This document shows positions 1 through 64,000 of a DNA stretch of 64,000 bases, piece after piece (the first letter of the stretch is position 1; each line of letters opens with the position of its first letter). Below the pieces are notes generated by a model, which was not told where the DNA came from, made no database searches, and saw nothing but the letters and a program-made list of their open reading frames with translations. The stretch is from Sipunculus nudus. Taxonomy: Eukaryota > Annelida > Sipuncula > Golfingiida > Sipunculidae. The stretch covers positions 54,887,886 through 54,951,885 of the forward strand of contig CM049322.1 in assembly GCA_026874595.1 (NCBI GenBank), in the 5' to 3' direction. Made by a program: the position numbers and the translations under genes.

Positions 1-345
1 TCAATGATTTAGATTTGAATGAAGCCGCCACAGGATTACGACAACAGAGGGCGCAACTGGTCACGAGATCGAGATGCCGTTATCCAAGATCTATGGACAT
101 GCACAATTTCAGCCTCATTCCTTGAAGCACATCTGACATACGCCTTTAATCATCAAGACGCACATATGGCAAATGCCTGGATGGACGCAAAGCAAACACG
201 AATGTAGATGGTGCAACCTATCTTGATTACGAGATGGAGATATCGAAGATCGATGGACATGCATCGTTTCAGCCAAATACCTCTAGCCACCCATGGTGTA
301 TGGCACGAGATCAAAAGTGTCCAAATAATTATGCCGAGTTTTAGA
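1..345 (+). repeat. Short degenerate tandem repeats, copy A
   Basis: Two degenerate units of about 157 bp share a GGACATGCA motif followed by TTTCAGCC (near 93-118 and 252-275). The same sequence starts copy B at 16,975-17,330. Related units occur at 3,330-3,430, 3,730-3,800, 20,350-20,420 and, as an array, at 39,700-40,500. The 62-codon open stretch at 19-207 lies inside this block. It is shared with 16,993-17,181 because the DNA is duplicated, and I do not consider it a gene. Confidence 0.6.
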
Positions 346-479
346 AAGATCACTCCGATGAGTTTTTCATAGACGTACGGGATTCGGCGGAATTCCCGAT
401 ATAGGATCAAAATAAAGAAAGTAAAATGTTTGCAAAAATCTATATGAAAATTTGACAAAAAGGAGAATTTCGACAAAAC

Positions 480-960
480 CACATACACTAAAGCAGCGTA
501 TGTTCACCCGAAGCCTCCTCTCTTGCTAATCATCAGATAACTGTTGACCCTATCTTCTACCCTAAAATAATATATGGATGTTTAGGTGAAATCAGACAAC
601 AAATGAAATAAGTGAAAACGTGAAGTGTAATCATGTCAGGTGTAATTATACCTATCGTTGTGAGATGTAGATTATTTTCCCAAAGTAGCGTGAACTGTGT
701 TAACAATTGTCTTATTGATAAGATTAAATAATATTAACTGTACACTGATTATCCAAATGAAGAGACCCATGGGAAATTACCACAACTGAATCCCATGATC
801 TTTCTTTATAACTTCAATAACGGTATTCTAACTAATCATTCTCTCCAAGCAGGTAAAATCTAGTTTGGTCATGCATCCTTTTCATGTCAATGTTAATAAT
901 CATCATATATTTCTTTATCAGTCATTAGGTGTACTTTCTGTACCTTTTACGTAATTAAAC
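480..960 (+). repeat. GATTATCC-type repeat block without tail, copy A
   Basis: This block has the order GTTAACAATTG, GATTATCCAAATGAAGAGACC, CCAAGCAGGTAAAATC and GTCATGCATCC. It matches 17,490-17,960 and, more distantly, the six longer family members ending in the GGACACCCTGCGTTA tail. It is part of the internal duplication structure. No gene is seen. Confidence 0.6.
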
Positions 961-1644
961 ATTATATTTATTAACAGCTATATTTTGGTGTAGGTTTCTA
1001 ATATTTTTTTAAATTATATTCGGTAGTGAGTTACAGGCTTTGGGACAAAACATTAAAAATTTCGAGAGTTTTAATGCGTAACTAATAAATGTGAAACTGA
1101 GGCCTCCGCTATGAAAAATAACAAAACTTTAAGTCATTTATAAAAAGCAAAATCAATTACGAGATCGCATTTAGAGGGGTTTTGGATAATTAAATATCAC
1201 AAAAGTAAGCCTATTGAAGTTTACATATTACTTAGCTTTCTATCTTTGTCTGGCTTTGACAGCCTAAAGCAGCTATCTCGCAATGTCCCGCATTTCATGT
1301 TCATAAAATATTGCTCTGAAATAATAAATGTAATTTTTATTTAGTCAATGCACAAGACTGCATGTTTTATTTATAGTTGGTGGTAAATGTATAAGTGAAG
1401 TTGATTCATCGCACAGTTTGTATTTAAGTTGTATGGTCTGTTGAATATTAATAATCAATAGTATTGATGCTTTTATCATAAGACGTAAGGAAAACCCCTT
1501 ACCAATCTGGAAAATCTTTTTGTTTTCTAAAAATAATATCCTAACACGGCTTAAATAAATTTCTTGTAGTTTAACATTATGGTAAATGTAATATGCCTCT
1601 CATTCTATTTTTTGGCTTGAATTAAATTTTAAAAGTATACTTGG

Positions 1645-1980
1645 GTCGATTTCCATGTTGCCCGACCCGCCAGTCGGTCCCAAACCGATTTTATGGTAAT
1701 CATGCACATGGCCCTTTGGAGGATGGGCTTAAAATTGAAAATTTTATCACAGTTAAATTCCTTTTATCAAACCGTCTTTTGATAACAGCCCCTTTTGCCC
1801 CGTTAAAATCCAAGGCGGACAGTTTTTCCCGTTCGTGATATTCATAAAAATAAATTAGGAGAAGATGTTCCTGAGCTTGCAAATGTTGACAAGCTGGTTG
1901 GTTTGTTAACCGATCTTACCAAAAACCAGGTGGGAAATGTTTCAAAGATCTCCCTTGTCTATAAAGCTTAATTATCTCAC
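1645..1980 (+). pseudogene. Unidentified coding-like block 1, copy A (broken)
   Basis: In the + frame, open sequence runs from about 1,645 (residues VPNRFYGNHAHG, then EDGLKIENFITVKF, then APLKSKADSF) to a stop near 1,838. A different + frame then gives GEDVPELANVDKL, GLLTDLTKNQV and SKISLVYKA to a stop at about 1,970. The two parts are joined only by an assumed frameshift. Copies at 18,654-18,975 and 42,395-42,760 keep pieces of these frames (LTDLSKDQVENVSKISLVY in B, KLKSKVDTFFP in C). I do not recognise the family. It could be a decayed exon or chance frame retention in duplicated DNA. Confidence 0.35.
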
Positions 1981-2439
1981 CACATCAAATCAACAAACTT
2001 GTTAGCTTGTTTCCGATAATTGTTCTCAGTAAATGTTGTTTATTCTGAGACAGAAAACGGTACTTTATCAAACGAAAACAACTATACATATAAAAATGCA
2101 CCTTTCTTCAGCAAGGGAAGCAGTTTAGGAAGTGACTTTCGGGCCGCTTGGTTTTAACTTCTATGAACAGGCAATCTAGTACGCATTCCTGTTGGAACTT
2201 TATGACCGTACATTAATTGACCGATTTAGTTTCATTGTACATATGAAATATATCGCTGCATATTGACCTACTCCTCACACGGGCCATGTTTTGTATGATG
2301 GCGCTGCGACAGCCATTTTTAAAAATACAGTTTCATTCCCATGAACTTATAGGAAATATAGAAAATTAACCCCTTGAAACGGAACTGAATAAAAAATGTA
2401 GAAAATTAACCCCTCGAAACACTTGACATCATTCCTTAC

Positions 2440-3115
2440 CGTTCAAGACCACAAACGTGAATATCCGTGACGTCGCCACAGAGACATTCCGTGAATAGGG
2501 TGGAGTGGTACCCCCCCCCCCCCGTCATTTAAAATAAACATGTTTCCGTGTCGACAAATAAATACTTTATAAATTAGTTTACATATATTCATATTTTCTT
2601 AACATAGACAAAGTATGTAAACCTGGGACCAACAGTCCGTAAAATATATCAGGAAACAAAAAAAAAAAAAAAAAAAATGGGCCGGGTCCACTCATGAACT
2701 GTAAACATAACATCACACATGCTTCCTTTTGTAAAACGCCATAAGAAAGCTGATCATTTACAACTGACACTTTTGTTCTTGAAAGCCCGGTAACTACATA
2801 GGCAGAAGAAACAGTGAAAAGACAAGATTATCTGACTCTTTTTCTCAGAAAAGGTCAACTGGGAATTTTAGAAAAACATAAGATCCAGTACGGTACGTGG
2901 TAAACAAATTAAAATCACCGGTTCTGAAGACAGATTAGTCCGTAGCAATTAGTGAGGAATACGGATACTTCCTTTTTATTCGCAGATGATTGGCATGTCA
3001 GCAAGAGGGCAACATTAAGATGCAGCCGTTGTTCGGTGTGTCTGACATGGACGAAATAGTAATCATATGTCGGGAAAACTGCGACATAATTGAACATGAA
3101 CAAGGCTTACAAATG
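2440..3115 (+). pseudogene. Unidentified coding-like block 2, copy A
   Basis: Two conserved stretches lie on the + strand. The first (about 2,443-2,510) reads FKTTNVNIRDVATETFRE and is interrupted by a poly-C tract. The second starts after a strong acceptor-like tract (CTCTTTTTCTCAG ending at about 2,850), holds a short conserved segment ending TACGTG before GTAAAC, and is followed by another pyrimidine tract ending in CGCAG at about 2,987. After that, a frame reading NIKMQPLFGVSDMDEIVII is kept in all three copies. This layout suggests two small exons and a small intron of about 90 bp. No family is recognised. Confidence 0.35.
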
Positions 3116-3324
3116 AAAAAAATAAAAGTTTTACTTTACTTAATATTGGCAATTAAACAATATTTTAACAAGTAATATACCGCTACACTGTATTGTAAGT
3201 GTCTAAAAGTTAATCACACAAATGTGGTCATGGTGTTTAATTTTGATGATTTAGTTTTGAATGATTTTAACCCAAAGCAAACGCTCAGCCGCAACAAGAA
3301 TAGCAGACCGCCAACGGTTTTGAG

Positions 3325-4128
3325 TTCGAGGTGGAGGTATCCCAGGTTCATGGACATGCACAATATCAGTCCAATACCGTGAAACACGATTTTACATATT
3401 TCACAAAATATTTAAACCGAGTTTCAGAAAGATCGGTCCATTGGTCTCAGATGATTTCTTCGTAGACGAACGCGGCGTCGTCGAAAGCCGCATGGAACCA
3501 TAATATCTGCACAACTCGATTATGGCTGATAGAATTTTATTGGGTTACAAAAAAAATTTCAAATGTTTTTCAAAAATCTATATGAATATTTGACAGAAAG
3601 GAAAATTCCGACATAACCACATAAATAAGCAGCGCAATATGTGCCTAAGCCTTACTTTGGTCAAACAGCAAATATCTGTTACCCATAGTTTCCACCCTGA
3701 AAATAATATATGAATGTGTCTGTACGTTCGAGGTGGAGGTATCCCAGATTCATGGACGTGAACAATTTCAGTCAAATACCTTGAAACACTTGATATGGCA
3801 AGATTTCACAAGTGACAAAATATTTAAGCCTAGTTTCAGAAAGATTACAGAACTTCTTCGTAGATGATCGCGGCGTCGTCGAAAGCCGCATCGAACTATG
3901 ATATCTCCACAACTCTATTATGGCTGATACAATTATATTTGGTTCCAAATAAAAAAAAAAAAAATCAAATGTTAGCAAATATCTATATGAAAATTTGACA
4001 GAAAGGAAAATTCCGACATAACCACATACAATTAGGCCTAATCCTCACCTTGGTCAAACAGCAAATAATTGTTGACCATAGTTTCGACCCTGAAATGATA
4101 TATGAATGTGTTTGTTAAAACGGACCAA
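3325..4128 (+). repeat. 402-bp tandem duplication private to copy A
   Basis: A motif TTCGAGGTGGAGGTATCCCA starts at 3,325 and again at 3,727, a period of 402 bp. Both units continue with TTCATGGAC, a CGCGGCGTCGTCGAAAGCCGC block and CTATATGAA..TTTGACAGAAAGG. Copy B has only one such unit (about 20,355-20,760), so the duplication arose in A after the A/B split or was lost in B. Confidence 0.75.
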
Positions 4129-5110
4129 AAAAAAAAAAAATGAAAAAAAAGCGAAATAGTATGAAGAGCACGTCAGGTGTAATTAGACATCTTTCCCATG
4201 AAGTAGTGTAGATTTGTTAAATCTAAATAATAAGATCATTATACTAATTGAAATTAATGCAAATGCCATGATCGTTCTTCATTAATTCAATAACGGTGTT
4301 ATCACCATCATGATATAGCACTTACAATCCGGTCCGGCCATTTATCCTTTTCCTGTCATTGTAATCAATAATTTTTCATCAGATATTGCTCTATCAATCA
4401 TCAGTATTCATCAAATGTCGTTATGTTATTATGTGATTCCTGATAACAAATGTAATCTTTCTTATCAGGAACTCTGAATTCCGATACATTATATTATTTG
4501 ATGCGAAACTGAGTCACCGGATAACGATAAACTGCATTACTGTATCACATGAGAAATCTCGTGAAGCCGGCGTAAAGCCCCCGGTCTAGCCCCGTTTTAG
4601 ACCCCCCCCCACCTGAAATCGATTTTAAATTACTCCATGGGTAATATTTGATTGGCTGTATTTGATTTAAGTTTTGATTTATATTTCAATTCTGAAATCA
4701 TATTCATATTTCAATTGACTCATGCACATCACCAAAGGGCATGATTCAATATAAACATACATGAGGTATGAACAAAACAATCTTATTTGAGAATTTCAGA
4801 GACAAATATGATAATATTCAGTGAATAATAAAATATACAAAAAAGTACATAAACGTAATATAAAGAACCAAATATTTTGAGCGGGTAATTTTAGAATTAA
4901 TCTGAACACTCTCTTGCAGGGGGTAATCTTAGTTGCGGGTAATCCGAAATCGCTATACCGGAAACCGTTTCAGGACACCCTGCGTTACGGCACGTGCTCC
5001 TGACATCTCCAGAGATGTACATCAATGGAATCATATCAAAATCTGTCAAGCAATGACGAGTCTCCCGCCTTCCCAGGATCCCTCAACACATTACAGAATA
5101 TAAAAAAAAT
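4040..5110 (+). repeat. GGACACCCTGCGTTA-tail repeat, member 1
   Basis: This is one of six members of a family whose right end is GGACACCCTGCGTTA, CACGTGCTCCTG and CCAGAG (here at about 4,974-5,014). A short + open stretch follows the tail and begins MESYQNLSSNDE at about 5,025. The CTCC..CCAG just before it looks like a splice acceptor. Equivalent open stretches follow the tails at 16,603 and 41,362. Confidence 0.65.
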
Positions 5111-6146
5111 GTTTCGTGACACACGCTGGGCTTTTAAATTTTAATTTAATTAAAAACCAGGAAAGAACAAAGAAATATAACAAATGTCTTTAATACGCAT
5201 TAATGTGTAACTCTGACCTCTGCTATGAAGATATAAAAGATTTTAAGTCATTTTTATTAAATCAAAATTGATCGCAAGATCGCATTGAAAGGGGTTTTGG
5301 AAAATTTAAGCCTTTTTAATGTTTTCATAAATATCAGCTTGATACCTTTGTCTGGCTTTAGCAGCCTTAAGAGGCAAAGGAGACGGGCTAGCTAGTCATG
5401 GCCAACATTTCTTGTGCATAAAGGTAGCATTAAAATAATATAGGTAATTGTCATTAAATCTACAAACAAGACTGCATGTATTATTTATAGTTGGTGTTAA
5501 TAAGTTAAGTAAACTTATCGCATATTTTTATTTAGTTGTATTGTCTTTTAAATTTTAGTTATAGTCTGTATTTATGTTTTTATTATGAAACCTAATAAGA
5601 TACCCTTACCAATCGTTAAAATAGTTTTTTTCTAAACTTAAAATCCTAACAAGTTAAATATATTCATTTCAATTATACTTTAAGGTAAATGTTATTCAAT
5701 TAGTCTTGAACCAACTTTATTTTTTTTCACTAATATCCTGTTAATTTTCTCCATTAATTTTTTTCCGTTTAACATTTTTTAACATTGTATGTTTGAATTC
5801 CAAATTTATCATGATGAGCCTACCATTATTGACACATACTAAATTAATTAAATTATATTCAAAATTCCGATTCAACGCCTCTGTTATGTTGACTCTTACA
5901 TCCCGGGTATATAACTGCAACAAGAATTAGTATTTTACTCTAATATATGGAACAAAAAGGTATCCTGTAAATACATATTATCTTTCCTGTTATCTTTCAT
6001 CTATAGGTACATTTTTTTTCTTTTCGTATAATCAATCAGTCCTGGTATGTTAAAAGAAACACATGTTTTTAAATAGTTCTATTTTCATTTATCTCTGTTT
6101 GTTCTACATTTTCATGAAGGTTTAATATTAGGAGATTCATCTTCAC

Positions 6147-7165
6147 TTAACTTTTAAATTCGGGCTTCACGTCTGTACAGAGCTCATCCGGTAACGTCAA
6201 ACAGATTGACATGTAAACATTTTTCTGAGTCAAACGGATTGGTTTTACGATGGCAGTCGCTTCAAAAGTAAGCCCTGTTCCCCAATAAAGGTCATTCGCC
6301 TGTGCTTTTATGAGAATCCTTTTTCTCTTAATTTTAGTGTCTTGATAAAAATGTCCACTCTGGTTAAGTTTAGCTGTCAGGATCTCTTTCATAACCCAGT
6401 CTTTTAGATTTTTCCCTTTCCGATTTTAACTTAAACTGAGAGGACAGAGCCTTTATACCCGAAGTTCTTCTTTGTCGAGATATCTGGTGTACCTGATCTA
6501 ACCGCCCGAGTGAATTAAAAGAAAAAGCCTGCATAACAAAGCCGAAATCTTAACCGCCATGATAAGGCCGTAAAATTCTCCGAGTTGAACGTTTACGGTT
6601 TGGTTGTAGGACTGTAGACGAATAAGACCTTGTCATGATCATCCTCAGAAGCCTCACATTCTCTATTCTCTTGTCACTTCTGTATGAGGGTTTACATTTC
6701 CATACTGCACATATTTTTAACCTTTTGTTGTCCGCTTTTTCTTCATGTTGGCTGATCCCGCACATCATGCTGTTAATGCTGAGCATACTTCATCTGAACC
6801 TTTAACGTATCGGTTTTAACGTCAGTTTTCTTATACATATACAAATACAAGTCTCCATTTTGATTTATGTCGGTTTACCGTTAATATCTCTTATATTTTC
6901 ATATTTTATTTCTCAACTCAGTTCTGCACCAAGTTGTATTAACAGGTCTATGATTTCATTATTGATAAAGGGAAAATTGATGCCTTTAACTATAACTTTG
7001 ATTATTTCTTGATTGGTCTGTAATCCAAGGAGTAAAAAGGTTCTTCAGACATTTTGTTTTTGTACCAATCTTCAGATAAATTCTTCACTGCGATCAAATT
7101 TTCTGACAGCATTCAATACCCTTAAAAGTTCCACAATCTGCAGCAACCTTTGACATTTAAAAAAA
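6147..7165 (-). pseudogene. Broken knuckle + NADAR-domain protein, copy A1
   Basis: Reading the minus strand, pieces appear in the order expected for a NADAR protein of the retroelement-linked type. First comes an N-terminal block (KVIVKGINFPFINNEI, then LLIQLGAELS, stop, EIKYENIRDI, about 7,005-6,885). A weak Cys block follows. Then ECEASEDDHDKVLFVYSPTT lies at about 6,660-6,600, then GIKALSSQFK. The NADAR core is open over 6,392-6,147: MKEILTAKLNQSGHF, ANDLYWGTGLTFEATAIVKP. The Asp and the Trp-Gly of the core are kept. NADAR domains act on ADP-ribose-linked substrates; this copy has frameshifts and stops and is surely inactive. It is the same in plan as 22,240-23,230 and 48,880-49,960. Confidence 0.75.
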
Positions 7166-8489
7166 AGTCAGACCCTTTCTTTTTTTAGAACACAAGATCC
7201 CTTTCAGTATGGAATACAAGCATGACAGATGCGAAATCCCGATATTAACCCTTCAAAAAAATGTAAACATTCTCTATAATTTCAGTTTAATGAATTCTAG
7301 TTTTTGAATCCCTGTGTCGATGCACACTGGGATTACCCTTGAGCCACTTTTTGTTCTAGTATTTCTGCTGAAATTACCTAATTGAAGCATCTACTTGAAA
7401 ATACCTCCTCGCAATGAGTGCGTCACATGACCTTCCATGCAGACCTGTTATTTATTTATAAAATTGATACAAAAGTGAAACAACATAAATACTGGTGTTG
7501 GAGACACTTGCTGTTGGTAAGATGGTGGGTGTATATAGTCTTAAGTTGTTTGTGGTAATAAAAATCAGTGTTTCTGGAAAAAAAATATATGTTCCTACCC
7601 AAAATCTTTAATATTCTCTAAGATTTCTGTTGATTCAACATTTTATGTTACACATACAGTCCTACTAGGTGTACAGTATTTTTAAATACAATATCATTTT
7701 CTAACCTTAGTAAACATCTACTTTTTATCTGATCACAAATGTGTGCCCTTAACTTTACATATAATTTTTTTTGTCGATAAAATAAACAAATGTGTATATA
7801 CTACGGTCTTGGCGTACTGAACACATTATTCACGTAGAATACATACTGAATATCTCAAGTTGCAGGTTTCTATAGGTTCTTATTATTTCTCTTAAACGTA
7901 TCATCAATAGTTAAAAAAAATCTAAGCCAGCTAGTCATTAAACTAAAATACCCAGGAAGATTGATTAAGATGAATCAGTATACCTACACTACCCACCGGT
8001 TACAGGCCTGAAAATAATTTTAATGGATCTATTTCTGATGGCTATTCCATCCTCAATATTCTTTGAGAGAACTTTGAATATATGCGATGACTGTGACACC
8101 GATAAATATACACGATGACAGCAATTAGCCGGGAGATCTATTGTTGTTTCCTTTCAAAAATTAAGTGATGGTTTTGGATTGACAATTATACCGTAAAAAA
8201 TGCATGTAAAATTTCTCATATATTTTTATTGCTCTGACAATGGAGAGTTTTTACAAAACAGCCCTTTTGGATGCCAAATCTACCAAGCTTAGAAGCCAGA
8301 AAAAATAACAAACCCCTTTAAACCCTCAAAAAAGAAGAAAGGAAAGATGGTAAATAAAATCACCATTGTCTGTAAACCTCTCCAGTCGACGGTGACAAAC
8401 ACAATATAGATAGGTGGATTCATAACGACTCTTCAGCTTTCCTATAATTTTTATTTAGTTCATAGTAAATCACTCACAGAAAGGCTGGT

Positions 8490-9125
8490 AGGGTGAAATG
8501 TTCCTTTTTCATGGCATATGCATATCTGTTCATATGATTAGATCCTTATATTAATTGATAATGATTATCCTAATGTAAAGACTCAAGGGAAATTTACACA
8601 GAAGGACGTTCGTAATAACCTCAATAATGGTATTTTAAATCACCATCCTATCACAGAAATTATGATCCAGTCTGGTCAGGCATTCCTTTCAATTCAGTGG
8701 GTGTAATATTCTTTCATCATATATTCCTAAATCGGTCTTCAGTTTTCATCAGATGACGTTATGCGTAGTGATTCCTGATAACAAATGTTATTGATCTCAT
8801 TTGAATCTCTGAAATCCAAATATTATATAATTTATACACATTGGGTATGGACCGAAAAAATCAACCTATTGGGGAATTTCAGGGGAAAATATGATAATTT
8901 TTAGTAAACAATCAAACATACAAACAATTATATTAACGTAGTGTAAAGAATCTAATCTTTTGAGTGATTATAATGGAATCGTAGGGAGTTATCTGATTAC
9001 GCTCTCTGACGGGGGGGGGGGGGGGTTATCTAAAGTGGGGTTAATCTGAAATTGCTTCACCATAATCCGTTGCAGGACACCCTGCGTTAGGGCACGTGCT
9101 CCTGTTATCTCCAGGTCATAGTTTT
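8490..9125 (+). repeat. GGACACCCTGCGTTA-tail repeat, member 2
   Basis: This is the same family order: ATTATCCTAATGTAAAGAC, a GGTATTTTAAATCACCAT block, a CATCAGATG block, a poly-G run (9,011-9,025), and the tail at 9,074. No MESYQ-like stretch follows here. It is paired with 24,590-25,070 in copy B. Confidence 0.65.
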
Positions 9126-9868
9126 AGGGAACTAGTTTCGAGGGACTGCCCTTAAGTGGCCGCAAATAGGAGATGCCATTAGTACAGCAACCTTTATGCT
9201 GTATATATGTACGTATGTGTTTGTGTTTTAATTCCAACTATAGATATCGGTTGCCAAAGATGATTAAATGTCATGTCCTTTTGTTATTTTTATCATTGGC
9301 ATAACACGTATTTTTTTAACTATGGCTTGCCGAGGTACACCAATAAACAAACTCTAGAAAAAAACTGCCATGCACCAATACAATATAGTAATAGTATTCA
9401 GCATAAACTAAACATTTTACCATGGTCATATAACACCCAGTTTTAACGTTATTATCATATACGTGCATATTTATGCTCTAACGAATTAATTATATACATA
9501 CGTATACTTCTGACATACAACTGCATGTTTATTAACACTATATATTCCCAGGTTTTATACGTATTCGCAAAATGCCATCACCAAATTAACAAATCATGAA
9601 TGAAAAGGGCATATCTACATTTTACAAAACTAAAGATACATATAAGTATAATACTTCACATTATACATTTCATACCCTGTCATCCATATTGCTCCATCAC
9701 GATATTTCTTTTCAGTGTGTAGGACCAAACAGTGCCACGTTTCAAAATATTTCCTCTCTAACCCTTTTTTCATGAGAATTTTTCATCTTTAATTCCACTA
9801 GAATATATTTAACAAAATATAAGAATTTAAGTTGCAATTCTAGCCTGTTAGTCTATGAATAAAGTGTA

Positions 9869-10138
9869 TTACCTGTATTTGGAATAATTTAATTGCTCTT
9901 GCCTGGTTTTGTCTTCATTATGGCCGAACAAGATTTCATCAACTGTTATTGAAAAAGTTCGTTGTGTATTTAAGAACGCCCATAGATGGCTAAGTGATTT
10001 CCTGAATTTTTTCATAATAAACGAGTTGCAGAACCTATGTTCTAGTGATTCTTTCTCGGTCTTGCAGATGTTACCCATGGGCTTTTCAATCAGTGTTCGA
10101 CAATGAAGCCTTTCATTATAAGGAATAATTATTTGCAA
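9869..10138 (-). pseudogene. LINE reverse transcriptase ORF, C-terminal end, copy A
   Basis: The 89-codon minus-strand open stretch reads IIPYNERLHCRTLIEKPMGN, ICKTEKESLEHRFCNSF, FRKSLSHL, SITVDEILFGHNEDK and QLNYSKY. This is the classic end of an L1/Tx1-type LINE second ORF: an IIPxN-RL segment, then a C..C-like knuckle followed by E-LEH-F-C, a Trp/Phe-Lys-Ser-Leu helix, then an ilFG motif and an LNY-tail. Of the usual knuckle the first Cys is changed to Gly here (C in copy B). No polymerase core was found upstream. It lies 2.1 kb downstream, on the same strand, of NADAR remnant A2. Confidence 0.7.
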
Positions 10139-10889
10139 ACATTTGAGTTGAAATTCTGGTAGTTTAGAATTTCTGGTCCTTCATTGTTAATTGAATGTGT
10201 ATTTGCCATTTCAAAGAGCTGTGGTCTGTCTATTGTTTGATTTTATGATATGATTAGAATAAAACATATGTTCATATTTTTTTTTTGTATGTTCACTTGG
10301 TTTAAGCTGCTTTGTATGTAATTGTTGGTAGATTATAATCATCATTTATACTATAATCTACACTAGAATGTACCACAGCTTTATATTTGTATGGTATCAA
10401 ATACAATATCCTCCATTTCCAATGTAAATCAAGAAAAGGCTTCACCTTAAGATATCTCATCGTAGCAAATTGTTTTGCCTGCAGTTAATTAACTTTTAAT
10501 CCGGCATGTATCTGATAAATAAATTTATTTATTGTATGCCGAGGTAATAAATGCATATCACGGGGAACAGAACATATGTACGATGAATATGAATGAAGCT
10601 TTTTACTATTTCTATCCTCCTAAATATACCTTGATTTTCTACCGACGAACTGTCTATATAATAACACTTGATGACTCTGCTGTTTATCGGTATCTAGAAG
10701 TGTAACGAGTCCAAACCTTAACTTTTTCACAAACCGCTCTCATCTTCTTAAAGACCACTTTTTGTGATTGTTCCTGGTAAATGTTTTATTGTATCGTCAT
10801 GCTTTTATGAGGTTTGAGTTGTTTTTACTTCTTGGATGGTCCTTATCTTTTTTTTTCAGTAAGTTATACTAATCGATGTGTCTAATCTT

Positions 10890-11070
10890 CTTACAAACAA
10901 AGGATTTGGCCGATTCACTACAAGATATCTTCATGGGGCCACTCTGGAAGTTCATTAATAATACACAAAAAATTGAACCAATCAAACCACACGTGCTTTA
11001 TGAGGCTTTCAAGAGACATTTGCTGCTTTTATTTCAAACGTTTAACATTGCCGTAAGGGCATCGTGAATC
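10890..11070 (+). pseudogene. Conserved + strand block 3, copy A
   Basis: An open + stretch reads LADSLQDIFMGPLWKFINN, then IEPIKPHVLYEAFKRHLLLL, then FQTFNIA, ending at 11,067. The B counterpart (26,884-27,020) keeps IKPIKPHMLY in the same frame but is shifted elsewhere. C lacks the region through a 270-bp deletion. Family is not recognised; it may be an exon or chance. Confidence 0.25.
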
Positions 11071-11224
11071 TGACCAATTAAATAAAGCCTTGTAAGACAT
11101 CCCTTTTCTGGCAGGGCTTATATTGATTTAGGTATGGCCGAAAAATATGAATTTTCTGTTTATTTATGATATTACTTTTAAACAGGCATACATAAAAACA
11201 TTGACGTTTAGCACAATGAGAGTG

Positions 11225-11490
11225 GAAAATGTCTAGGATTTTATTCAATCAAGATTTTAGCTGTTATGTGATCTACTTTTTTTTGTTGAAAATGTTCAGC
11301 TGTTGGAAAATCTTAAAATTATAACTGATGACAATGTTGATGTTCTACCAAGATCCTTTTCTAAAACGGCAAAAGTAGGCGCCCGAATACTGAAGTTGAT
11401 GAAGTCAGGACCCCCGCTCTAAGCGCTCCTTCAGCAACGATTAAGACGAATTTTAATTATTATGTCTTAACTATAAGGTATAAAGATTAG
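11225..11490 (+). pseudogene. Conserved + strand block 4, copy A
   Basis: This diverged version of 27,213-27,488 keeps the frame segments ITDDNVDVLPRSFSKTAKV and GARILKLMKS before a deletion and stop. No family is recognised. Confidence 0.3.
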
Positions 11491-12214
11491 GAGAAACTCG
11501 GAGGACATACAGAAGAAACACTTAGGTTTATGACAGCCACAATGCCCAACATTTTTAAATCATTTTTTTAAAATATGCATTTGGTCAGTGATATTCTTGT
11601 GCATAGTTTCATGCTTTCTTCAACATTTAAGCAAAAAAAAAAAAAGCGCACTTTGCCGTTGTATTATTAATATTACGAATTCAACAGGTTTTTATTTCTG
11701 TCTTTTTTTAGCAGTTGTTTTGCCAAATTCACGTTAGTGGCAATTAAAGTGGCCAGCAGTTATTAAATACTTTTCTTAAACTGTGTGTCGTATTATAATA
11801 GGGGTCATCATCATTATCTCTTTGAAAGTGATTTCCTCCATGTGATTATCCCCATTGAAAAAAAACAGCTGACAATGCTGGCTGAACAAGATTCCGGTCG
11901 AATGCATGTGCAAATAAGTAAAATATTCATTTAAAAAGCATATCTATAAAAGGGGAACTGCCTATTTTCATTGTTTGGTGCATATGTTCATACTAAAGGC
12001 ATTTTTTTCTGGTTTTAAATTCGAAATGTACTATGATAAGCTTAATTTTATTGCCACGTACAAAATTAATTAAATCATGTTCAAAGATTCGACTCAACGC
12101 CTCTGTGATATTTTTCTATAACATTTGGTACAAAAACACTAGTAGAAACATAATGGCTACCTTGTTATCTTTAAATTTTTTTTTCTTTTCGTAAAATCAC
12201 TTAGTGCTCCTATG

Positions 12215-12680
12215 TGTCTACTCTGGTTAAGTTAAGCTGTCAGGATTTTTTATAACAATTATTTTTTTTTCTCGATCCGAATCTGACCTAAACTGGGAAG
12301 GAAAACGCTTTATACCTCGTTGGTCTGTGGCTTCTTTGTTAGGATAGCTGGTCAACCTGATCTGATCGCCCGCGTGTATTAAAAAGCCTGCTTAACAAAG
12401 TCGAAATCCCAACCGCCATGAAAAGGCTCTCAGTTCCTCCGAGTGGAACATTGTTAGCACTCTATACAATTAAAACCTTGTCATGATGATTCTAAAACGC
12501 CTCAAATTATGTTGTCACTTCTGTATATGATTTCCATACTGCACAGACTTTACGTTTTTCACGTTTTGATGTAAGCTTTTTCTACACGTTGGTCGATCCC
12601 TGACACCATGCTGGTATTTCTGAAACATTTTGCATGTCAAACTGTTCTTAACGTTTTTAATGTGAGTTTTTAGAGTATAT
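12215..12680 (-). pseudogene. Broken knuckle + NADAR-domain protein, copy A2 fragment
   Basis: This is the counterpart of 28,235-28,640, recognisable by the minus-strand sequence for HGGWDFDFVKQAF-like residues near 12,385-12,422 and the GACAGCTTAACTTAACCAGAG segment near 12,220-12,240. It is more decayed than B2. The N-terminal half is lost because similarity to copy B stops near 12,690. Confidence 0.6.
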
Positions 12681-12954
12681 TAAATTGAAGAGCTATGCAA
12701 ATTCACGTTTCCTGTTCGTATCAACGAGGTATACAAATTCAACTATAAAGATTTGTGTTTGAGAAGAAGCACAATTTGGTTTCATCTATGATCGTACTGG
12801 GTTTTTCACGGAAGTATTCTGTAGTAATGCATTGGGTGTGCACCACCGAAGTCTGCCGCTGTCGAGAATGGTGTAAAGCCTGTTCAAGGGGGGGGGGGGC
12901 GGGGGGGGGGGGGGGTGTTTCTTAAATGTTTCCATAAATCCAGATATATTTTCG

Positions 12955-13145
12955 ACGGGGCTATCGCAGCGCTATCTGACGGCAGCATGGTTAGTTACTC
13001 CGGATCAAGGCTTGGGGCCCTCCGGTCCCGTGTTGCGACCTCTATGTGACATTTTACTTATTTTGTTGAGTTTTTTTTTGGTCTGATATCTTTATATTTT
13101 CTGAGACTCATATTCTCAGATATTACAAAATGTATATTGTTCTTA
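12955..13145 (+). repeat. Dispersed repeat (GCAGCG..ATCT..GGCAGC type), copy 1
   Basis: A GGGGCTATCGCAGCGCTATC block is followed by ATCAAGGCTTG, then GTGTTGCGACCTCTATGTGA and TCAGATATTACAAAATG. It matches 36,325-36,510 in order but lies outside the segmental duplication, so it is an independent dispersed element. Type unknown. Confidence 0.6.
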
Positions 13146-14069
13146 GGGCATCAACAAACACAAATTGATTCTCTTAATATGTATGAGTTAGGTTTGAAAT
13201 AAACTTTCCCTTTTTTCTGTTTCTTATTAATTTACAACTTATCTCTAGGCTTATAATACCTATTAACTGTGCAATAAAATGTTAACAAGTCACGGGAGTG
13301 TTGTAGTACTTCCTATTAAATGTCAAATATTTTAACCGATCTTCGTTCTATTAAGGCCTATCCCCCTGTCGTACACGGGATGAAAATAAACTTGTTTGCA
13401 AGTACAAAATAATGAACTAGTAGAATAAACAAACATTATTTTCTAGCGGGTAAGGAAAATTCAATTTGCAATCACGCGTTCACGCAGGCTCACTCAGTCT
13501 TAATCCAGATAACTGCTTTGATAATAATGGAAACACTGCCCCCCCCCCCTCCGTTCAGCCATAACATCTCTCATTTTATCTTTCTTTCCTAGTAAGATTT
13601 GTAACTAACTTTATTTATTTTCAGCCATTAAAGTTATCCACAGTTTATTACTTTCTTATTCATAAGTTAAGGATATTAATGACCAGCTCTGTGATAAAGA
13701 TAGCATCCAAATGGTTCTATTCTGAGGGAGTATACTTAGGGAGTATTACACTCAGCGAGGCTATAACACCAAGGAACCCCCCCCCACCCCACCCCAGAGG
13801 ACACCCCCACCCAAAAAAAGCCCATTCGCCTACCCCATAAATTTTGACTACGGTATGCAAAGACATTTAAGAGACGGTAGTTGAGGAACAGTATATCATT
13901 ATTCTTTGCGGCAAGTGCCTCAAAATATCCGCTTTACATTGCATATATGAAAATTTCATAAAAAGGGTGGGGAACCCCCCACTTCCATACCGTCCTCCGC
14001 ATTCCTGGAATTAACTTGACCTGAAACAAAAAAACATGGCCATTGATCTTTTTCTTATAGCTGAAATTT

Positions 14070-14073
<4 letters not shown>

Positions 14074-14109
<36 letters not shown>
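14074..14109. repeat. (AT)n microsatellite, 36 bp
   Basis: Uninterrupted AT dinucleotides within the single-copy segment between copy A and the copy B leader. Confidence 0.95.
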
Positions 14110-14113
<4 letters not shown>

Positions 14114-14719
14114 TCTTAATACAAAGCATCAACTGCTCACCCAGTGTAAGCGCCAACCCCCCCCCCCCCCCCACCCCCCGTTTTCTGAATCCGCCACTGG
14201 GAAATGCCAGTAGCATTTCTTCTCCATAGCTGTTTACATGCTTGTCCCACGCTTGGCTATTTAAACTCACCGGTGACTCATTTTAAGACAAGTTTCTTTC
14301 CTTCATGCGCCATATGTAAATTATCAGCATAATTCATGTAATAGATTTAAAATATTGCTCCAAACAGGGTACCTTTTGCTTCAGCCGATGACAAAATGCA
14401 GTGCATGTCAAACGTTTACTTGGAAAAGCTAAAACGTTACAGATCGTGGCCGCTAAATTCCTCTAATCCTTTATATCTCCACGAAAGAATCCAAAATCTC
14501 CGAAAGGTAATGGGATACGGGAAGTCTAAAAGCGACTACATTTCCGCTAAATCACAGAGGCATAGATAAATTGTGGCATGGAATCTCTCCTAACGCGACA
14601 GCTTCCAACTTTATGGTATCAAATATGCCCAAGTATCACAAAATCTAAATGAATGGACGAAACTAAAGCTTAATGTAGGTGTCACCACCAGTCATGTGTA
14701 AAAGATAATAACTATCCTC

Positions 14720-14940
14720 AGGGGCGGATTCAAGATTTAGGAAAAGGAGGGGGCAACTAACAAGGACTAGTGACAATGCCGAGAATAAGTATCCAGGTCC
14801 GAAAAAAAGGGGGGGGGGTCCAAGCTATAAAAAAAATGGTCTGAAACCCTTTAAAAAAGGTTGCGGAGGCTGAGCCGGGGATCCGGACCCCCCCCCCCCC
14901 CCCCCGGATCCGCTTCTGATCCTATAACTGAGGACATGCA
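14720..14940 (-). repeat. GGATCC-rich dispersed repeat, copy 1
   Basis: The block has ATGGTCTGAAACCCTTT, GGGGATCCGGA, an 18-bp C run (14,888-14,905) and GGATCCGCTTCTGAT. On the minus strand it reads EADPGGGGGGPDP in one frame. The GGATCCGG arms around the C run form an inverted repeat. Similar EADPGG..PDP translations are familiar from transposon-derived repeats in many marine invertebrates (general knowledge, not searched). The homologous copy is at 38,105-38,245. Confidence 0.65.
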
Positions 14941-15689
14941 CAGTCTAAGGCTGATGCGTGAAATGACTTTTACGAATATATGATTGTAGGTGGTGCCACC
15001 TTTCTTAAGTATGAAAAAAAGGTACATAAGGTAAAGGCACGGATGACGCCACGCAAAAACGAATGTAGATGGTGCAACCGGTCTAAAGCATAACACTAAC
15101 CGCTGCATTAAATCGCGGTTGCCGGTCAGGTTTGGCCACTAGGTGTTGCTGTCTCTGTGGAATTCCCCCTGCGTTATATTTAACCAAACACATTGCAGGT
15201 ACCACCAGCACAAACGGATATTCTTCAAGGTACCGGTCACTTTACACTGTTGTGGTAAGCGCTTGGTAACACAGACTTTTCCATCCCTATTGGAATACAC
15301 ACGGTCCAACTGCAGCTTTCAACACAGTCTTTATACTGACTTGCCTGAGGTCAGTTATCCCCCACTGGCGTTTCCTGTATTGCGTTCCGCACGAGCTTGC
15401 CCCGCATAGCTATGTTTGTTTACACGCGCGCTAAAAAAATAAGATTTCATCGACCAGTTCTGCAGATTTATTTTAACGCAGAGCCAATCAGATTTTACTC
15501 TATCCAGTGCAAACTGACTGGGTGTTGCCAAACCTCAAAAATCCTGCTATTTCTCACAGCGTGTGAGTGTAAGGTCACTGGGCCGGGAGATCACGCGCTG
15601 TGTTCAGACCGTACAAAACTCTATATTGGCTGATACAAGTGTATTAGGATCAGAATTAAAAATTCATATCTTTGCAAAAACCTATATGA

Positions 15690-16780
15690 AAATTCTACAG
15701 GAAGGAGAATGTCGACATAGCCACATACACAATAGCAGCGTATGTTGTACCTAAGCCTCCTCTCTGCTCAATCAGAAATGACCGTGGACCCTGTTTTCCA
15801 CCCTGAAATAATATATGAATGTGTTCGTGATATCAGACAAAGGAAATAAATGAAATAGTGTGAAGTGTAAGTATGTCACTTGTAATTAGACCTATCATTG
15901 TGAGATATAGTTCTTTTTCCTAAAGGAGCGCCAACTGTGTTAACAATTATATTTAATTGATAAGATCATTATATTTATTGTACATGGTTATCCTAGTGAA
16001 GAGACCCAAGGGAAATTTACACAGAAGAATCACATGAATTCTCTTAATTATTAGTACGGTATTTCATATCACCATTCTATTAAAACAGTTGAAATCCAGT
16101 CGGGTCATGCAAAGCTTTTTTTTAATGTCAATACAAATCTTTCAACAAATATTCCTTTATCAGTCATCAATTTTCATCAGGTGTCGCTTTCCGGTGAATA
16201 GACTTAAGACTTCCCTCTAACTTAGTCCACCTCCCCCAGCGGTTTCCTGGAGTCAACATTAAATTACGCCCTTAGTATAAGCTTTACTTGAGGTTAGTTA
16301 ATTTTATTTAATTACTTTTATTTTAATACTTGAAAACAATGTGTGAAAATATATTTCACACAATGTTAACAATATTTTTAATTATATTTAAATTGTCTCG
16401 TGCAATTCACGAAAAATATGATTCAGTATAGTTTGACTTGCGGTATGAAAAAAATAACCTTATTTGGGAATTTCAGAGACAAATATGATAATTTAAAGTA
16501 AATAAAAAAATATACAAAAATCCAAAATCGCTACACCGAAAACCGTTTCAGTTCACACTGCGTTACGGCACGCGCTCCTGTTATCGCCAGAGAGGTACAT
16601 CAATGGAATATCATCAAAATCTGACAAACAATAATGAGTATCCGGCCCTCCAAGAATCTCTCTACATATTACAGAATAATAAATGTGCTCTTGCTATTTT
16701 CGGTTCAACATTTCGTGGCACATTTCAGTTACACCTCGGAGCTTATTCCGACTATTTGGCATGGCATGTTGAATATAAAA
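15690..16780 (+). repeat. GGACACCCTGCGTTA-tail repeat, member 3, with open stretch
   Basis: The family block is followed by a tail at about 16,553 and an open + stretch at 16,603-16,785 (MEYHQNLTNNNEYPALQ, then ESLYILQNNKCALAIFGSTF, then GTFQLHLGAY). The related stretch at 41,362 keeps the same frame with many amino-acid changes. An acceptor-like TTATCGCCAG precedes it. The possible exon is of unknown family. Confidence 0.5.
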
Positions 16781-16974
16781 TTTAGAAAAACGTCAGTGAA
16801 TGGCTGTGGCGTTATTTTCCGTACTTTTATATGAATAATCTTTACAAATTGAACAGAAAAGTTTAACTTTACTTAATATTGTTAATTAAACGATGTTTAA
16901 ACAGGTGATATAGCAGTTCACTGTATTGAGAGCGTCTGGTAGTGGAACAAACAAATGTAATCATGGGGTTTAAT

Positions 16975-17330
16975 TCAATGAGATAGATTTGAATGAAGCC
17001 GCCACAGGATTACGATAACAGAGGGCGCAACTGGTCACGAGATCGAGATGCCGTTATCAAAGCTCTATGGACATGCACAATTTCAGCCTCATTCCTTGAA
17101 GCACATCTGACATACGCCTTTAATCATCAAGACGCACATATGGCAAATGCCTGGATGGACGCAAAGCAAACACGAATGTAGATGGTGCAACCGGTCTTGA
17201 TTACGAGATGGAGATATCGAAGATCGATGGACATGCATCCTTTCAGCCAAATACCTTTAGCCACCCATGGTGTATGGCACGAGATCAAAGGTGACCAAAT
17301 AATTATGCCGAGTTTTAGAAAAATCCCTCC
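16975..17330 (+). repeat. Short degenerate tandem repeats, copy B
   Basis: This block is nearly identical to positions 1-345 and holds the same two GGACATGCA/TTTCAGCC units. Its similarity to copy A is visibly higher than that of most of the duplicated segment. Confidence 0.6.
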
Positions 17331-17489
17331 GATGAGTTCTCCATAGACGTACGGGACTTCGGCGGAATCCCCGATATTCGCAAAAATATATTTTGGCAGA
17401 TACAATTATGTTAGGATCAAATAAAAGAAAGTAAAATGTTTGCAAAAATCTAAATTAAAATTTGACAGAAAGGAGAATTTCGACATGAC

Positions 17490-17960
17490 CACATACAGTA
17501 AAGCAGCGTATGTTCAACCGAAGCCTCCTCTCTTGCTAATCAAAATATAACGGTTGACCCTATCTTCTACCCTGAAATAATATATGGATGTTAAAGTAAA
17601 AACAACAAATGAAATAAGTGAAATAGTGTGAAGGGACATGTCAGGTGTAATTATACCTAACGTTTTGAGATGTAGTTCTTTTTTCCTAAAGTAGCGTGAA
17701 CTGTGTTAACAATTGTCCAATTGATAAGATTAAATAATATTAACTGTACACTGATTATCCAAATGAAGAGACCCAAGGGAAATTACCACAACTGAATCCA
17801 ATGATCTTTCTTTACAACTTCAGTAACGGTATTCTATCTCATCATTCTCTCACAGCAGGTAAAATCTAGTTTGGTCATGCATCCTTTCCCTTTCAATGTT
17901 GATAATTATCTTCATGATATATTTCTTTATCAGTCATAAGGTTTATTTTCTGTACCTTTT
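17490..17960 (+). repeat. GATTATCC-type repeat block without tail, copy B
   Basis: This block is the counterpart of 480-960 with about the same content and order. It belongs to the same family as the blocks at 4,040, 8,490, 15,690, 20,690, 24,590 and 40,560, but ends before the conserved tail. Confidence 0.6.
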
Positions 17961-18653
17961 ACGTAATTATACATTATATTATAACAGCTATATTTTGGTG
18001 TAGGTGTCTAATGTTTTAAAAATTATATTCGATAGTGTGTTACAGGCTTTGGGACAAAACATTAAAAATCTCTCGAGTTTTAATGTGTAACTAAAAAATG
18101 TGTAACTGAGGCCTCCGCTATGAAAAATTACAAGACTTTAAGTCAATTAAAAAAAGCAAAATCAAATACAAGATCGCATTTAAATGGGTTTTGGATAATT
18201 AAATATCACAAACGTAAGCCTCTTGAAGTTAACATATAACTTAGCTTTCTACATTTGTCTGTCTTTGACAGCATAAAGCAGCTATCTTGAAATGTCCCGC
18301 ATTTCATGTTCATAAAATATTGCTCTGAAATAATAAATGTGATTTTTATTTAGTCAATACACAAGACTGCATGTTTAACTTATAGTTGGTGGTAAATGTG
18401 TAAGTTAAGTTGATGAATCGCACAGTTTGTATGTTAGTTGTATGGTCTGTTAAATATTAATAATCACCACTATTGATGCTTTTATCATGAGACGTAAGGA
18501 AACCCCCTTACCAATCTGGAAAATATTTTTTTTTCTAAGAATAATATCCTAACACGGGTAAAATATATTCCTTGTAGTTAAACATTACGGTAAATGTAAT
18601 TTGCCTCTCATTCTATTTTTTGGCATGACTGAAATTTTTAAAATATACTTGGA

Positions 18654-18975
18654 TTGATTTCCATGTAGAAAACCCGCCAGCCGGTCCCAAACCGATTTTT
18701 CGGTAACCATGTGCATGGCCTTATGGAGGATGGGCTTAAAATTGATAATTTCATCACATTTTAATTCAGCTTATCGAAACCTCTTTGATAAAAGCCCCTT
18801 TTGCCACGTTAAAATCCAAGGAGGACACATTTTTCCCGTGATATTAATACAAATAAATTTGGAGAAAATTTTCCTGAGCTTGCAAAATGTTAACAAGCTG
18901 GGTGGTTTATTAACCGATCTTTCCAAAGACCAGGTGGAAAATGTTTCAAAGATCTCCCTTGTATATATAGCTTAA
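18654..18975 (+). pseudogene. Unidentified coding-like block 1, copy B
   Basis: This is the counterpart of 1,645-1,980. The + frame from 18,709 to 18,975 is open for 88 codons and ends LGGLLTDLSKDQV, then ENVSKISLVYIA, then stop. The copy A version of the same tail lies in one frame as well. Upstream, the frame preferred in copy A (EDGLKI...) has stops here, so at least one copy carries a frameshift. The product is unknown. Confidence 0.35.
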
Positions 18976-19434
18976 TTTTCTCACCACAGCAACAAACCTG
19001 TTAGCTTGTTTCCGATAATTGTTCTCAGTAAATATTATTTATTCTGAGACAGAAAAAGGGTACTTTATCAAACGAAAACAACTATACATATAAAAAAGGT
19101 ACCTTTATTCAGCAAGAGATGCAGTTTAAGAAATGACTTTCCGGCCGCTTCGTTTTTACTTCTATGTCCAGGCAATCTAGTTTGCATTCCTGTTGGAACT
19201 TTATGACCGAACATTAATTGATGACCGATTTTGTTTCATTGCAAATACGAAATATATCGCTGTAAATTCCCCTACTCCTCACAAGGGCCATGTTTGTATT
19301 TTGGCGCTGCGGCAGCCATTTTGAAAAAAAATACAGGGTTATTCCCCAGAATTTATAGAAAATATAGAAAACGAACCCCTTGAAATGGAGCTGAATGGGA
19401 AATATAGAAAATGAACCCCTCGAAACACTTGACA

Positions 19435-20135
19435 TCATTCTTTACAGTTTAAGACCAAAAACGTCCATATCTTAGGCGTGGCCACAGAGACGTTCCGTGA
19501 ATACGGTGGAGAGGCACCCCCGTCATTTAAAATAAACTTTTTTTTTCGTGTCGTTAAATAAATATTTCATAAAATTAATTTACATATCTCCTTATTTTCT
19601 TTACATACACACAATATTTAAACCTGGGATCAAGAGTCCGTAAAATATATCAGGAAACAAAAAAAAAAAGAAAAAAAGTGGTGCCTGGTTATCTCATGAA
19701 CTGTAAGCATAACATCACACATGCTTCCTTTTGAAAAACGCAGTTAGAAAGCTTGTCATTTACATTGGACAATTTGTTAGTTTGTTTTTTAAAGCCTGGT
19801 AACCACATAGGCAGTAAAAAAACAGAGAAAAGACAAGATTATGTGACTGTTTTTCTCAGAAAAGGTCAACTGGGAATCTTGGAACAACCCCATCAATTTT
19901 GTTTACGGCGTAGCTGAAAATGAGATCAAGTACGTGGTAAACAAACTAAAATAACCAGTTCTGAAGACAGATTGGTCCGTAGCAATTAGTGAGGAAAACG
20001 GACACTTCCCTTTTATTCCCAGATGATTGGCATGTCAGCAAGAGCGCAACATTAAGATGCAGGCGTTGTTCGGTGTGTCTGACATGGACGAAATAGTAAC
20101 CATACGTCGGGAAGACAGCGACATAATTTAACATG
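19435..20135 (+). pseudogene. Unidentified coding-like block 2, copy B
   Basis: This is the counterpart of 2,440-3,115. It reads FKTKNVHILGVATETFREYG and then GGEAPPSFKINFFF from about 19,450. A clean acceptor-like tract (ACTGTTTTTCTCAG, ending near 19,859) precedes KVNWESWNNPINFVYGVAEN and EIKYV, which end at a GTAAAC donor-like site near 19,937. A second acceptor-like tract (TTTTATTCCCAG) ends near 20,022. It is followed by NIKMQALFGVSDMDEIV and then stops. The splice-like signals are positioned the same way in copies A and C. Confidence 0.4.
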
Positions 20136-20689
20136 AATAAGGCTTACAAATTTAAGGACAAGTTTTACTCTACTAAATATTGGTAATAAAACGATATTTT
20201 ACATGTGATATAGCACTACATTGCATTGTAAATGACTGACAGTTAATCACACAAATGAGGTCATGGGGTTTAATTTTAATGATTTAAATTTGAACGATTT
20301 TCACCCAAAGTAATCGCTCTGCCGCCACAAGAATGGCAGACCGCCAACGGTCTTGCGTTCGAGGTGGAGGTATTCCAAATTCATGGACGTGCACAGATTC
20401 AGTCCAATACCTTGAAACACTCCTGAGATATGGCACGATTTCATATGTGACAAAATATTTAAGTCGAGTTTCAGGAACATCGATCCAAGGGTCTCAGAGG
20501 AGTTCTTCGTAGACGAACGCGGCGTTGTCGAAAGCCCATGGACCCATAATATCTGTACAACTCTTTTATGGCTGATACAATTATACTGGGTATAAAATAA
20601 AAAAAAAATTCAAATGTTTGCTAAAATATATATGAAAATTGACAGAAAGAAACATTCGACAAAACCACATAATATAGCAGCGTATTTTG

Positions 20690-21420
20690 TGCCTAAACCT
20701 CACCTTGGTCAAAAAGCAAATAACTGTTGACCATAGTTTCCACCCTGAAGTGATATATGAATGTGATCGTTTAATTGGACAAAAAAAAAGAAAGAAGAAA
20801 AAAAAGCGAAATAGTGTGGAGTGTAAGCACGTCAGGTGTAATTAGACACCTTTTCCGTGAAGTAGTGTAAATTTGTTAAATCTAAGTAATAAGATCGTTA
20901 TACTAATTGAAATCAACGCGAATGAATGTCATGACCTTTCTTAATTAATTCAATAACGGTATTTTAAACCACCATCATGTCATAGCACTTACAATCCGGT
21001 CCGGCCATTTATCCTTTTCCTGTCATTGTAACTAATAATCTTTCATCAGATACTCCTCTATCAATCATCAGTACCCATCAGATGTCGATATGTTTTATGT
21101 GATTCCTAATAACAAATGTTATCTATCTTATCAGGAACTCTGAATGTTAAGTAAATAATAAAATATACAAAAAAATACATAAACTTAATACAAAGAACAA
21201 ATTGTTTTAAACTTGTAATTTGGAAATAATCTGAACACTCTCTTCCAGGGGTAATCTTAGCTGCGGGTAATCCGAAATCGCTTTACCGGAAACCGTTACA
21301 GGACACCCTGCGTTACGGCACGTCCTCCTGTTATCTCCAGAGAGAAAGTCTAAAGCCCTCCCAGAATCCCTCAACACATTACAGAATAATCGATTTTGTT
21401 TCGTGACACATGGCTTTTAA
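20690..21420 (+). repeat. GGACACCCTGCGTTA-tail repeat, member 4
   Basis: This is the copy B partner of member 1. The tail lies at 21,301-21,343. The following MESYQ-like stretch is degraded (GAGAGAAAGTCTAAAGCCC). Confidence 0.6.
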
Positions 21421-22239
21421 AATTTAATTTAATTAAAAACCAGGAGAGAACAAAAAATATATCAAATGCCTTCAATACGCAATAAATGTGTAATTCTGAC
21501 CTCCGCTATGAAGAAATAAAAAATTTAAGTCATATTTAATAAATCAAAAATAGATCGCAAGATCACATTTATAGAGATTTTGGAAAATTTAAGCCTTTTT
21601 AAAGTTTACATGAAAATCATCTGTTTACCTTTGTCTGGCTTCAGCAACCTTAAGCAGCCAAATGAACGGGCTAGCTGGTCATGTGCAACATTTCATGTAC
21701 ATAAAAGGTAGCATTGAAATAATGAAGGTAATTTTCATTAAAATAAAATCCTAACGAGTTAATTATATTCATTTCAGTTATATTTGAAGGTAAATGCTAT
21801 TCAATTAGTCTTGAACCAACTTTATATTATTTCAATAATATCCTGTTAATTTTTCCCCATTAGGTTTCCCCGTTCAACTATTTAAACATTGTATGTTTCA
21901 TTCCAAATTTATTACGGTGAGACTACCCTTATTGACACATACAAAATTAATAAAATTATATTCAAAATTCCGATTCATCGCCTCTGTTATGTTGACTCTT
22001 ACATCACGGGTATATGATTGCAGGAAGAATTAAACATTTTTACTAATAAATGGAACAAAATGTATCTTGTTAAAAAAGTAATATCTATCTTGTTATCTTT
22101 CATCCATAGGTACAGATATTTTTTTTTCTTTTCGTATAAACAATCAGTCCTGGTATGTTAAAAGAAACATATATTTTTAAAAAATTCTATTTTCATAAAT
22201 CTCTGTTTGGTTTAAATTTTCGAGAAGGTAGATTATTGG

Positions 22240-23230
22240 GAGATTTATCTCTACTTGACTTTTAATATCAGGCTTCACGTCTGTACAGTGCTCATCCGGT
22301 AACGTCAAACAGATTGACATGTAAACATTTTTTTCCCAGTCAAACTGTTTGGTTTGACGATGGCAGTCGCTTCAAAAGTAAGCCCCGTTCCCCAATAAAG
22401 GTCATTCTGCTTTGGTTTTATGAGAATCTTTGTTTCACTTTGTTGTAGTGACTTGAAATTTCCACTCTGGTAGATTTAGCTGTCAGGATATCTTTCATAA
22501 CCCTGTCTTTTTTATGTTCACTGTCCGAATCTGACTTAAACTGAGAGGACGGAGTCTTTTTATCCGATGGGTTTGTGGCCTTGTCGAGATCTGGTCTACC
22601 TTATCTAACCACCCGACTGTATTGATCAGCAAATGATAAGGCCGTACATTTTTCCGAGGCGAACACTGACAGTTTGGTTGTAGCACTGTAGACAAATAAG
22701 ACCTTATCATACTCATCCCCAAAAGCCTCACATTCTGTTGTTACTTCTGAATAGGGTTCAAATTTCTGTACTGCTCAGACTTTTTAACATTCCATTGTTC
22801 GCTTTTTCTACACGTTAACTGATTCCTCACACCATGTTGGTACTACTAAAACATTCTTCATCTGAAGCTGTCTCTTACCGTGTTTAACAGAATGGCTTTG
22901 TCCTTAATGAAATTTTCAAATGCATATACAAATATGTCTCCATTTTGATTGATTTTGGTTTACCTTCAATATCTCAGATTTTTATATTTGATTTCTCCCC
23001 TCAGTTCTACACCAAGTTGAATTAACATATTTGTGATCTCATTATTGATATAGGACAAAGAGATGCCTTTTACTATAACTGTTCTTGTTTCTTGATTGTA
23101 AACCAAGGAGTAAACATGTTCTTCAGACATTTTGTTCTTGTATCAATCGTCTTCAGATAAATTCTTTACAGCAATTCAATTTTTTGACAGCCTTCAATGC
23201 CTTCAAACGTTGCACAATATGAGCAACCTA
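22240..23230 (-). pseudogene. Broken knuckle + NADAR-domain protein, copy B1
   Basis: Minus-strand pieces in order are SLVYNQETRTVIVKGISLSY and INNEITNMLIQLGVELRGEI (about 23,110-22,990), NGDIFVYAFENFIKD (about 22,945-22,900), then TECEAFGDEYDKVLFVYSAT (about 22,740-22,680). After one stop comes a long open run ending DRVMKDILTAK (about 22,590-22,480), and then NDLYWGTGLTFEATAIVKP with LTGK (about 22,408-22,340). A one-base insertion in an A run then shifts the frame before NVYMSICLTLPDE. Compared with copy C, the EQAFQF segment is deleted. This copy has the fewest stops in its central part. Confidence 0.75.
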
Positions 23231-24589
23231 TGACATTCTAAAAACAAGTCAACCCCTTTCTTTTTGGGAAAACAAAATCCCTTTCAATATGGAATACGAT
23301 CATGAGAGGTGGGAAATCAAGATAATAGTCCTTTAAAAAATGTGGAAATGCTATAAAATTTCTGGTTAATAAATTCTAGTTTTTGAATTCCTGTGTCGAT
23401 GCTCACTAGGATTAACTTTGTGCCACTTTTTGATCTATTATTTCTGCTGAAAATGCAGCTATTCGAAAATATCTCTTCACAATGAGTTCGTCACGTGACC
23501 TTCTAGGCAGACTTATTCGTTATTCATGAGATTGTTACAAAAGTAAAGCAACATATATACTAGTTCGGCTGAGAGATCCTTGCTGTTGGGAAGATGGTGG
23601 CTGTATATGGTATTAAGTTGTTTGTTTTAATAAAATCACTGTTTCTGGAAAACAGATACATGTTCACGCCCACCATCTTTTATATTCATTTATCGACTTC
23701 TGTTCATGCAACATTTTATGTTTCTCATACAGTCCTTCTAGGAATACAGTATTTATAAATACTATAACATTAACCCAGCTTAGAGCACATCTACTTTTCT
23801 TTTTGGTCACAAATATGTGCCCTCGACTTGTCATATACCTTTTTTTCGACAAAATAAATAAATATGTATATACACAACGGACATCGTGTACTGAACACAT
23901 TATTCACATATTATACACACAGAATATCTAAAAATGCAGGTTCCAATAGATTATTATTTCTCTTGTAGTATCATCAATAGTTAAACAAATTTCAAGCCAG
24001 CGTGTTTTTAAACTACAATACTTAGGAAGATTGATTAAGATGAATCATTATCCCTACACGACCCACCGGTTACAGGCCCGAACATAATTTTAATAGATCT
24101 ATTCCTGATGGGTATTCCATCCTCAATATTCTTTGATAGAACTTTGAATATATGCGGTAACAGTGACACTGGTGACAGCAATCAGCCGGGAGATCTATTG
24201 TAGTTTCCTTTAAGCCCACAATTGAATGAAAATTGAGAATAGGTTTTGAATTGACAATTATTACGTGAATAAATGCATGTAAAATCTCTCATATATTGTT
24301 ATTGCTCTGACAACGGAGAGTTTTCATTAAACAGCTCTCTTGGAGACCAAGTGCACCAAGCTTAGAAGCAAGTAAAACTAACAACCCCCTCCCCCCAAAT
24401 AAAAAGAAGAAAGGAAAGATGGAATAATAAAATCACCATTGGTTGTAAACCTCTCCAGTCGATGTTGTCAGACATAATATAGATGGGTGATTTCAGAACG
24501 ACTCTTCAGCATTCGTAGAACTTGTAGGCTACGTCAGATTATTAAGTTCATAGTAAATCACTCGCAGAAGTAGTTGAAGGCTGGTAGTG

Positions 24590-25070
24590 TGATATGTGCT
24601 TGTCTTATTGCATATGCATATCTGCTTATATGATAAGATAATTATATTAATTGTTCAATAATTGTCCTAATGTAAAGACTCAAGGGAAATTAAAACAGAC
24701 GAACTTTCGTTATAACTTCAATAACGGTATTTTAAATCGCCATCCTGTCACAGCAATTATAATCCAGTCGGGTCATGCATCCTTTTCAATTCAATGTTAA
24801 TAATATTCTGTCATAAGATATTCCTTAATCAGTCTTCGGTTATCATCAGAAGTCGCTATGCGTGGTGATTCCTGATAATAAATGTTATCTATCTCATCTG
24901 AAACTCTGAACTCAGAAACCTTATTAATATATACACATTAGGTATGGACAAAAGTGGGGGTATCTAAAGTGGGGGTAATGTAATTTGAAATTGTTTTACC
25001 ATAATCCGTTGCAGGACACCCTGCGTTAGGGCACGTGCTCCTGTTATCTCAAGATCACAGTTTTAGGGAC
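24590..25070 (+). repeat. GGACACCCTGCGTTA-tail repeat, member 5
   Basis: This is the copy B partner of member 2. The tail at 25,014 has the same GTTAGGGCACG variant as 9,074, which confirms that the A/B duplication post-dates the split between member types 1 and 2. Confidence 0.6.
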
Positions 25071-25849
25071 CTAGTTTCAAGGGACTGCCCTTAAATGGCC
25101 GTAAATAGTATATGCCCTTAGTACAGGGCACTTTGTGCTGTAAATATGTATGTGTGTTTTAATTCAAATTATAGATATCAGTTGCACAAGATGAATAAAT
25201 GTTATGGCTTTTTGTTATTTTTATTATTGGCATAACACGTATTTATTGTAACTCAGGCTTGCCGATTTACACCAATAAAACAAAATTCGAGAAAAAATCT
25301 GCCGTGCACCGATACAATTTAGTAATAGTTTTCGGCATAAACTAAACATTTTCCCATGGTCATATAACACCCGGTTATAACGTTATGATCATATACGTGC
25401 ATATTTATACTTTAACGAATTAATTATATAAAAACATACACTTCTGACATACAACTGCATGTTTATTAACACAATTTATTCCTAGGTTTTATACGTATTC
25501 GCAAAATGCCATCACCAAATGAACAAATGATAAATGAAAAAGGCATATCTACATTTTACAAACTAAATATACATATAATGCTGCATATAATACATTTCTT
25601 TCCCTATAAACCATATTGCCCCATCACCATATTTCTTTTCAGTGTGTAGGACCAAACAGCCACGTTTCAAAATATTTCTTCTCTAACCCTTTATTCATGA
25701 GAATTACTTATTTCATTTTAAATTCTACTAGAATATATTTTAACAAAATATAAGAATTTAAGTAACAATTCTAGCCTGTTAGTCTATGAATAAAGTATAT
25801 TACCTGTATTAGCTTTTTTGTCTATAAATAAAATATTTTAACTGTATGA

Positions 25850-26165
25850 TTGAATAATTCATTTGCACTGTTCGTGCCTGGTCTTTGTCTTCGTAATAGC
25901 CGAAGAAGATTTTATCAACTGTTATTGAGGAATTTCGCTGTTTATATAAGACCGTCCATAGTGATTTCCAGAATTCTTTCATAAATATACAGTTGCAGAA
26001 CTTATGTTTAAGTTATTTTTTTCTCGGTCTTACAGATGTTACACTTTGACTTTTCAATCAGTTCTTGACAATGAAGCCTTACATTATAAGGAATAATTGT
26101 ATGCAAATATTTGAGGTGACATTCTTATATTTTTAAATTGTCTTAATTCAGGCCCTATCTTGTTA
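25850..26165 (-). pseudogene. LINE reverse transcriptase ORF, C-terminal end, copy B
   Basis: This is the counterpart of 9,869-10,138 with a frameshift and stops, but it keeps residues lost in A. It reads HLKYLHTIIPYNVRLHCQEL and IEKSKCNICKTEKK, then in another frame FCNCIFMKEFWKSLW, ITVDKIFFGYYEDKDQ and MNYSIIQLKYFIYRQK. The C-N-I-C knuckle, the FCNC, the W-K-S-L and the final IIQLKYFIYRQK all match the C-terminal signature of L1/Tx1-like LINE ORF2 proteins. It is 2.1 kb downstream of the NADAR remnant B2 on the same strand. Confidence 0.75.
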
Positions 26166-26883
26166 TTTGATTGTTTATTTGCCATTTTAAAAGAGCTGTG
26201 GCCTCTCCATTGTTTGTTTTTATGCTATGATTGGGAAAAAGTTTACTTTTTCCATATGTTCACTTGATTTAGGCTGCTTGGTATGTAATTGTTGGTATAT
26301 TATAATCATTATTTATACTATCATCTACACTAGAATGTACTACAGCGTTCGATTTGTATGGTTTCATATAAAATATCCTTCCCATTCCAATATAAATAAA
26401 AAAAGGGCTTCATCTGAAGACATTCTCATCGTAGCATTCTCATCATTGTTCTGCCTGCAGTAAATTAACTTTTAATCCGGCTTGTATCTGATAAATAAAT
26501 TTATCTATTGTATGCCGGGGTAATAAATGCATACCACGGGAAATAGAACATATATACGATGAATAAGAATGAAGCTTTTTTCTATTTCTAGTCTCCTAAA
26601 GCCTAATATACATTGATTTACTACCGACGAACTGTCCATATGATAACACTTGATGACTCTGCTATTTTTCGGTATCTAAAATTGTAACGAGACCAAACCT
26701 TCTCTGAATCACAAACCGCTCTCAACTCCGTTAGTAAGACCACTTTTAGTGATTGTTCCTGGTAAATGTTTAATTGTATCGTCACCTCTTTATGCGGTTT
26801 GAGTTTTTTTCCCTTCTTGGATGGTCCCTATCTCTTGGTTTCAGTAAGTTATACAAATCGCTGTGTCTAATCTTCTTACAAAC

Positions 26884-27022
26884 AAGGATTTGGCCGATTC
26901 ACTACCAGATATCTTCATCGGGCTACTCTGATAGTTCTTCTATAATGCACAAGAAAATTAAACCAATCAAACCACACATGCTTTATACGGCTTCCGAGCG
27001 CATTTATAATTTAAACGTTTAG
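26884..27022 (+). pseudogene. Conserved + strand block 3, copy B
   Basis: This is the counterpart of 10,890-11,070. The frame KKIKPIKPHMLYTASERIYN ends in a stop at about 27,020. Upstream of it the frame differs from that in copy A. Confidence 0.2.
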
Positions 27023-27212
27023 CATTGCCACAATGGCATCGTGAAACTGACCAATCAAATAAATCCTTGTAAGACATCGGTTTTCTAGCTTACGTCATAT
27101 TAATTTAAGTATGGCCGCAAAAATATGAATTTTTTTTTCTGTTTATCTATGATGTTATTTTTCAAACAGGCATAGATTAAAGCATGGACGTTTAGCACAA
27201 TAAGAGCGGAAA

Positions 27213-27488
27213 ATGCTGTCTAGGATTTTATTCAATCAAGATTTTTGCTGTTACGTGTTCTACTTTTTTGTTAAAAATGTTCAGCTGTGGGAAGATCCTC
27301 AAATTATAACTGATGACAATGTTAATGTTCTACCAAGCTCCTTTTCTAAAGCAGGAAAAGTAAGCGCCCGAATGCTGAAGTTGAGGAAGTCAGAAACACC
27401 GGCCCTAAGCGCTCCTTCAGCAACGATGAAGACGACATCTAAAAGAATGTTCAATTATTATGTATTAACTATAAGGTATAAAGATTAG
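27213..27488 (+). pseudogene. Conserved + strand block 4, copy B
   Basis: This is an open + stretch of 91 codons. The conserved part reads VQLWEDPQIITDDNVNVLPS, then SFSKAGKVSARMLKLRKSE, then TPALSAPSATMKTTSKR. Copies A (11,310) and C (46,370) keep PQIITD.NV.VLP in the same frame, with most visible changes conservative. That is mild evidence for past coding. The Ser/Thr/Lys-rich tail looks disordered. Family unknown. Confidence 0.35.
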
Positions 27489-28234
27489 AAGAAACTCGGA
27501 GGACATACGGAAGAAACACTTGGCAGAAATTTCGGAATCCATTTTTTTAAATATGCTTAGGGTCAGTGGTATTCTTGTGCACAGTTGGAGTTTCATGCTT
27601 TCTGCAAAATTTAAGCAATTCTGTTGAAGAAGCGCAATTGGCCGTTGTATTATTAATATTACGAATTCAACAGAGTGTTAATATCCGTCTGTTCGAGCTG
27701 TTGTTTTGTCGAATTCACGTAAGTGGCAATTAAAGTGGCCAGCAGTAATTTAATACTTTTCTTTCACTGTGTGTCGTAATATAAATCTGAGCCTGTCATC
27801 TAATATCTTTGAAAGTAATTGTCCCCATGTGATTTTTCCAGGGCCCTATTGAAAAACAGCTTAAATTGCTGAATGAACAACATCCCGGTTAAATGCATGA
27901 GCAAATAAGTAAATTATCCATTTTAAAAAGCCTATTTATAATAGGTGAACTGCCTTTCCATTATTTGGTGCATATATTGATCTTAGAGCCATTTTCTGGT
28001 TTTTAAATTTTAAGTGTACCATGGTAAGCCTACTTTCATTGTCACGTACATAGTTAATTAGATTATATTCAAAGATTCTACTCAACGCCTCCGTTATATG
28101 TTTTCTGTAACCTTTGATACAAAATTCGTCAAAAACGTAATATCAATCTTTTTATCTTTCATCCATAGGTACAGTTTTTTTTCCCTTTCGTATAACCACT
28201 CAGTCCTCCTATGTGTCTTGCAAAATTGTCCTCT

Positions 28235-28990
28235 CTGGTTAAGTTTAACTGTCAGGGTTTCTTTCATAACCCTCTATTGTTTAATCTCCCAGGCCCAATC
28301 TGACTTAAACTGCTAGGGAAGAGACTTTATACCCGATGGGTGTGTAGCTTCTTTGCAAAGATAGCTGGTCTACCTGATCTGATCGTCCATGTTGCTGAAG
28401 AGCCTGCTCAATAAAGCTTAAATCTAAACCACCGTGAAAAGACCCTGAATTTCTCCGAGTGGAACGTTGATAGTTGGGTTGTAGACACGTAAGACCTTGT
28501 CATGATCATCGTCAAAAGCATCACATTCATTGTCACTTCTGAATCGGGTTCAAAATTCAATACTGCACAGAATTTTTAACATTTTGTTCTCCTCTTTTTC
28601 TTCACGTTGGTTAATCCCGCACATCATGCTGATATTGCTTAAAAACATCCTGCATCTGAAACTCTCACGCACCGTATTAACGGTAATTTTCAAATACTTA
28701 TACATATATGTCTCCATTTTGATTGATGTCGGTATACCTTATATTTCCATATTTTTTCCTCGACTCAGTCCTGCTCCAAGTTGAAATAACATGTTTGTGA
28801 TCTCATTATTGTTATTCGGCAAAGGGGTGACTTTTACTGTAACTTTTTTTTCTGTATTTCTCGATAGATCTATATTCCTAGTAGTAAAAGGGTTCTTCAG
28901 ACATTTTGTTCTGGGTTCAATAGTCTTCAGATAAATTCTTCACAGTGATCCAATTTTCTTGTACTTTTTAATGCACTCAAACGTTACACA
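28235..28990 (-). pseudogene. Broken knuckle + NADAR-domain protein, copy B2 (C-terminus lost)
   Basis: On the minus strand, remnants run from NNNEITNMLFQLGAGLSRG (about 28,815-28,755) through FKQYQHDVRD and ECDAFDDDHDKVLRVYNPT (about 28,530-28,475). They continue through FHGGLDLSFIEQAL (about 28,440-28,395), SGIKSLP and FKSDWAWEI, to RVMKETLTVKLNQRGQF (about 28,272-28,225). The DLYWG half of NADAR is missing; sequence passes straight into TTGCAAGACACATAGG. Copy A2 ends at the matching place, so the truncation predates the A/B duplication. The conserved Trp after FKSD fits the NADAR W..vM..iL pattern. Confidence 0.7.
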
Positions 28991-29766
28991 ATCTGCAGCA
29001 AGCGATTACATGCTAAACAAAGTCAGATCCTTTCTTTACGAAACACAGGATCCCTTTTATTATTGTATGCGAGCAAGACAGATGTTGATTCCACGGCTGG
29101 CGCCGACAATTAATAGCCTCTAAAAAATAAAAAAAAATTTCTCTATAATTTTAGTTTAATGTATTCTATATTTGCACTCCTCTGTGGATGCATACTTGAC
29201 TCACCCTTGTGCCACTGTTTACTCTTCTTGTATGTCTTGCTGACAATCTCCCAATGAATGCAGCTAAAGATCCCTCCTTGCAATGAGTCAGTCACGTGAC
29301 CTTTCATGCAGACTTGCTCATTATTAATGAAATTGTAGCAGAAATGAAGCAAGGGATCTACTACTGTTGCTGCCAAATCATTGCTGTTAGGGAGTTGGAG
29401 ATGGTTTTGAGGTCTTTATTTGAATGTGATAATAAGTAATCACTGTTTCTTGAAAGAAAAATATGTTCTTTCTCACACTATTTAATATTTATTTATCGAT
29501 TTCTGTTTTTGCAACCTGTCATGTTTCTAGGTGTAACACATTTTTAAATATGACAAAATTTCTTAGATAAAATTTTCTTTATTTTATCTGTCCACAAATG
29601 TGAATTACCTGTCATCATCCTTTTGTCATCGAAATACTACGGACATCGCGTATTTAACACATTATTTACATAAAATGCAATAGAATATCCCAAATTCTAA
29701 CAGATCTCTTTGATTTTCTTCTTTTAAGTATCATCAGTAGTTAAACAATTTTGATGGCTACGTATC

Positions 29767-30242
29767 AATAAAATTACAAATCACAGGAAGATTGATTTAG
29801 ATAAATCAGTATCCATACACATCCCACCGGTCGAAATTAATTGCAATTGACCTATTCCTGATGGCTTATCCTTTCGCAATATTATTTTAATAGAACTTTT
29901 AATATAAGGCGTTATACAAATAAACAAGATCACAGTAATCAATAAAATTACAAATCACAGGAAGATTGATTTAGATAAATCAGTATCCATACACATCCCA
30001 CCGGTCGAAATTAATTGCAATTGACCTATTCCTGATGGCAAATACAAATAAACAAGATCACAGTAATCAATAAAATTACAAATCACAGGAAGATTGATTT
30101 AGATAAATCAGTATCCATACACATCCCACCGGTCGAAATTAATTGCAATTGACCTATTCCTGATGGCTTATCCTTTCGCAAAATTATTTTAATAGAACTT
30201 TTAATATAAGGCGTTATACAAATAAACAAGATCACAGTAATC
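29767..30242 (+). repeat. 174-bp tandem triplication, middle unit with 46-bp deletion
   Basis: The unit begins AATAAAATTACAAATCACAG. Unit 1 is 29,767-29,940 (174 bp), unit 2 is 29,941-30,068 (128 bp) and unit 3 is 30,069-30,242 (174 bp). Unit 2 lacks an internal 46-bp stretch. Units 1 and 3 differ by only one base that I can find (GCAATATTA versus GCAAAATTA). The matching regions at 23,990-24,180 and 50,700-50,890 are single, so this is a recent local event. Confidence 0.95.
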
Positions 30243-30644
30243 TCCGATCATGTATAGTTTCGCCAAGGGATAATTGAGAATAGGCTGTTGAATGAAAACT
30301 ATACCATGAAAAAAATGCATGTTGATTCTATCAAATATAGGTATTACTCTGACCCAAGCCAGTGTTCAGCCCTCTTGGAGACCAAGCGTACAAAGCTAAG
30401 AAGCAAGAAAAATAAAACAACCCCCTTCTGTCCCCCCTAACGACTGTCCATAGGTGCTTTCATAACGACCGTTCACCTTTCACTTTTGTACGTGACGTCA
30501 CTTTATTTAGTTCATGGTTAATTACACATAAAAAGGCTATCAGAAATGTTGATGTTGCAGGAAATATGGACATCAGTTCGGAGCATGCATCTCGTCACCC
30601 TGAACAAAGTTATTCTTATATTTTCATTTTATAACTACAAATTC

Positions 30645-30950
30645 GTCCGCACGGAGGGTATGCCTTCTTTACCGATGGTGTATGTGTGTTTGTGGATGTG
30701 TTTGATCTAGGACGAATCGATTAGCTTTCGGTGTGATCAAAAATATTTTCCGGATTCTCGAGCATGTTAAAGGAATATTAACACATGTACTGTCACTTAT
30801 GAACGGATGAACCTTGGAAAATGGGGAAAGAATAAGTAAAAGTAGAGAAGGTTCCGTATTATCCATGATACCTTGCACCTGTTCAGGTCTCGGACGAGTG
30901 CCCAACATCTCGGAATTAGGATGTCAAGAGTTTTCTCAGAGCTGGAATGA
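30645..30950 (+). repeat. GT-rich dispersed repeat, copy 1 (B)
   Basis: GGAGGGTATGCCTTCTTTAC is followed by a short GT-rich tract, then TTTTCCGGATTCTCG and ATGAACGGATGAACC. This is the plan of a widespread invertebrate repeat in which a GAGGTATG-like head and GT-rich stretch precede a block ending in an ATGAA(C/T)GGAAT-type motif. It is paired with 51,345-51,600 in copy C. Confidence 0.5.
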
Positions 30951-32084
30951 AACCTGTGCTTTCACGATGGAGGCATGTATACATATGGATGCAGATTTAT
31001 AGTTCTATTATATATTTGTGCAAAGGGAATAAACATAAATACATTACATTCACTATGATGCATAATTTTTCCCAACATCGAAGGATAATTTAGGAGTGTA
31101 CACTCCCACATCAGACAGTAACAAAGGTCCCCTGTCGAAGTTTTATTCGGCAGGCTCATTGTTCCGACAAGGAATGTTACTGTTGTTCTAGCCCAAAATG
31201 ACCTTTTCATCTTTCACCTTTTCATAGGGGTTGTGTATCCTTAAGTAATCCACGCCTCGGGCATGTAAAACCTAAATTCCTTTAGGCTTTAATATTTATT
31301 CATAATTCTTAATGACCACATTTCTCCTTCCACCTGAAGTAGGCGCTGCAAGCTAAAGGTCACGAAGGACTATCGATTTGCGATAAAATACTAGCAGAAA
31401 TCACCACCTAAAAGTATGCATGGCATGTACGACTTATTAGGTTAACAGCATATCAGTTCATGTACTCTCTATCTTTTGGAATTTCCATAAAGATTCATTC
31501 GCGCAAACTCTTTTGAATTCAAGTTGCTTTGAAAAGAAACGGTTTCCAAAGTTTCCGTAAATTACCATCATTCATTGATAAAATCTCCGCGAAGTTGAAT
31601 GACACGAAAAACTGAGGCGTCACTATTTAGACCTATCATTTGAAAGTATGATCTAACAATACAGGGCATTTACTTAACCAAGGTCAATATTTCCTGAAGA
31701 ATCAATTGTTAATATTATCCCTCGACGATCCATCATGTTGTTTAGTTATAGATGTCCTGATGATATTTCAGGGTAAGAAGTCACTTCGCCTGTTCTTTGT
31801 ATCAATATCAAAGTGCTACTCTTGATACATTTGAACTCATCTATTTGCTCAAAAGGAAGGTTAACAAACCGACAAAACACATCGAAACAGATTTGTAAAC
31901 ATTAACTCAGTTTAGCATTTTTTCTTTAGACGGAAATATCATAAGATACCAGCAAAAGAATTGACAAAAAGGTCAGAAATCAACTATTGTTAAAAGTAGA
32001 GCAAACTATCAACTAACTATAACTAACTAATCAACATATTCAGAGTATAATGTGTCTCTCCCGTAAAATTATTAATATCATGTC

Positions 32085-32310
32085 TCTTCGATGAGTTCAG
32101 TTCCGTTCGTGTGTGAGTTTATGTGTGTTTGCGAGTCTGTGTTGTTCACAACGTAATCATGAACAGAATGTCATGATATTTTCGGGGCATATCGGTTAAC
32201 TGCGAAAGACGATGCCGATCCGGATTCCGGAAGGCCATGACGGAAATTACAAATGTAGAGTGACTTCTACACGAATGCACCTGGGATGATTGGCCACATT
32301 GGTAATCGAA
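32085..32310 (+). repeat. GT-rich dispersed repeat, copy 2 (B)
   Basis: GATGAGTTCAGTTCCGTTCG leads into a GTGTGTGAGTTTATGTGTG tract. The conserved block CACAACGTAATCATGAACAG, ATGTCATGATATTTTCGGGG and GATCCGGATTCCGG follows. It is paired with 52,905-53,160 in copy C, so this insertion predates the B/C duplication. Confidence 0.6.
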
Positions 32311-33007
32311 GGAGAATTGCATTCATTAGAATATGTTTTTTTTTAAGTTAAGATTATCTTTGGCACAGTTTATTTGTTTATTTATTTCTTTCAACATGTT
32401 TCACCAGGGAGGCGTGACAGGCTGATTTTTACTCGGGTTCTATATCCGATGTGTTTTATCCTTATCCCCTGATATTAGACAAAAACATCATCATTATTTT
32501 TTCATCAACTTATTTAAAACTTTCGCACTTCCTTCATTATAATGACAACCACATCTTCCAGAACCCCATTTCCCGTGTAGTTTCACGGAGTTCATCTTTT
32601 GGGAAAGGGTACAGTAACAAACAATATACGTAAATTTACTTGTATGACCTTTATAGCAACTACAAAGTAATCATAAACTACAGATTGTGAACCACATAAT
32701 CATGAACTCAACATACATGGACAACACGGAATGAATTACATCATAATCTGGTGACTTGAAAAAACAGGTCACTTCTAACTTTCCGAACATTTTCTATGTT
32801 TGAATAGTATTTGGTATTTTATCCATATTTGTAATTTTAATTTAAAAATAATAATACCAGTTTTGCACACGTCATCCGAAAACTTTACATAAAACCACTC
32901 CTGGATCTTGATGAGGTTATTAATAAGGGTTACATTAAAAACTTATTCATTATATTTCTTGTAGCCTTCAAAAATAAAAATAAATGTATATATTCATTCC
33001 GGTTAAA

Positions 33008-33009
<2 letters not shown>

Positions 33010-33055
<46 letters not shown>
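33010..33055. repeat. (AT)n microsatellite, 46 bp
   Basis: Expanded only in copy B; copy C has a short AT-poor sequence at the matching place (about 54,975). Confidence 0.95.
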
Positions 33056-33058
<3 letters not shown>

Positions 33059-33539
33059 ACTGATTAGTCGGACATCAAAAAAACAGTTTTTATTTACAGG
33101 TTAAAAGCATGTGTTAAGTTAAACCGGTTTTTTTTTCCGAAATGCGGGTGCAGCAATCCCTTTAAGGAATGTCTGTATTCAGTCCTTTTAACTGACGTTT
33201 TATTATAATTTATTGTTATCGCTAAATATGAAGAAGTGTATCAATAATATGTTGTGACGGACGTACGCAGTGTATCTGGACCCGTTGTTTCGTGTTTCAT
33301 TGGGTTGCCCAAAGAACATTTAAATTTAACACCACAACAATTTGATGGTTACGTAAATCAGCCATGAAACTCGGAAGATAATAATCTAATATCATTATTT
33401 TGCACGTAATATAATTTTCTTATAGTTTGCTCTTAATATAATTATTAAGTTGTACCTGCAATGTTCACCAGTTCTTTTTGTCTACCTGGCTATCTTTCTG
33501 GTATCCGCCTCGAGGTTAACGGTTCAATGTTTAAAAAGG

Positions 33540-34420
33540 CAAAGTGAAATCTGGCCAACCTGCGGCAGTCCAAGCAAACTTTGGTCTACTTAAAGACGTT
33601 TATCCCCATCGTAACGTAAACACCCGGGACACGGGGTCGGGTAATAAAAAGTTCGACATAAGCCTGATGTTTCGTATAAATAATCCCAATTTTCTAGATT
33701 ATCTGCTCCTGTTTTACGTGCAGTGAAACAAGCCGAGGCCTGTATTTAGAGGTCTAAAGAGAGGTATATACGGGTACTCCATGTAACCATGGATGCAAAT
33801 GCCTCGATCACGGGTTCCGAGTAAAGTCTTATTGGTTGTAAATTGGGCACCGGAACAACAAAGTATTTGTAGGGAAAATACAGTGTTCATTCTATGCTGT
33901 AAAAAGCCGCTAGCATATTACGTGAAAAAAATCGATTTTCTTGAGAATTAATTCAATCCTGATTCGAGAAGCCCGAGATTTCCCTACTATAAGCTCCATG
34001 TGATATATTATCACTACGTAAATATTAACAATAGAAATGACATAAGGTAGATCATTACCACGCTTCAATGACGTCATCACCAGGGCACGTCTTTACGATG
34101 ACGGATGGTAGACTCGTCAGTTCAGCCAGACAACTTCATGTAATAAATGATGGACATAGCCTCTGTACGAGACGTTTTACTTTTGTTCGTGCGGTAGATG
34201 ACACGATGCCTTTGTGTAGAACGAGATGGATCGTCGGGGGTTCTTTTTGTTTGGTCACAATGTGGTATACACAGATAAAGTTATCAATCTTAAAGTCTGG
34301 GAAAATGTTTCTCATCCTATTTTATTGGTGAGTGTATCATCTTCCAGAAATGTTGATGATTGTTTTCTTCACAAAAAGTATTGGCATTTCACCACCATCG
34401 TCCATCCATAAATTTTGTAT
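33540..34420 (+). other. Region shared with 55,470-57,420, better conserved than its surroundings
   Basis: The stretch AGTGAAATCTGG.CAAC, AAAGACGTTTATCCCCAT and AACACCCGGGAC, and then the block from AATGACGTCATCAC to AAGTATTG (34,066-34,380), matches copy C closely. The palindromic TGACGTCA and a 75-bp run from GATGGATCGTCGGGGG (about 34,225-34,300) are almost unchanged. The + open stretches here (87 and 61 codons) are broken by indels in C, so a regulatory or non-coding RNA role is as likely as coding. Function unknown. Confidence 0.35.
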
Positions 34421-35108
34421 TAATTTATATGAAGAAACCCATTACCTTTTTTTCTAAATGCAAGCTCAGATAAATCGATGTTATGTATTATTTATTATGA
34501 TAATAATAAGAATGAAATATTGTTTAATGAAAAAAAACTTGAATTCAGAAGAAATAAAGTCATAAAGGAACCGGCTATTGCATTTGATTAGTTAATTCAA
34601 AGAATTATCAAAAGGAGTTTTTGATGACAAGGAGATCAAAGGAATCTGCAAAAAGTTATAATTAGAAGGCAAAGTTTTGTCGAGTATATAATCTGTACAT
34701 GCAAATTCAATAATACACCTTACCAGGTTTCTTACTGTTATTCTGCGTCTGCTTCTTTTACTTTTAAAAATACAGAAAAAGGAAACTGTATTGGGAATAT
34801 TAAAGTTCTCAGCCAAAGATGAAGGTATATTTGATAAATGTAAAGAAATTCTTCTGAATTTAATCGCAATTTACGAAAATGGCGTAAGTATTTCATATCT
34901 GATCTAGGAGGGATTACAGTTTAGATATTATTTTTGTATAAAGGCATAATTTTTTGGCAACGATGAAGCAATGAAATATTTAAGTTTAGGAATAAATTAG
35001 TCGTTTGCTAATACCTAATAGACTACAACATATAATAAGCTGTATGTATATCAAGAAATCAAAGCCTCCCCCCTCCTCCCATGGAACAGTAAGACATATT
35101 ACCCACAC

Positions 35109-35110
<2 letters not shown>

Positions 35111-35170
<60 letters not shown>
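35111..35170. repeat. (AT)n microsatellite, 60 bp
   Basis: Pure AT dinucleotides directly next to the left end of the DNA element at 35,174. Confidence 0.95.
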
Positions 35171-35172
<2 letters not shown>

Positions 35173-35173
35173 A

Positions 35174-36077
35174 CAGTCGAACCTAATGCAATCACACAAG
35201 GGACAGGGCACAAGTCGTCATAATTGACGGGTGGTCGTAATTGACAGGTTCTGAACATTTAGGATCTGCACAGATCTAGATGACATGTATGACGGAAATA
35301 TACATATTAGAACATCTTTATGACTATAAATAAAAACATATTTGCAGAAGGGAACGATCTTGGTGTTACATGTATTTTGTAATTGCACACAAATGTACGT
35401 TTACTTATATGTGTAATTTGATGTGTTGATAAATAAAATGAATTTGCACACAGTTGATAAGAAGGTACTCTACGTACTCATATTAACAGAGGTTCTTCTG
35501 ACACGTTGAATGTACTCAAATGAACGACTAAAAATTGTTTGCTGACGTCACTGGTTACTAACATCACTTGGTTGTTAGGAACATCATAGATTATCCACTC
35601 TTTGTAGGAAAACCTTCCATAAAATGCACTGAATAGATCAAAGACAGTTCATAGGGACACAGATCAAAGATAAACATTTTTGGGACCTCCATTCCTGTCG
35701 ATAAATAGGTCGTGTGAGACAGTCACGTTGCCCGACTGGGGCACCAGGCACAGGGTCCCAATATTCACGAGTCTGTATACACGCACACCGGTAAAACAAT
35801 CAGAGAGTGGTGCCAGTGACCGAATCTTCATGCATGGTCAATCAACCGACCGGTCAGCGAGAAGAACAAATAGTGCCCGCATTAGCCAGGTCAATTAATA
35901 AGTAATACGTCACTTTGGTCAGGAAAAACTGCCCGTAATCCGTAATAGAGGGGTGGTCGTAATTCACATGTTTTATCTGTAGGTAATATAACGGAAATTC
36001 GAAAGGGACTGAAATCTAGTGGTTGTAATAGCCGGGAGCCCGCATTTCACAGGTGATCGTTCATACAGGTTGAACTG
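35174..36077. mobile_element. Non-autonomous pogo/Tigger-like DNA element (904 bp)
   Basis: The left end is CAGTCGAACCTAATGCA, preceded by TA (35,172-35,173). The right end, read on the minus strand, is CAGTTCAACCTGTATGAAC. The CAGT..AACCT termini are typical of pogo/Tigger-type members of the Tc1/mariner group. Subterminal motifs GGTGGTCGTAATTGACAGG (35,230) and GGGGTGGTCGTAATTCACA (35,950) recur, as often seen in such elements. The base pair after the right end is CA, not TA, so the target duplication is only half visible. No transposase is encoded; the 72-codon + stretch at 35,680 shows no known domain. Confidence 0.6.
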
Positions 36078-36324
36078 CATATATATGTGTGTGTGCGTGT
36101 GTGTAATTTTATAATTAAAACAGGTTCAGAAAGTCAAGGGAACAAGCAACGTGAAATAATGTAGCATAAGAACTCTGATTTCCTTAAATAAAGGAAAAAC
36201 TTTAAAATGGGATGAATTCTAACATCAACAATACAAGCCTCCGCCTTGTGCATATTCACATATTCGGGTTAAATTCCCGGTTTATTTCTCCATAAAGTGA
36301 GAGGTATTTCAAATTTTGTTTTGA

Positions 36325-36510
36325 AGGGGCTATTGCAGCGCCATCTATCGGCAGCTTTGTTTAAAACTGTGAATCAAGGCTTGAGGCCTGCCGGTCACGT
36401 GTTGCCATGTCTATGTGACTTGGTTATTTTTTCCCTTTTTTTTTTGTTTTCTATTGTGATGTATATTTTCTTGTTCCCAGACATCACAAAATAGACATTG
36501 TGTGCATCGC
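36325..36510 (+). repeat. Dispersed repeat (GCAGCG..ATCT..GGCAGC type), copy 2
   Basis: This copy shares GGGGCTATTGCAGCGCCATC, ATCAAGGCTTGAGGCC, TCTATGTGACTTGGTTATTT and AGACATCACAAAAT with copy 1 in the same order and orientation. It could be the 3' end of a SINE or LINE, but no A-tail or target duplication was identified. Confidence 0.6.
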
Positions 36511-38100
36511 CGTGCTTTTGCTTTTCCACTATCTCAAACCCGAAAGGCTTTGTAATAAAATACATGTTACCCTGTGAATTGTTCAAAAGATTTATAGAAA
36601 TCTATATTTTATCATTATCTTGGTAGAAAGGGATGTGTGCATATTGTCATATTATTATCTGAAATATTGGATAAATGACTGCTATATATTCCGCTCGAAA
36701 TCAGCATTATACAGAGATTTAGCCCTAGAACAACTTGCTATCAGTGATAGCCAAGTATTCACTGGCGTCGTTAGGGTTGTTTCTTCTTTTGTATGTATAT
36801 TTACTTTTTGAAAACCAATTGAAGATTTGCTCGTAAAAAATTCGCCCAGTAAAGTTTCTGCAGAACATAATTTGGATAAACTATTTGTTCTTATTTCAAC
36901 TTGTTTATGTTAAGTTAAGCTAATTTTTTTGAGCGTAAATGAAATATTTCCTGGAACTGGCGGATTAAGTTAAATTAAGTACAATCTTGGCCTCTCGTTC
37001 CTTGACAAGAATAAAAAAAATATGTATTTTCTCAAACGCAAAAAAAAAAAATGCATTGCTTATCACTAATACCCAAATAAATATTCATCTTAGTATGCAG
37101 GAGCTGATCATTTTCTCAAGCAAGAAGATCCACCATTTTAATCACGCGGAAACTACATTTACAAAGGCCATTCTTTTCGTTTTTAACTGTCCAGTCAGTA
37201 TCTGTACTGCTTTTGAATATATACACATTTCTATATACACATTAGATCCATTAAGATGCAAATATGTAGATAAACTTTAAAATGATACAATAAATACACA
37301 TTCAGGCTCTTCTGAAAAATATCAAATATTTTCTTCATGAAGTTCTCATAAAAGAACGCATCTTATCCTTATAAAAGATGCACTTTTGTCCTAACTGTTC
37401 TCTTGAAACCGCGTTGCGTATACCACAAGTTAAAGGTTATTGTTCCCGCAGTGATCTCGCCGATATCACAATATAAAATATATCATTTCGAATGATATTT
37501 CCGTGATTTTTAGTTGCGTGGAGGTTGCCAACAAAAACTGCCGAACTGCCTTTGGCAAAGAATGTGAATGCCTTGATCGTTGCATCATGATCAGGTCATT
37601 TGACACAATCAGCCTCCAGCGCAGGATTATTGTTTAATTTGCTCATGAATAACGCCTGATGTAAGATGCGCATTTAAGCACGCTTGGAATGACATTTGAC
37701 CCAATCACTGTGCCACATGCATGGTCTGTAAATGAAAAAAAATAACATAGGGCTCTCGATCTTTTGTCACTTATTTCCCATGTAATCATGGAGTAATGGT
37801 TAATTCCCCAATTCATCCTGGTAATCCTTTCGTATACAATCCTAATGACCACAAGATATGTCGCTGCACTATCACCTTACATTTACAACTTCAACAATTC
37901 TGGAAAGAGTGGAATCATGAAACTTTCCAGGAAAGGACCTGCATATGTTTCTGTTTATATTTTTAATACCGCATCATGGATATTATACAGCTAAATTCAC
38001 AGGTTTATCAATATATGAAATATGATTCTTGTACAAAATATTGTTTAGATTTGGCGTGGATGTTGCTGATCTATGCTCTATATTTTCTTCAGTTACTTTT
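36510..38100. other. Single-copy segment, no gene seen
   Basis: AT-rich sequence with only short open stretches (for example 36,987-37,280, 97 codons, low complexity at its start). No similarity to the duplicated units was noticed and no domain is recognised. Confidence 0.5.
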
Positions 38101-38104
38101 TTTA

Positions 38105-38245
38105 TTGAAGGGTAGGATTGGTTGTGGGTGAGGTAAGGGGGGTGCGTCCTAAGCAAACAATGGTCTGAAACCCTTTTACAGAAAAGGCTGAAAGGGGGAT
38201 CCGAATCCCCTCGATCCCCCTTTGGGTCCGCTTCTGGTACCAAGG
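38105..38245 (-). repeat. GGATCC-rich dispersed repeat, copy 2
   Basis: This copy shares CAATGGTCTGAAACCCTTTT, AAAGG.TGAAAGGGGGATCC and GGGTCCGCTTCTGGTACC with copy 1. The minus strand reads PEADPKGDRGDSDPPFSLF. The long minus-strand open stretch across it (38,300-37,983) is therefore repeat-derived rather than a gene. Confidence 0.6.
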
Positions 38246-38824
38246 AAATAAGCATATTCCCGTTTCTTTTGTTAGGAAGAGCTTCATCGCCTCCAAACAT
38301 ACATTTAAATGATCTTTCATATCTTCTTTACATCAGTCTATCCTTCATACGTCTAACAATAATAATATATGATACCAGCAGTCAAAGGTCTTAAAATCTG
38401 AATGCCTCAGCGTCCCAATACAGTCCATAAAAATAAACATCATCACTGGCCAGATCTTCAAGATAAACATCATGTATGAATTTCTTGCCACGAGCATAAG
38501 GCTACAAAATAATTGTAAAAAAAAGTTGTGTTATCTTATTGAGACAGTATCCCACAGAAAATCTTTATTTTTTTTAACTTTAGAGGAACATACGTTGAGC
38601 CAATATTTTTCATCTGATTTTTTACACTCATTATCCTCCCCTCACTAAAAACACCGGTTACCGGGCTTCTCAGCTAGTATTTATAGTAAACAAAATTATT
38701 GATCATATTTGAATAATGTATCAATAGTTTAGTAATAAAATAATGTTTAATATTTTATTTTTTTTATATTCTTAAATACAACCCATATTAAGAGCCAGCT
38801 TTTGAATAGGGTTTCATTCTAAAA

Positions 38825-39235
38825 TTCAATGCTTTGGTCGAGTCCACAATATCCAAGTCTGAGTGCAAGATCAAACTTTGACTCGGGCCACTCGATACCG
38901 AGTCTAAGTCCAATTCTTTCAGGCTAGATTCAAAGTCCTCCCTCTATACGTCCGAGTCTTTCGTAACCCAAGCCAAAGCCAAATCCAAAGGTGTAATTAG
39001 ACTTTTCTCCAGATGTAGAGCTAAAATTTGTTGATAAATTGCCTTTTATTCTAAAATTATGTCAGTATTTTGGACAGGCATATATAACTCTTTGTATTAT
39101 AGGAAAGCGCTTTCCTTTTTTTTAACCTCACTCGATATGGACTTGTCGTGATTTATCGAGTTTTTAACCACCGTCTGAGCACAAGTTGAGCGTCAGTCCC
39201 GGGTCCTCGAGTCCAAGTCCCTGAAAAAAAGTTTA
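38825..39235. repeat. Degenerate GAGTC/AAGTC-type short tandem motif region
   Basis: Two clusters (38,835-38,995 and about 39,130-39,235) are full of GAGTC, AAGTC, GAGTCC and CGAGTC words, such as GTCGAGTCCAC, CCAAGTCTGAGTG, CGAGTCTAAGTCC, TCGAGTCCAAGTCCC and GAGTCCTGGCTCG. They are separated by about 130 bp of plain sequence with GGTGTAATTAGAC. It looks like a decayed pentamer/decamer array or the interior of a short element. Confidence 0.5.
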
Positions 39236-39539
39236 TTTGAGTCCTGGCTCGCCTCAATGTCCGGATTATAGTCATTCATCACTGCTCAAATTAACTCTAT
39301 TACTTTATTCCATTATTCATTATGTGAATTATTTCATTGAATATGTACAGAGAAACAATCATGAGCAGAACGCTTCTACAAGGGAAAATGCCAATAATAA
39401 ACAGAGAAAAGTTCTCTAGAAAATATTATTAATAATTCTGTTAAACCTGTCTATAATGGCTCATATATATCAGTGGTATATAGAAAGGGGTTTTCAAATG
39501 GACCAAATTTATCGAAGATGATAGATGAACAATGCAACC

Positions 39540-40500
39540 GTCAATTTTAACTAGAATACGGGAAGTCGACAAGCGACTACATGTATCCGCCAAACCACAG
39601 AGGCGTGGATAAAGTGAGACATGGAATTTCTCCTAACGTGCAAGCTCCATAAAGAGAGTGGCATCGGGGATAGCCAAGTATCACGCGAACAAGATAATGC
39701 CATCCTAGATCTACGGATATGCAACTTTCAGTCGGATGCATCTAACCACTCCCGCCATAAATTCCTTATAGTATTTTACAAATATGTGATCGACGCCACA
39801 AGTGCGTCCTAGAAATATACACAAGATGGATAAACATGCAACATATCAGGTTATTTACAATAAAAACACCTACAGCGCGACGCTAGATGAAATTGCTTGT
39901 AGGTGGCGCCACAAATTTTGTACAAAAAATAAAACTTTCCAAAATCTATAGACCTATCTGGTCAACGACAAAGCTGCCCAGAACGAATAAAAATGCACAA
40001 TTTCAGGTTGATACACCCATCAACTCCTGGGATATGTACAATTAAACTACATCACAAAACATATTTTTAGATGGACGCTATGTATAATCTGTTTTAATTG
40101 TTGCCACCAGGATTGTGTACATGAAGTCAAAAATCTATGGACATGCAAACAAAACACTTCTGAGAAAAGAGCGACAATATATTCTGGGAAAATTGGAAGG
40201 TAGATGGCGCCACCTGTGCGGTCTACCAGAAAACTACCCAAATGGATGGAATTGCATAATTTAATAACAATACATCGAAACACTCCTGTGAGGTGATTGA
40301 TTTTTACGCTAATGCAAACGTACATATGCCACGACAAAAGAAATGAAGGTTCAAGATGGAATTATCTAAGGTCTATACACATGCACAATTTCAGCCCAGT
40401 ACCTTCAAACACTCATGAGATATGGCCTGTAATTACTCAGATTTATTGGTGTAAACTGCGCAAAAGGAGTGCAGGTGGTACCACTAATTTCTGTTAGGCA
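39540..40500 (+). repeat. Degenerate tandem array with 130-280 bp spacing
   Basis: Markers recur: GGTGGCGCCAC (39,902), GATGGCGCCACC (40,202), GGTGGTACCAC (40,473), and GCACAATTTCAG-like words at about 39,717, 39,994, 40,250 and 40,385. Each is followed by a CACTC(C/A)TG.GA-like word. This family also makes up positions 1-345, 3,330-3,430 and 16,975-17,330. The first 200 bp match the copy B leader at 14,510. Confidence 0.6.
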
Positions 40501-40559
40501 CCAGTTCACATGGGAATTCGAAGAAAGCAGAATCCCGACATAACAACACACAATATAGC

Positions 40560-41340
40560 AACTTATGTTGTACCTAAGCCTTCCCTCTGGTCAATTACCA
40601 AATAACCGTTGCCATTGGTTTCAACCCTGAAATAACATATGAATGTGTTGATGTCAAAGTTATCAAATGAAATATGTGAAACAGTGTGAAGTGTGCGCAT
40701 GTCAGGTGTAATTAGATTTATCGTCGTGATATGCCGTTCTTTTTTTTCCGAAATAGCGTAAACTGTGTTAACAGTAATATCTAATTGATACGGTCAATAT
40801 ATTAACTGTACACTGATTATACTAGTGTAAAGACCCAAGGGGAATTAAAACAAATAAATCCCATGATATTTCGTAATAATTACAATAACGGTATTTTATA
40901 TCACCATCATTCAACAGCAGTAAAAATCCAGTGCAATGCAAGTTAATGATAATCTTTCAACAGATATTCCTTTATAAAGTTTAAGTTTTCATCAGATGTC
41001 CTAATGCACGGTGATTTCAGATAACAAAACTGTTATCTATCTTATTTGATACTCAGAAAACCGATACTTTTCATTAGTTGATGCAACACTGAGTCACCGG
41101 ATTAATAATTGCATTACTTTATCACATGAGAAATCTGATGAAGTCCGTGTTAAGATTGGGTCTACCCCCGTTTTGAGTCCCCCCCCCCCCACATGACATG
41201 AAATCGTTCTTAAATTACCCCTCTGGAAACGTAGGAAGTAATCTGAGTACCCGTATCCTGTAATCTTAACTGAGGGTTATCCGAAATCGCTAAACCAGAA
41301 ACCGTTAAAGGACACCCTGCGTTACGTCACGTGCTCTTGT
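40560..41340 (+). repeat. GGACACCCTGCGTTA-tail repeat, member 6
   Basis: This is the partner of member 3 in the leader of copy C. It holds GATTATACTAGTGTAAAGACC, a poly-C run near 41,180 and a tail at about 41,312 with the variant GTTACGTCACGTGC. It is followed directly by the candidate exon at 41,348. Confidence 0.6.
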
Positions 41341-41347
41341 TGTCTAC

Positions 41348-41547
41348 AGAGTGGTACATCAATGAAATCTTATCAAGATCCGCCGAATAATGACGGGTGC
41401 GCGGCTCTCCCAGCGTCCCTGAACATATTACAAAACAATCAATTTTCTCTTGCGGTTTGTGGTTCAACAATATGTGGCACATTTCAGTTACACCTGTGGC
41501 CACATATTTACAATTGGGCTAGGCATTTTAACAATAAAATGTATTAA
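41348..41547 (+). CDS. Candidate exon with MKSYQDPP start, unknown family
   Basis: An acceptor-like tract CTCTTGTTGTCTACAG precedes an open + frame: GTSMKSYQDPPNNDG, AALPASLNILQNNQFSL, VCGSTICGTFQLHLWPH, IYNWARHFNN, stop at 41,547. Members at 16,603-16,785 and 5,025-5,110 keep the beginning of this frame (M-S/Y-QNL..N-EYPAL..SL-ILQNN). Residues such as FGST..GTFQLHL are unchanged despite base changes. No domain is recognised. It may be a terminal exon or the N-terminal exon of a decayed gene. The ATG at 41,362 has no better rival. Confidence 0.4.
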
Positions 41548-41635
41548 AATCAGTGAATGGCTGTGGCTTTTTGAATAAATCCAGTTCCATCTTATTCCTT
41601 TCAAAACATTTTCATTGCTTTCTTTTTAATTACAG

Positions 41636-41824
41636 GATAGCCTGTTGCTTTTTGATGTCATTTTATTTCTCTCTGTGCATTCACTCGGACAGAATAATGA
41701 ACTGATTTCTGAAAGCCAGATTTGTATTGAGGTTATCTCATGTCTTCATGAATTTACATATGCATTTTTACGACAACTGGCAAGCCTAGCATCGACTGTT
41801 GGTGAAGATTATTTATGGTTATTC
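41636..41824 (+). CDS. Candidate internal exon (63 codons), unknown family, copy C only
   Basis: A textbook acceptor (TTGCTTTCTTTTTAATTACAG, ending 41,635) precedes an open frame of exactly 63 codons. It reads DSLLLFDVILFLSVHSLGQ, NNELISESQICIEVISCLHE, FTYAFLRQLASLASTVGEDY and LWLF, then GTATAA, a donor-like site. Both borders fall between codons. If the donor is not used, the frame stops two codons later. The product would be a mostly helical segment with a hydrophobic N-terminal half. The matching place in the copy B leader (about 16,800-16,860) lacks it. The family is not recognised. Confidence 0.45.
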
Positions 41825-42394
41825 GTATAAAGTTTGTGAAAAGGTACATTTGAACAAAAGTGCAAAAAACATCTCTTTGTGTCTGCTTTGTGGACCTACT
41901 TTATGGTCAACCCCCATTGTTTCAACTATCCTCTTGACCTAACCAAAGAGGGTATGATTATTACACTAGAGTTGGGATATAATACTCGATTTCGTCAATT
42001 GTTTTGTATTCCCTTAAACAACTCATGTGCAACGCTACAACGCAAAAACCGTTATTCATATTAATTCCAATGTTAGATGTTAATAATAACCCATAACCTA
42101 TCAAAAAAAAGGATATACTCATTCATTTTTCTGTATCTTTTACGTAATTATAAATTATAATAATTAACATATAGATGTTGGTGTATGCTTTAAATGTAAG
42201 TTAAAAACAAGCAAAAAAAAAAAAGAACACTTAAAAATGCATACAACACGGTATTCGTGTGTCTTTGGTCTCCGCTGTGAAGAAATACAAGACTATTCAT
42301 TTCAGTTATAATTTAAGGTAAATGTTATTTGCCTCTTATTTATTCATTTTATTATTTGACATGAAATAATTTTTTTAAGCATACATGGATAGAT

Positions 42395-42760
42395 TTTTAT
42401 GTAGCCGACCCGCGCCAGCCTCTCCCAAATCGATTTTATAGAAAACTGTATATGGCCCTATGGATCATTGTCTTAAAACTATAAAGTTTATCACATTTGA
42501 TTATGTTAATCGAACCCGCTTCTGATAAAAGTCCCCTTGCCAAGTTAAAATCCAAGGTGGACACGTTTTTCCCATCTTAACGCGTTCATCATAAAATATT
42601 TGAAACAAATTGTTCCAGAGCTTATAAAAATTTTGACAAGTCGTGGTGGTGGGTTAACCTAGCTTTCCACTGACCAGACGCCCAGTCATACATATTAGAT
42701 ATACGGAACATGTTACATCGATCTCCCTTCTCCCTTTTATTATGGATTTATTATCTCAAA
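42395..42760 (+). pseudogene. Unidentified coding-like block 1, copy C
   Basis: This is the diverged counterpart of blocks at 1,645 and 18,654. Recognisable + strand pieces are PLPNRFYRK near 42,425 and DKSPLAKLKSKVDTFFP near 42,525-42,575. Later sequence is scrambled by indels and no long frame remains. Confidence 0.3.
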
Positions 42761-43114
42761 CCAGCATTTCAACAAACGTGTTGGCTTTTCCTCTCTAAAT
42801 CTAGTTGTTCTAAGAAAGAAAAGGGTATTTTATAAAAATAAAATATACATATAAAAAGGTCCCATTCTTCAGCAAGAGTAGCAATTTAAGAAATGACTGT
42901 CCGATCGCTGAGTTTTACCTTCTAACACTTATATGACAAGGCAATCAATACGCATGTTTTATGGAAACATTTTTTTCATTGCTAACGCGAAATATAGCGC
43001 TTCAAATTCACCTACTCTATAAACCGGCGTTTTTCTGCAAGATGAAAAATTTAGTTAAATTTCTCAGGGTTTATGGAAAATAAAGATAATGACATCCTGA
43101 CAAACCTGGCATTA

Positions 43115-43610
43115 CATTTCAAGACCAAACACGAGCATATCCAAGGCGTGGCCACAGAGAAGTTCCATGAATAAGGTGGAGTGGCACCACCGTCATTTAA
43201 AGTATACGTTTATACTAAAAGTAATTACTTCTTTATATATCTCCTCATCGTCTTAACATGCACAGACAGTTCAACATGGGACCTAAGAATATACAAGGGT
43301 AAAAATGCGAGGCCGGGTCATCCCATGGACTATAAGCATAAAATGACACATGCTTCGTTTTGAAATACGTTCTAAGACAGCTGAACATTTAACATTAGAT
43401 AAATTCTTATATTGAAAGTCTTTAACCACATAAAAATACAGGGAAAGGACAAGATTGTGTGATGGTTTTACTTTTCGGGTTCAGAAAAGGTCAACTGGGA
43501 ATCTTAGATCAGCGCCATTAATTTTGTTTCCAACTTGGCTGAAAATAAGACCCATTACGTGGTAAGCAAACTTAAATGACGATTTCTGAAGACAGATTGG
43601 TCACGAAATT
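43115..43610 (+). pseudogene. Unidentified coding-like block 2, copy C, first duplicate
   Basis: This block reads FKTKHEHIQGVATEKFHE, a stop, then GGVAPPSFKVYVYTKSN and onward without further stop to about 43,362. The segment after the TTCGGGTTCAG tract (about 43,486) keeps KVNWES and the TACGTG/GTAAGC donor-like junction near 43,560. The sequence then leaves the repeat at about 43,612 and enters a unique segment with a candidate terminal exon. Confidence 0.35.
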
Positions 43611-43779
43611 TCGAGCTGTTAGTTTAGACCGCACTTATTCTCCTGAATAAAAGTTTTGAATTATGTGAATGGACATTGATTTAGACCTCACGTGGTACTA
43701 GTCTAACGATTTAATCATATTCTACCAAATGGGGGTAGGCACTGAAATACGGAGAGCCTGAATAGGCTGCTTTCCTCAG

Positions 43780-43946
43780 CCAAAGTTGAGAGAGAAATTC
43801 AGAGTGCCGAAGATAGCATTGACACGAGTGGCCTTGACCTTCCGGGTGGCCACTTTTCTTACCTTGTTACTGATACAAGGAGGGGATGTGGAGATTCATA
43901 CAATGACCACAATTCTTTATGCACCACCTATGATCATGATGATTAA
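43780..43946 (+). CDS. Candidate terminal exon, unknown family, copy C only
   Basis: In the unique insert between the two duplicates of block 2, GGCTGCTTTCCTCAG (ending 43,779) looks like a good acceptor, with a branch-point-like TCTAAC about 70 bp upstream. The + frame that follows reads KVEREIQSAEDSIDTSGLDL, PGGHFSYLVTDTRRGCGD, SYNDHNSLCTTYDHDD, then TAA at 43,944. Base composition is richer in GC than the flanks and the residue mix looks like real, acidic, soluble protein. It could be the cytoplasmic tail or C-terminus of a receptor-like gene, but nothing in it names a family. Confidence 0.45.
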
Positions 43947-44454
43947 GTATCATAAAAAATAATGTATGCGATATGTCAAACGAATATGAGGGCTAAGTAG
44001 TAAATAAGGATCCTGATGATATAATGAAATTGGGTAAAATGATAAAAGTTAAATCTTTAAAACATATTACCAGCAATCTTGTTATAGTTTCTCAGAAAAT
44101 AATAATTTTCACATTAAGGTACATTATTTAGATAGACCCTTAACTTTAAATGTATAAGTAAACTGATGGAAATTTCACAATATAATAACATTTTTTTCAA
44201 TCTCTTTATTCAAGTTCTTGCAAAATGTAAAAAAAAATTAATTACAAACATATTGTATGTGTTAAGAAATTGGAAATATCTTTTTTTCACACAAAATTGT
44301 GTTTTAATGCATATTAGTTCATGTTATGCTGTAACATTTTGTTATTGTTGAATTTTTATTATTCTTAACACATTCTCTTTGCGGAACCATGGGTCTGAGG
44401 CCTTTTATTACATAAAAATTTATTCATTCATTTATTCATTTAAATCAATTGAAG

Positions 44455-45335
44455 ACCGCTTTATTTTCATTGCAATTACGAAATATAGCACTGCAAATTC
44501 ACCTACTCTATACACCAACGTTTTTCTACAAGATGGCATTGTGACAACCCCTTTTTGAAAAATACATTTAAATTTCTCAGGGTTTATGGAAAACAAAAAA
44601 AAATGACATAATGACACACCTGGGATAACCCTTTACAGTTCAAGACCAAACACGTGCATATCCAAGGCATGGCTACATAAACGTTCCGTGAATAAGGTGT
44701 AGTGACACCACCGTCATTTATAGCATACGTTTATCAAATTCGAGAAGTAAATACTTCTTTACATATGTCCTTATTGTCTTTACAATAAGTTTAACTTAAG
44801 TTTAACTTTGGACCAAAAATCCTAAAAAAAATAGAAAATACTTAAAGCCGGATAGTCCGTTGGACTATGAGCATAAAATGACACATGTTTCGTTTTGAAA
44901 TATGCTCTTAGAAAGCTGAGCATTTTACGATGGATAATTTGTTATTTTGCTAGTCCCTTAAAGCCAAGTAACTACATAGAAGAAACAGAGAATTGACACG
45001 ATTATGTGATAGTTTTTTTTTTTGCAGGCTCAAAAAAAGGTCAACTGGGAATCTTTGAATAACGCCATCAAGTGCTTACGACGTAGCTAAAAAAGATCCA
45101 GTACGTGGTAAGCAAACTATAATGACGAGTTCTGAAGACCGATTGGTCCGCAGCAATTAGTGAGGAAGACCAATACTTCCTTTTTATCCGCAGTGGATCA
45201 GCATGTCACTTAGAGGGTAAAATTAAGATGCAGCCGTTGTTCAGTATGTCTGACATGGACGAATTAGTAATCATACATCGGGGAGACAGCGACTTTATTG
45301 AATATGAATAAGGCTTACAAATTGAACAGACAAGT
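44455..45335 (+). pseudogene. Unidentified coding-like block 2, copy C, second duplicate
   Basis: This is a tandem repeat of 42,950-43,610 shifted by about 1,516 bp; compare CAAGACCAAACACG at about 43,123 and 44,642. Here the region after the pyrimidine tract ending CCGCAG near 45,193 is open for about 35 codons (SACHLEGKIKMQPLF, SMSDMDELVII, RGDSDFIEYE, stop). Copies A and B have a stop at the start of this frame. The frame is either coding or preserved by chance. The family is unknown. Confidence 0.35.
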
Positions 45336-46309
45336 TCTACTTTTCCAAATACTGTTAATTAAACGATGTTTTAACATCTGATACGGTACTGAAAGCTTCT
45401 GATAGTGGATCAATCAAATGTAATAATAGTGTCTATTTCTAATGATTTAGACTTTTGCAGAAAATAATAGATGTTTCATTGAAATGTATAAGGATTCATA
45501 TATCAAGATGACGTATATCAAATCAAGGGAATTAAGACTTGTAACAACGTTTCTACGTTTTTAAAAGAAAAGCTCTCTTTAGATTGCCAAGTGTTGTCTT
45601 TTGTATATACTCCAACATAATGATATGTATAAATGTGCTTAGAAATTATTTTAACATCTTAATGGAAGTAAAATGATTCATGAAAGACAGTAAATACTTC
45701 ATTCTCCCATTCAAAATGTAAATGAAAGAAAAAGTGATCAACTTAAGAAAGACACTCTCATCTTAGCAACTGTTTTGGCTGCAGTAAATACACTTTTAAT
45801 CCGGCATGTATTCAATAAATTAATTTATCTATTGTATGCCGAGGTAATAAATGCATGCCACGAGGAACAGAAAATATATACGATGAATATGAATGAAGCT
45901 TTTTATCTATTTCTAGCCTCTTAAAGGCTAATATACATTGATATAAGCTGATATACTACCGAAGAACTGTCCATATAAAAAAGACTAAATGACTCTTCAG
46001 TTAACCAGTATCTGGAAATGGCACGTGACCAAACCACAGAATCACAAACCGCTCTCATCTCCGTTAGTAAGACTACTTTTGGTGATTGTTCCTGATAAAA
46101 GTTTAATTCTATCTAAATGTCTTAATGGGGTTCGTGTTGTTTTCCCTTTAAAGTCTTGTAAGGCACCCCATTTCTGGCGGCCATCATCTTAATCTTAGTT
46201 ATGGCCGCAAAAATATGAATTTTCTATTTATCTTTGATATTACTTTCATTCAGGCATACATTAAAATATAGGCGGTTAGCACAAAAATAGTGGCAAATGC
46301 TGTCGAGAA

Positions 46310-46585
46310 TTTTATTAAGTCATGTTTTGAGCTCTTATGTGTTCCACCTTTTTTTTGTTGAAAATGGTCAACTTTGGAAAAATCCTCAAATTATAACTGA
46401 TAACAACGTCGATGTTTTACCAACAACCTTTTTTAAAGCAGAAAATCTAGGCGCTCGAGGGCTGTAGTTGATGAGGTCAGAAACCCCGCACTAGGCGCTC
46501 CTTCGCAACGATAAAGAAGATATGTTAGTGAATGTTTTATTATTATGTCTTAACTATACGATCCAAAGAGTAGGAGAAATTTAGC
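46310..46585 (+). pseudogene. Conserved + strand block 4, copy C
   Basis: This is the counterpart of 27,213-27,488. It reads NPQIITDNNVDVLPTTFFKA and then GARGL before a stop at about 46,468, so the frame is broken in the tail. Confidence 0.3.
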
Positions 46586-47285
46586 GAACATAGCTAAGGT
46601 TTATGGCAGCCTCCAGAAGGTGCGGAAATTTTAGGTAATTTTTATGATGCCTAGGGTCTGTAGTGTTTTTGTGCAAAGTGTCAATCTGGAAAATTTAAGC
46701 AATTCCAGTGAAAAAGGATACAAGTATTATAAAGAATTAAAAAGGGCTTTTATAGCTGTCTGTTCCAGCGCTTGTTTTGACACATTCAAATAATTTGGAA
46801 CTAAAATGGTCAGCATTGATTGGATTATTTTCTTTTACTGTGTGTTGTAATATTAATGTGAGCGTGTCAAGTGTCATTCTCTGTTTAAATGTAAATCTCC
46901 TTGTGATTTTTCGAGGATCCAATTGAAAAAAACTGGTGTTTTTGCTAAAAGAACAATATCCCGGTTAAATAAATATGCACATAAGTAAATCATCCATTTA
47001 TAAGCATATCTATAATAGGTACACATCCTATTTTCATCAATTCCTTGTTTCGTAATTCTAAATGTACCATGTTAAGCCTACCATCATTGTCACATACATA
47101 AATTATATTTAAAGATTCGACTCAACGCCTGTGTTATATATTTTTTTATAACATATGGTACAACAACTCGCTTGTAGAAACCTAATGTCTATCTTGTCAT
47201 CTGTCATCGATAGGTGCAGTTTTTTTATTCTTTTCGTATAATCACTCGGTCCTCGCTTGTTTAAGGAAACACATTTTTATAAATA

Positions 47286-48867
47286 CAGTTAAACTCCTAC
47301 TTCTGGACAACTCAGTCAAACAGACAAATCTTTAATGCGGACATTAATCTCAGTCCCTTCAATTTTGCCTCTATATTATATTTAACGTAAACTCAGTATA
47401 CCGGACAACTCACGTTCCATGAAAACGGACAAACTTTTCGGTCCCGTCTGCGTTTCCAGTGCATAATACGACCCTCTAAGGCCAAAAAAAATAAAAGGTA
47501 TGGTTCTCAGGCACCGCCCGCGTCAAGTTTAACCCCCCCGCATCAAAAATTTTTATTTTGATTTTTATCTTTCAAGAAGATAAATAATACAATTTATGTA
47601 GTGTTTAGAAAAAAAAATTGTTGTTTTCATGCTTTTTCCTGATTATATGACATTTTTATCGAAACATCCAAAAAAAGGTCAAAAATAAAATACCGCCCGC
47701 CCGCACTGATTTCTGATAAAAAGTGCCTGAGAACCATACCTTATTTTTTTCTTGGCCTAAAGGGGACAGACATCGCGAGTTCTATTTTTGTTTATATATC
47801 TGTCGAGAGATGGCGCTCCGAGGTCATGACCTCGTATGACCTGTTTTGGGCAACGCGACAGCCCGAGGACAACAGTAATTTGGTGAACCATCGTGATGTT
47901 AAATGAGAATATACAGTCTGAATTGTTGCTTATTTCAGATAAATGTATGAATCGTTGTTTTTTTTTCAACTATGAGGTTGTTAATTTTCGCAGTTTAAAC
48001 TTCCTATCGCGGGAAGCGGCATTTGCTAAAGGACCTTGTCAAAACATGCCTCACTTAAAAGGAAGGTTCATTTGTATATGGAGCCTATAAAAGTGAACTA
48101 CCGGATAATCATTCATTCTATGCTTCATTCTCACAACGACCAGAGCTCAAGATTCTTATTCACGTTCTTCATTTTTTTTCAATACTAAAATTATATATTA
48201 CAAATATATATGATTATATTACTCTTTCAGAATATACCTTAAATATAATTAATAAATTTCCAAATAAACGTAAAATTAAAGGAACCCAATCACCCATAGC
48301 TTGTACCGTTTAAAATAAAAATGTTCCTGTCAAAATATTGCTCTGAAAGCGTTTGCGTACTCTTATAAACGTGTGCTAAAACAGTGGACCGAGCACGATC
48401 GCAGGTGTAAACATAAACACAGCACGTACATCGCCGGGCCACAATACGGGACAATCAGGAGATACCCTGACTGACTTGGCCCAAAAATGTAATACATGTT
48501 CCCAGTGGCTGAAACTTTGCGTGTTGCAGCTCACAATCGGACCTCCGGTATGGCGGACTTAGTATGGTAAACAGACACACGCAGACTGTGTTTGGCAAAC
48601 CGCAAAGCCATAACAAAGTGTTAAACAGCAGTATGCGAGGTACTGAGACTGTATGTTCGTATGGTTTTCCCCGAAACGTTTGTATAAAGAAAAACTTAAC
48701 TAATAGTGTGAAATCGTAGGCATAATATTGCCCCTGATTATTTTTCCTTTAATTAAATAACAGTATAATAATTGAAGAATTAACACAAATCCTCTAATCA
48801 GGCCAACTTGCTCATCAGGACAAAATCTTCCAGTCCGTTGAGTGTCCGACTAAGAGGAGTTTCACTG
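47286..48867. mobile_element. Pogo/Tigger-like DNA element with TA target duplication (1,582 bp)
   Basis: The left end CAGTTAAACTCCTACTTCTG, continuing GACAACTC, pairs with the minus-strand right end CAGTGAAACTCCTCTTAGTC, continuing GGACACTC. TA flanks both sides (47,284-47,285 and 48,868-48,869). Removing the element gives AAATAGTACTATTTTCATTT, matching the uninterrupted AAATAGTTCTATTTTCATTT at 6,071-6,090 in copy A. Subterminal CCGGACAACTC and GTCCG words recur. The interior has no transposase frame longer than about 70 codons, so it is non-autonomous or decayed. It inserted 12 bp beyond the NADAR remnant of copy C. Confidence 0.85.
47479..47757. mobile_element. Nested inverted-repeat element (about 280 bp)
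   Basis: Inside the pogo-like element, GGCCAAAAAAAATAAAAGG followed by TATGGTTCTCAGGCAC (47,480-47,514) is repeated in inverse at the right side (GTGCCTGAGAACCATACC then TTATTTTTTTCTTGGCC, 47,723-47,757). That is an inverted repeat of about 35 bp with few mismatches around a 208-bp core. The core ends carry CCGCCCGC words. The target duplication was not resolved. It could be a foldback MITE. Confidence 0.7.
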
Positions 48868-48879
48868 TAGTACTATTTT

Positions 48880-49960
48880 CATTTATCTATTTTTGTTTTA
48901 ATTTTTGTGAAGGTTAACAATTGGAGATTTCTCTCTACTTGATTTTTAATCTCAGGCTCACATTTTGTACAGAGCTCATCGTATAAGACATAAAGGATTG
49001 ACATGTAAACATTTTCTCCAGTCGAAAGGTTTGGTTTGACGATGGCAGTCGAATCAAAAGTAAGCCCGGTTCCCCAATAAAGGTCATTCATTTTTGCTTT
49101 TATGTGAATCTTTGTTTCACTTTGTTGTAGTGTCTGGCAAAAATGGCCACTCAACCTGTCAGGATTTCTTTCATAACTCCTTTCTTCTTTAACTTTCCCC
49201 GTCCAAATCTGGCTTCAGATGAGGCGACAGAGCCTTTATACCCGGGTTTATAGCCTTTTTGTCGATCTATCTGCCTGATCTAATCGTCCGTGTGAATTGA
49301 AAGGCCTGCTCAACAAAGCCGAAATCTAAACCACCGTGAAAAAAGGTCGTAAATTTCTCTACATGGAACATAGATAGTGGGGTTGTAGAACTCTAGACAA
49401 ATGAGACATTGTGATGATCATCCTCAAAGGCCTCACATTCTGTCATCCCTTCTGTATGGGGTTTAAAGTTACATACTGCACAGACTTGAGGTATTATACA
49501 TTTTGCTGTCTGCATTTTCTACACGTTGGCTGGTCCCTCATATCATGCTGGTATTAATGGAACATTCTGCATTTGAAACCGCCACTTACCTCTATTAACA
49601 GAAATGGTTTGTCTTATATTTAGTTTTCAAATACATTTACAAATATGTCCCCATTTTGACTGACGTCGGTTTACCATCATGTTTCTTATATTTCCATATT
49701 TTATTTCTCCACTCAGTTCTGCACCAAGTTGAACTAACATGTTTGTGTTTATATCATTATTGATATAGGAAAAAGGGATGGCTTTTACCGGAAATTTTTT
49801 TATGTATCTTGATTTGTATGTATTCCCAGTATTAAAAGGATTCTTCAGATATTTATTTGGATTCAATGGTCCTGAGATATATTATTCACAGGAATCTAAT
49901 TTTCTGAGAGCCTCCAATACACCCAAACATGAAAAAAATCTGTAGCAGGTTATGACATAC
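48880..49960 (-). pseudogene. Broken knuckle + NADAR-domain protein, copy C (best preserved)
   Basis: This minus-strand copy has the most complete domain set. The N-terminal block is open over 49,866-49,627 (LKNPFNTGNTYKSRYIKKFP, VKAIPFSYINND, LVQLGAELSGEIKYGNIRN). A Cys-containing stretch CAVCNFKPHTEG is followed by TECEAFEDDHHNVSFV (49,481-49,390). HGGLDFGFVEQAFQFTR lies at about 49,345-49,290 and keeps the Glu of the NADAR EhaYq-type motif. GVMKEILT then leads to a final open run at 49,154-48,879 with NDLYWGTGLTFDSTAIVKP and LSTGENV. Stops and shifts separate the parts. A pogo-like element (47,286-48,867) sits only 12 bp past the end. The family assignment rests on motif order, not on a search. 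Confidence 0.8.
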
Positions 49961-51344
49961 TAAACAGAGTAAGAACCTTTCCATTTGATAACACAATATC
50001 CCTCTCAATATTTAATACGAGCATGACAGGTATGGATTCCAAATAATAGTCTTTCCAAAATATGAGAAAATTCTCTATAATTTTAGTTTAATGTTTTGAT
50101 AATTGTATAATAAGTAGATGCATGTTTTGTTCACCCTTTTGCCACTTTTTGTTTCTGCTGATAGTTTCTGTTAATAATGGCCTAATCAATGCTGCTTCTT
50201 TAGGATCCCTCCCCGCAATGAGCGCACCTCGTGACCTTTCATGCAGACTTGTTCATTTTTTTTATGAAATTGATGCAAAATGAAGCAAGGTATCTAATAG
50301 TGTGGCTGGGAGAGATCCTTGCTGTTAGGAAGATTGTGGGTGTATATGGCATTAAGTTGTATCTGGAAAGAAATATGTTTTCGTACTCAAATTCTTTATT
50401 ATACAATTATCGATATATGTTCTTGTAACCTGTTATGTTTCCCATACACTGTTTCTAGGGATAAAATATTCATAAATATAATTAAGAATCCTCATCTAAG
50501 GTAACATTTGCTTGTTTTAACCGTTCATAAATGTGTCCTTGATTTGTCAAACAGCTTTTGTTGAAAAAAAAATAAATGTGTAAATTTATTACGGGCATCG
50601 CGTACTGAACAAATTATTCACATATAATGCAAACAGAATATCCCAAATAAAAGATTTCAAAAGTCTTTTAAATTTCCTTTGATGCATATCATTAATAGTT
50701 GAACAATTTTGAAGGCAGCGTGTCATCAAAATACAACAAACAGAAAGATTTATTAGAATGAATTAGCTTCCATACACATCCTATCGGTCACCCGCCCCAA
50801 AATAATTTTATCCTTCCGCAATATTAGTTTGATAGAACTTTGAACATATAGCCTAACAATCACACTGATAAATGCACAAGATGACGGTAATCGCCGAGAG
50901 ATCAGTTTAAGATTCCCCCAAGCCCATAGCTGAATGATAATTGAGGATAAGTTGTGGAATAAAAATTATTTCATTGAAAAAATGCACATTAAATCTCTTA
51001 AATATAGCTTTAACTCTAAGCATGGAAAATGTACACAAAATCAGCCCTCTTGGACACCAAGCGGACCAAAAAATACCCCTACCCCTACCCCCTCCCCCCC
51101 CCCAAAAAAAAATGGTGTAGACATATAAATCATCAACGGCTGTTAACCTCCACAGTCGACGGTGACAGGCACAATATACATAGGTGATCTCATAACGACT
51201 ATTCAGCTTTCATATTTGTTGGTGACGTCACTTAAGTAAGTTCATGGTTAATCTCTCGCACAAAGGCTCCTTGTTTATTCATATTACGTACACCTGTTCA
51301 GGAATGCGTTTTCCGAGCATACGTCGCTTGCGATGTTATCCTTC

Positions 51345-51600
51345 ATTACACTGTTTAACTGTAAGTGCCTCCTGGGAGGGTATGCTTTCTTACTCGTTCG
51401 CGTATATGTTTGTTTGTGTGTTTGTTCACAACATAACTCACGCAGCCACGAACTGAATCTCATGAAATTTTCAGGGCATTTCGGGAAAGGATAAAGAAAG
51501 AATAAATAAGATATTGATTATTATCCAGCATCTTCTCCTAATTTATCAAGAAATATTCACAATATGCATGAATGAACCTGAGATTATTGGCATAAAAAAT
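51345..51600 (+). repeat. GT-rich dispersed repeat, copy 3 (C)
   Basis: TCCTGGGAGGGTATGC leads to TTTGTTTGTGTGTTTG, then CACAACATAACTCACG, GAATCTCATGAAATTTTCAG and GGGCATTTCGGG. It is better preserved than its B partner at 30,645. Confidence 0.6.
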
Positions 51601-52537
51601 AAGTAAATGCACAGAAGGCCCGGCCACTTGATCAGGTCACGTCGGAGCGACAGTGTCCACACAGCGCGGTTGTAACCTTTGTCCCCATGGTAGAGGCATT
51701 TATACATGCAAATTTCTAGTTCTATTATATATTTTGCAAAGGAATAAACAAAAATGCATTATTTAGACTATGAATTATTAATATAAACCCTAACATTCTA
51801 GGAGTGTGTACTTCCACATCAAAAAGTACCTGAGGTTTCCTGTCGAAGTTTTATTGTGCCGACTAAGTTGGTTACTGTTGTTAAGCCCTAGATCACCATG
51901 TCATCTCATTATAAGTCCAACCAGGAGAATTACCTCTTATGTCCCGCTGGCATAATTAGGCTTTGTGTATCCTGAAGTAATCCATGTCCCGGGCATTCCT
52001 TTAGGCTTCATATTTATTCAAAATTCTTGATGAACACGTTTCTCCGTTCGCTTGAAGCAGGCACTCGAGCTACAGTCCATGAAGAGCTAATTATTAATGA
52101 TACAATATTCGCAGAAATCATCACTCAAAAGTAGGTTGGGTATGTACGATTTGTTAGGTCTAAAATATGTAAGTACATGTACGCTGTTTCTTTTGGAATT
52201 CCCATAATGATTGATTTACGCAAAAAAAAAAATAATTTAAGTACCTTTGAAAAAAAAGGGTTTCCAAAGTTTCCGTCATCCATCCGTTAATGTTCAGTAA
52301 AGTTATTTGATACGAACAAATGAAGCTTTCACTGTTTGGATAAAAATGTTGAAACTAAAATCTAAAAGTAATTTGGTTCTACCTCAACCAAGGTATGTAT
52401 TACCTATTTTCGTGGATTATCCATCTAAAAATGTCGACTATTATTTAGCCCTACATTTTAGTTAGTTATAGAAAAACTTATTATATTTTGCAATCACGAT
52501 ATTTTAGGGTAAGAAGTAACTTCCTCTGCTTTTTGTA

Positions 52538-52540
<3 letters not shown>

Positions 52541-52602
<62 letters not shown>
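52541..52602. repeat. (AT)n microsatellite, 62 bp
   Basis: Present in copy C only; copy B has GTATCAATATCAAAGTG at the matching site (about 31,800). Confidence 0.95.
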
Positions 52603-52605
<3 letters not shown>

Positions 52606-52904
52606 AGACGTGTCTGGTTAACAAACTGACAAAACATAATTCGGAACAGATTTGTAAACATTTACTCATTTTAGTATTGCTTCATTTATGCCTGTTAGAT
52701 GGAAATAACATTTGATACCAGCATAAGAATTAGTAAAAGAGTCAGATATCAACTATGGTCAAAAATAGAAAAATGTGACAAATGTTATTATATCAACATA
52801 TTTTGAGTTTATAGTTTTTCTACCATAAAATCAATTAAAATGGAAGTTATGTCACTAGATTTAGTTATGTTTGCTCATAATCTGTTAAAAAAAATGTTTG
52901 CCTC

Positions 52905-53165
52905 TACAAGAGGATATGAGTTAAATTCCGTTTGTTTGTCTCTTTATGTATGTTTGTGTGGGTTTTTGTTTGGTCACAACGTTATCATGAACGGGATCTC
53001 ATAACATGTTCGGGGATTTTCGAGGATCGACCAATGTCTAATCGTTTAAGGTTAGTGTGGACCGACATATGATCCAGATTCCCGAACGACATAAAGAAAA
53101 AAATACCAAATGTGGAGTGACTAATGCACGAATGAACCTTAAAAATTTGGTCAAATTAGTGAATG
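52905..53165 (+). repeat. GT-rich dispersed repeat, copy 4 (C)
   Basis: CTACAAGAGGATATGAG leads to a GTTTGTTTGTCTC and GTTTGTGTGGG tract. The conserved block GTCACAACGTTATCATGAAC, GGGATCTCATAACATGTTCG and GATCCAGATTCCCG follows. It is the partner of 32,085. Confidence 0.6.
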
Positions 53166-53649
53166 GCGGAAGCTTGCAATATTTTTTGTATTAATTTGCT
53201 TTCCTTCAGTTTATCTATTTATTTATTTAAACATGTTTAGCCGGGGAAGCCTAACAAGCTGATTTCTAATATGTATCTGAGTCCAATGTGGTTTTTACCT
53301 TACCCCTGATAACAGGCAAAAGCATACTCATTTTTTCTTATTATTAGATCTAAGACTTACGCACTTCCTTCATAATTGTAACAACCACTTTCATCCGGAA
53401 CCTGATTTCCTCGTGTTTCATGGAGTTCATTTCCTGGCATATGGTTGAGTAGAAAAAAACTATACGAAAATTTATTAGTACGACATTTATAGAAACTACA
53501 GAGTAATCTTTAGCTACTGATCGTACACCACATAGTTATGTAAGCAAAATATATGGACATCAATGGAATGAAAAACATCAGAATCTGACGATCGAAAAAT
53601 AAAAACAGGTCACGTCTGACTTTTCCAACACTTTTCTATGTTTGAAAGA

Positions 53650-54765
53650 TCTGTCCTATATCTATGTATGCCTTTACAACTTGCATGCAGGCGTCCTCTA
53701 CGTTGAGGTTTTGATGTCGCTGGGTATATGTTTTCATTTACCTCAGTTATCAGTTAATGCAAATTTATTTCACCCTTAGAATCGTTCAGAAAAAGGCTGT
53801 CGAGAGAAAAAAGCATTCGTGGTGAAGTAAACTTTACTCTTTTAACCTAAAAAGTAAATAAGCCCCGGTTTTTCTCGGCATATATATGTGACACGATGGC
53901 AGTTTTGTAAATGAGGTGTAAATGAGTTGTATTTCAGCTACCAAACGCATTATTATATAGAGCCATTTTATTTTTTTAAGGATGTTCGTAAAAATCAGGA
54001 AATAGCTTTTTTTTTATTAGTTATGGATTTTACTTGTATGGGAATACATCTAAGAAAACATTATTAAGTATTTTAAGAAAATATAAATCGAGAGATTTTA
54101 CTGTACATACGATAATGCTTGAGTTATTAATCTCGAGTTTCGAATCTCCTAATAGGCTTTTCTTGCATTTTTGTTTATATCTCTACGACATCCGTTTATC
54201 AATTGATAAAAAATAGAGCTGGGTATCTCCTTCAAGTTTGATTGTGATTGTGCGTTGTCTTCCATTTTTTACAAACAACAATTCCACCTTACCTCAAGAT
54301 TATGCGAACAAAATCTTAACTATAATTGCCGTAAATGCTTTTTAAAATAAGAATCTACACGTATGAGTTTAACTAATGGCAGAAGACACCCATCGCGTTA
54401 TTTAATGCCACAGCAAGGTACCAGTTTCAAAGATGTCAATGTTTTATACGTCTTTCGTGTTTTATTTATTATTACATCGAGCCTGAATATCTTACGTTTT
54501 GGATTTCTTGTGTTAATGGAACCAGTGTTAATGGAACTGAGGTAAAAGTGCCTAGTATGAAATTAAATATGTATTACGACCAAGGACTATCTGAATCATT
54601 CAGTTCTGTATCAGAGTTTTAAAAAAGAAGAACCTACGTATCTTACAAAGGACTCCGGTGATTTAACAGGAGGAATCACATTTTTAGCAAGAATTAGAGT
54701 TGGAGAAAAACTTTTTTTTGTGATTAGGACTGAAATTAACAGTTATATTAATTTTTTTGTTTAAG
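53650..54765. other. About 1.1 kb present in copy C, absent from copy B
   Basis: Left of it, TTTCTATGTTTGAA matches 32,795 in B. Right of it, AATAATAATAACCGGTTTGC matches 32,848 in B. The segment is AT-rich with open + stretches of 60 codons (54,034 and 54,363) that show no recognised domain. It could be an inserted element or sequence deleted from B; no terminal repeats were found. Confidence 0.55.
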
Positions 54766-55629
54766 CTCTTGGTGTTTCTATTCATATTTTTATTTTAATA
54801 CAATGGTTGGAAAATAATAATAACCGGTTTGCACATGTCATCCGGAAGTTTTACTTAAAACCATGCCCAGATCAAGAGGGGATATTAGTATGGTAATATT
54901 AAAAACATATTAATTATATTTCTTGTAATCTTCAAAAATAAAAAAAATATATATTATTCATCTCAGTTAAACTATAAAAATACTGAATAGTCTTAACTTG
55001 ATTAAACGGTTTTATTTTCATGTTTAAAGCATGTGTTAAAAAGGGTTTTTTTGGTGCAAATCAGTCTCTAGCAAATCCCTTTTACATATTATTCGGTCCT
55101 GAATACTGACTAATTTAGCATGTTATGTTAACTTTTCTTGACCGCGAAGTATGAAGAGGTGTATCACTTATATGTTGTGACGGTCTTTAACAGTTTTATC
55201 TGGACCCGTTGTTTCTTGATTTATGGTGTTTTCTAAAGAACATTTAATTTAACACCGCAACAAATCTCTGGTTACGTAAATCAACCCTGACATTCGAATA
55301 TAATCGTCTTTTATCTTTATTTTGCAGGAAATATAATGTGTTCCTGATACCCAGATTTGATTATAGCTTCTTAGCTTGTACCTGTAAGGCTCACTTGTTT
55401 TTTTTTTAAATGCGTGGCAGTCTTTCTGATACCCGTCTCAGTTGCAACGGGGTAAAGTTCAAAAGACAAAGTGAAATCTGGTCAACTTCCGGAGGAACAT
55501 GCAAACTTGGCTTTTGGTCTGCTAAAAGACGTTTATCCCCATATGAACGTTAAAACCCGGGACGTGGCGTTGGCTTATAAGCCACTTTGATATCAGCCCG
55601 ATGCTTTGTACAAATTATGCCGATTATAC

Positions 55630-56695
55630 ATTCTTCACTGCGCGATCATATGGTTTCTTAGGTCCATGTTTCTCATTTTACGGGATCTTGTAACTATGAT
55701 TCAGAAAAAAATATCTTTATCGCGTTAATGCTATGCCAAGGCCGATTTGTCGGACGGGTTATTAATGAATTATTGACATGACAAAGTCGATACCTTAAGT
55801 CGATTATTTAATGCGACAGGGTAAACATCGTAAACAAAATTAGCCCTATAATACAAATTTTTCTATCATGACGACTTCGGTGTAATAATATTTCCCAACT
55901 GCTTAAGGCAGTTGTCTGCTCATATGAACGGCGCCAAGTTTGATCACAGCGTTTGTAGGGGTGAAAGGGGTTAGTCTCAGCGAGACGGTAAATTGCATAA
56001 CTGTAGTTAATACACTTATGGCATATGCAGCGTTAACGGTTTGTATTTAATTAATCATGTCTAATTACAAACCTGCTTTACTATCAAGAAATCGGCTCAT
56101 TAGCAAGATGTCATCATGACATATTCGCCAGCCGTGCCCTTTATTCATCGACAGACAGCTGTAAAAGATAATACCTTATTCTCGTTTCTAGTTAGACGGG
56201 GCGAGATCAAAAGGACAAGATGTAGTGTTATGATTATGAACATAACAAAAGGTAGCACTTTAATGCCATATAACACAGAATTGCAGACCTCTTAAACTTG
56301 TTTGACCGCAGATGTCACGTGATTTAACAAAGAACGACAGACTGACAACCTATCAAATGCTGCCCCAAACGAAGCTAGACTACTCTAGCAGAAAAACGTG
56401 ACAGGTGCAGGTATTTCAGCGAAATCTCGTTTATTCTCGGTTAGAAGAAGATGTCGCAAGATTTTACTGACTTGCAACTGTGTCACTGAAAGTTTATCAA
56501 ACTCGATCCAATTTTTTTAAGCAGTAAACTAGACTTCCCTGACATAGACTGCGACCGAGTAATGTCCTCTTTTACCAAATATCAATTCTTCTCATTTGAC
56601 AGCAGATGTTGCGAGATTTGACGAGAACTGCAGCAGAGAGTCCGAGAGCATTACCGGTGCCAGGATGCTGAGAAACCTCTGTTCTAAGATCCTAT
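55630..56695. other. About 1.07 kb present in copy C, absent from copy B
   Basis: B runs directly from TTTCTAGATTATCTGCTCCTG to GTGCAGTGAAACAAGCCG (about 33,695-33,735). In C the two sides are at about 55,625 and 56,700. The interior is more GC-balanced than the flanks and has no long frame. Repeated words (GCAGATGTCACGTGATTTAA at about 56,311 and GCAGATGTTGCGAGATTTGA at about 56,602) suggest internal repeats. No terminal inverted repeat was found. Confidence 0.5.
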
Positions 56696-57849
56696 ATCTG
56701 CTCAGGTTTTTATTACTTTGTGCAGTAAACCAAGCTGGGGCCTGTATTTAGAGGCCTGTATAGAGGTATGTAAGGTTTCACCATGTCATAATAGATATAA
56801 TTGCCACGATCACAGGTTATGAGATAAGTCTGATTGGCTGTTTATTGGGCACCGGGACAAGAAATTACTGGTAGACAAAAAACAGTGTCAATTCTATGGC
56901 GTAAGAAGCCGCCAGCATGTCATGTGAATATAGCATCTATTTATAAGGATTTGATTAAATCCTGATGGAAAAGCCTGAGATATCCTTACTAAAAACTCCA
57001 TTTGATATATTACCTATACGCAAATACCATTAATAGAAATGACAATGGGTAGATGCTTCCTTCGCCTTTCAATGACGTCATCACTAGGGCACGTCTTTAC
57101 GATGACGGATAGTAGACCGTACACTCGTCCGGTCAGCCAGACAGCTTCGTGTTATAAATGATGGTTATAGCTTCTGGACGAAATATCTCCTTTTTGTGCG
57201 GGCAGTACATAACATGATGACTTTGTGTAGAAAAAGATGGATCGTCGGGGGCTCTTTTTGTTCAATTACAATGTGGTATACACAGATAAAGTTATCAATC
57301 TTAAAGTCTTGGAAAAGTTTTTCTCATCCGGTTTTATGCCTGTGTGTAAACTTCCAGAAATCTTGAAGATTTTCTCCTCACAAAAAGTATTGAAATTTCA
57401 CCACCATCGTCCACTCATATTTTTTTTTTTATTATTTTATATAAAGAGACAATAATTTTTTTTTTTAAATTCAAGATCGGAAAAATCGATGTATGCATCT
57501 GACAAGATAATAATAAGAAATATATCAATCTTTATATGACAAATTATTTCATGAAAGTAGCTTACCTCGAGCTGTGAATAAACGCATAATGGAACCGCCT
57601 GTTGGATATGATAGGGAGTTCTTGATGTCTCGGGGACCAAAGGAAATTGCAAAAGGTTATAATTTCATGGTAAGGTTTGGTCGAGTAACAATAAAACTAA
57701 CCAGGTTTCCTAATACTGTTCTGGGAAAGCTGCTTTTGCTTTTAAAGAAGGCAGACATTTTGGAACCATTTTGCAAATATGGTGTACATTTAAGGACTAA
57801 CAGTTTAGATATTTTTTATTAAGACTTATTTTTGTGGCAAGGTTCAGGC

Positions 57850-60240
57850 CGTTAGAGACTTTAGTTTAGAAAAATATTGGTCGTTCGCAAACATATAATT
57901 CATATATGTGTTAACATAATTATTTCTTATATAAATGTAAATATATAATCATAACATGCTCAGAAAATCAAGGCAACAAACAGCTCAAAGAAATGAAGCA
58001 TAAGACCTGGCTTTAGGGATATAAGTATTCATCAGTCATCTTCCTCCAAATGATAAACTTGCCGTTCTTTCCAAATATGGGAGGAACAAAAGACCTTAGT
58101 AAATCGACCTGACTTCAAAGCGACAGACTTCAAAGAATATAATTTTATTTTCTTTTGCTAATAAATCATACAAACAATCCCTCAGTTTGGAAAAAATATT
58201 ATTATTGAAACTAGTTTGGTATGGATATTTGACCGATGTATTAACACCTGGTGTATAAATTAATACATTTCCGCCTACACCGCTAATCAGGAATTAAAAC
58301 AACCAACATGTACAACATTTCAATCTGGTTGATGTTTTATTTCTATTACACACTAATTTGTTGATTGCAGATGGACTTTTCTTTCAGTCGACAAAGTAAA
58401 CTCCTGCTATGCCATGAGGTTTTTCTTTCAAGTTTTGAGTTGCATTTTTTCTCCATGTAACTACTGGTTCTATATTATCTCTAACTCATGCTGCTAGCAT
58501 AAAGCTTCGAAGAAAATAATATACTCCGATTTTTATGATACTGCCAATTATTTGATTAAGTTTGAGATATTTTGCATATAAAGTGTTCCACGAACTCTTT
58601 TGTTTTCGGTGTTGTATTTGTTCCCCTTGTGGATATTACATTCACGTTATTATAACGCAGTTTTGTATGTCTCACAATGGGAAAATAGAGAAAAAGCAAG
58701 TATGTAAGCGCGTAGTACTGGAAAGACGAAGCATAGAAACAAGTACTGCGCGCGCATCAAGACAATAGCGTCTCAATGATTCACTGAACGCAGCGGGCGT
58801 GAGTGGTACCTGTCTCATAACACGACTCTGTGAGAAATTTCCTTGCATTTCCTGCAAAAAGTGAATGATGACAAACATTAACGCTTACGCTGTATAAGCA
58901 TGCCTTTAAAAATAATCCGTTTGGTTCAAACTTCAAGCCAATTCCACATCCTTCTATAAAAATAGCGTGTTTCTGGAGAGCAGATTAGGCATATTAGACA
59001 AACATTTATCAAAATAATATATACGTGTAAAAAAGGTTAGCCTACCGAAAAAGATCGCTGATTGAGCAAGAGTAACACTGAATGGATAAAAAAATCCACA
59101 AATTCTTCATTAAGCAGGTCGTTAATATTATGGGTCTAAGGCTTGACAGACTCGAGAGGATATAGTACTCTTTAATAAAGTACAAATGTTAGGTGCAGAG
59201 TTATTGATATTGGCAATATCAACAACATGGGAATTATTTGTATATCTGGTTCTGGTATCAGCATATACTTTTCATAACAAAGTATAGGCTCAGGGTATAT
59301 ACTGATTATATTGTTCCTATATCAAAATGACACAAGAGAGGGAACGTTAATCAGCCGAACGTCATGAAAAAATATCCCGGCGATAACACGCAGACACCAA
59401 ATGACTGTATGTATCTCATGTTCTTATCAATGGTGGTCTAATTTATTTTGGGTCACAATTCTATCAGGGTAACTTATATTCAAATCTGCACTAAATGTAG
59501 CATTTAGTTTACCTTTTCTTTAATCAGCTCTGCAAGGACTATAGACAATAAAAGAATAAAAATAAAGTCACTGAAATAAGGATATTATACCCCAAACCTG
59601 ACATTATACTCGGAACATATTTTGTATTAGCAGGATAGGCCTGGAAGCTGTTTTCACTGCCTGTTGCTATGATAAAATAAACCACAATGTGGCAGAGTGG
59701 ACTCGGATTTTGCAACCAGACACCCAGCTTTTAAACACTTTCTTAAAGGTTTCCCATAACTTCTAAAACATGAACGTTATAAAATCGCTTCAAAGAATCG
59801 AAGCATGTAAGCTCTCATATCTAACATTGGATTGAATTATTTAAATTTTTATTTATTTTTTTTATTTATTATTATTTTTTGCATTAAAAAAAATATTATT
59901 ATATTGTTTTATTTTGTTGCATAAATGCCGTCCCGCCTTTAAAGCTGATGACGCTAATGGAGCAGTTATAATGTACTTTCTAGTAGCCATTTATCAGACA
60001 CCGGTGCGACTGGGCTGCGCCCCCTGCGGTGCCATTAGAGTATCGGGAGTCCACTTTCATCAGTATTTTATAGCCAGTGCAGTGTTGGTTTTTATACTCA
60101 AGGCATACAATATAAATGAAACGGGAAAGCAGTCACAAAAAACATGTTAGTGTAAGGAAATAAAGCAAAATAGAATATATTTTTACAAACATATATGATC
60201 GTCTGAAATATATCAAGATGCTTCTCAATATTTGGTTCTC
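57850..60240. other. Single-copy segment right of the duplication, no gene seen
   Basis: The similarity to copy B ends near 57,850. The segment is AT-rich; the open stretches (for example 59,914-60,150 +, 78 codons) have no recognisable domain. A short GC-rich patch lies at 60,005-60,035. Confidence 0.5.
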
Positions 60241-60245
60241 TGTTT

Positions 60246-60284
60246 GCTCTCTCCCTCTCTCTCCCTCTCTTCCTCTCTCTCTCA
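60246..60284. repeat. (CT)n-rich microsatellite
   Basis: CTCTCTCCCTCTCTCTCCC and following CT-rich words; imperfect. Confidence 0.9.
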
Positions 60285-60522
60285 CACATTAATAAACACA
60301 CTCACACAAACTCAAAGAATTTTGATATGAAAATAATGTTATAACTGCTGCTGTTAAACTCCATAATTTAGTATGCATAATATGCCCTGATATCACTATT
60401 CTTCTGCATCATTACACATGGTCGTATATATAAATATATTTTTCACCAAACATTATTTAGCACACACACTTTGCACAAGGTTAGGTTTCCATTTACTCGA
60501 CGCTTTCAAAGAACAGGTCACA

Positions 60523-60626
<104 letters not shown>

Positions 60627-60627
60627 C

Positions 60628-61000
60628 CTTCGCCAGGAGGTTATGCGTCTATCACCATTCATGTGTGTGTGTGTGTGTTTGTTTGTTTGTGTGTGTGTCT
60701 GTGTGTGTGTGTGTTTGTGTGTGTGTGTTTGTGTGTTTGTGTGTGTGTGTGTGTTGACAACATGACCCACGCAATTATGAACGGAATATCATGATTTTTT
60801 TATAGGAATGTTCCAAGGGAGACATAATTTGATTTTGGTGTGGATCTGCCTCATGGTGTGGTATTAGGACAGAGATCAAGGAATATTCACAAATGTATAG
60901 TCATATAAGCCCGATTGAACAATGAAGTATGGGGCGAATAAATGAATGCAAACACTTGTTTGGAGCAAATGCACTAATGACCCTAGGAATACCGGCTAAT
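60628..61000 (+). repeat. GT-rich dispersed repeat, copy 5 (outside the duplication)
   Basis: This is the most complete family member: TACCTTCGCCAGGAGGTTATG, a (GT)n/(GTTT)n tract at 60,662-60,755, then GACAACATGACCCACGCAAT, TATGAACGGAATATCATGA, GATTTTGGTGTGGATCTG and GAGATCAAGGAATATTCAC. A long (AT)n tract (60,525-60,624) sits directly before it, which is where these elements often lie. Confidence 0.65.
60662..60755 (+). repeat. (GT)n/(GTTT)n microsatellite
   Basis: GT-rich tract with TTTG interruptions inside the dispersed repeat that starts at 60,628. It gives rise to Cys-Val repeat open stretches that are not genes. Confidence 0.95.
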
Positions 61001-62420
61001 AAATGTATGAAAATATGAATTGAGGAGTACGTCGGAATAGGGCCGCCCATCTTTCTAGCTAATTACGCCATTACTTAATTATGGCATTGCTTTTCAGTAA
61101 ATTCATTTATCTTTCAAAATGCTAGGTTCATCTTTGAAGTCAAATCACCTGGAGAACCCATAATGATAGCTGCACGTTATTGATAATTCATATCAATGTA
61201 TAACGATTGTGATTAACATAATAACTTATTTATTCCGATTCTATATTATAAATTAACATACAGTAAGAAAGACAGGTCAGGTTTGTCAACAACAGACATT
61301 TTACAAATGTATTACACGGATGCGTGTCACCTATATCTCCTTAAGATGGGATGTCTGAGAAGAAAAATGAATATATATGTGAATACATAATAAAGTCATC
61401 GACGTTAATAAGCGAAAGCAACAGCGGCGGAGACAATAGATGAAAACAAAGCAAAGAGGATGAAAGGGGTTTAGTAATGTATTTAGAAACATCAAGGAAA
61501 CTATGACGGAAAGAGAGAGACAAATGACACACTGCATGGAATCAGACAGGAATAATTCGTGATGTAGTGACAAAAAGCACACAGCAAGCAGGTTCATTGA
61601 TAATGGGTGGTGGAAAAGCTAGATAAACGGGAAAAAAATAAATGGAAGTTGATAGTCAATAAGAATCAGATGGTGAAGTTAAAAGGTCAAGGTCAATATT
61701 TCTTCAAACAGTTATATGAAAGTAAAGAACTTTAGCAGTTTTGTAAACGAACATTGTTAAAAAAGACAAACCATAAGACAAACAATCGTTAATGCAAATT
61801 TTATATGTTCTGGAAAAACTCTAAGAAAAATACTTAAGCATATGTTGGCAGGTTGATACTTGTTCTCCTTACAACATGGTTATTCAACATTAAGACATTA
61901 CATTAGGTATAATTACAATGTGTATCTTTTCTTATAAGAAGACAATATGATTTTATTCTCTCTCATAGGAGGCATTTCAACTATTGATATATGTAAAACG
62001 TTCATTTGTCTTTTAAAGAAAAATACTGAGGACTCTATAATGGATACAATTATGTAACATAGGCCAGAAAGCAGTATTAATTTTAATGAAATTTTATAGA
62101 AAAATGCAGAGTTATAATGTTGAAGCGTGGTCTCCCAGTTTCCCAAAGCTTGGGGCAAAGATTTTATTTCCAGTTTTAATTGTGAAGATAACTGCCTCTA
62201 TTTCTTAAATGCGACTAATCCAGAAATGTACTTCTTCAGCATTGCATTCCGGTTTGTGATTACACGAAAGGGCGGTTGCACACGCTTCCCGCCTTTTTAT
62301 ATCGGTTAGGTCTGGTGTCACCAACGCCGGGTGTCCCGCGTGACTGCCAAGGATGCACTTGTTGAGAGTGATACACGGCCTTAGGGCACAGCATTCCCTT
62401 ATAGACACTAGAGCTCTCGC
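61000..62420. other. Single-copy segment, no gene seen
   Basis: AT-rich, with minus-strand open stretches (61,331-61,597, 88 codons, hydrophobic) that show no signal of selection or known motif. Confidence 0.45.
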
Positions 62421-62423
62421 TCT

Positions 62424-62516
62424 GGGTGGGGCATATCGTCAGAGAATCTAATCTCTCCTAGTCCTGTGCTGGGATTTGAACTACGGTCTCCGGGCTTTGA
62501 GTCCTGCGCCCCACCC
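62424..62516 (-). repeat. tRNA-like / SINE-like hairpin-ended sequence
   Basis: Read on the minus strand, the 93-bp sequence starts GGGTGGGGC and ends GCCCCACCC, a perfect 9-bp terminal pairing like an acceptor stem. Inside, CAGGACTCAAAGCCCGG resembles an anticodon arm and GTTCAAATCCC is a good pol III B-box. The spacing from B-box to 3' end is too long for a plain tRNA and the T-stem does not pair well. A tRNA-derived SINE or tRNA pseudogene is therefore more likely than a functional tRNA. Confidence 0.45.
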
Positions 62517-63252
62517 GTACAAAACAGAAGTTCTGTCAGATGGGTAAACTTGAAACTGCAAAATTAAATTTCGGATATATCTTATACAATTCACGCCGTC
62601 TAGACAATAATTTCATCTCATTTTCAATAGGAATAAGCAGGTAGCTTCTCTATTGAACAAAATCGGCAATGTGAACAGTGAGAAAATACGGTGATTAATT
62701 ACACATATAGATCTTTCAAATGGTATTCCTGTCAAAAATATAATAAACTCAAAATAGTTTGTTAAAAGGTCAAAGAGTGTGAAATATTAACGAGATAACC
62801 GCCTTAGGACTTTTTATTTATGAGCATATATCACCTCGGATTTATTTTCATTTTTTACTATTATAATATATTTTTTGCGATTAGGCATTGCCCGAGCAAG
62901 CACACAATCTTCCACGGAATGAAAGCTTCATGGTTGCCTTTCAGAGCCGGAAGAATGTCCCCTGGTTGTCATTCAAATTACGGGTTTTTTTTCAACATGA
63001 TAATAATTTTGAAATCAAAACTAACATACTTTTGAATTTTTTAATATTGATATATTTAATTTCATCCAACTATTTATAAACATACCACACAGAATTCACT
63101 GCGCACATCAAAGACCCCTGACAAATTTGAAGCTATTGTCTGATATCACTCCGTGAGTTTCATCCTACTTTACACTTTACTCTGGTTTTCGGGTCTGTTC
63201 ATTCTTTTAGATTTCCTCTGCGTCCTAGGGGGAATACACCCTTACTCCTGCC

Positions 63253-63306
63253 GCTCTAGACGCATTAGGGTTATAATTTGCTCTAGACGCATTAATGCTA
63301 TAATTT
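63253..63306 (+). repeat. 27-bp tandem duplication
   Basis: GCTCTAGACGCATTA, then GGGTTATAATTT or ATGCTATAATTT: two units at 63,253-63,279 and 63,280-63,306. Confidence 0.9.
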
Positions 63307-63503
63307 GTAGGACCACTCCACATTCACTCTTGGGTGGAGGGGGCTAATGTGGTCGAGACTTTGGCCATGAAATGGTAGCGAGGAAGGGAGTCTGGTCGTT
63401 ACAATTTGTAGGACCACTCCACATTCACTCTTGGGTGGAGGGGGCTAATGTGGTCGAGACTTTGGCCATGAAATGGTAGCGAGGAAGGGAGTCTGGTCGT
63501 TAC
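63302..63503 (+). repeat. 101-bp tandem duplication, identical units
   Basis: The units 63,302-63,402 and 63,403-63,503 start AATTTGTAGGACCACTCC and end CTGGTCGTTAC. I see no difference between them. The duplication is younger than the large array, or kept identical by conversion. It contains a CCACTCCACATT / AATGTGGTC near-palindrome. Confidence 0.95.
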
Positions 63504-64000
63504 TTGATCCCACAACCTTCCATCCATGAATTAAATTTTATAGGTGCATTGCGAACATGAATAGGAAGGCAGCGTCTATTATAACATCATAATCACAGAA
63601 ATCCAAAGAAACCTTAAAAGGAGACCAATTAACACAAACTATTGAATTTAATACCGGGATTTCAAAACCACTCGTATAATGGATTCCAATGACGTATTGT
63701 CAATACGTGTCGATTAAATACTTAGCAATCAGGTTGTTTTGTGAAAGGATTCAATAAGAGGGAGCTGTTCACGGGGCTCAGCCACGGACAGTTCTGAGAA
63801 ACGACCAATAGCCATTTGAGCTTTCTTTGTTGATAAAATCTTTGGGGAACATTACTGAATCTTCCAGGCAGAAATTGTTGGTCTTTCACACATTATTGCT
63901 AGAGATTATCCTGCTCATTAAAAGAAAATCTGGTATCCTTTCAATTAATTAAGCATTTCCTGACCAATTAACTGAAAGACTCTCCAGCACTTGCAATGGT
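63504..64000. other. No feature seen
   Basis: AT-rich single-copy sequence to the window edge; no open stretch or repeat noted. Confidence 0.5.

Follow-up and report, generated by a model that had tools for sequence, protein, structure and literature searches.

The 64,000-nucleotide stretch of Sipunculus nudus DNA analyzed here (the window) contains five related minus-strand loci in which a zinc knuckle seems to be followed by a NADAR (YbiA-like) domain, and a reading made from the sequence alone took them for five decayed copies of a LINE ORF1 protein carrying an ADP-ribose-processing fold. What element these relics came from, how there came to be five of them, and what such a fold would do in a retrotransposon are the questions addressed here. 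All five copies are dead, and the repeats that the window holds are ordinary ones; what makes the relics worth attention is the thing they point to, a constrained and apparently non-catalytic NADAR domain of a LINE ORF1 protein (ORF1p) that is shared with TRIM-like proteins.

Origin of the five window relics

A relative on another chromosome (L022, at C8:64.45 Mb) retains an open ORF1 of 424 aa, and tblastn with this protein matched all five minus-strand loci, with best E values of 1e-65 (the copy at 22 kb), 1e-41 (28 kb), 8e-36 (6 kb), 1e-34 (49 kb) and 2e-6 (12 kb). Five homologous loci thus lie where the sequence-only reading had placed them. Its statement that all share the same motifs holds as far as homology goes, but NDLYWGTGL is readable in three of the five and EQAFQF in one, and at 12 kb the copy is short and incomplete. 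The start of L022 ORF2, which encodes an APE endonuclease, matches just downstream of every locus. Numbered along the window, and all on the minus strand, copy 1 occupies 6074..7432 (5' end at 7432) with its ORF2 start at 5744..6105; copy 2, partial and without a 5' end, 12215..12680 with ORF2 start at 11674..12115; copy 3, 22187..23500 (5' end at 23500) with ORF2 start at 21901..22181; copy 4, 28213..29301 (5' end at 29301) with ORF2 start at 27630..28213; and copy 5, 48868..50236 (5' end at 50236) with ORF2 start at 46725..47276. Copy 5 has a broken ORF1 that ends near 48880, a complete CX2CX4HX6C zinc knuckle at 49435..49482 (CAVCNFKPHTEGMTEC), and a NADAR relic in two frames at approximately 48951..49400, in which EQAFQF (49294-49311), MKEILT (49157-49174) and NDLYWGTGL (49062-49088) can be located. 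The roughly 1.6 kb between its ORF1 and ORF2 start has no homology to the other copies in the window comparison.

Homology to ORF2 stops within about 200 codons in the window copies, and a search of the whole window recovered no reverse transcriptase (RT) relic in any of the five, the best RT tblastn match having an E value of 0.9. Compared with the Pfam NADAR profile by themselves, three of six window pieces gave weak matches (E values of 0.001, 0.028 and 0.062), all below the cut-off; the NADAR assignment of the window copies therefore follows from their homology to L022 ORF1, for which the profile check that had been proposed succeeded (3e-26). With the 49-kb copy as a DNA query against the genome, the other four window copies were retrieved at 71–73% identity, together with six copies outside the window that are 67–71% alike and two more diverged places.

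The 5' end of the element (GGTCACG...) is identical in L022, L029, L031 and L051, each of which has a different flank. Four of the five window copies begin at precisely this base, at 7432, 23500, 29301 and 50236, and have a common flank in front of it, AACAAGTCTGCATGAAA, matched with 2, 4, 1 and 0 mismatches, respectively. Homology continues 0.5–1 kb outward beyond the 5' end: the genomic flank at 50237..51263 (minus strand) is common to copies 1, 3 and 5, and about half of it also to copy 4. Since four copies have a single 5' flank, they are one insertion that was duplicated segmentally, and the five separate decayed copies of the sequence-only reading become duplicates; independent insertion of all five is ruled out by the same flank. 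Pieces of the block with copies 1 and 2 (1..12643) are 79–86% like its partner at 16975-28663, where copies 3 and 4 are found; a third block, at 40.5–57.7 kb (40500-57700), is more diverged. The duplications are old, and a tree of the copies joins those at 6 kb and 22 kb with support of 98/99. The window thus holds one old insertion of a LINE, probably of the L1 superfamily, that was subsequently multiplied and of which nothing beyond the beginning of ORF2 can be recognized. That all loci lie in one array duplicated as large blocks would also suit an origin from a domesticated cellular gene, with the loci as its decayed exons and no LINE involved; however, four of the five start at the exact LINE 5' end (GGTCA), which elsewhere adjoins unrelated flanks, and a LINE APE ORF adjoins all five, making that origin highly improbable.

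Two other features of the window may be recorded. Further repeats of 400–500 bp occur in it, for example at 402-925, 15645-16167, 17381-17937 and 40515-41000, and two low-complexity ORFs (124 and 137 aa) arise from a microsatellite stretch at 60381-60794.

The LINE lineage and its relatives in the genome

At least 141 NADAR pieces are present in the 1.43-Gb genome (150 of 204 candidates scored). From these, 53 loci (L001-L053) were picked by score and open frame, a choice in which better-kept copies are over-represented; L006 and L024 coincide, leaving 52 distinct places. Twenty-eight of the 53 are of the knuckle-NADAR ORF1 type, here termed lineage I, and an APE frame lies downstream in all 28. 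They fall into seven families, labeled F1 to F7 for this analysis, with 6, 5, 7, 3, 4, 2 and 1 members, respectively. A scan restricted to the 400 bases upstream of NADAR found the CX2CX4HX6C knuckle in 25 of the 28 LINE loci, in all five loci of the TRIM-like group discussed below, and in none of the 20 others. ORF1 sequence upstream of the knuckles is homologous across the seven LINE families; it has no Pfam match to an RRM and can be described only as conserved.

The best-described member is L022, in which an ORF1 with zf-CCHC (3e-5) and NADAR matches in Pfam is followed by APE and RT frames. This copy, the one examined for these features, has an A-rich 3' tail and, after an A-run, a 17-bp target-site duplication (16/17 matching). 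Its ORF2 is broken into several frames. Pieces of the L022 family are 94–98% alike, which suggests that this lineage was still mobile long after the window insertion took place. RT is present in all nine lineage-I loci examined as stretches of about 10 kb, with frames broken; a fully open ORF2 was found in none of the nine. The proposal that a zinc-knuckle and NADAR protein serves as the ORF1 of a LINE is therefore borne out by relatives with an open ORF1 beside an APE-RT ORF2, and neither of the two outcomes that the sequence-only reading named as refuting it came about, although ORF2 was broken in each of the nine long stretches. Open ORF1s score above the whole-protein cut-off of 35.1 bits for Pfam NADAR (PF08719) in L022 (93.1), L014 (64.3), L018 (47.4), L023 (87.3) and L048 (47.6). 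Against PDB, the RT of L014 (F3) matched 8c8j, annotated as ‘RNA-directed DNA polymerase’ (2.6e-35), and LINE-1 ORF2 (4e-35), followed by R2 and similar enzymes at 6e-10 or weaker. The lineage is probably of the Tx1 type within the L1 superfamily; in the PDB comparison, made for F3, the nearest RTs are LINE-1 ORF2 entries.

A second group of loci has NADAR behind an L1-type ORF1 region: L006 (= L024; 886-1935), L008 (1495-1956) and, more distantly, L005 (1387-1953). The ORF1 region matches LINE-1 ORF1p in PDB at an E value of 0.002 and Pfam Transposase_22 at 0.078, the latter below the cut-off. APE and RT fragments lie downstream in L024 and, weakly, in L008; neither was found within 1.5 kb downstream of L005. 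All three loci keep Glu or Asp at the catalytic-acid column of NADAR and lack E43. As they form their own clade elsewhere in the NADAR tree (99/98), they apparently represent an independent capture, and this separate fusion with its acid kept is new as far as the literature was searched.

The pairing of a LINE with NADAR is not itself new. For the Pacific oyster, a published report (PMC12477816, Genome Biol 2025) describes the ORF1 proteins of several Tx1 LINE families as apparent NADARs of the YbiA family, identified by a Repbase protein match, and suggests a role in RNA processing. To call the pairing little described was fair, but it was already in print. Compared by description, the Crassostrea gigas Tx1 elements and the present LINE, both LINEs of marine animals with NADAR in ORF1, are very probably the same kind of element. 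The accessible part of the report does not deal with catalytic residues, a knuckle, TRIM relatives or a second lineage. It also describes Gypsy elements of Ectocarpus that, as here, captured a NADAR domain, although these are LTR retrotransposons of a brown alga with NADAR at the N-terminus of Pol rather than in a LINE ORF1, and blastp matches of their NADAR were almost only bacterial. An esterase in a LINE ORF1, as presented in the sections available of PMC3905857, is likewise an enzyme-like accessory domain, though a different one. The available portions of a bivalve transposon survey (PMC10294476) mention Tx1 and not NADAR, DUF1768 or YbiA, and all three terms are absent from those of an octopus LINE paper (PMC9115989); PMC9503650 makes no mention of transposons, retrotransposons or retroelements.

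Active site and constraint of the LINE NADAR domain

The catalytic columns were located by reference to two NADARs of solved structure, 8bau and 2b3w, and to section 12 of PMC11543638. Residue numbers are those of the oomycete enzyme, which 8bau is taken to be by inference, its chain numbers being two higher. The lineage has the same domain by sequence as E. coli YbiA (2b3w), 8bau and the DarT1-associated NADAR of the available text of PMC11543638, and E43, D130 and W133 are partly kept; it differs from these hydrolases in lacking the catalytic Glu/Asp and, in six of seven families, in replacement of the Lys. The acid column is readable in 27 of the 28 LINE loci, the exception being L051, whose frame is lost at that point, and is Glu or Asp in none of the 27. 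It is Asn in seven (F1 and F6), Tyr in five (F2), Leu in 11 (four F3 loci, F4 and F5), and His in three of the seven F3 loci; in L048 it is either Leu or His, according to how the sequences are aligned. Lys occupies the column in the three window copies readable there, and Gln in all five TRIM-like loci; Glu or Asp is present in 18 of the 20 other loci (the exceptions being L028 and L040) and Glu in all five bacterial plasmid NADARs. Elsewhere in the pocket, E43 is kept in six of the seven families and the K50 position is Lys or Arg in five, this position being Arg, Cys or Ala in six of the seven (Cys in F3, Ala in F7). E43 and D130 are both kept in F1 to F6, F4 and F5 have neither W89 nor W133, and F1, F2 and F6 retain most of the pocket. 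Taking a hydrolase to need Glu at E43, Lys at K50 (Arg works in vitro) and Glu, Asp or His at E125, no lineage-I family combines the first with Lys/Arg and with one of the last three.

The domain has nonetheless not drifted freely. For four pairs of families, pN across NADAR was 0.22–0.41 vs a pS of 0.78–0.85, with silent sites saturated. Six within-family pairs have very few changes, and their ratios are mixed: 0.14 in F2, 0.37 in F1 and in F4, 0.89 in F5, and 1.11 and undefined in F3. Judged by the comparisons between families, the LINE NADAR domain is under constraint. Constraint without the catalytic acid indicates a fold still in use, though probably in a capacity other than that of the known hydrolase, and argues for a binding role.

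That the LINE NADAR is instead a working ADP-ribosylhydrolase, clearing the LINE RNP or cDNA of guanine-ADP-ribose (or of ADP-ribose on protein) and so countering host ADP-ribosyltransferases, appears quite unlikely. Such an activity would suit the constraint between families, the retention of E43 and D130 in F1 to F6 and the Glu/Asp of the second LINE lineage (L005, L006 = L024, L008), and, according to the available text of PMC11125620, phage NADARs that carry His in place of the acid have activity. Against it stand the lack of Glu/Asp in all 27 readable lineage-I loci, the replacement of Lys by Cys in F3 and by Ala in F7, and the loss of W89 and W133 in F4 and F5. In DarT1-NADAR, Ala or Asn at the acid position abolishes efficient hydrolysis (PMC11543638, available text). 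With His in three of seven F3 loci and active His-bearing phage enzymes, inactivity may not extend to all families; F3, however, has Cys where the essential Lys is expected. A search of the genome for a guanine transferase (Scabin-like, PF22596) gave no match, a result of little weight because control genomes gave none either. The ADP-ribose processing proposed for the window element is thus not upheld: no copy of the lineage that can be read at this column has the acid, and Lys stands there in the three readable window copies.

If the NADAR domain is indeed a non-hydrolytic one, ORF1p would package LINE RNA through its zinc knuckles while the fold, a hydrolase no longer, would act as a binding or assembly module; in F1, F2 and F6 it may read an ADP-ribose-like mark.

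An ordinary-looking NADAR piece with Glu kept (L063) was noted in a NADAR cluster at C15:13.1–13.2 Mb, perhaps a spliced host gene family.

TRIM-like proteins with the same module

Five TRIM-like host proteins (L009-L013, on C5 and C3) end in the CX2CX4HX6C knuckle and NADAR, each as a single open frame (L009:4532-6559; L010:4632-6659; L011:4803-6425; L012:3096-5024; L013:4527-6314); the NADARs of three of these loci lie within 22 kb on C5. Pfam scans of four of the five detected RING and B-box in L009 and L012, B-box only in L011, and neither in L013 at an E value of 0.01; the N-terminus of L010 is nearly identical to that of L009. Residues 444-615 of L009 match residues 194-363 of a LINE ORF1 (L014) at 40% identity in blastp (2.8e-37). 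Three TRIM-like pairs gave dN/dS values of 0.12, 0.19 and 0.19, and four of the five copies keep the pocket residues E, K, W, D and W, differing solely by Glu to Gln. In a tree built without the six active-site columns, the TRIM-like rows fall together with the LINE lineage and L048 in a single clade (99/96), separate from the NADARs of bacteria and from those that stand free or are associated with MULE; L040 was omitted, and the bacterial rows were five plasmid NADARs among the 12 listed of 88 matched records. That TRIM-like knuckle-NADAR tails group with the LINE versions is new as far as the literature was searched, and no NADAR-TRIM or NADAR-RING fusion was found there, judged by titles and the beginnings of abstracts.

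Either direction of travel of the module is compatible with the tree, since forcing the LINE, or the TRIM, sequences into a single clade gave a fit no worse than that of the unconstrained tree in an AU test (p about 0.55). The whole module may have been exchanged between a TRIM-like gene and the LINE, and transfer from LINE to TRIM seems the more likely direction. Acquisition by the LINE from a host TRIM-like gene would be possible, if less probable: the knuckle and NADAR are common to both end to end, the tree does not show which group nests in which, and four of five TRIM-like copies keep the pocket except for Glu to Gln. However, the module is common to seven LINE families whose ORF1s are also homologous upstream of it, which makes it an old part of the LINE, and zinc knuckles, ordinary in retroelement ORF1 and Gag proteins and unusual in TRIMs, also count against that direction.

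Taken as a whole, an old LINE insertion whose family had a non-hydrolytic NADAR in its RNP and exchanged the module with a TRIM-like gene is, from the sequence evidence, quite probably the best explanation, with confidence slightly reduced by the want of an open-ORF2 copy and by L013, in which neither RING nor B-box was detected. Through the TRIM-like tails, the sharing of a module between a host and the ORF1 protein of a retrotransposon becomes testable. Primate TRIM5-CypA fusions are a known instance of a TRIM with a C-terminal module that decides recognition, the cyclophilin having been captured via LINE-1 activity, whereas the tails described here are similar to the ORF1 of the LINE itself. 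A bolder scheme would be that an ADP-ribosylhydrolase captured by a LINE lineage became a module of ORF1 without catalytic function, and that the host then grafted this knuckle and NADAR onto TRIM ubiquitin ligases that now recognize or poison ORF1 particles. This is speculative and on balance unlikely; if true, a retrotransposon's own coat domain would have been turned into a restriction factor.

NADAR in this genome thus occurs in two LINE lineages, as tails of TRIM-like proteins and in ORFs near a MULE transposase ORF. In the last setting, a NADAR ORF lies within about 0.8–1.2 kb of a long ORF at L019:1-5565, L020:133-5813 and L021:4412-9901, the order being alike in L019 and L020 and the orientation opposite in L021. 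L019, the one locus of the three scanned for domains, has a GDSL lipase with the NADAR ORF, and its adjoining long ORF carries MULE transposase and PHD domains.
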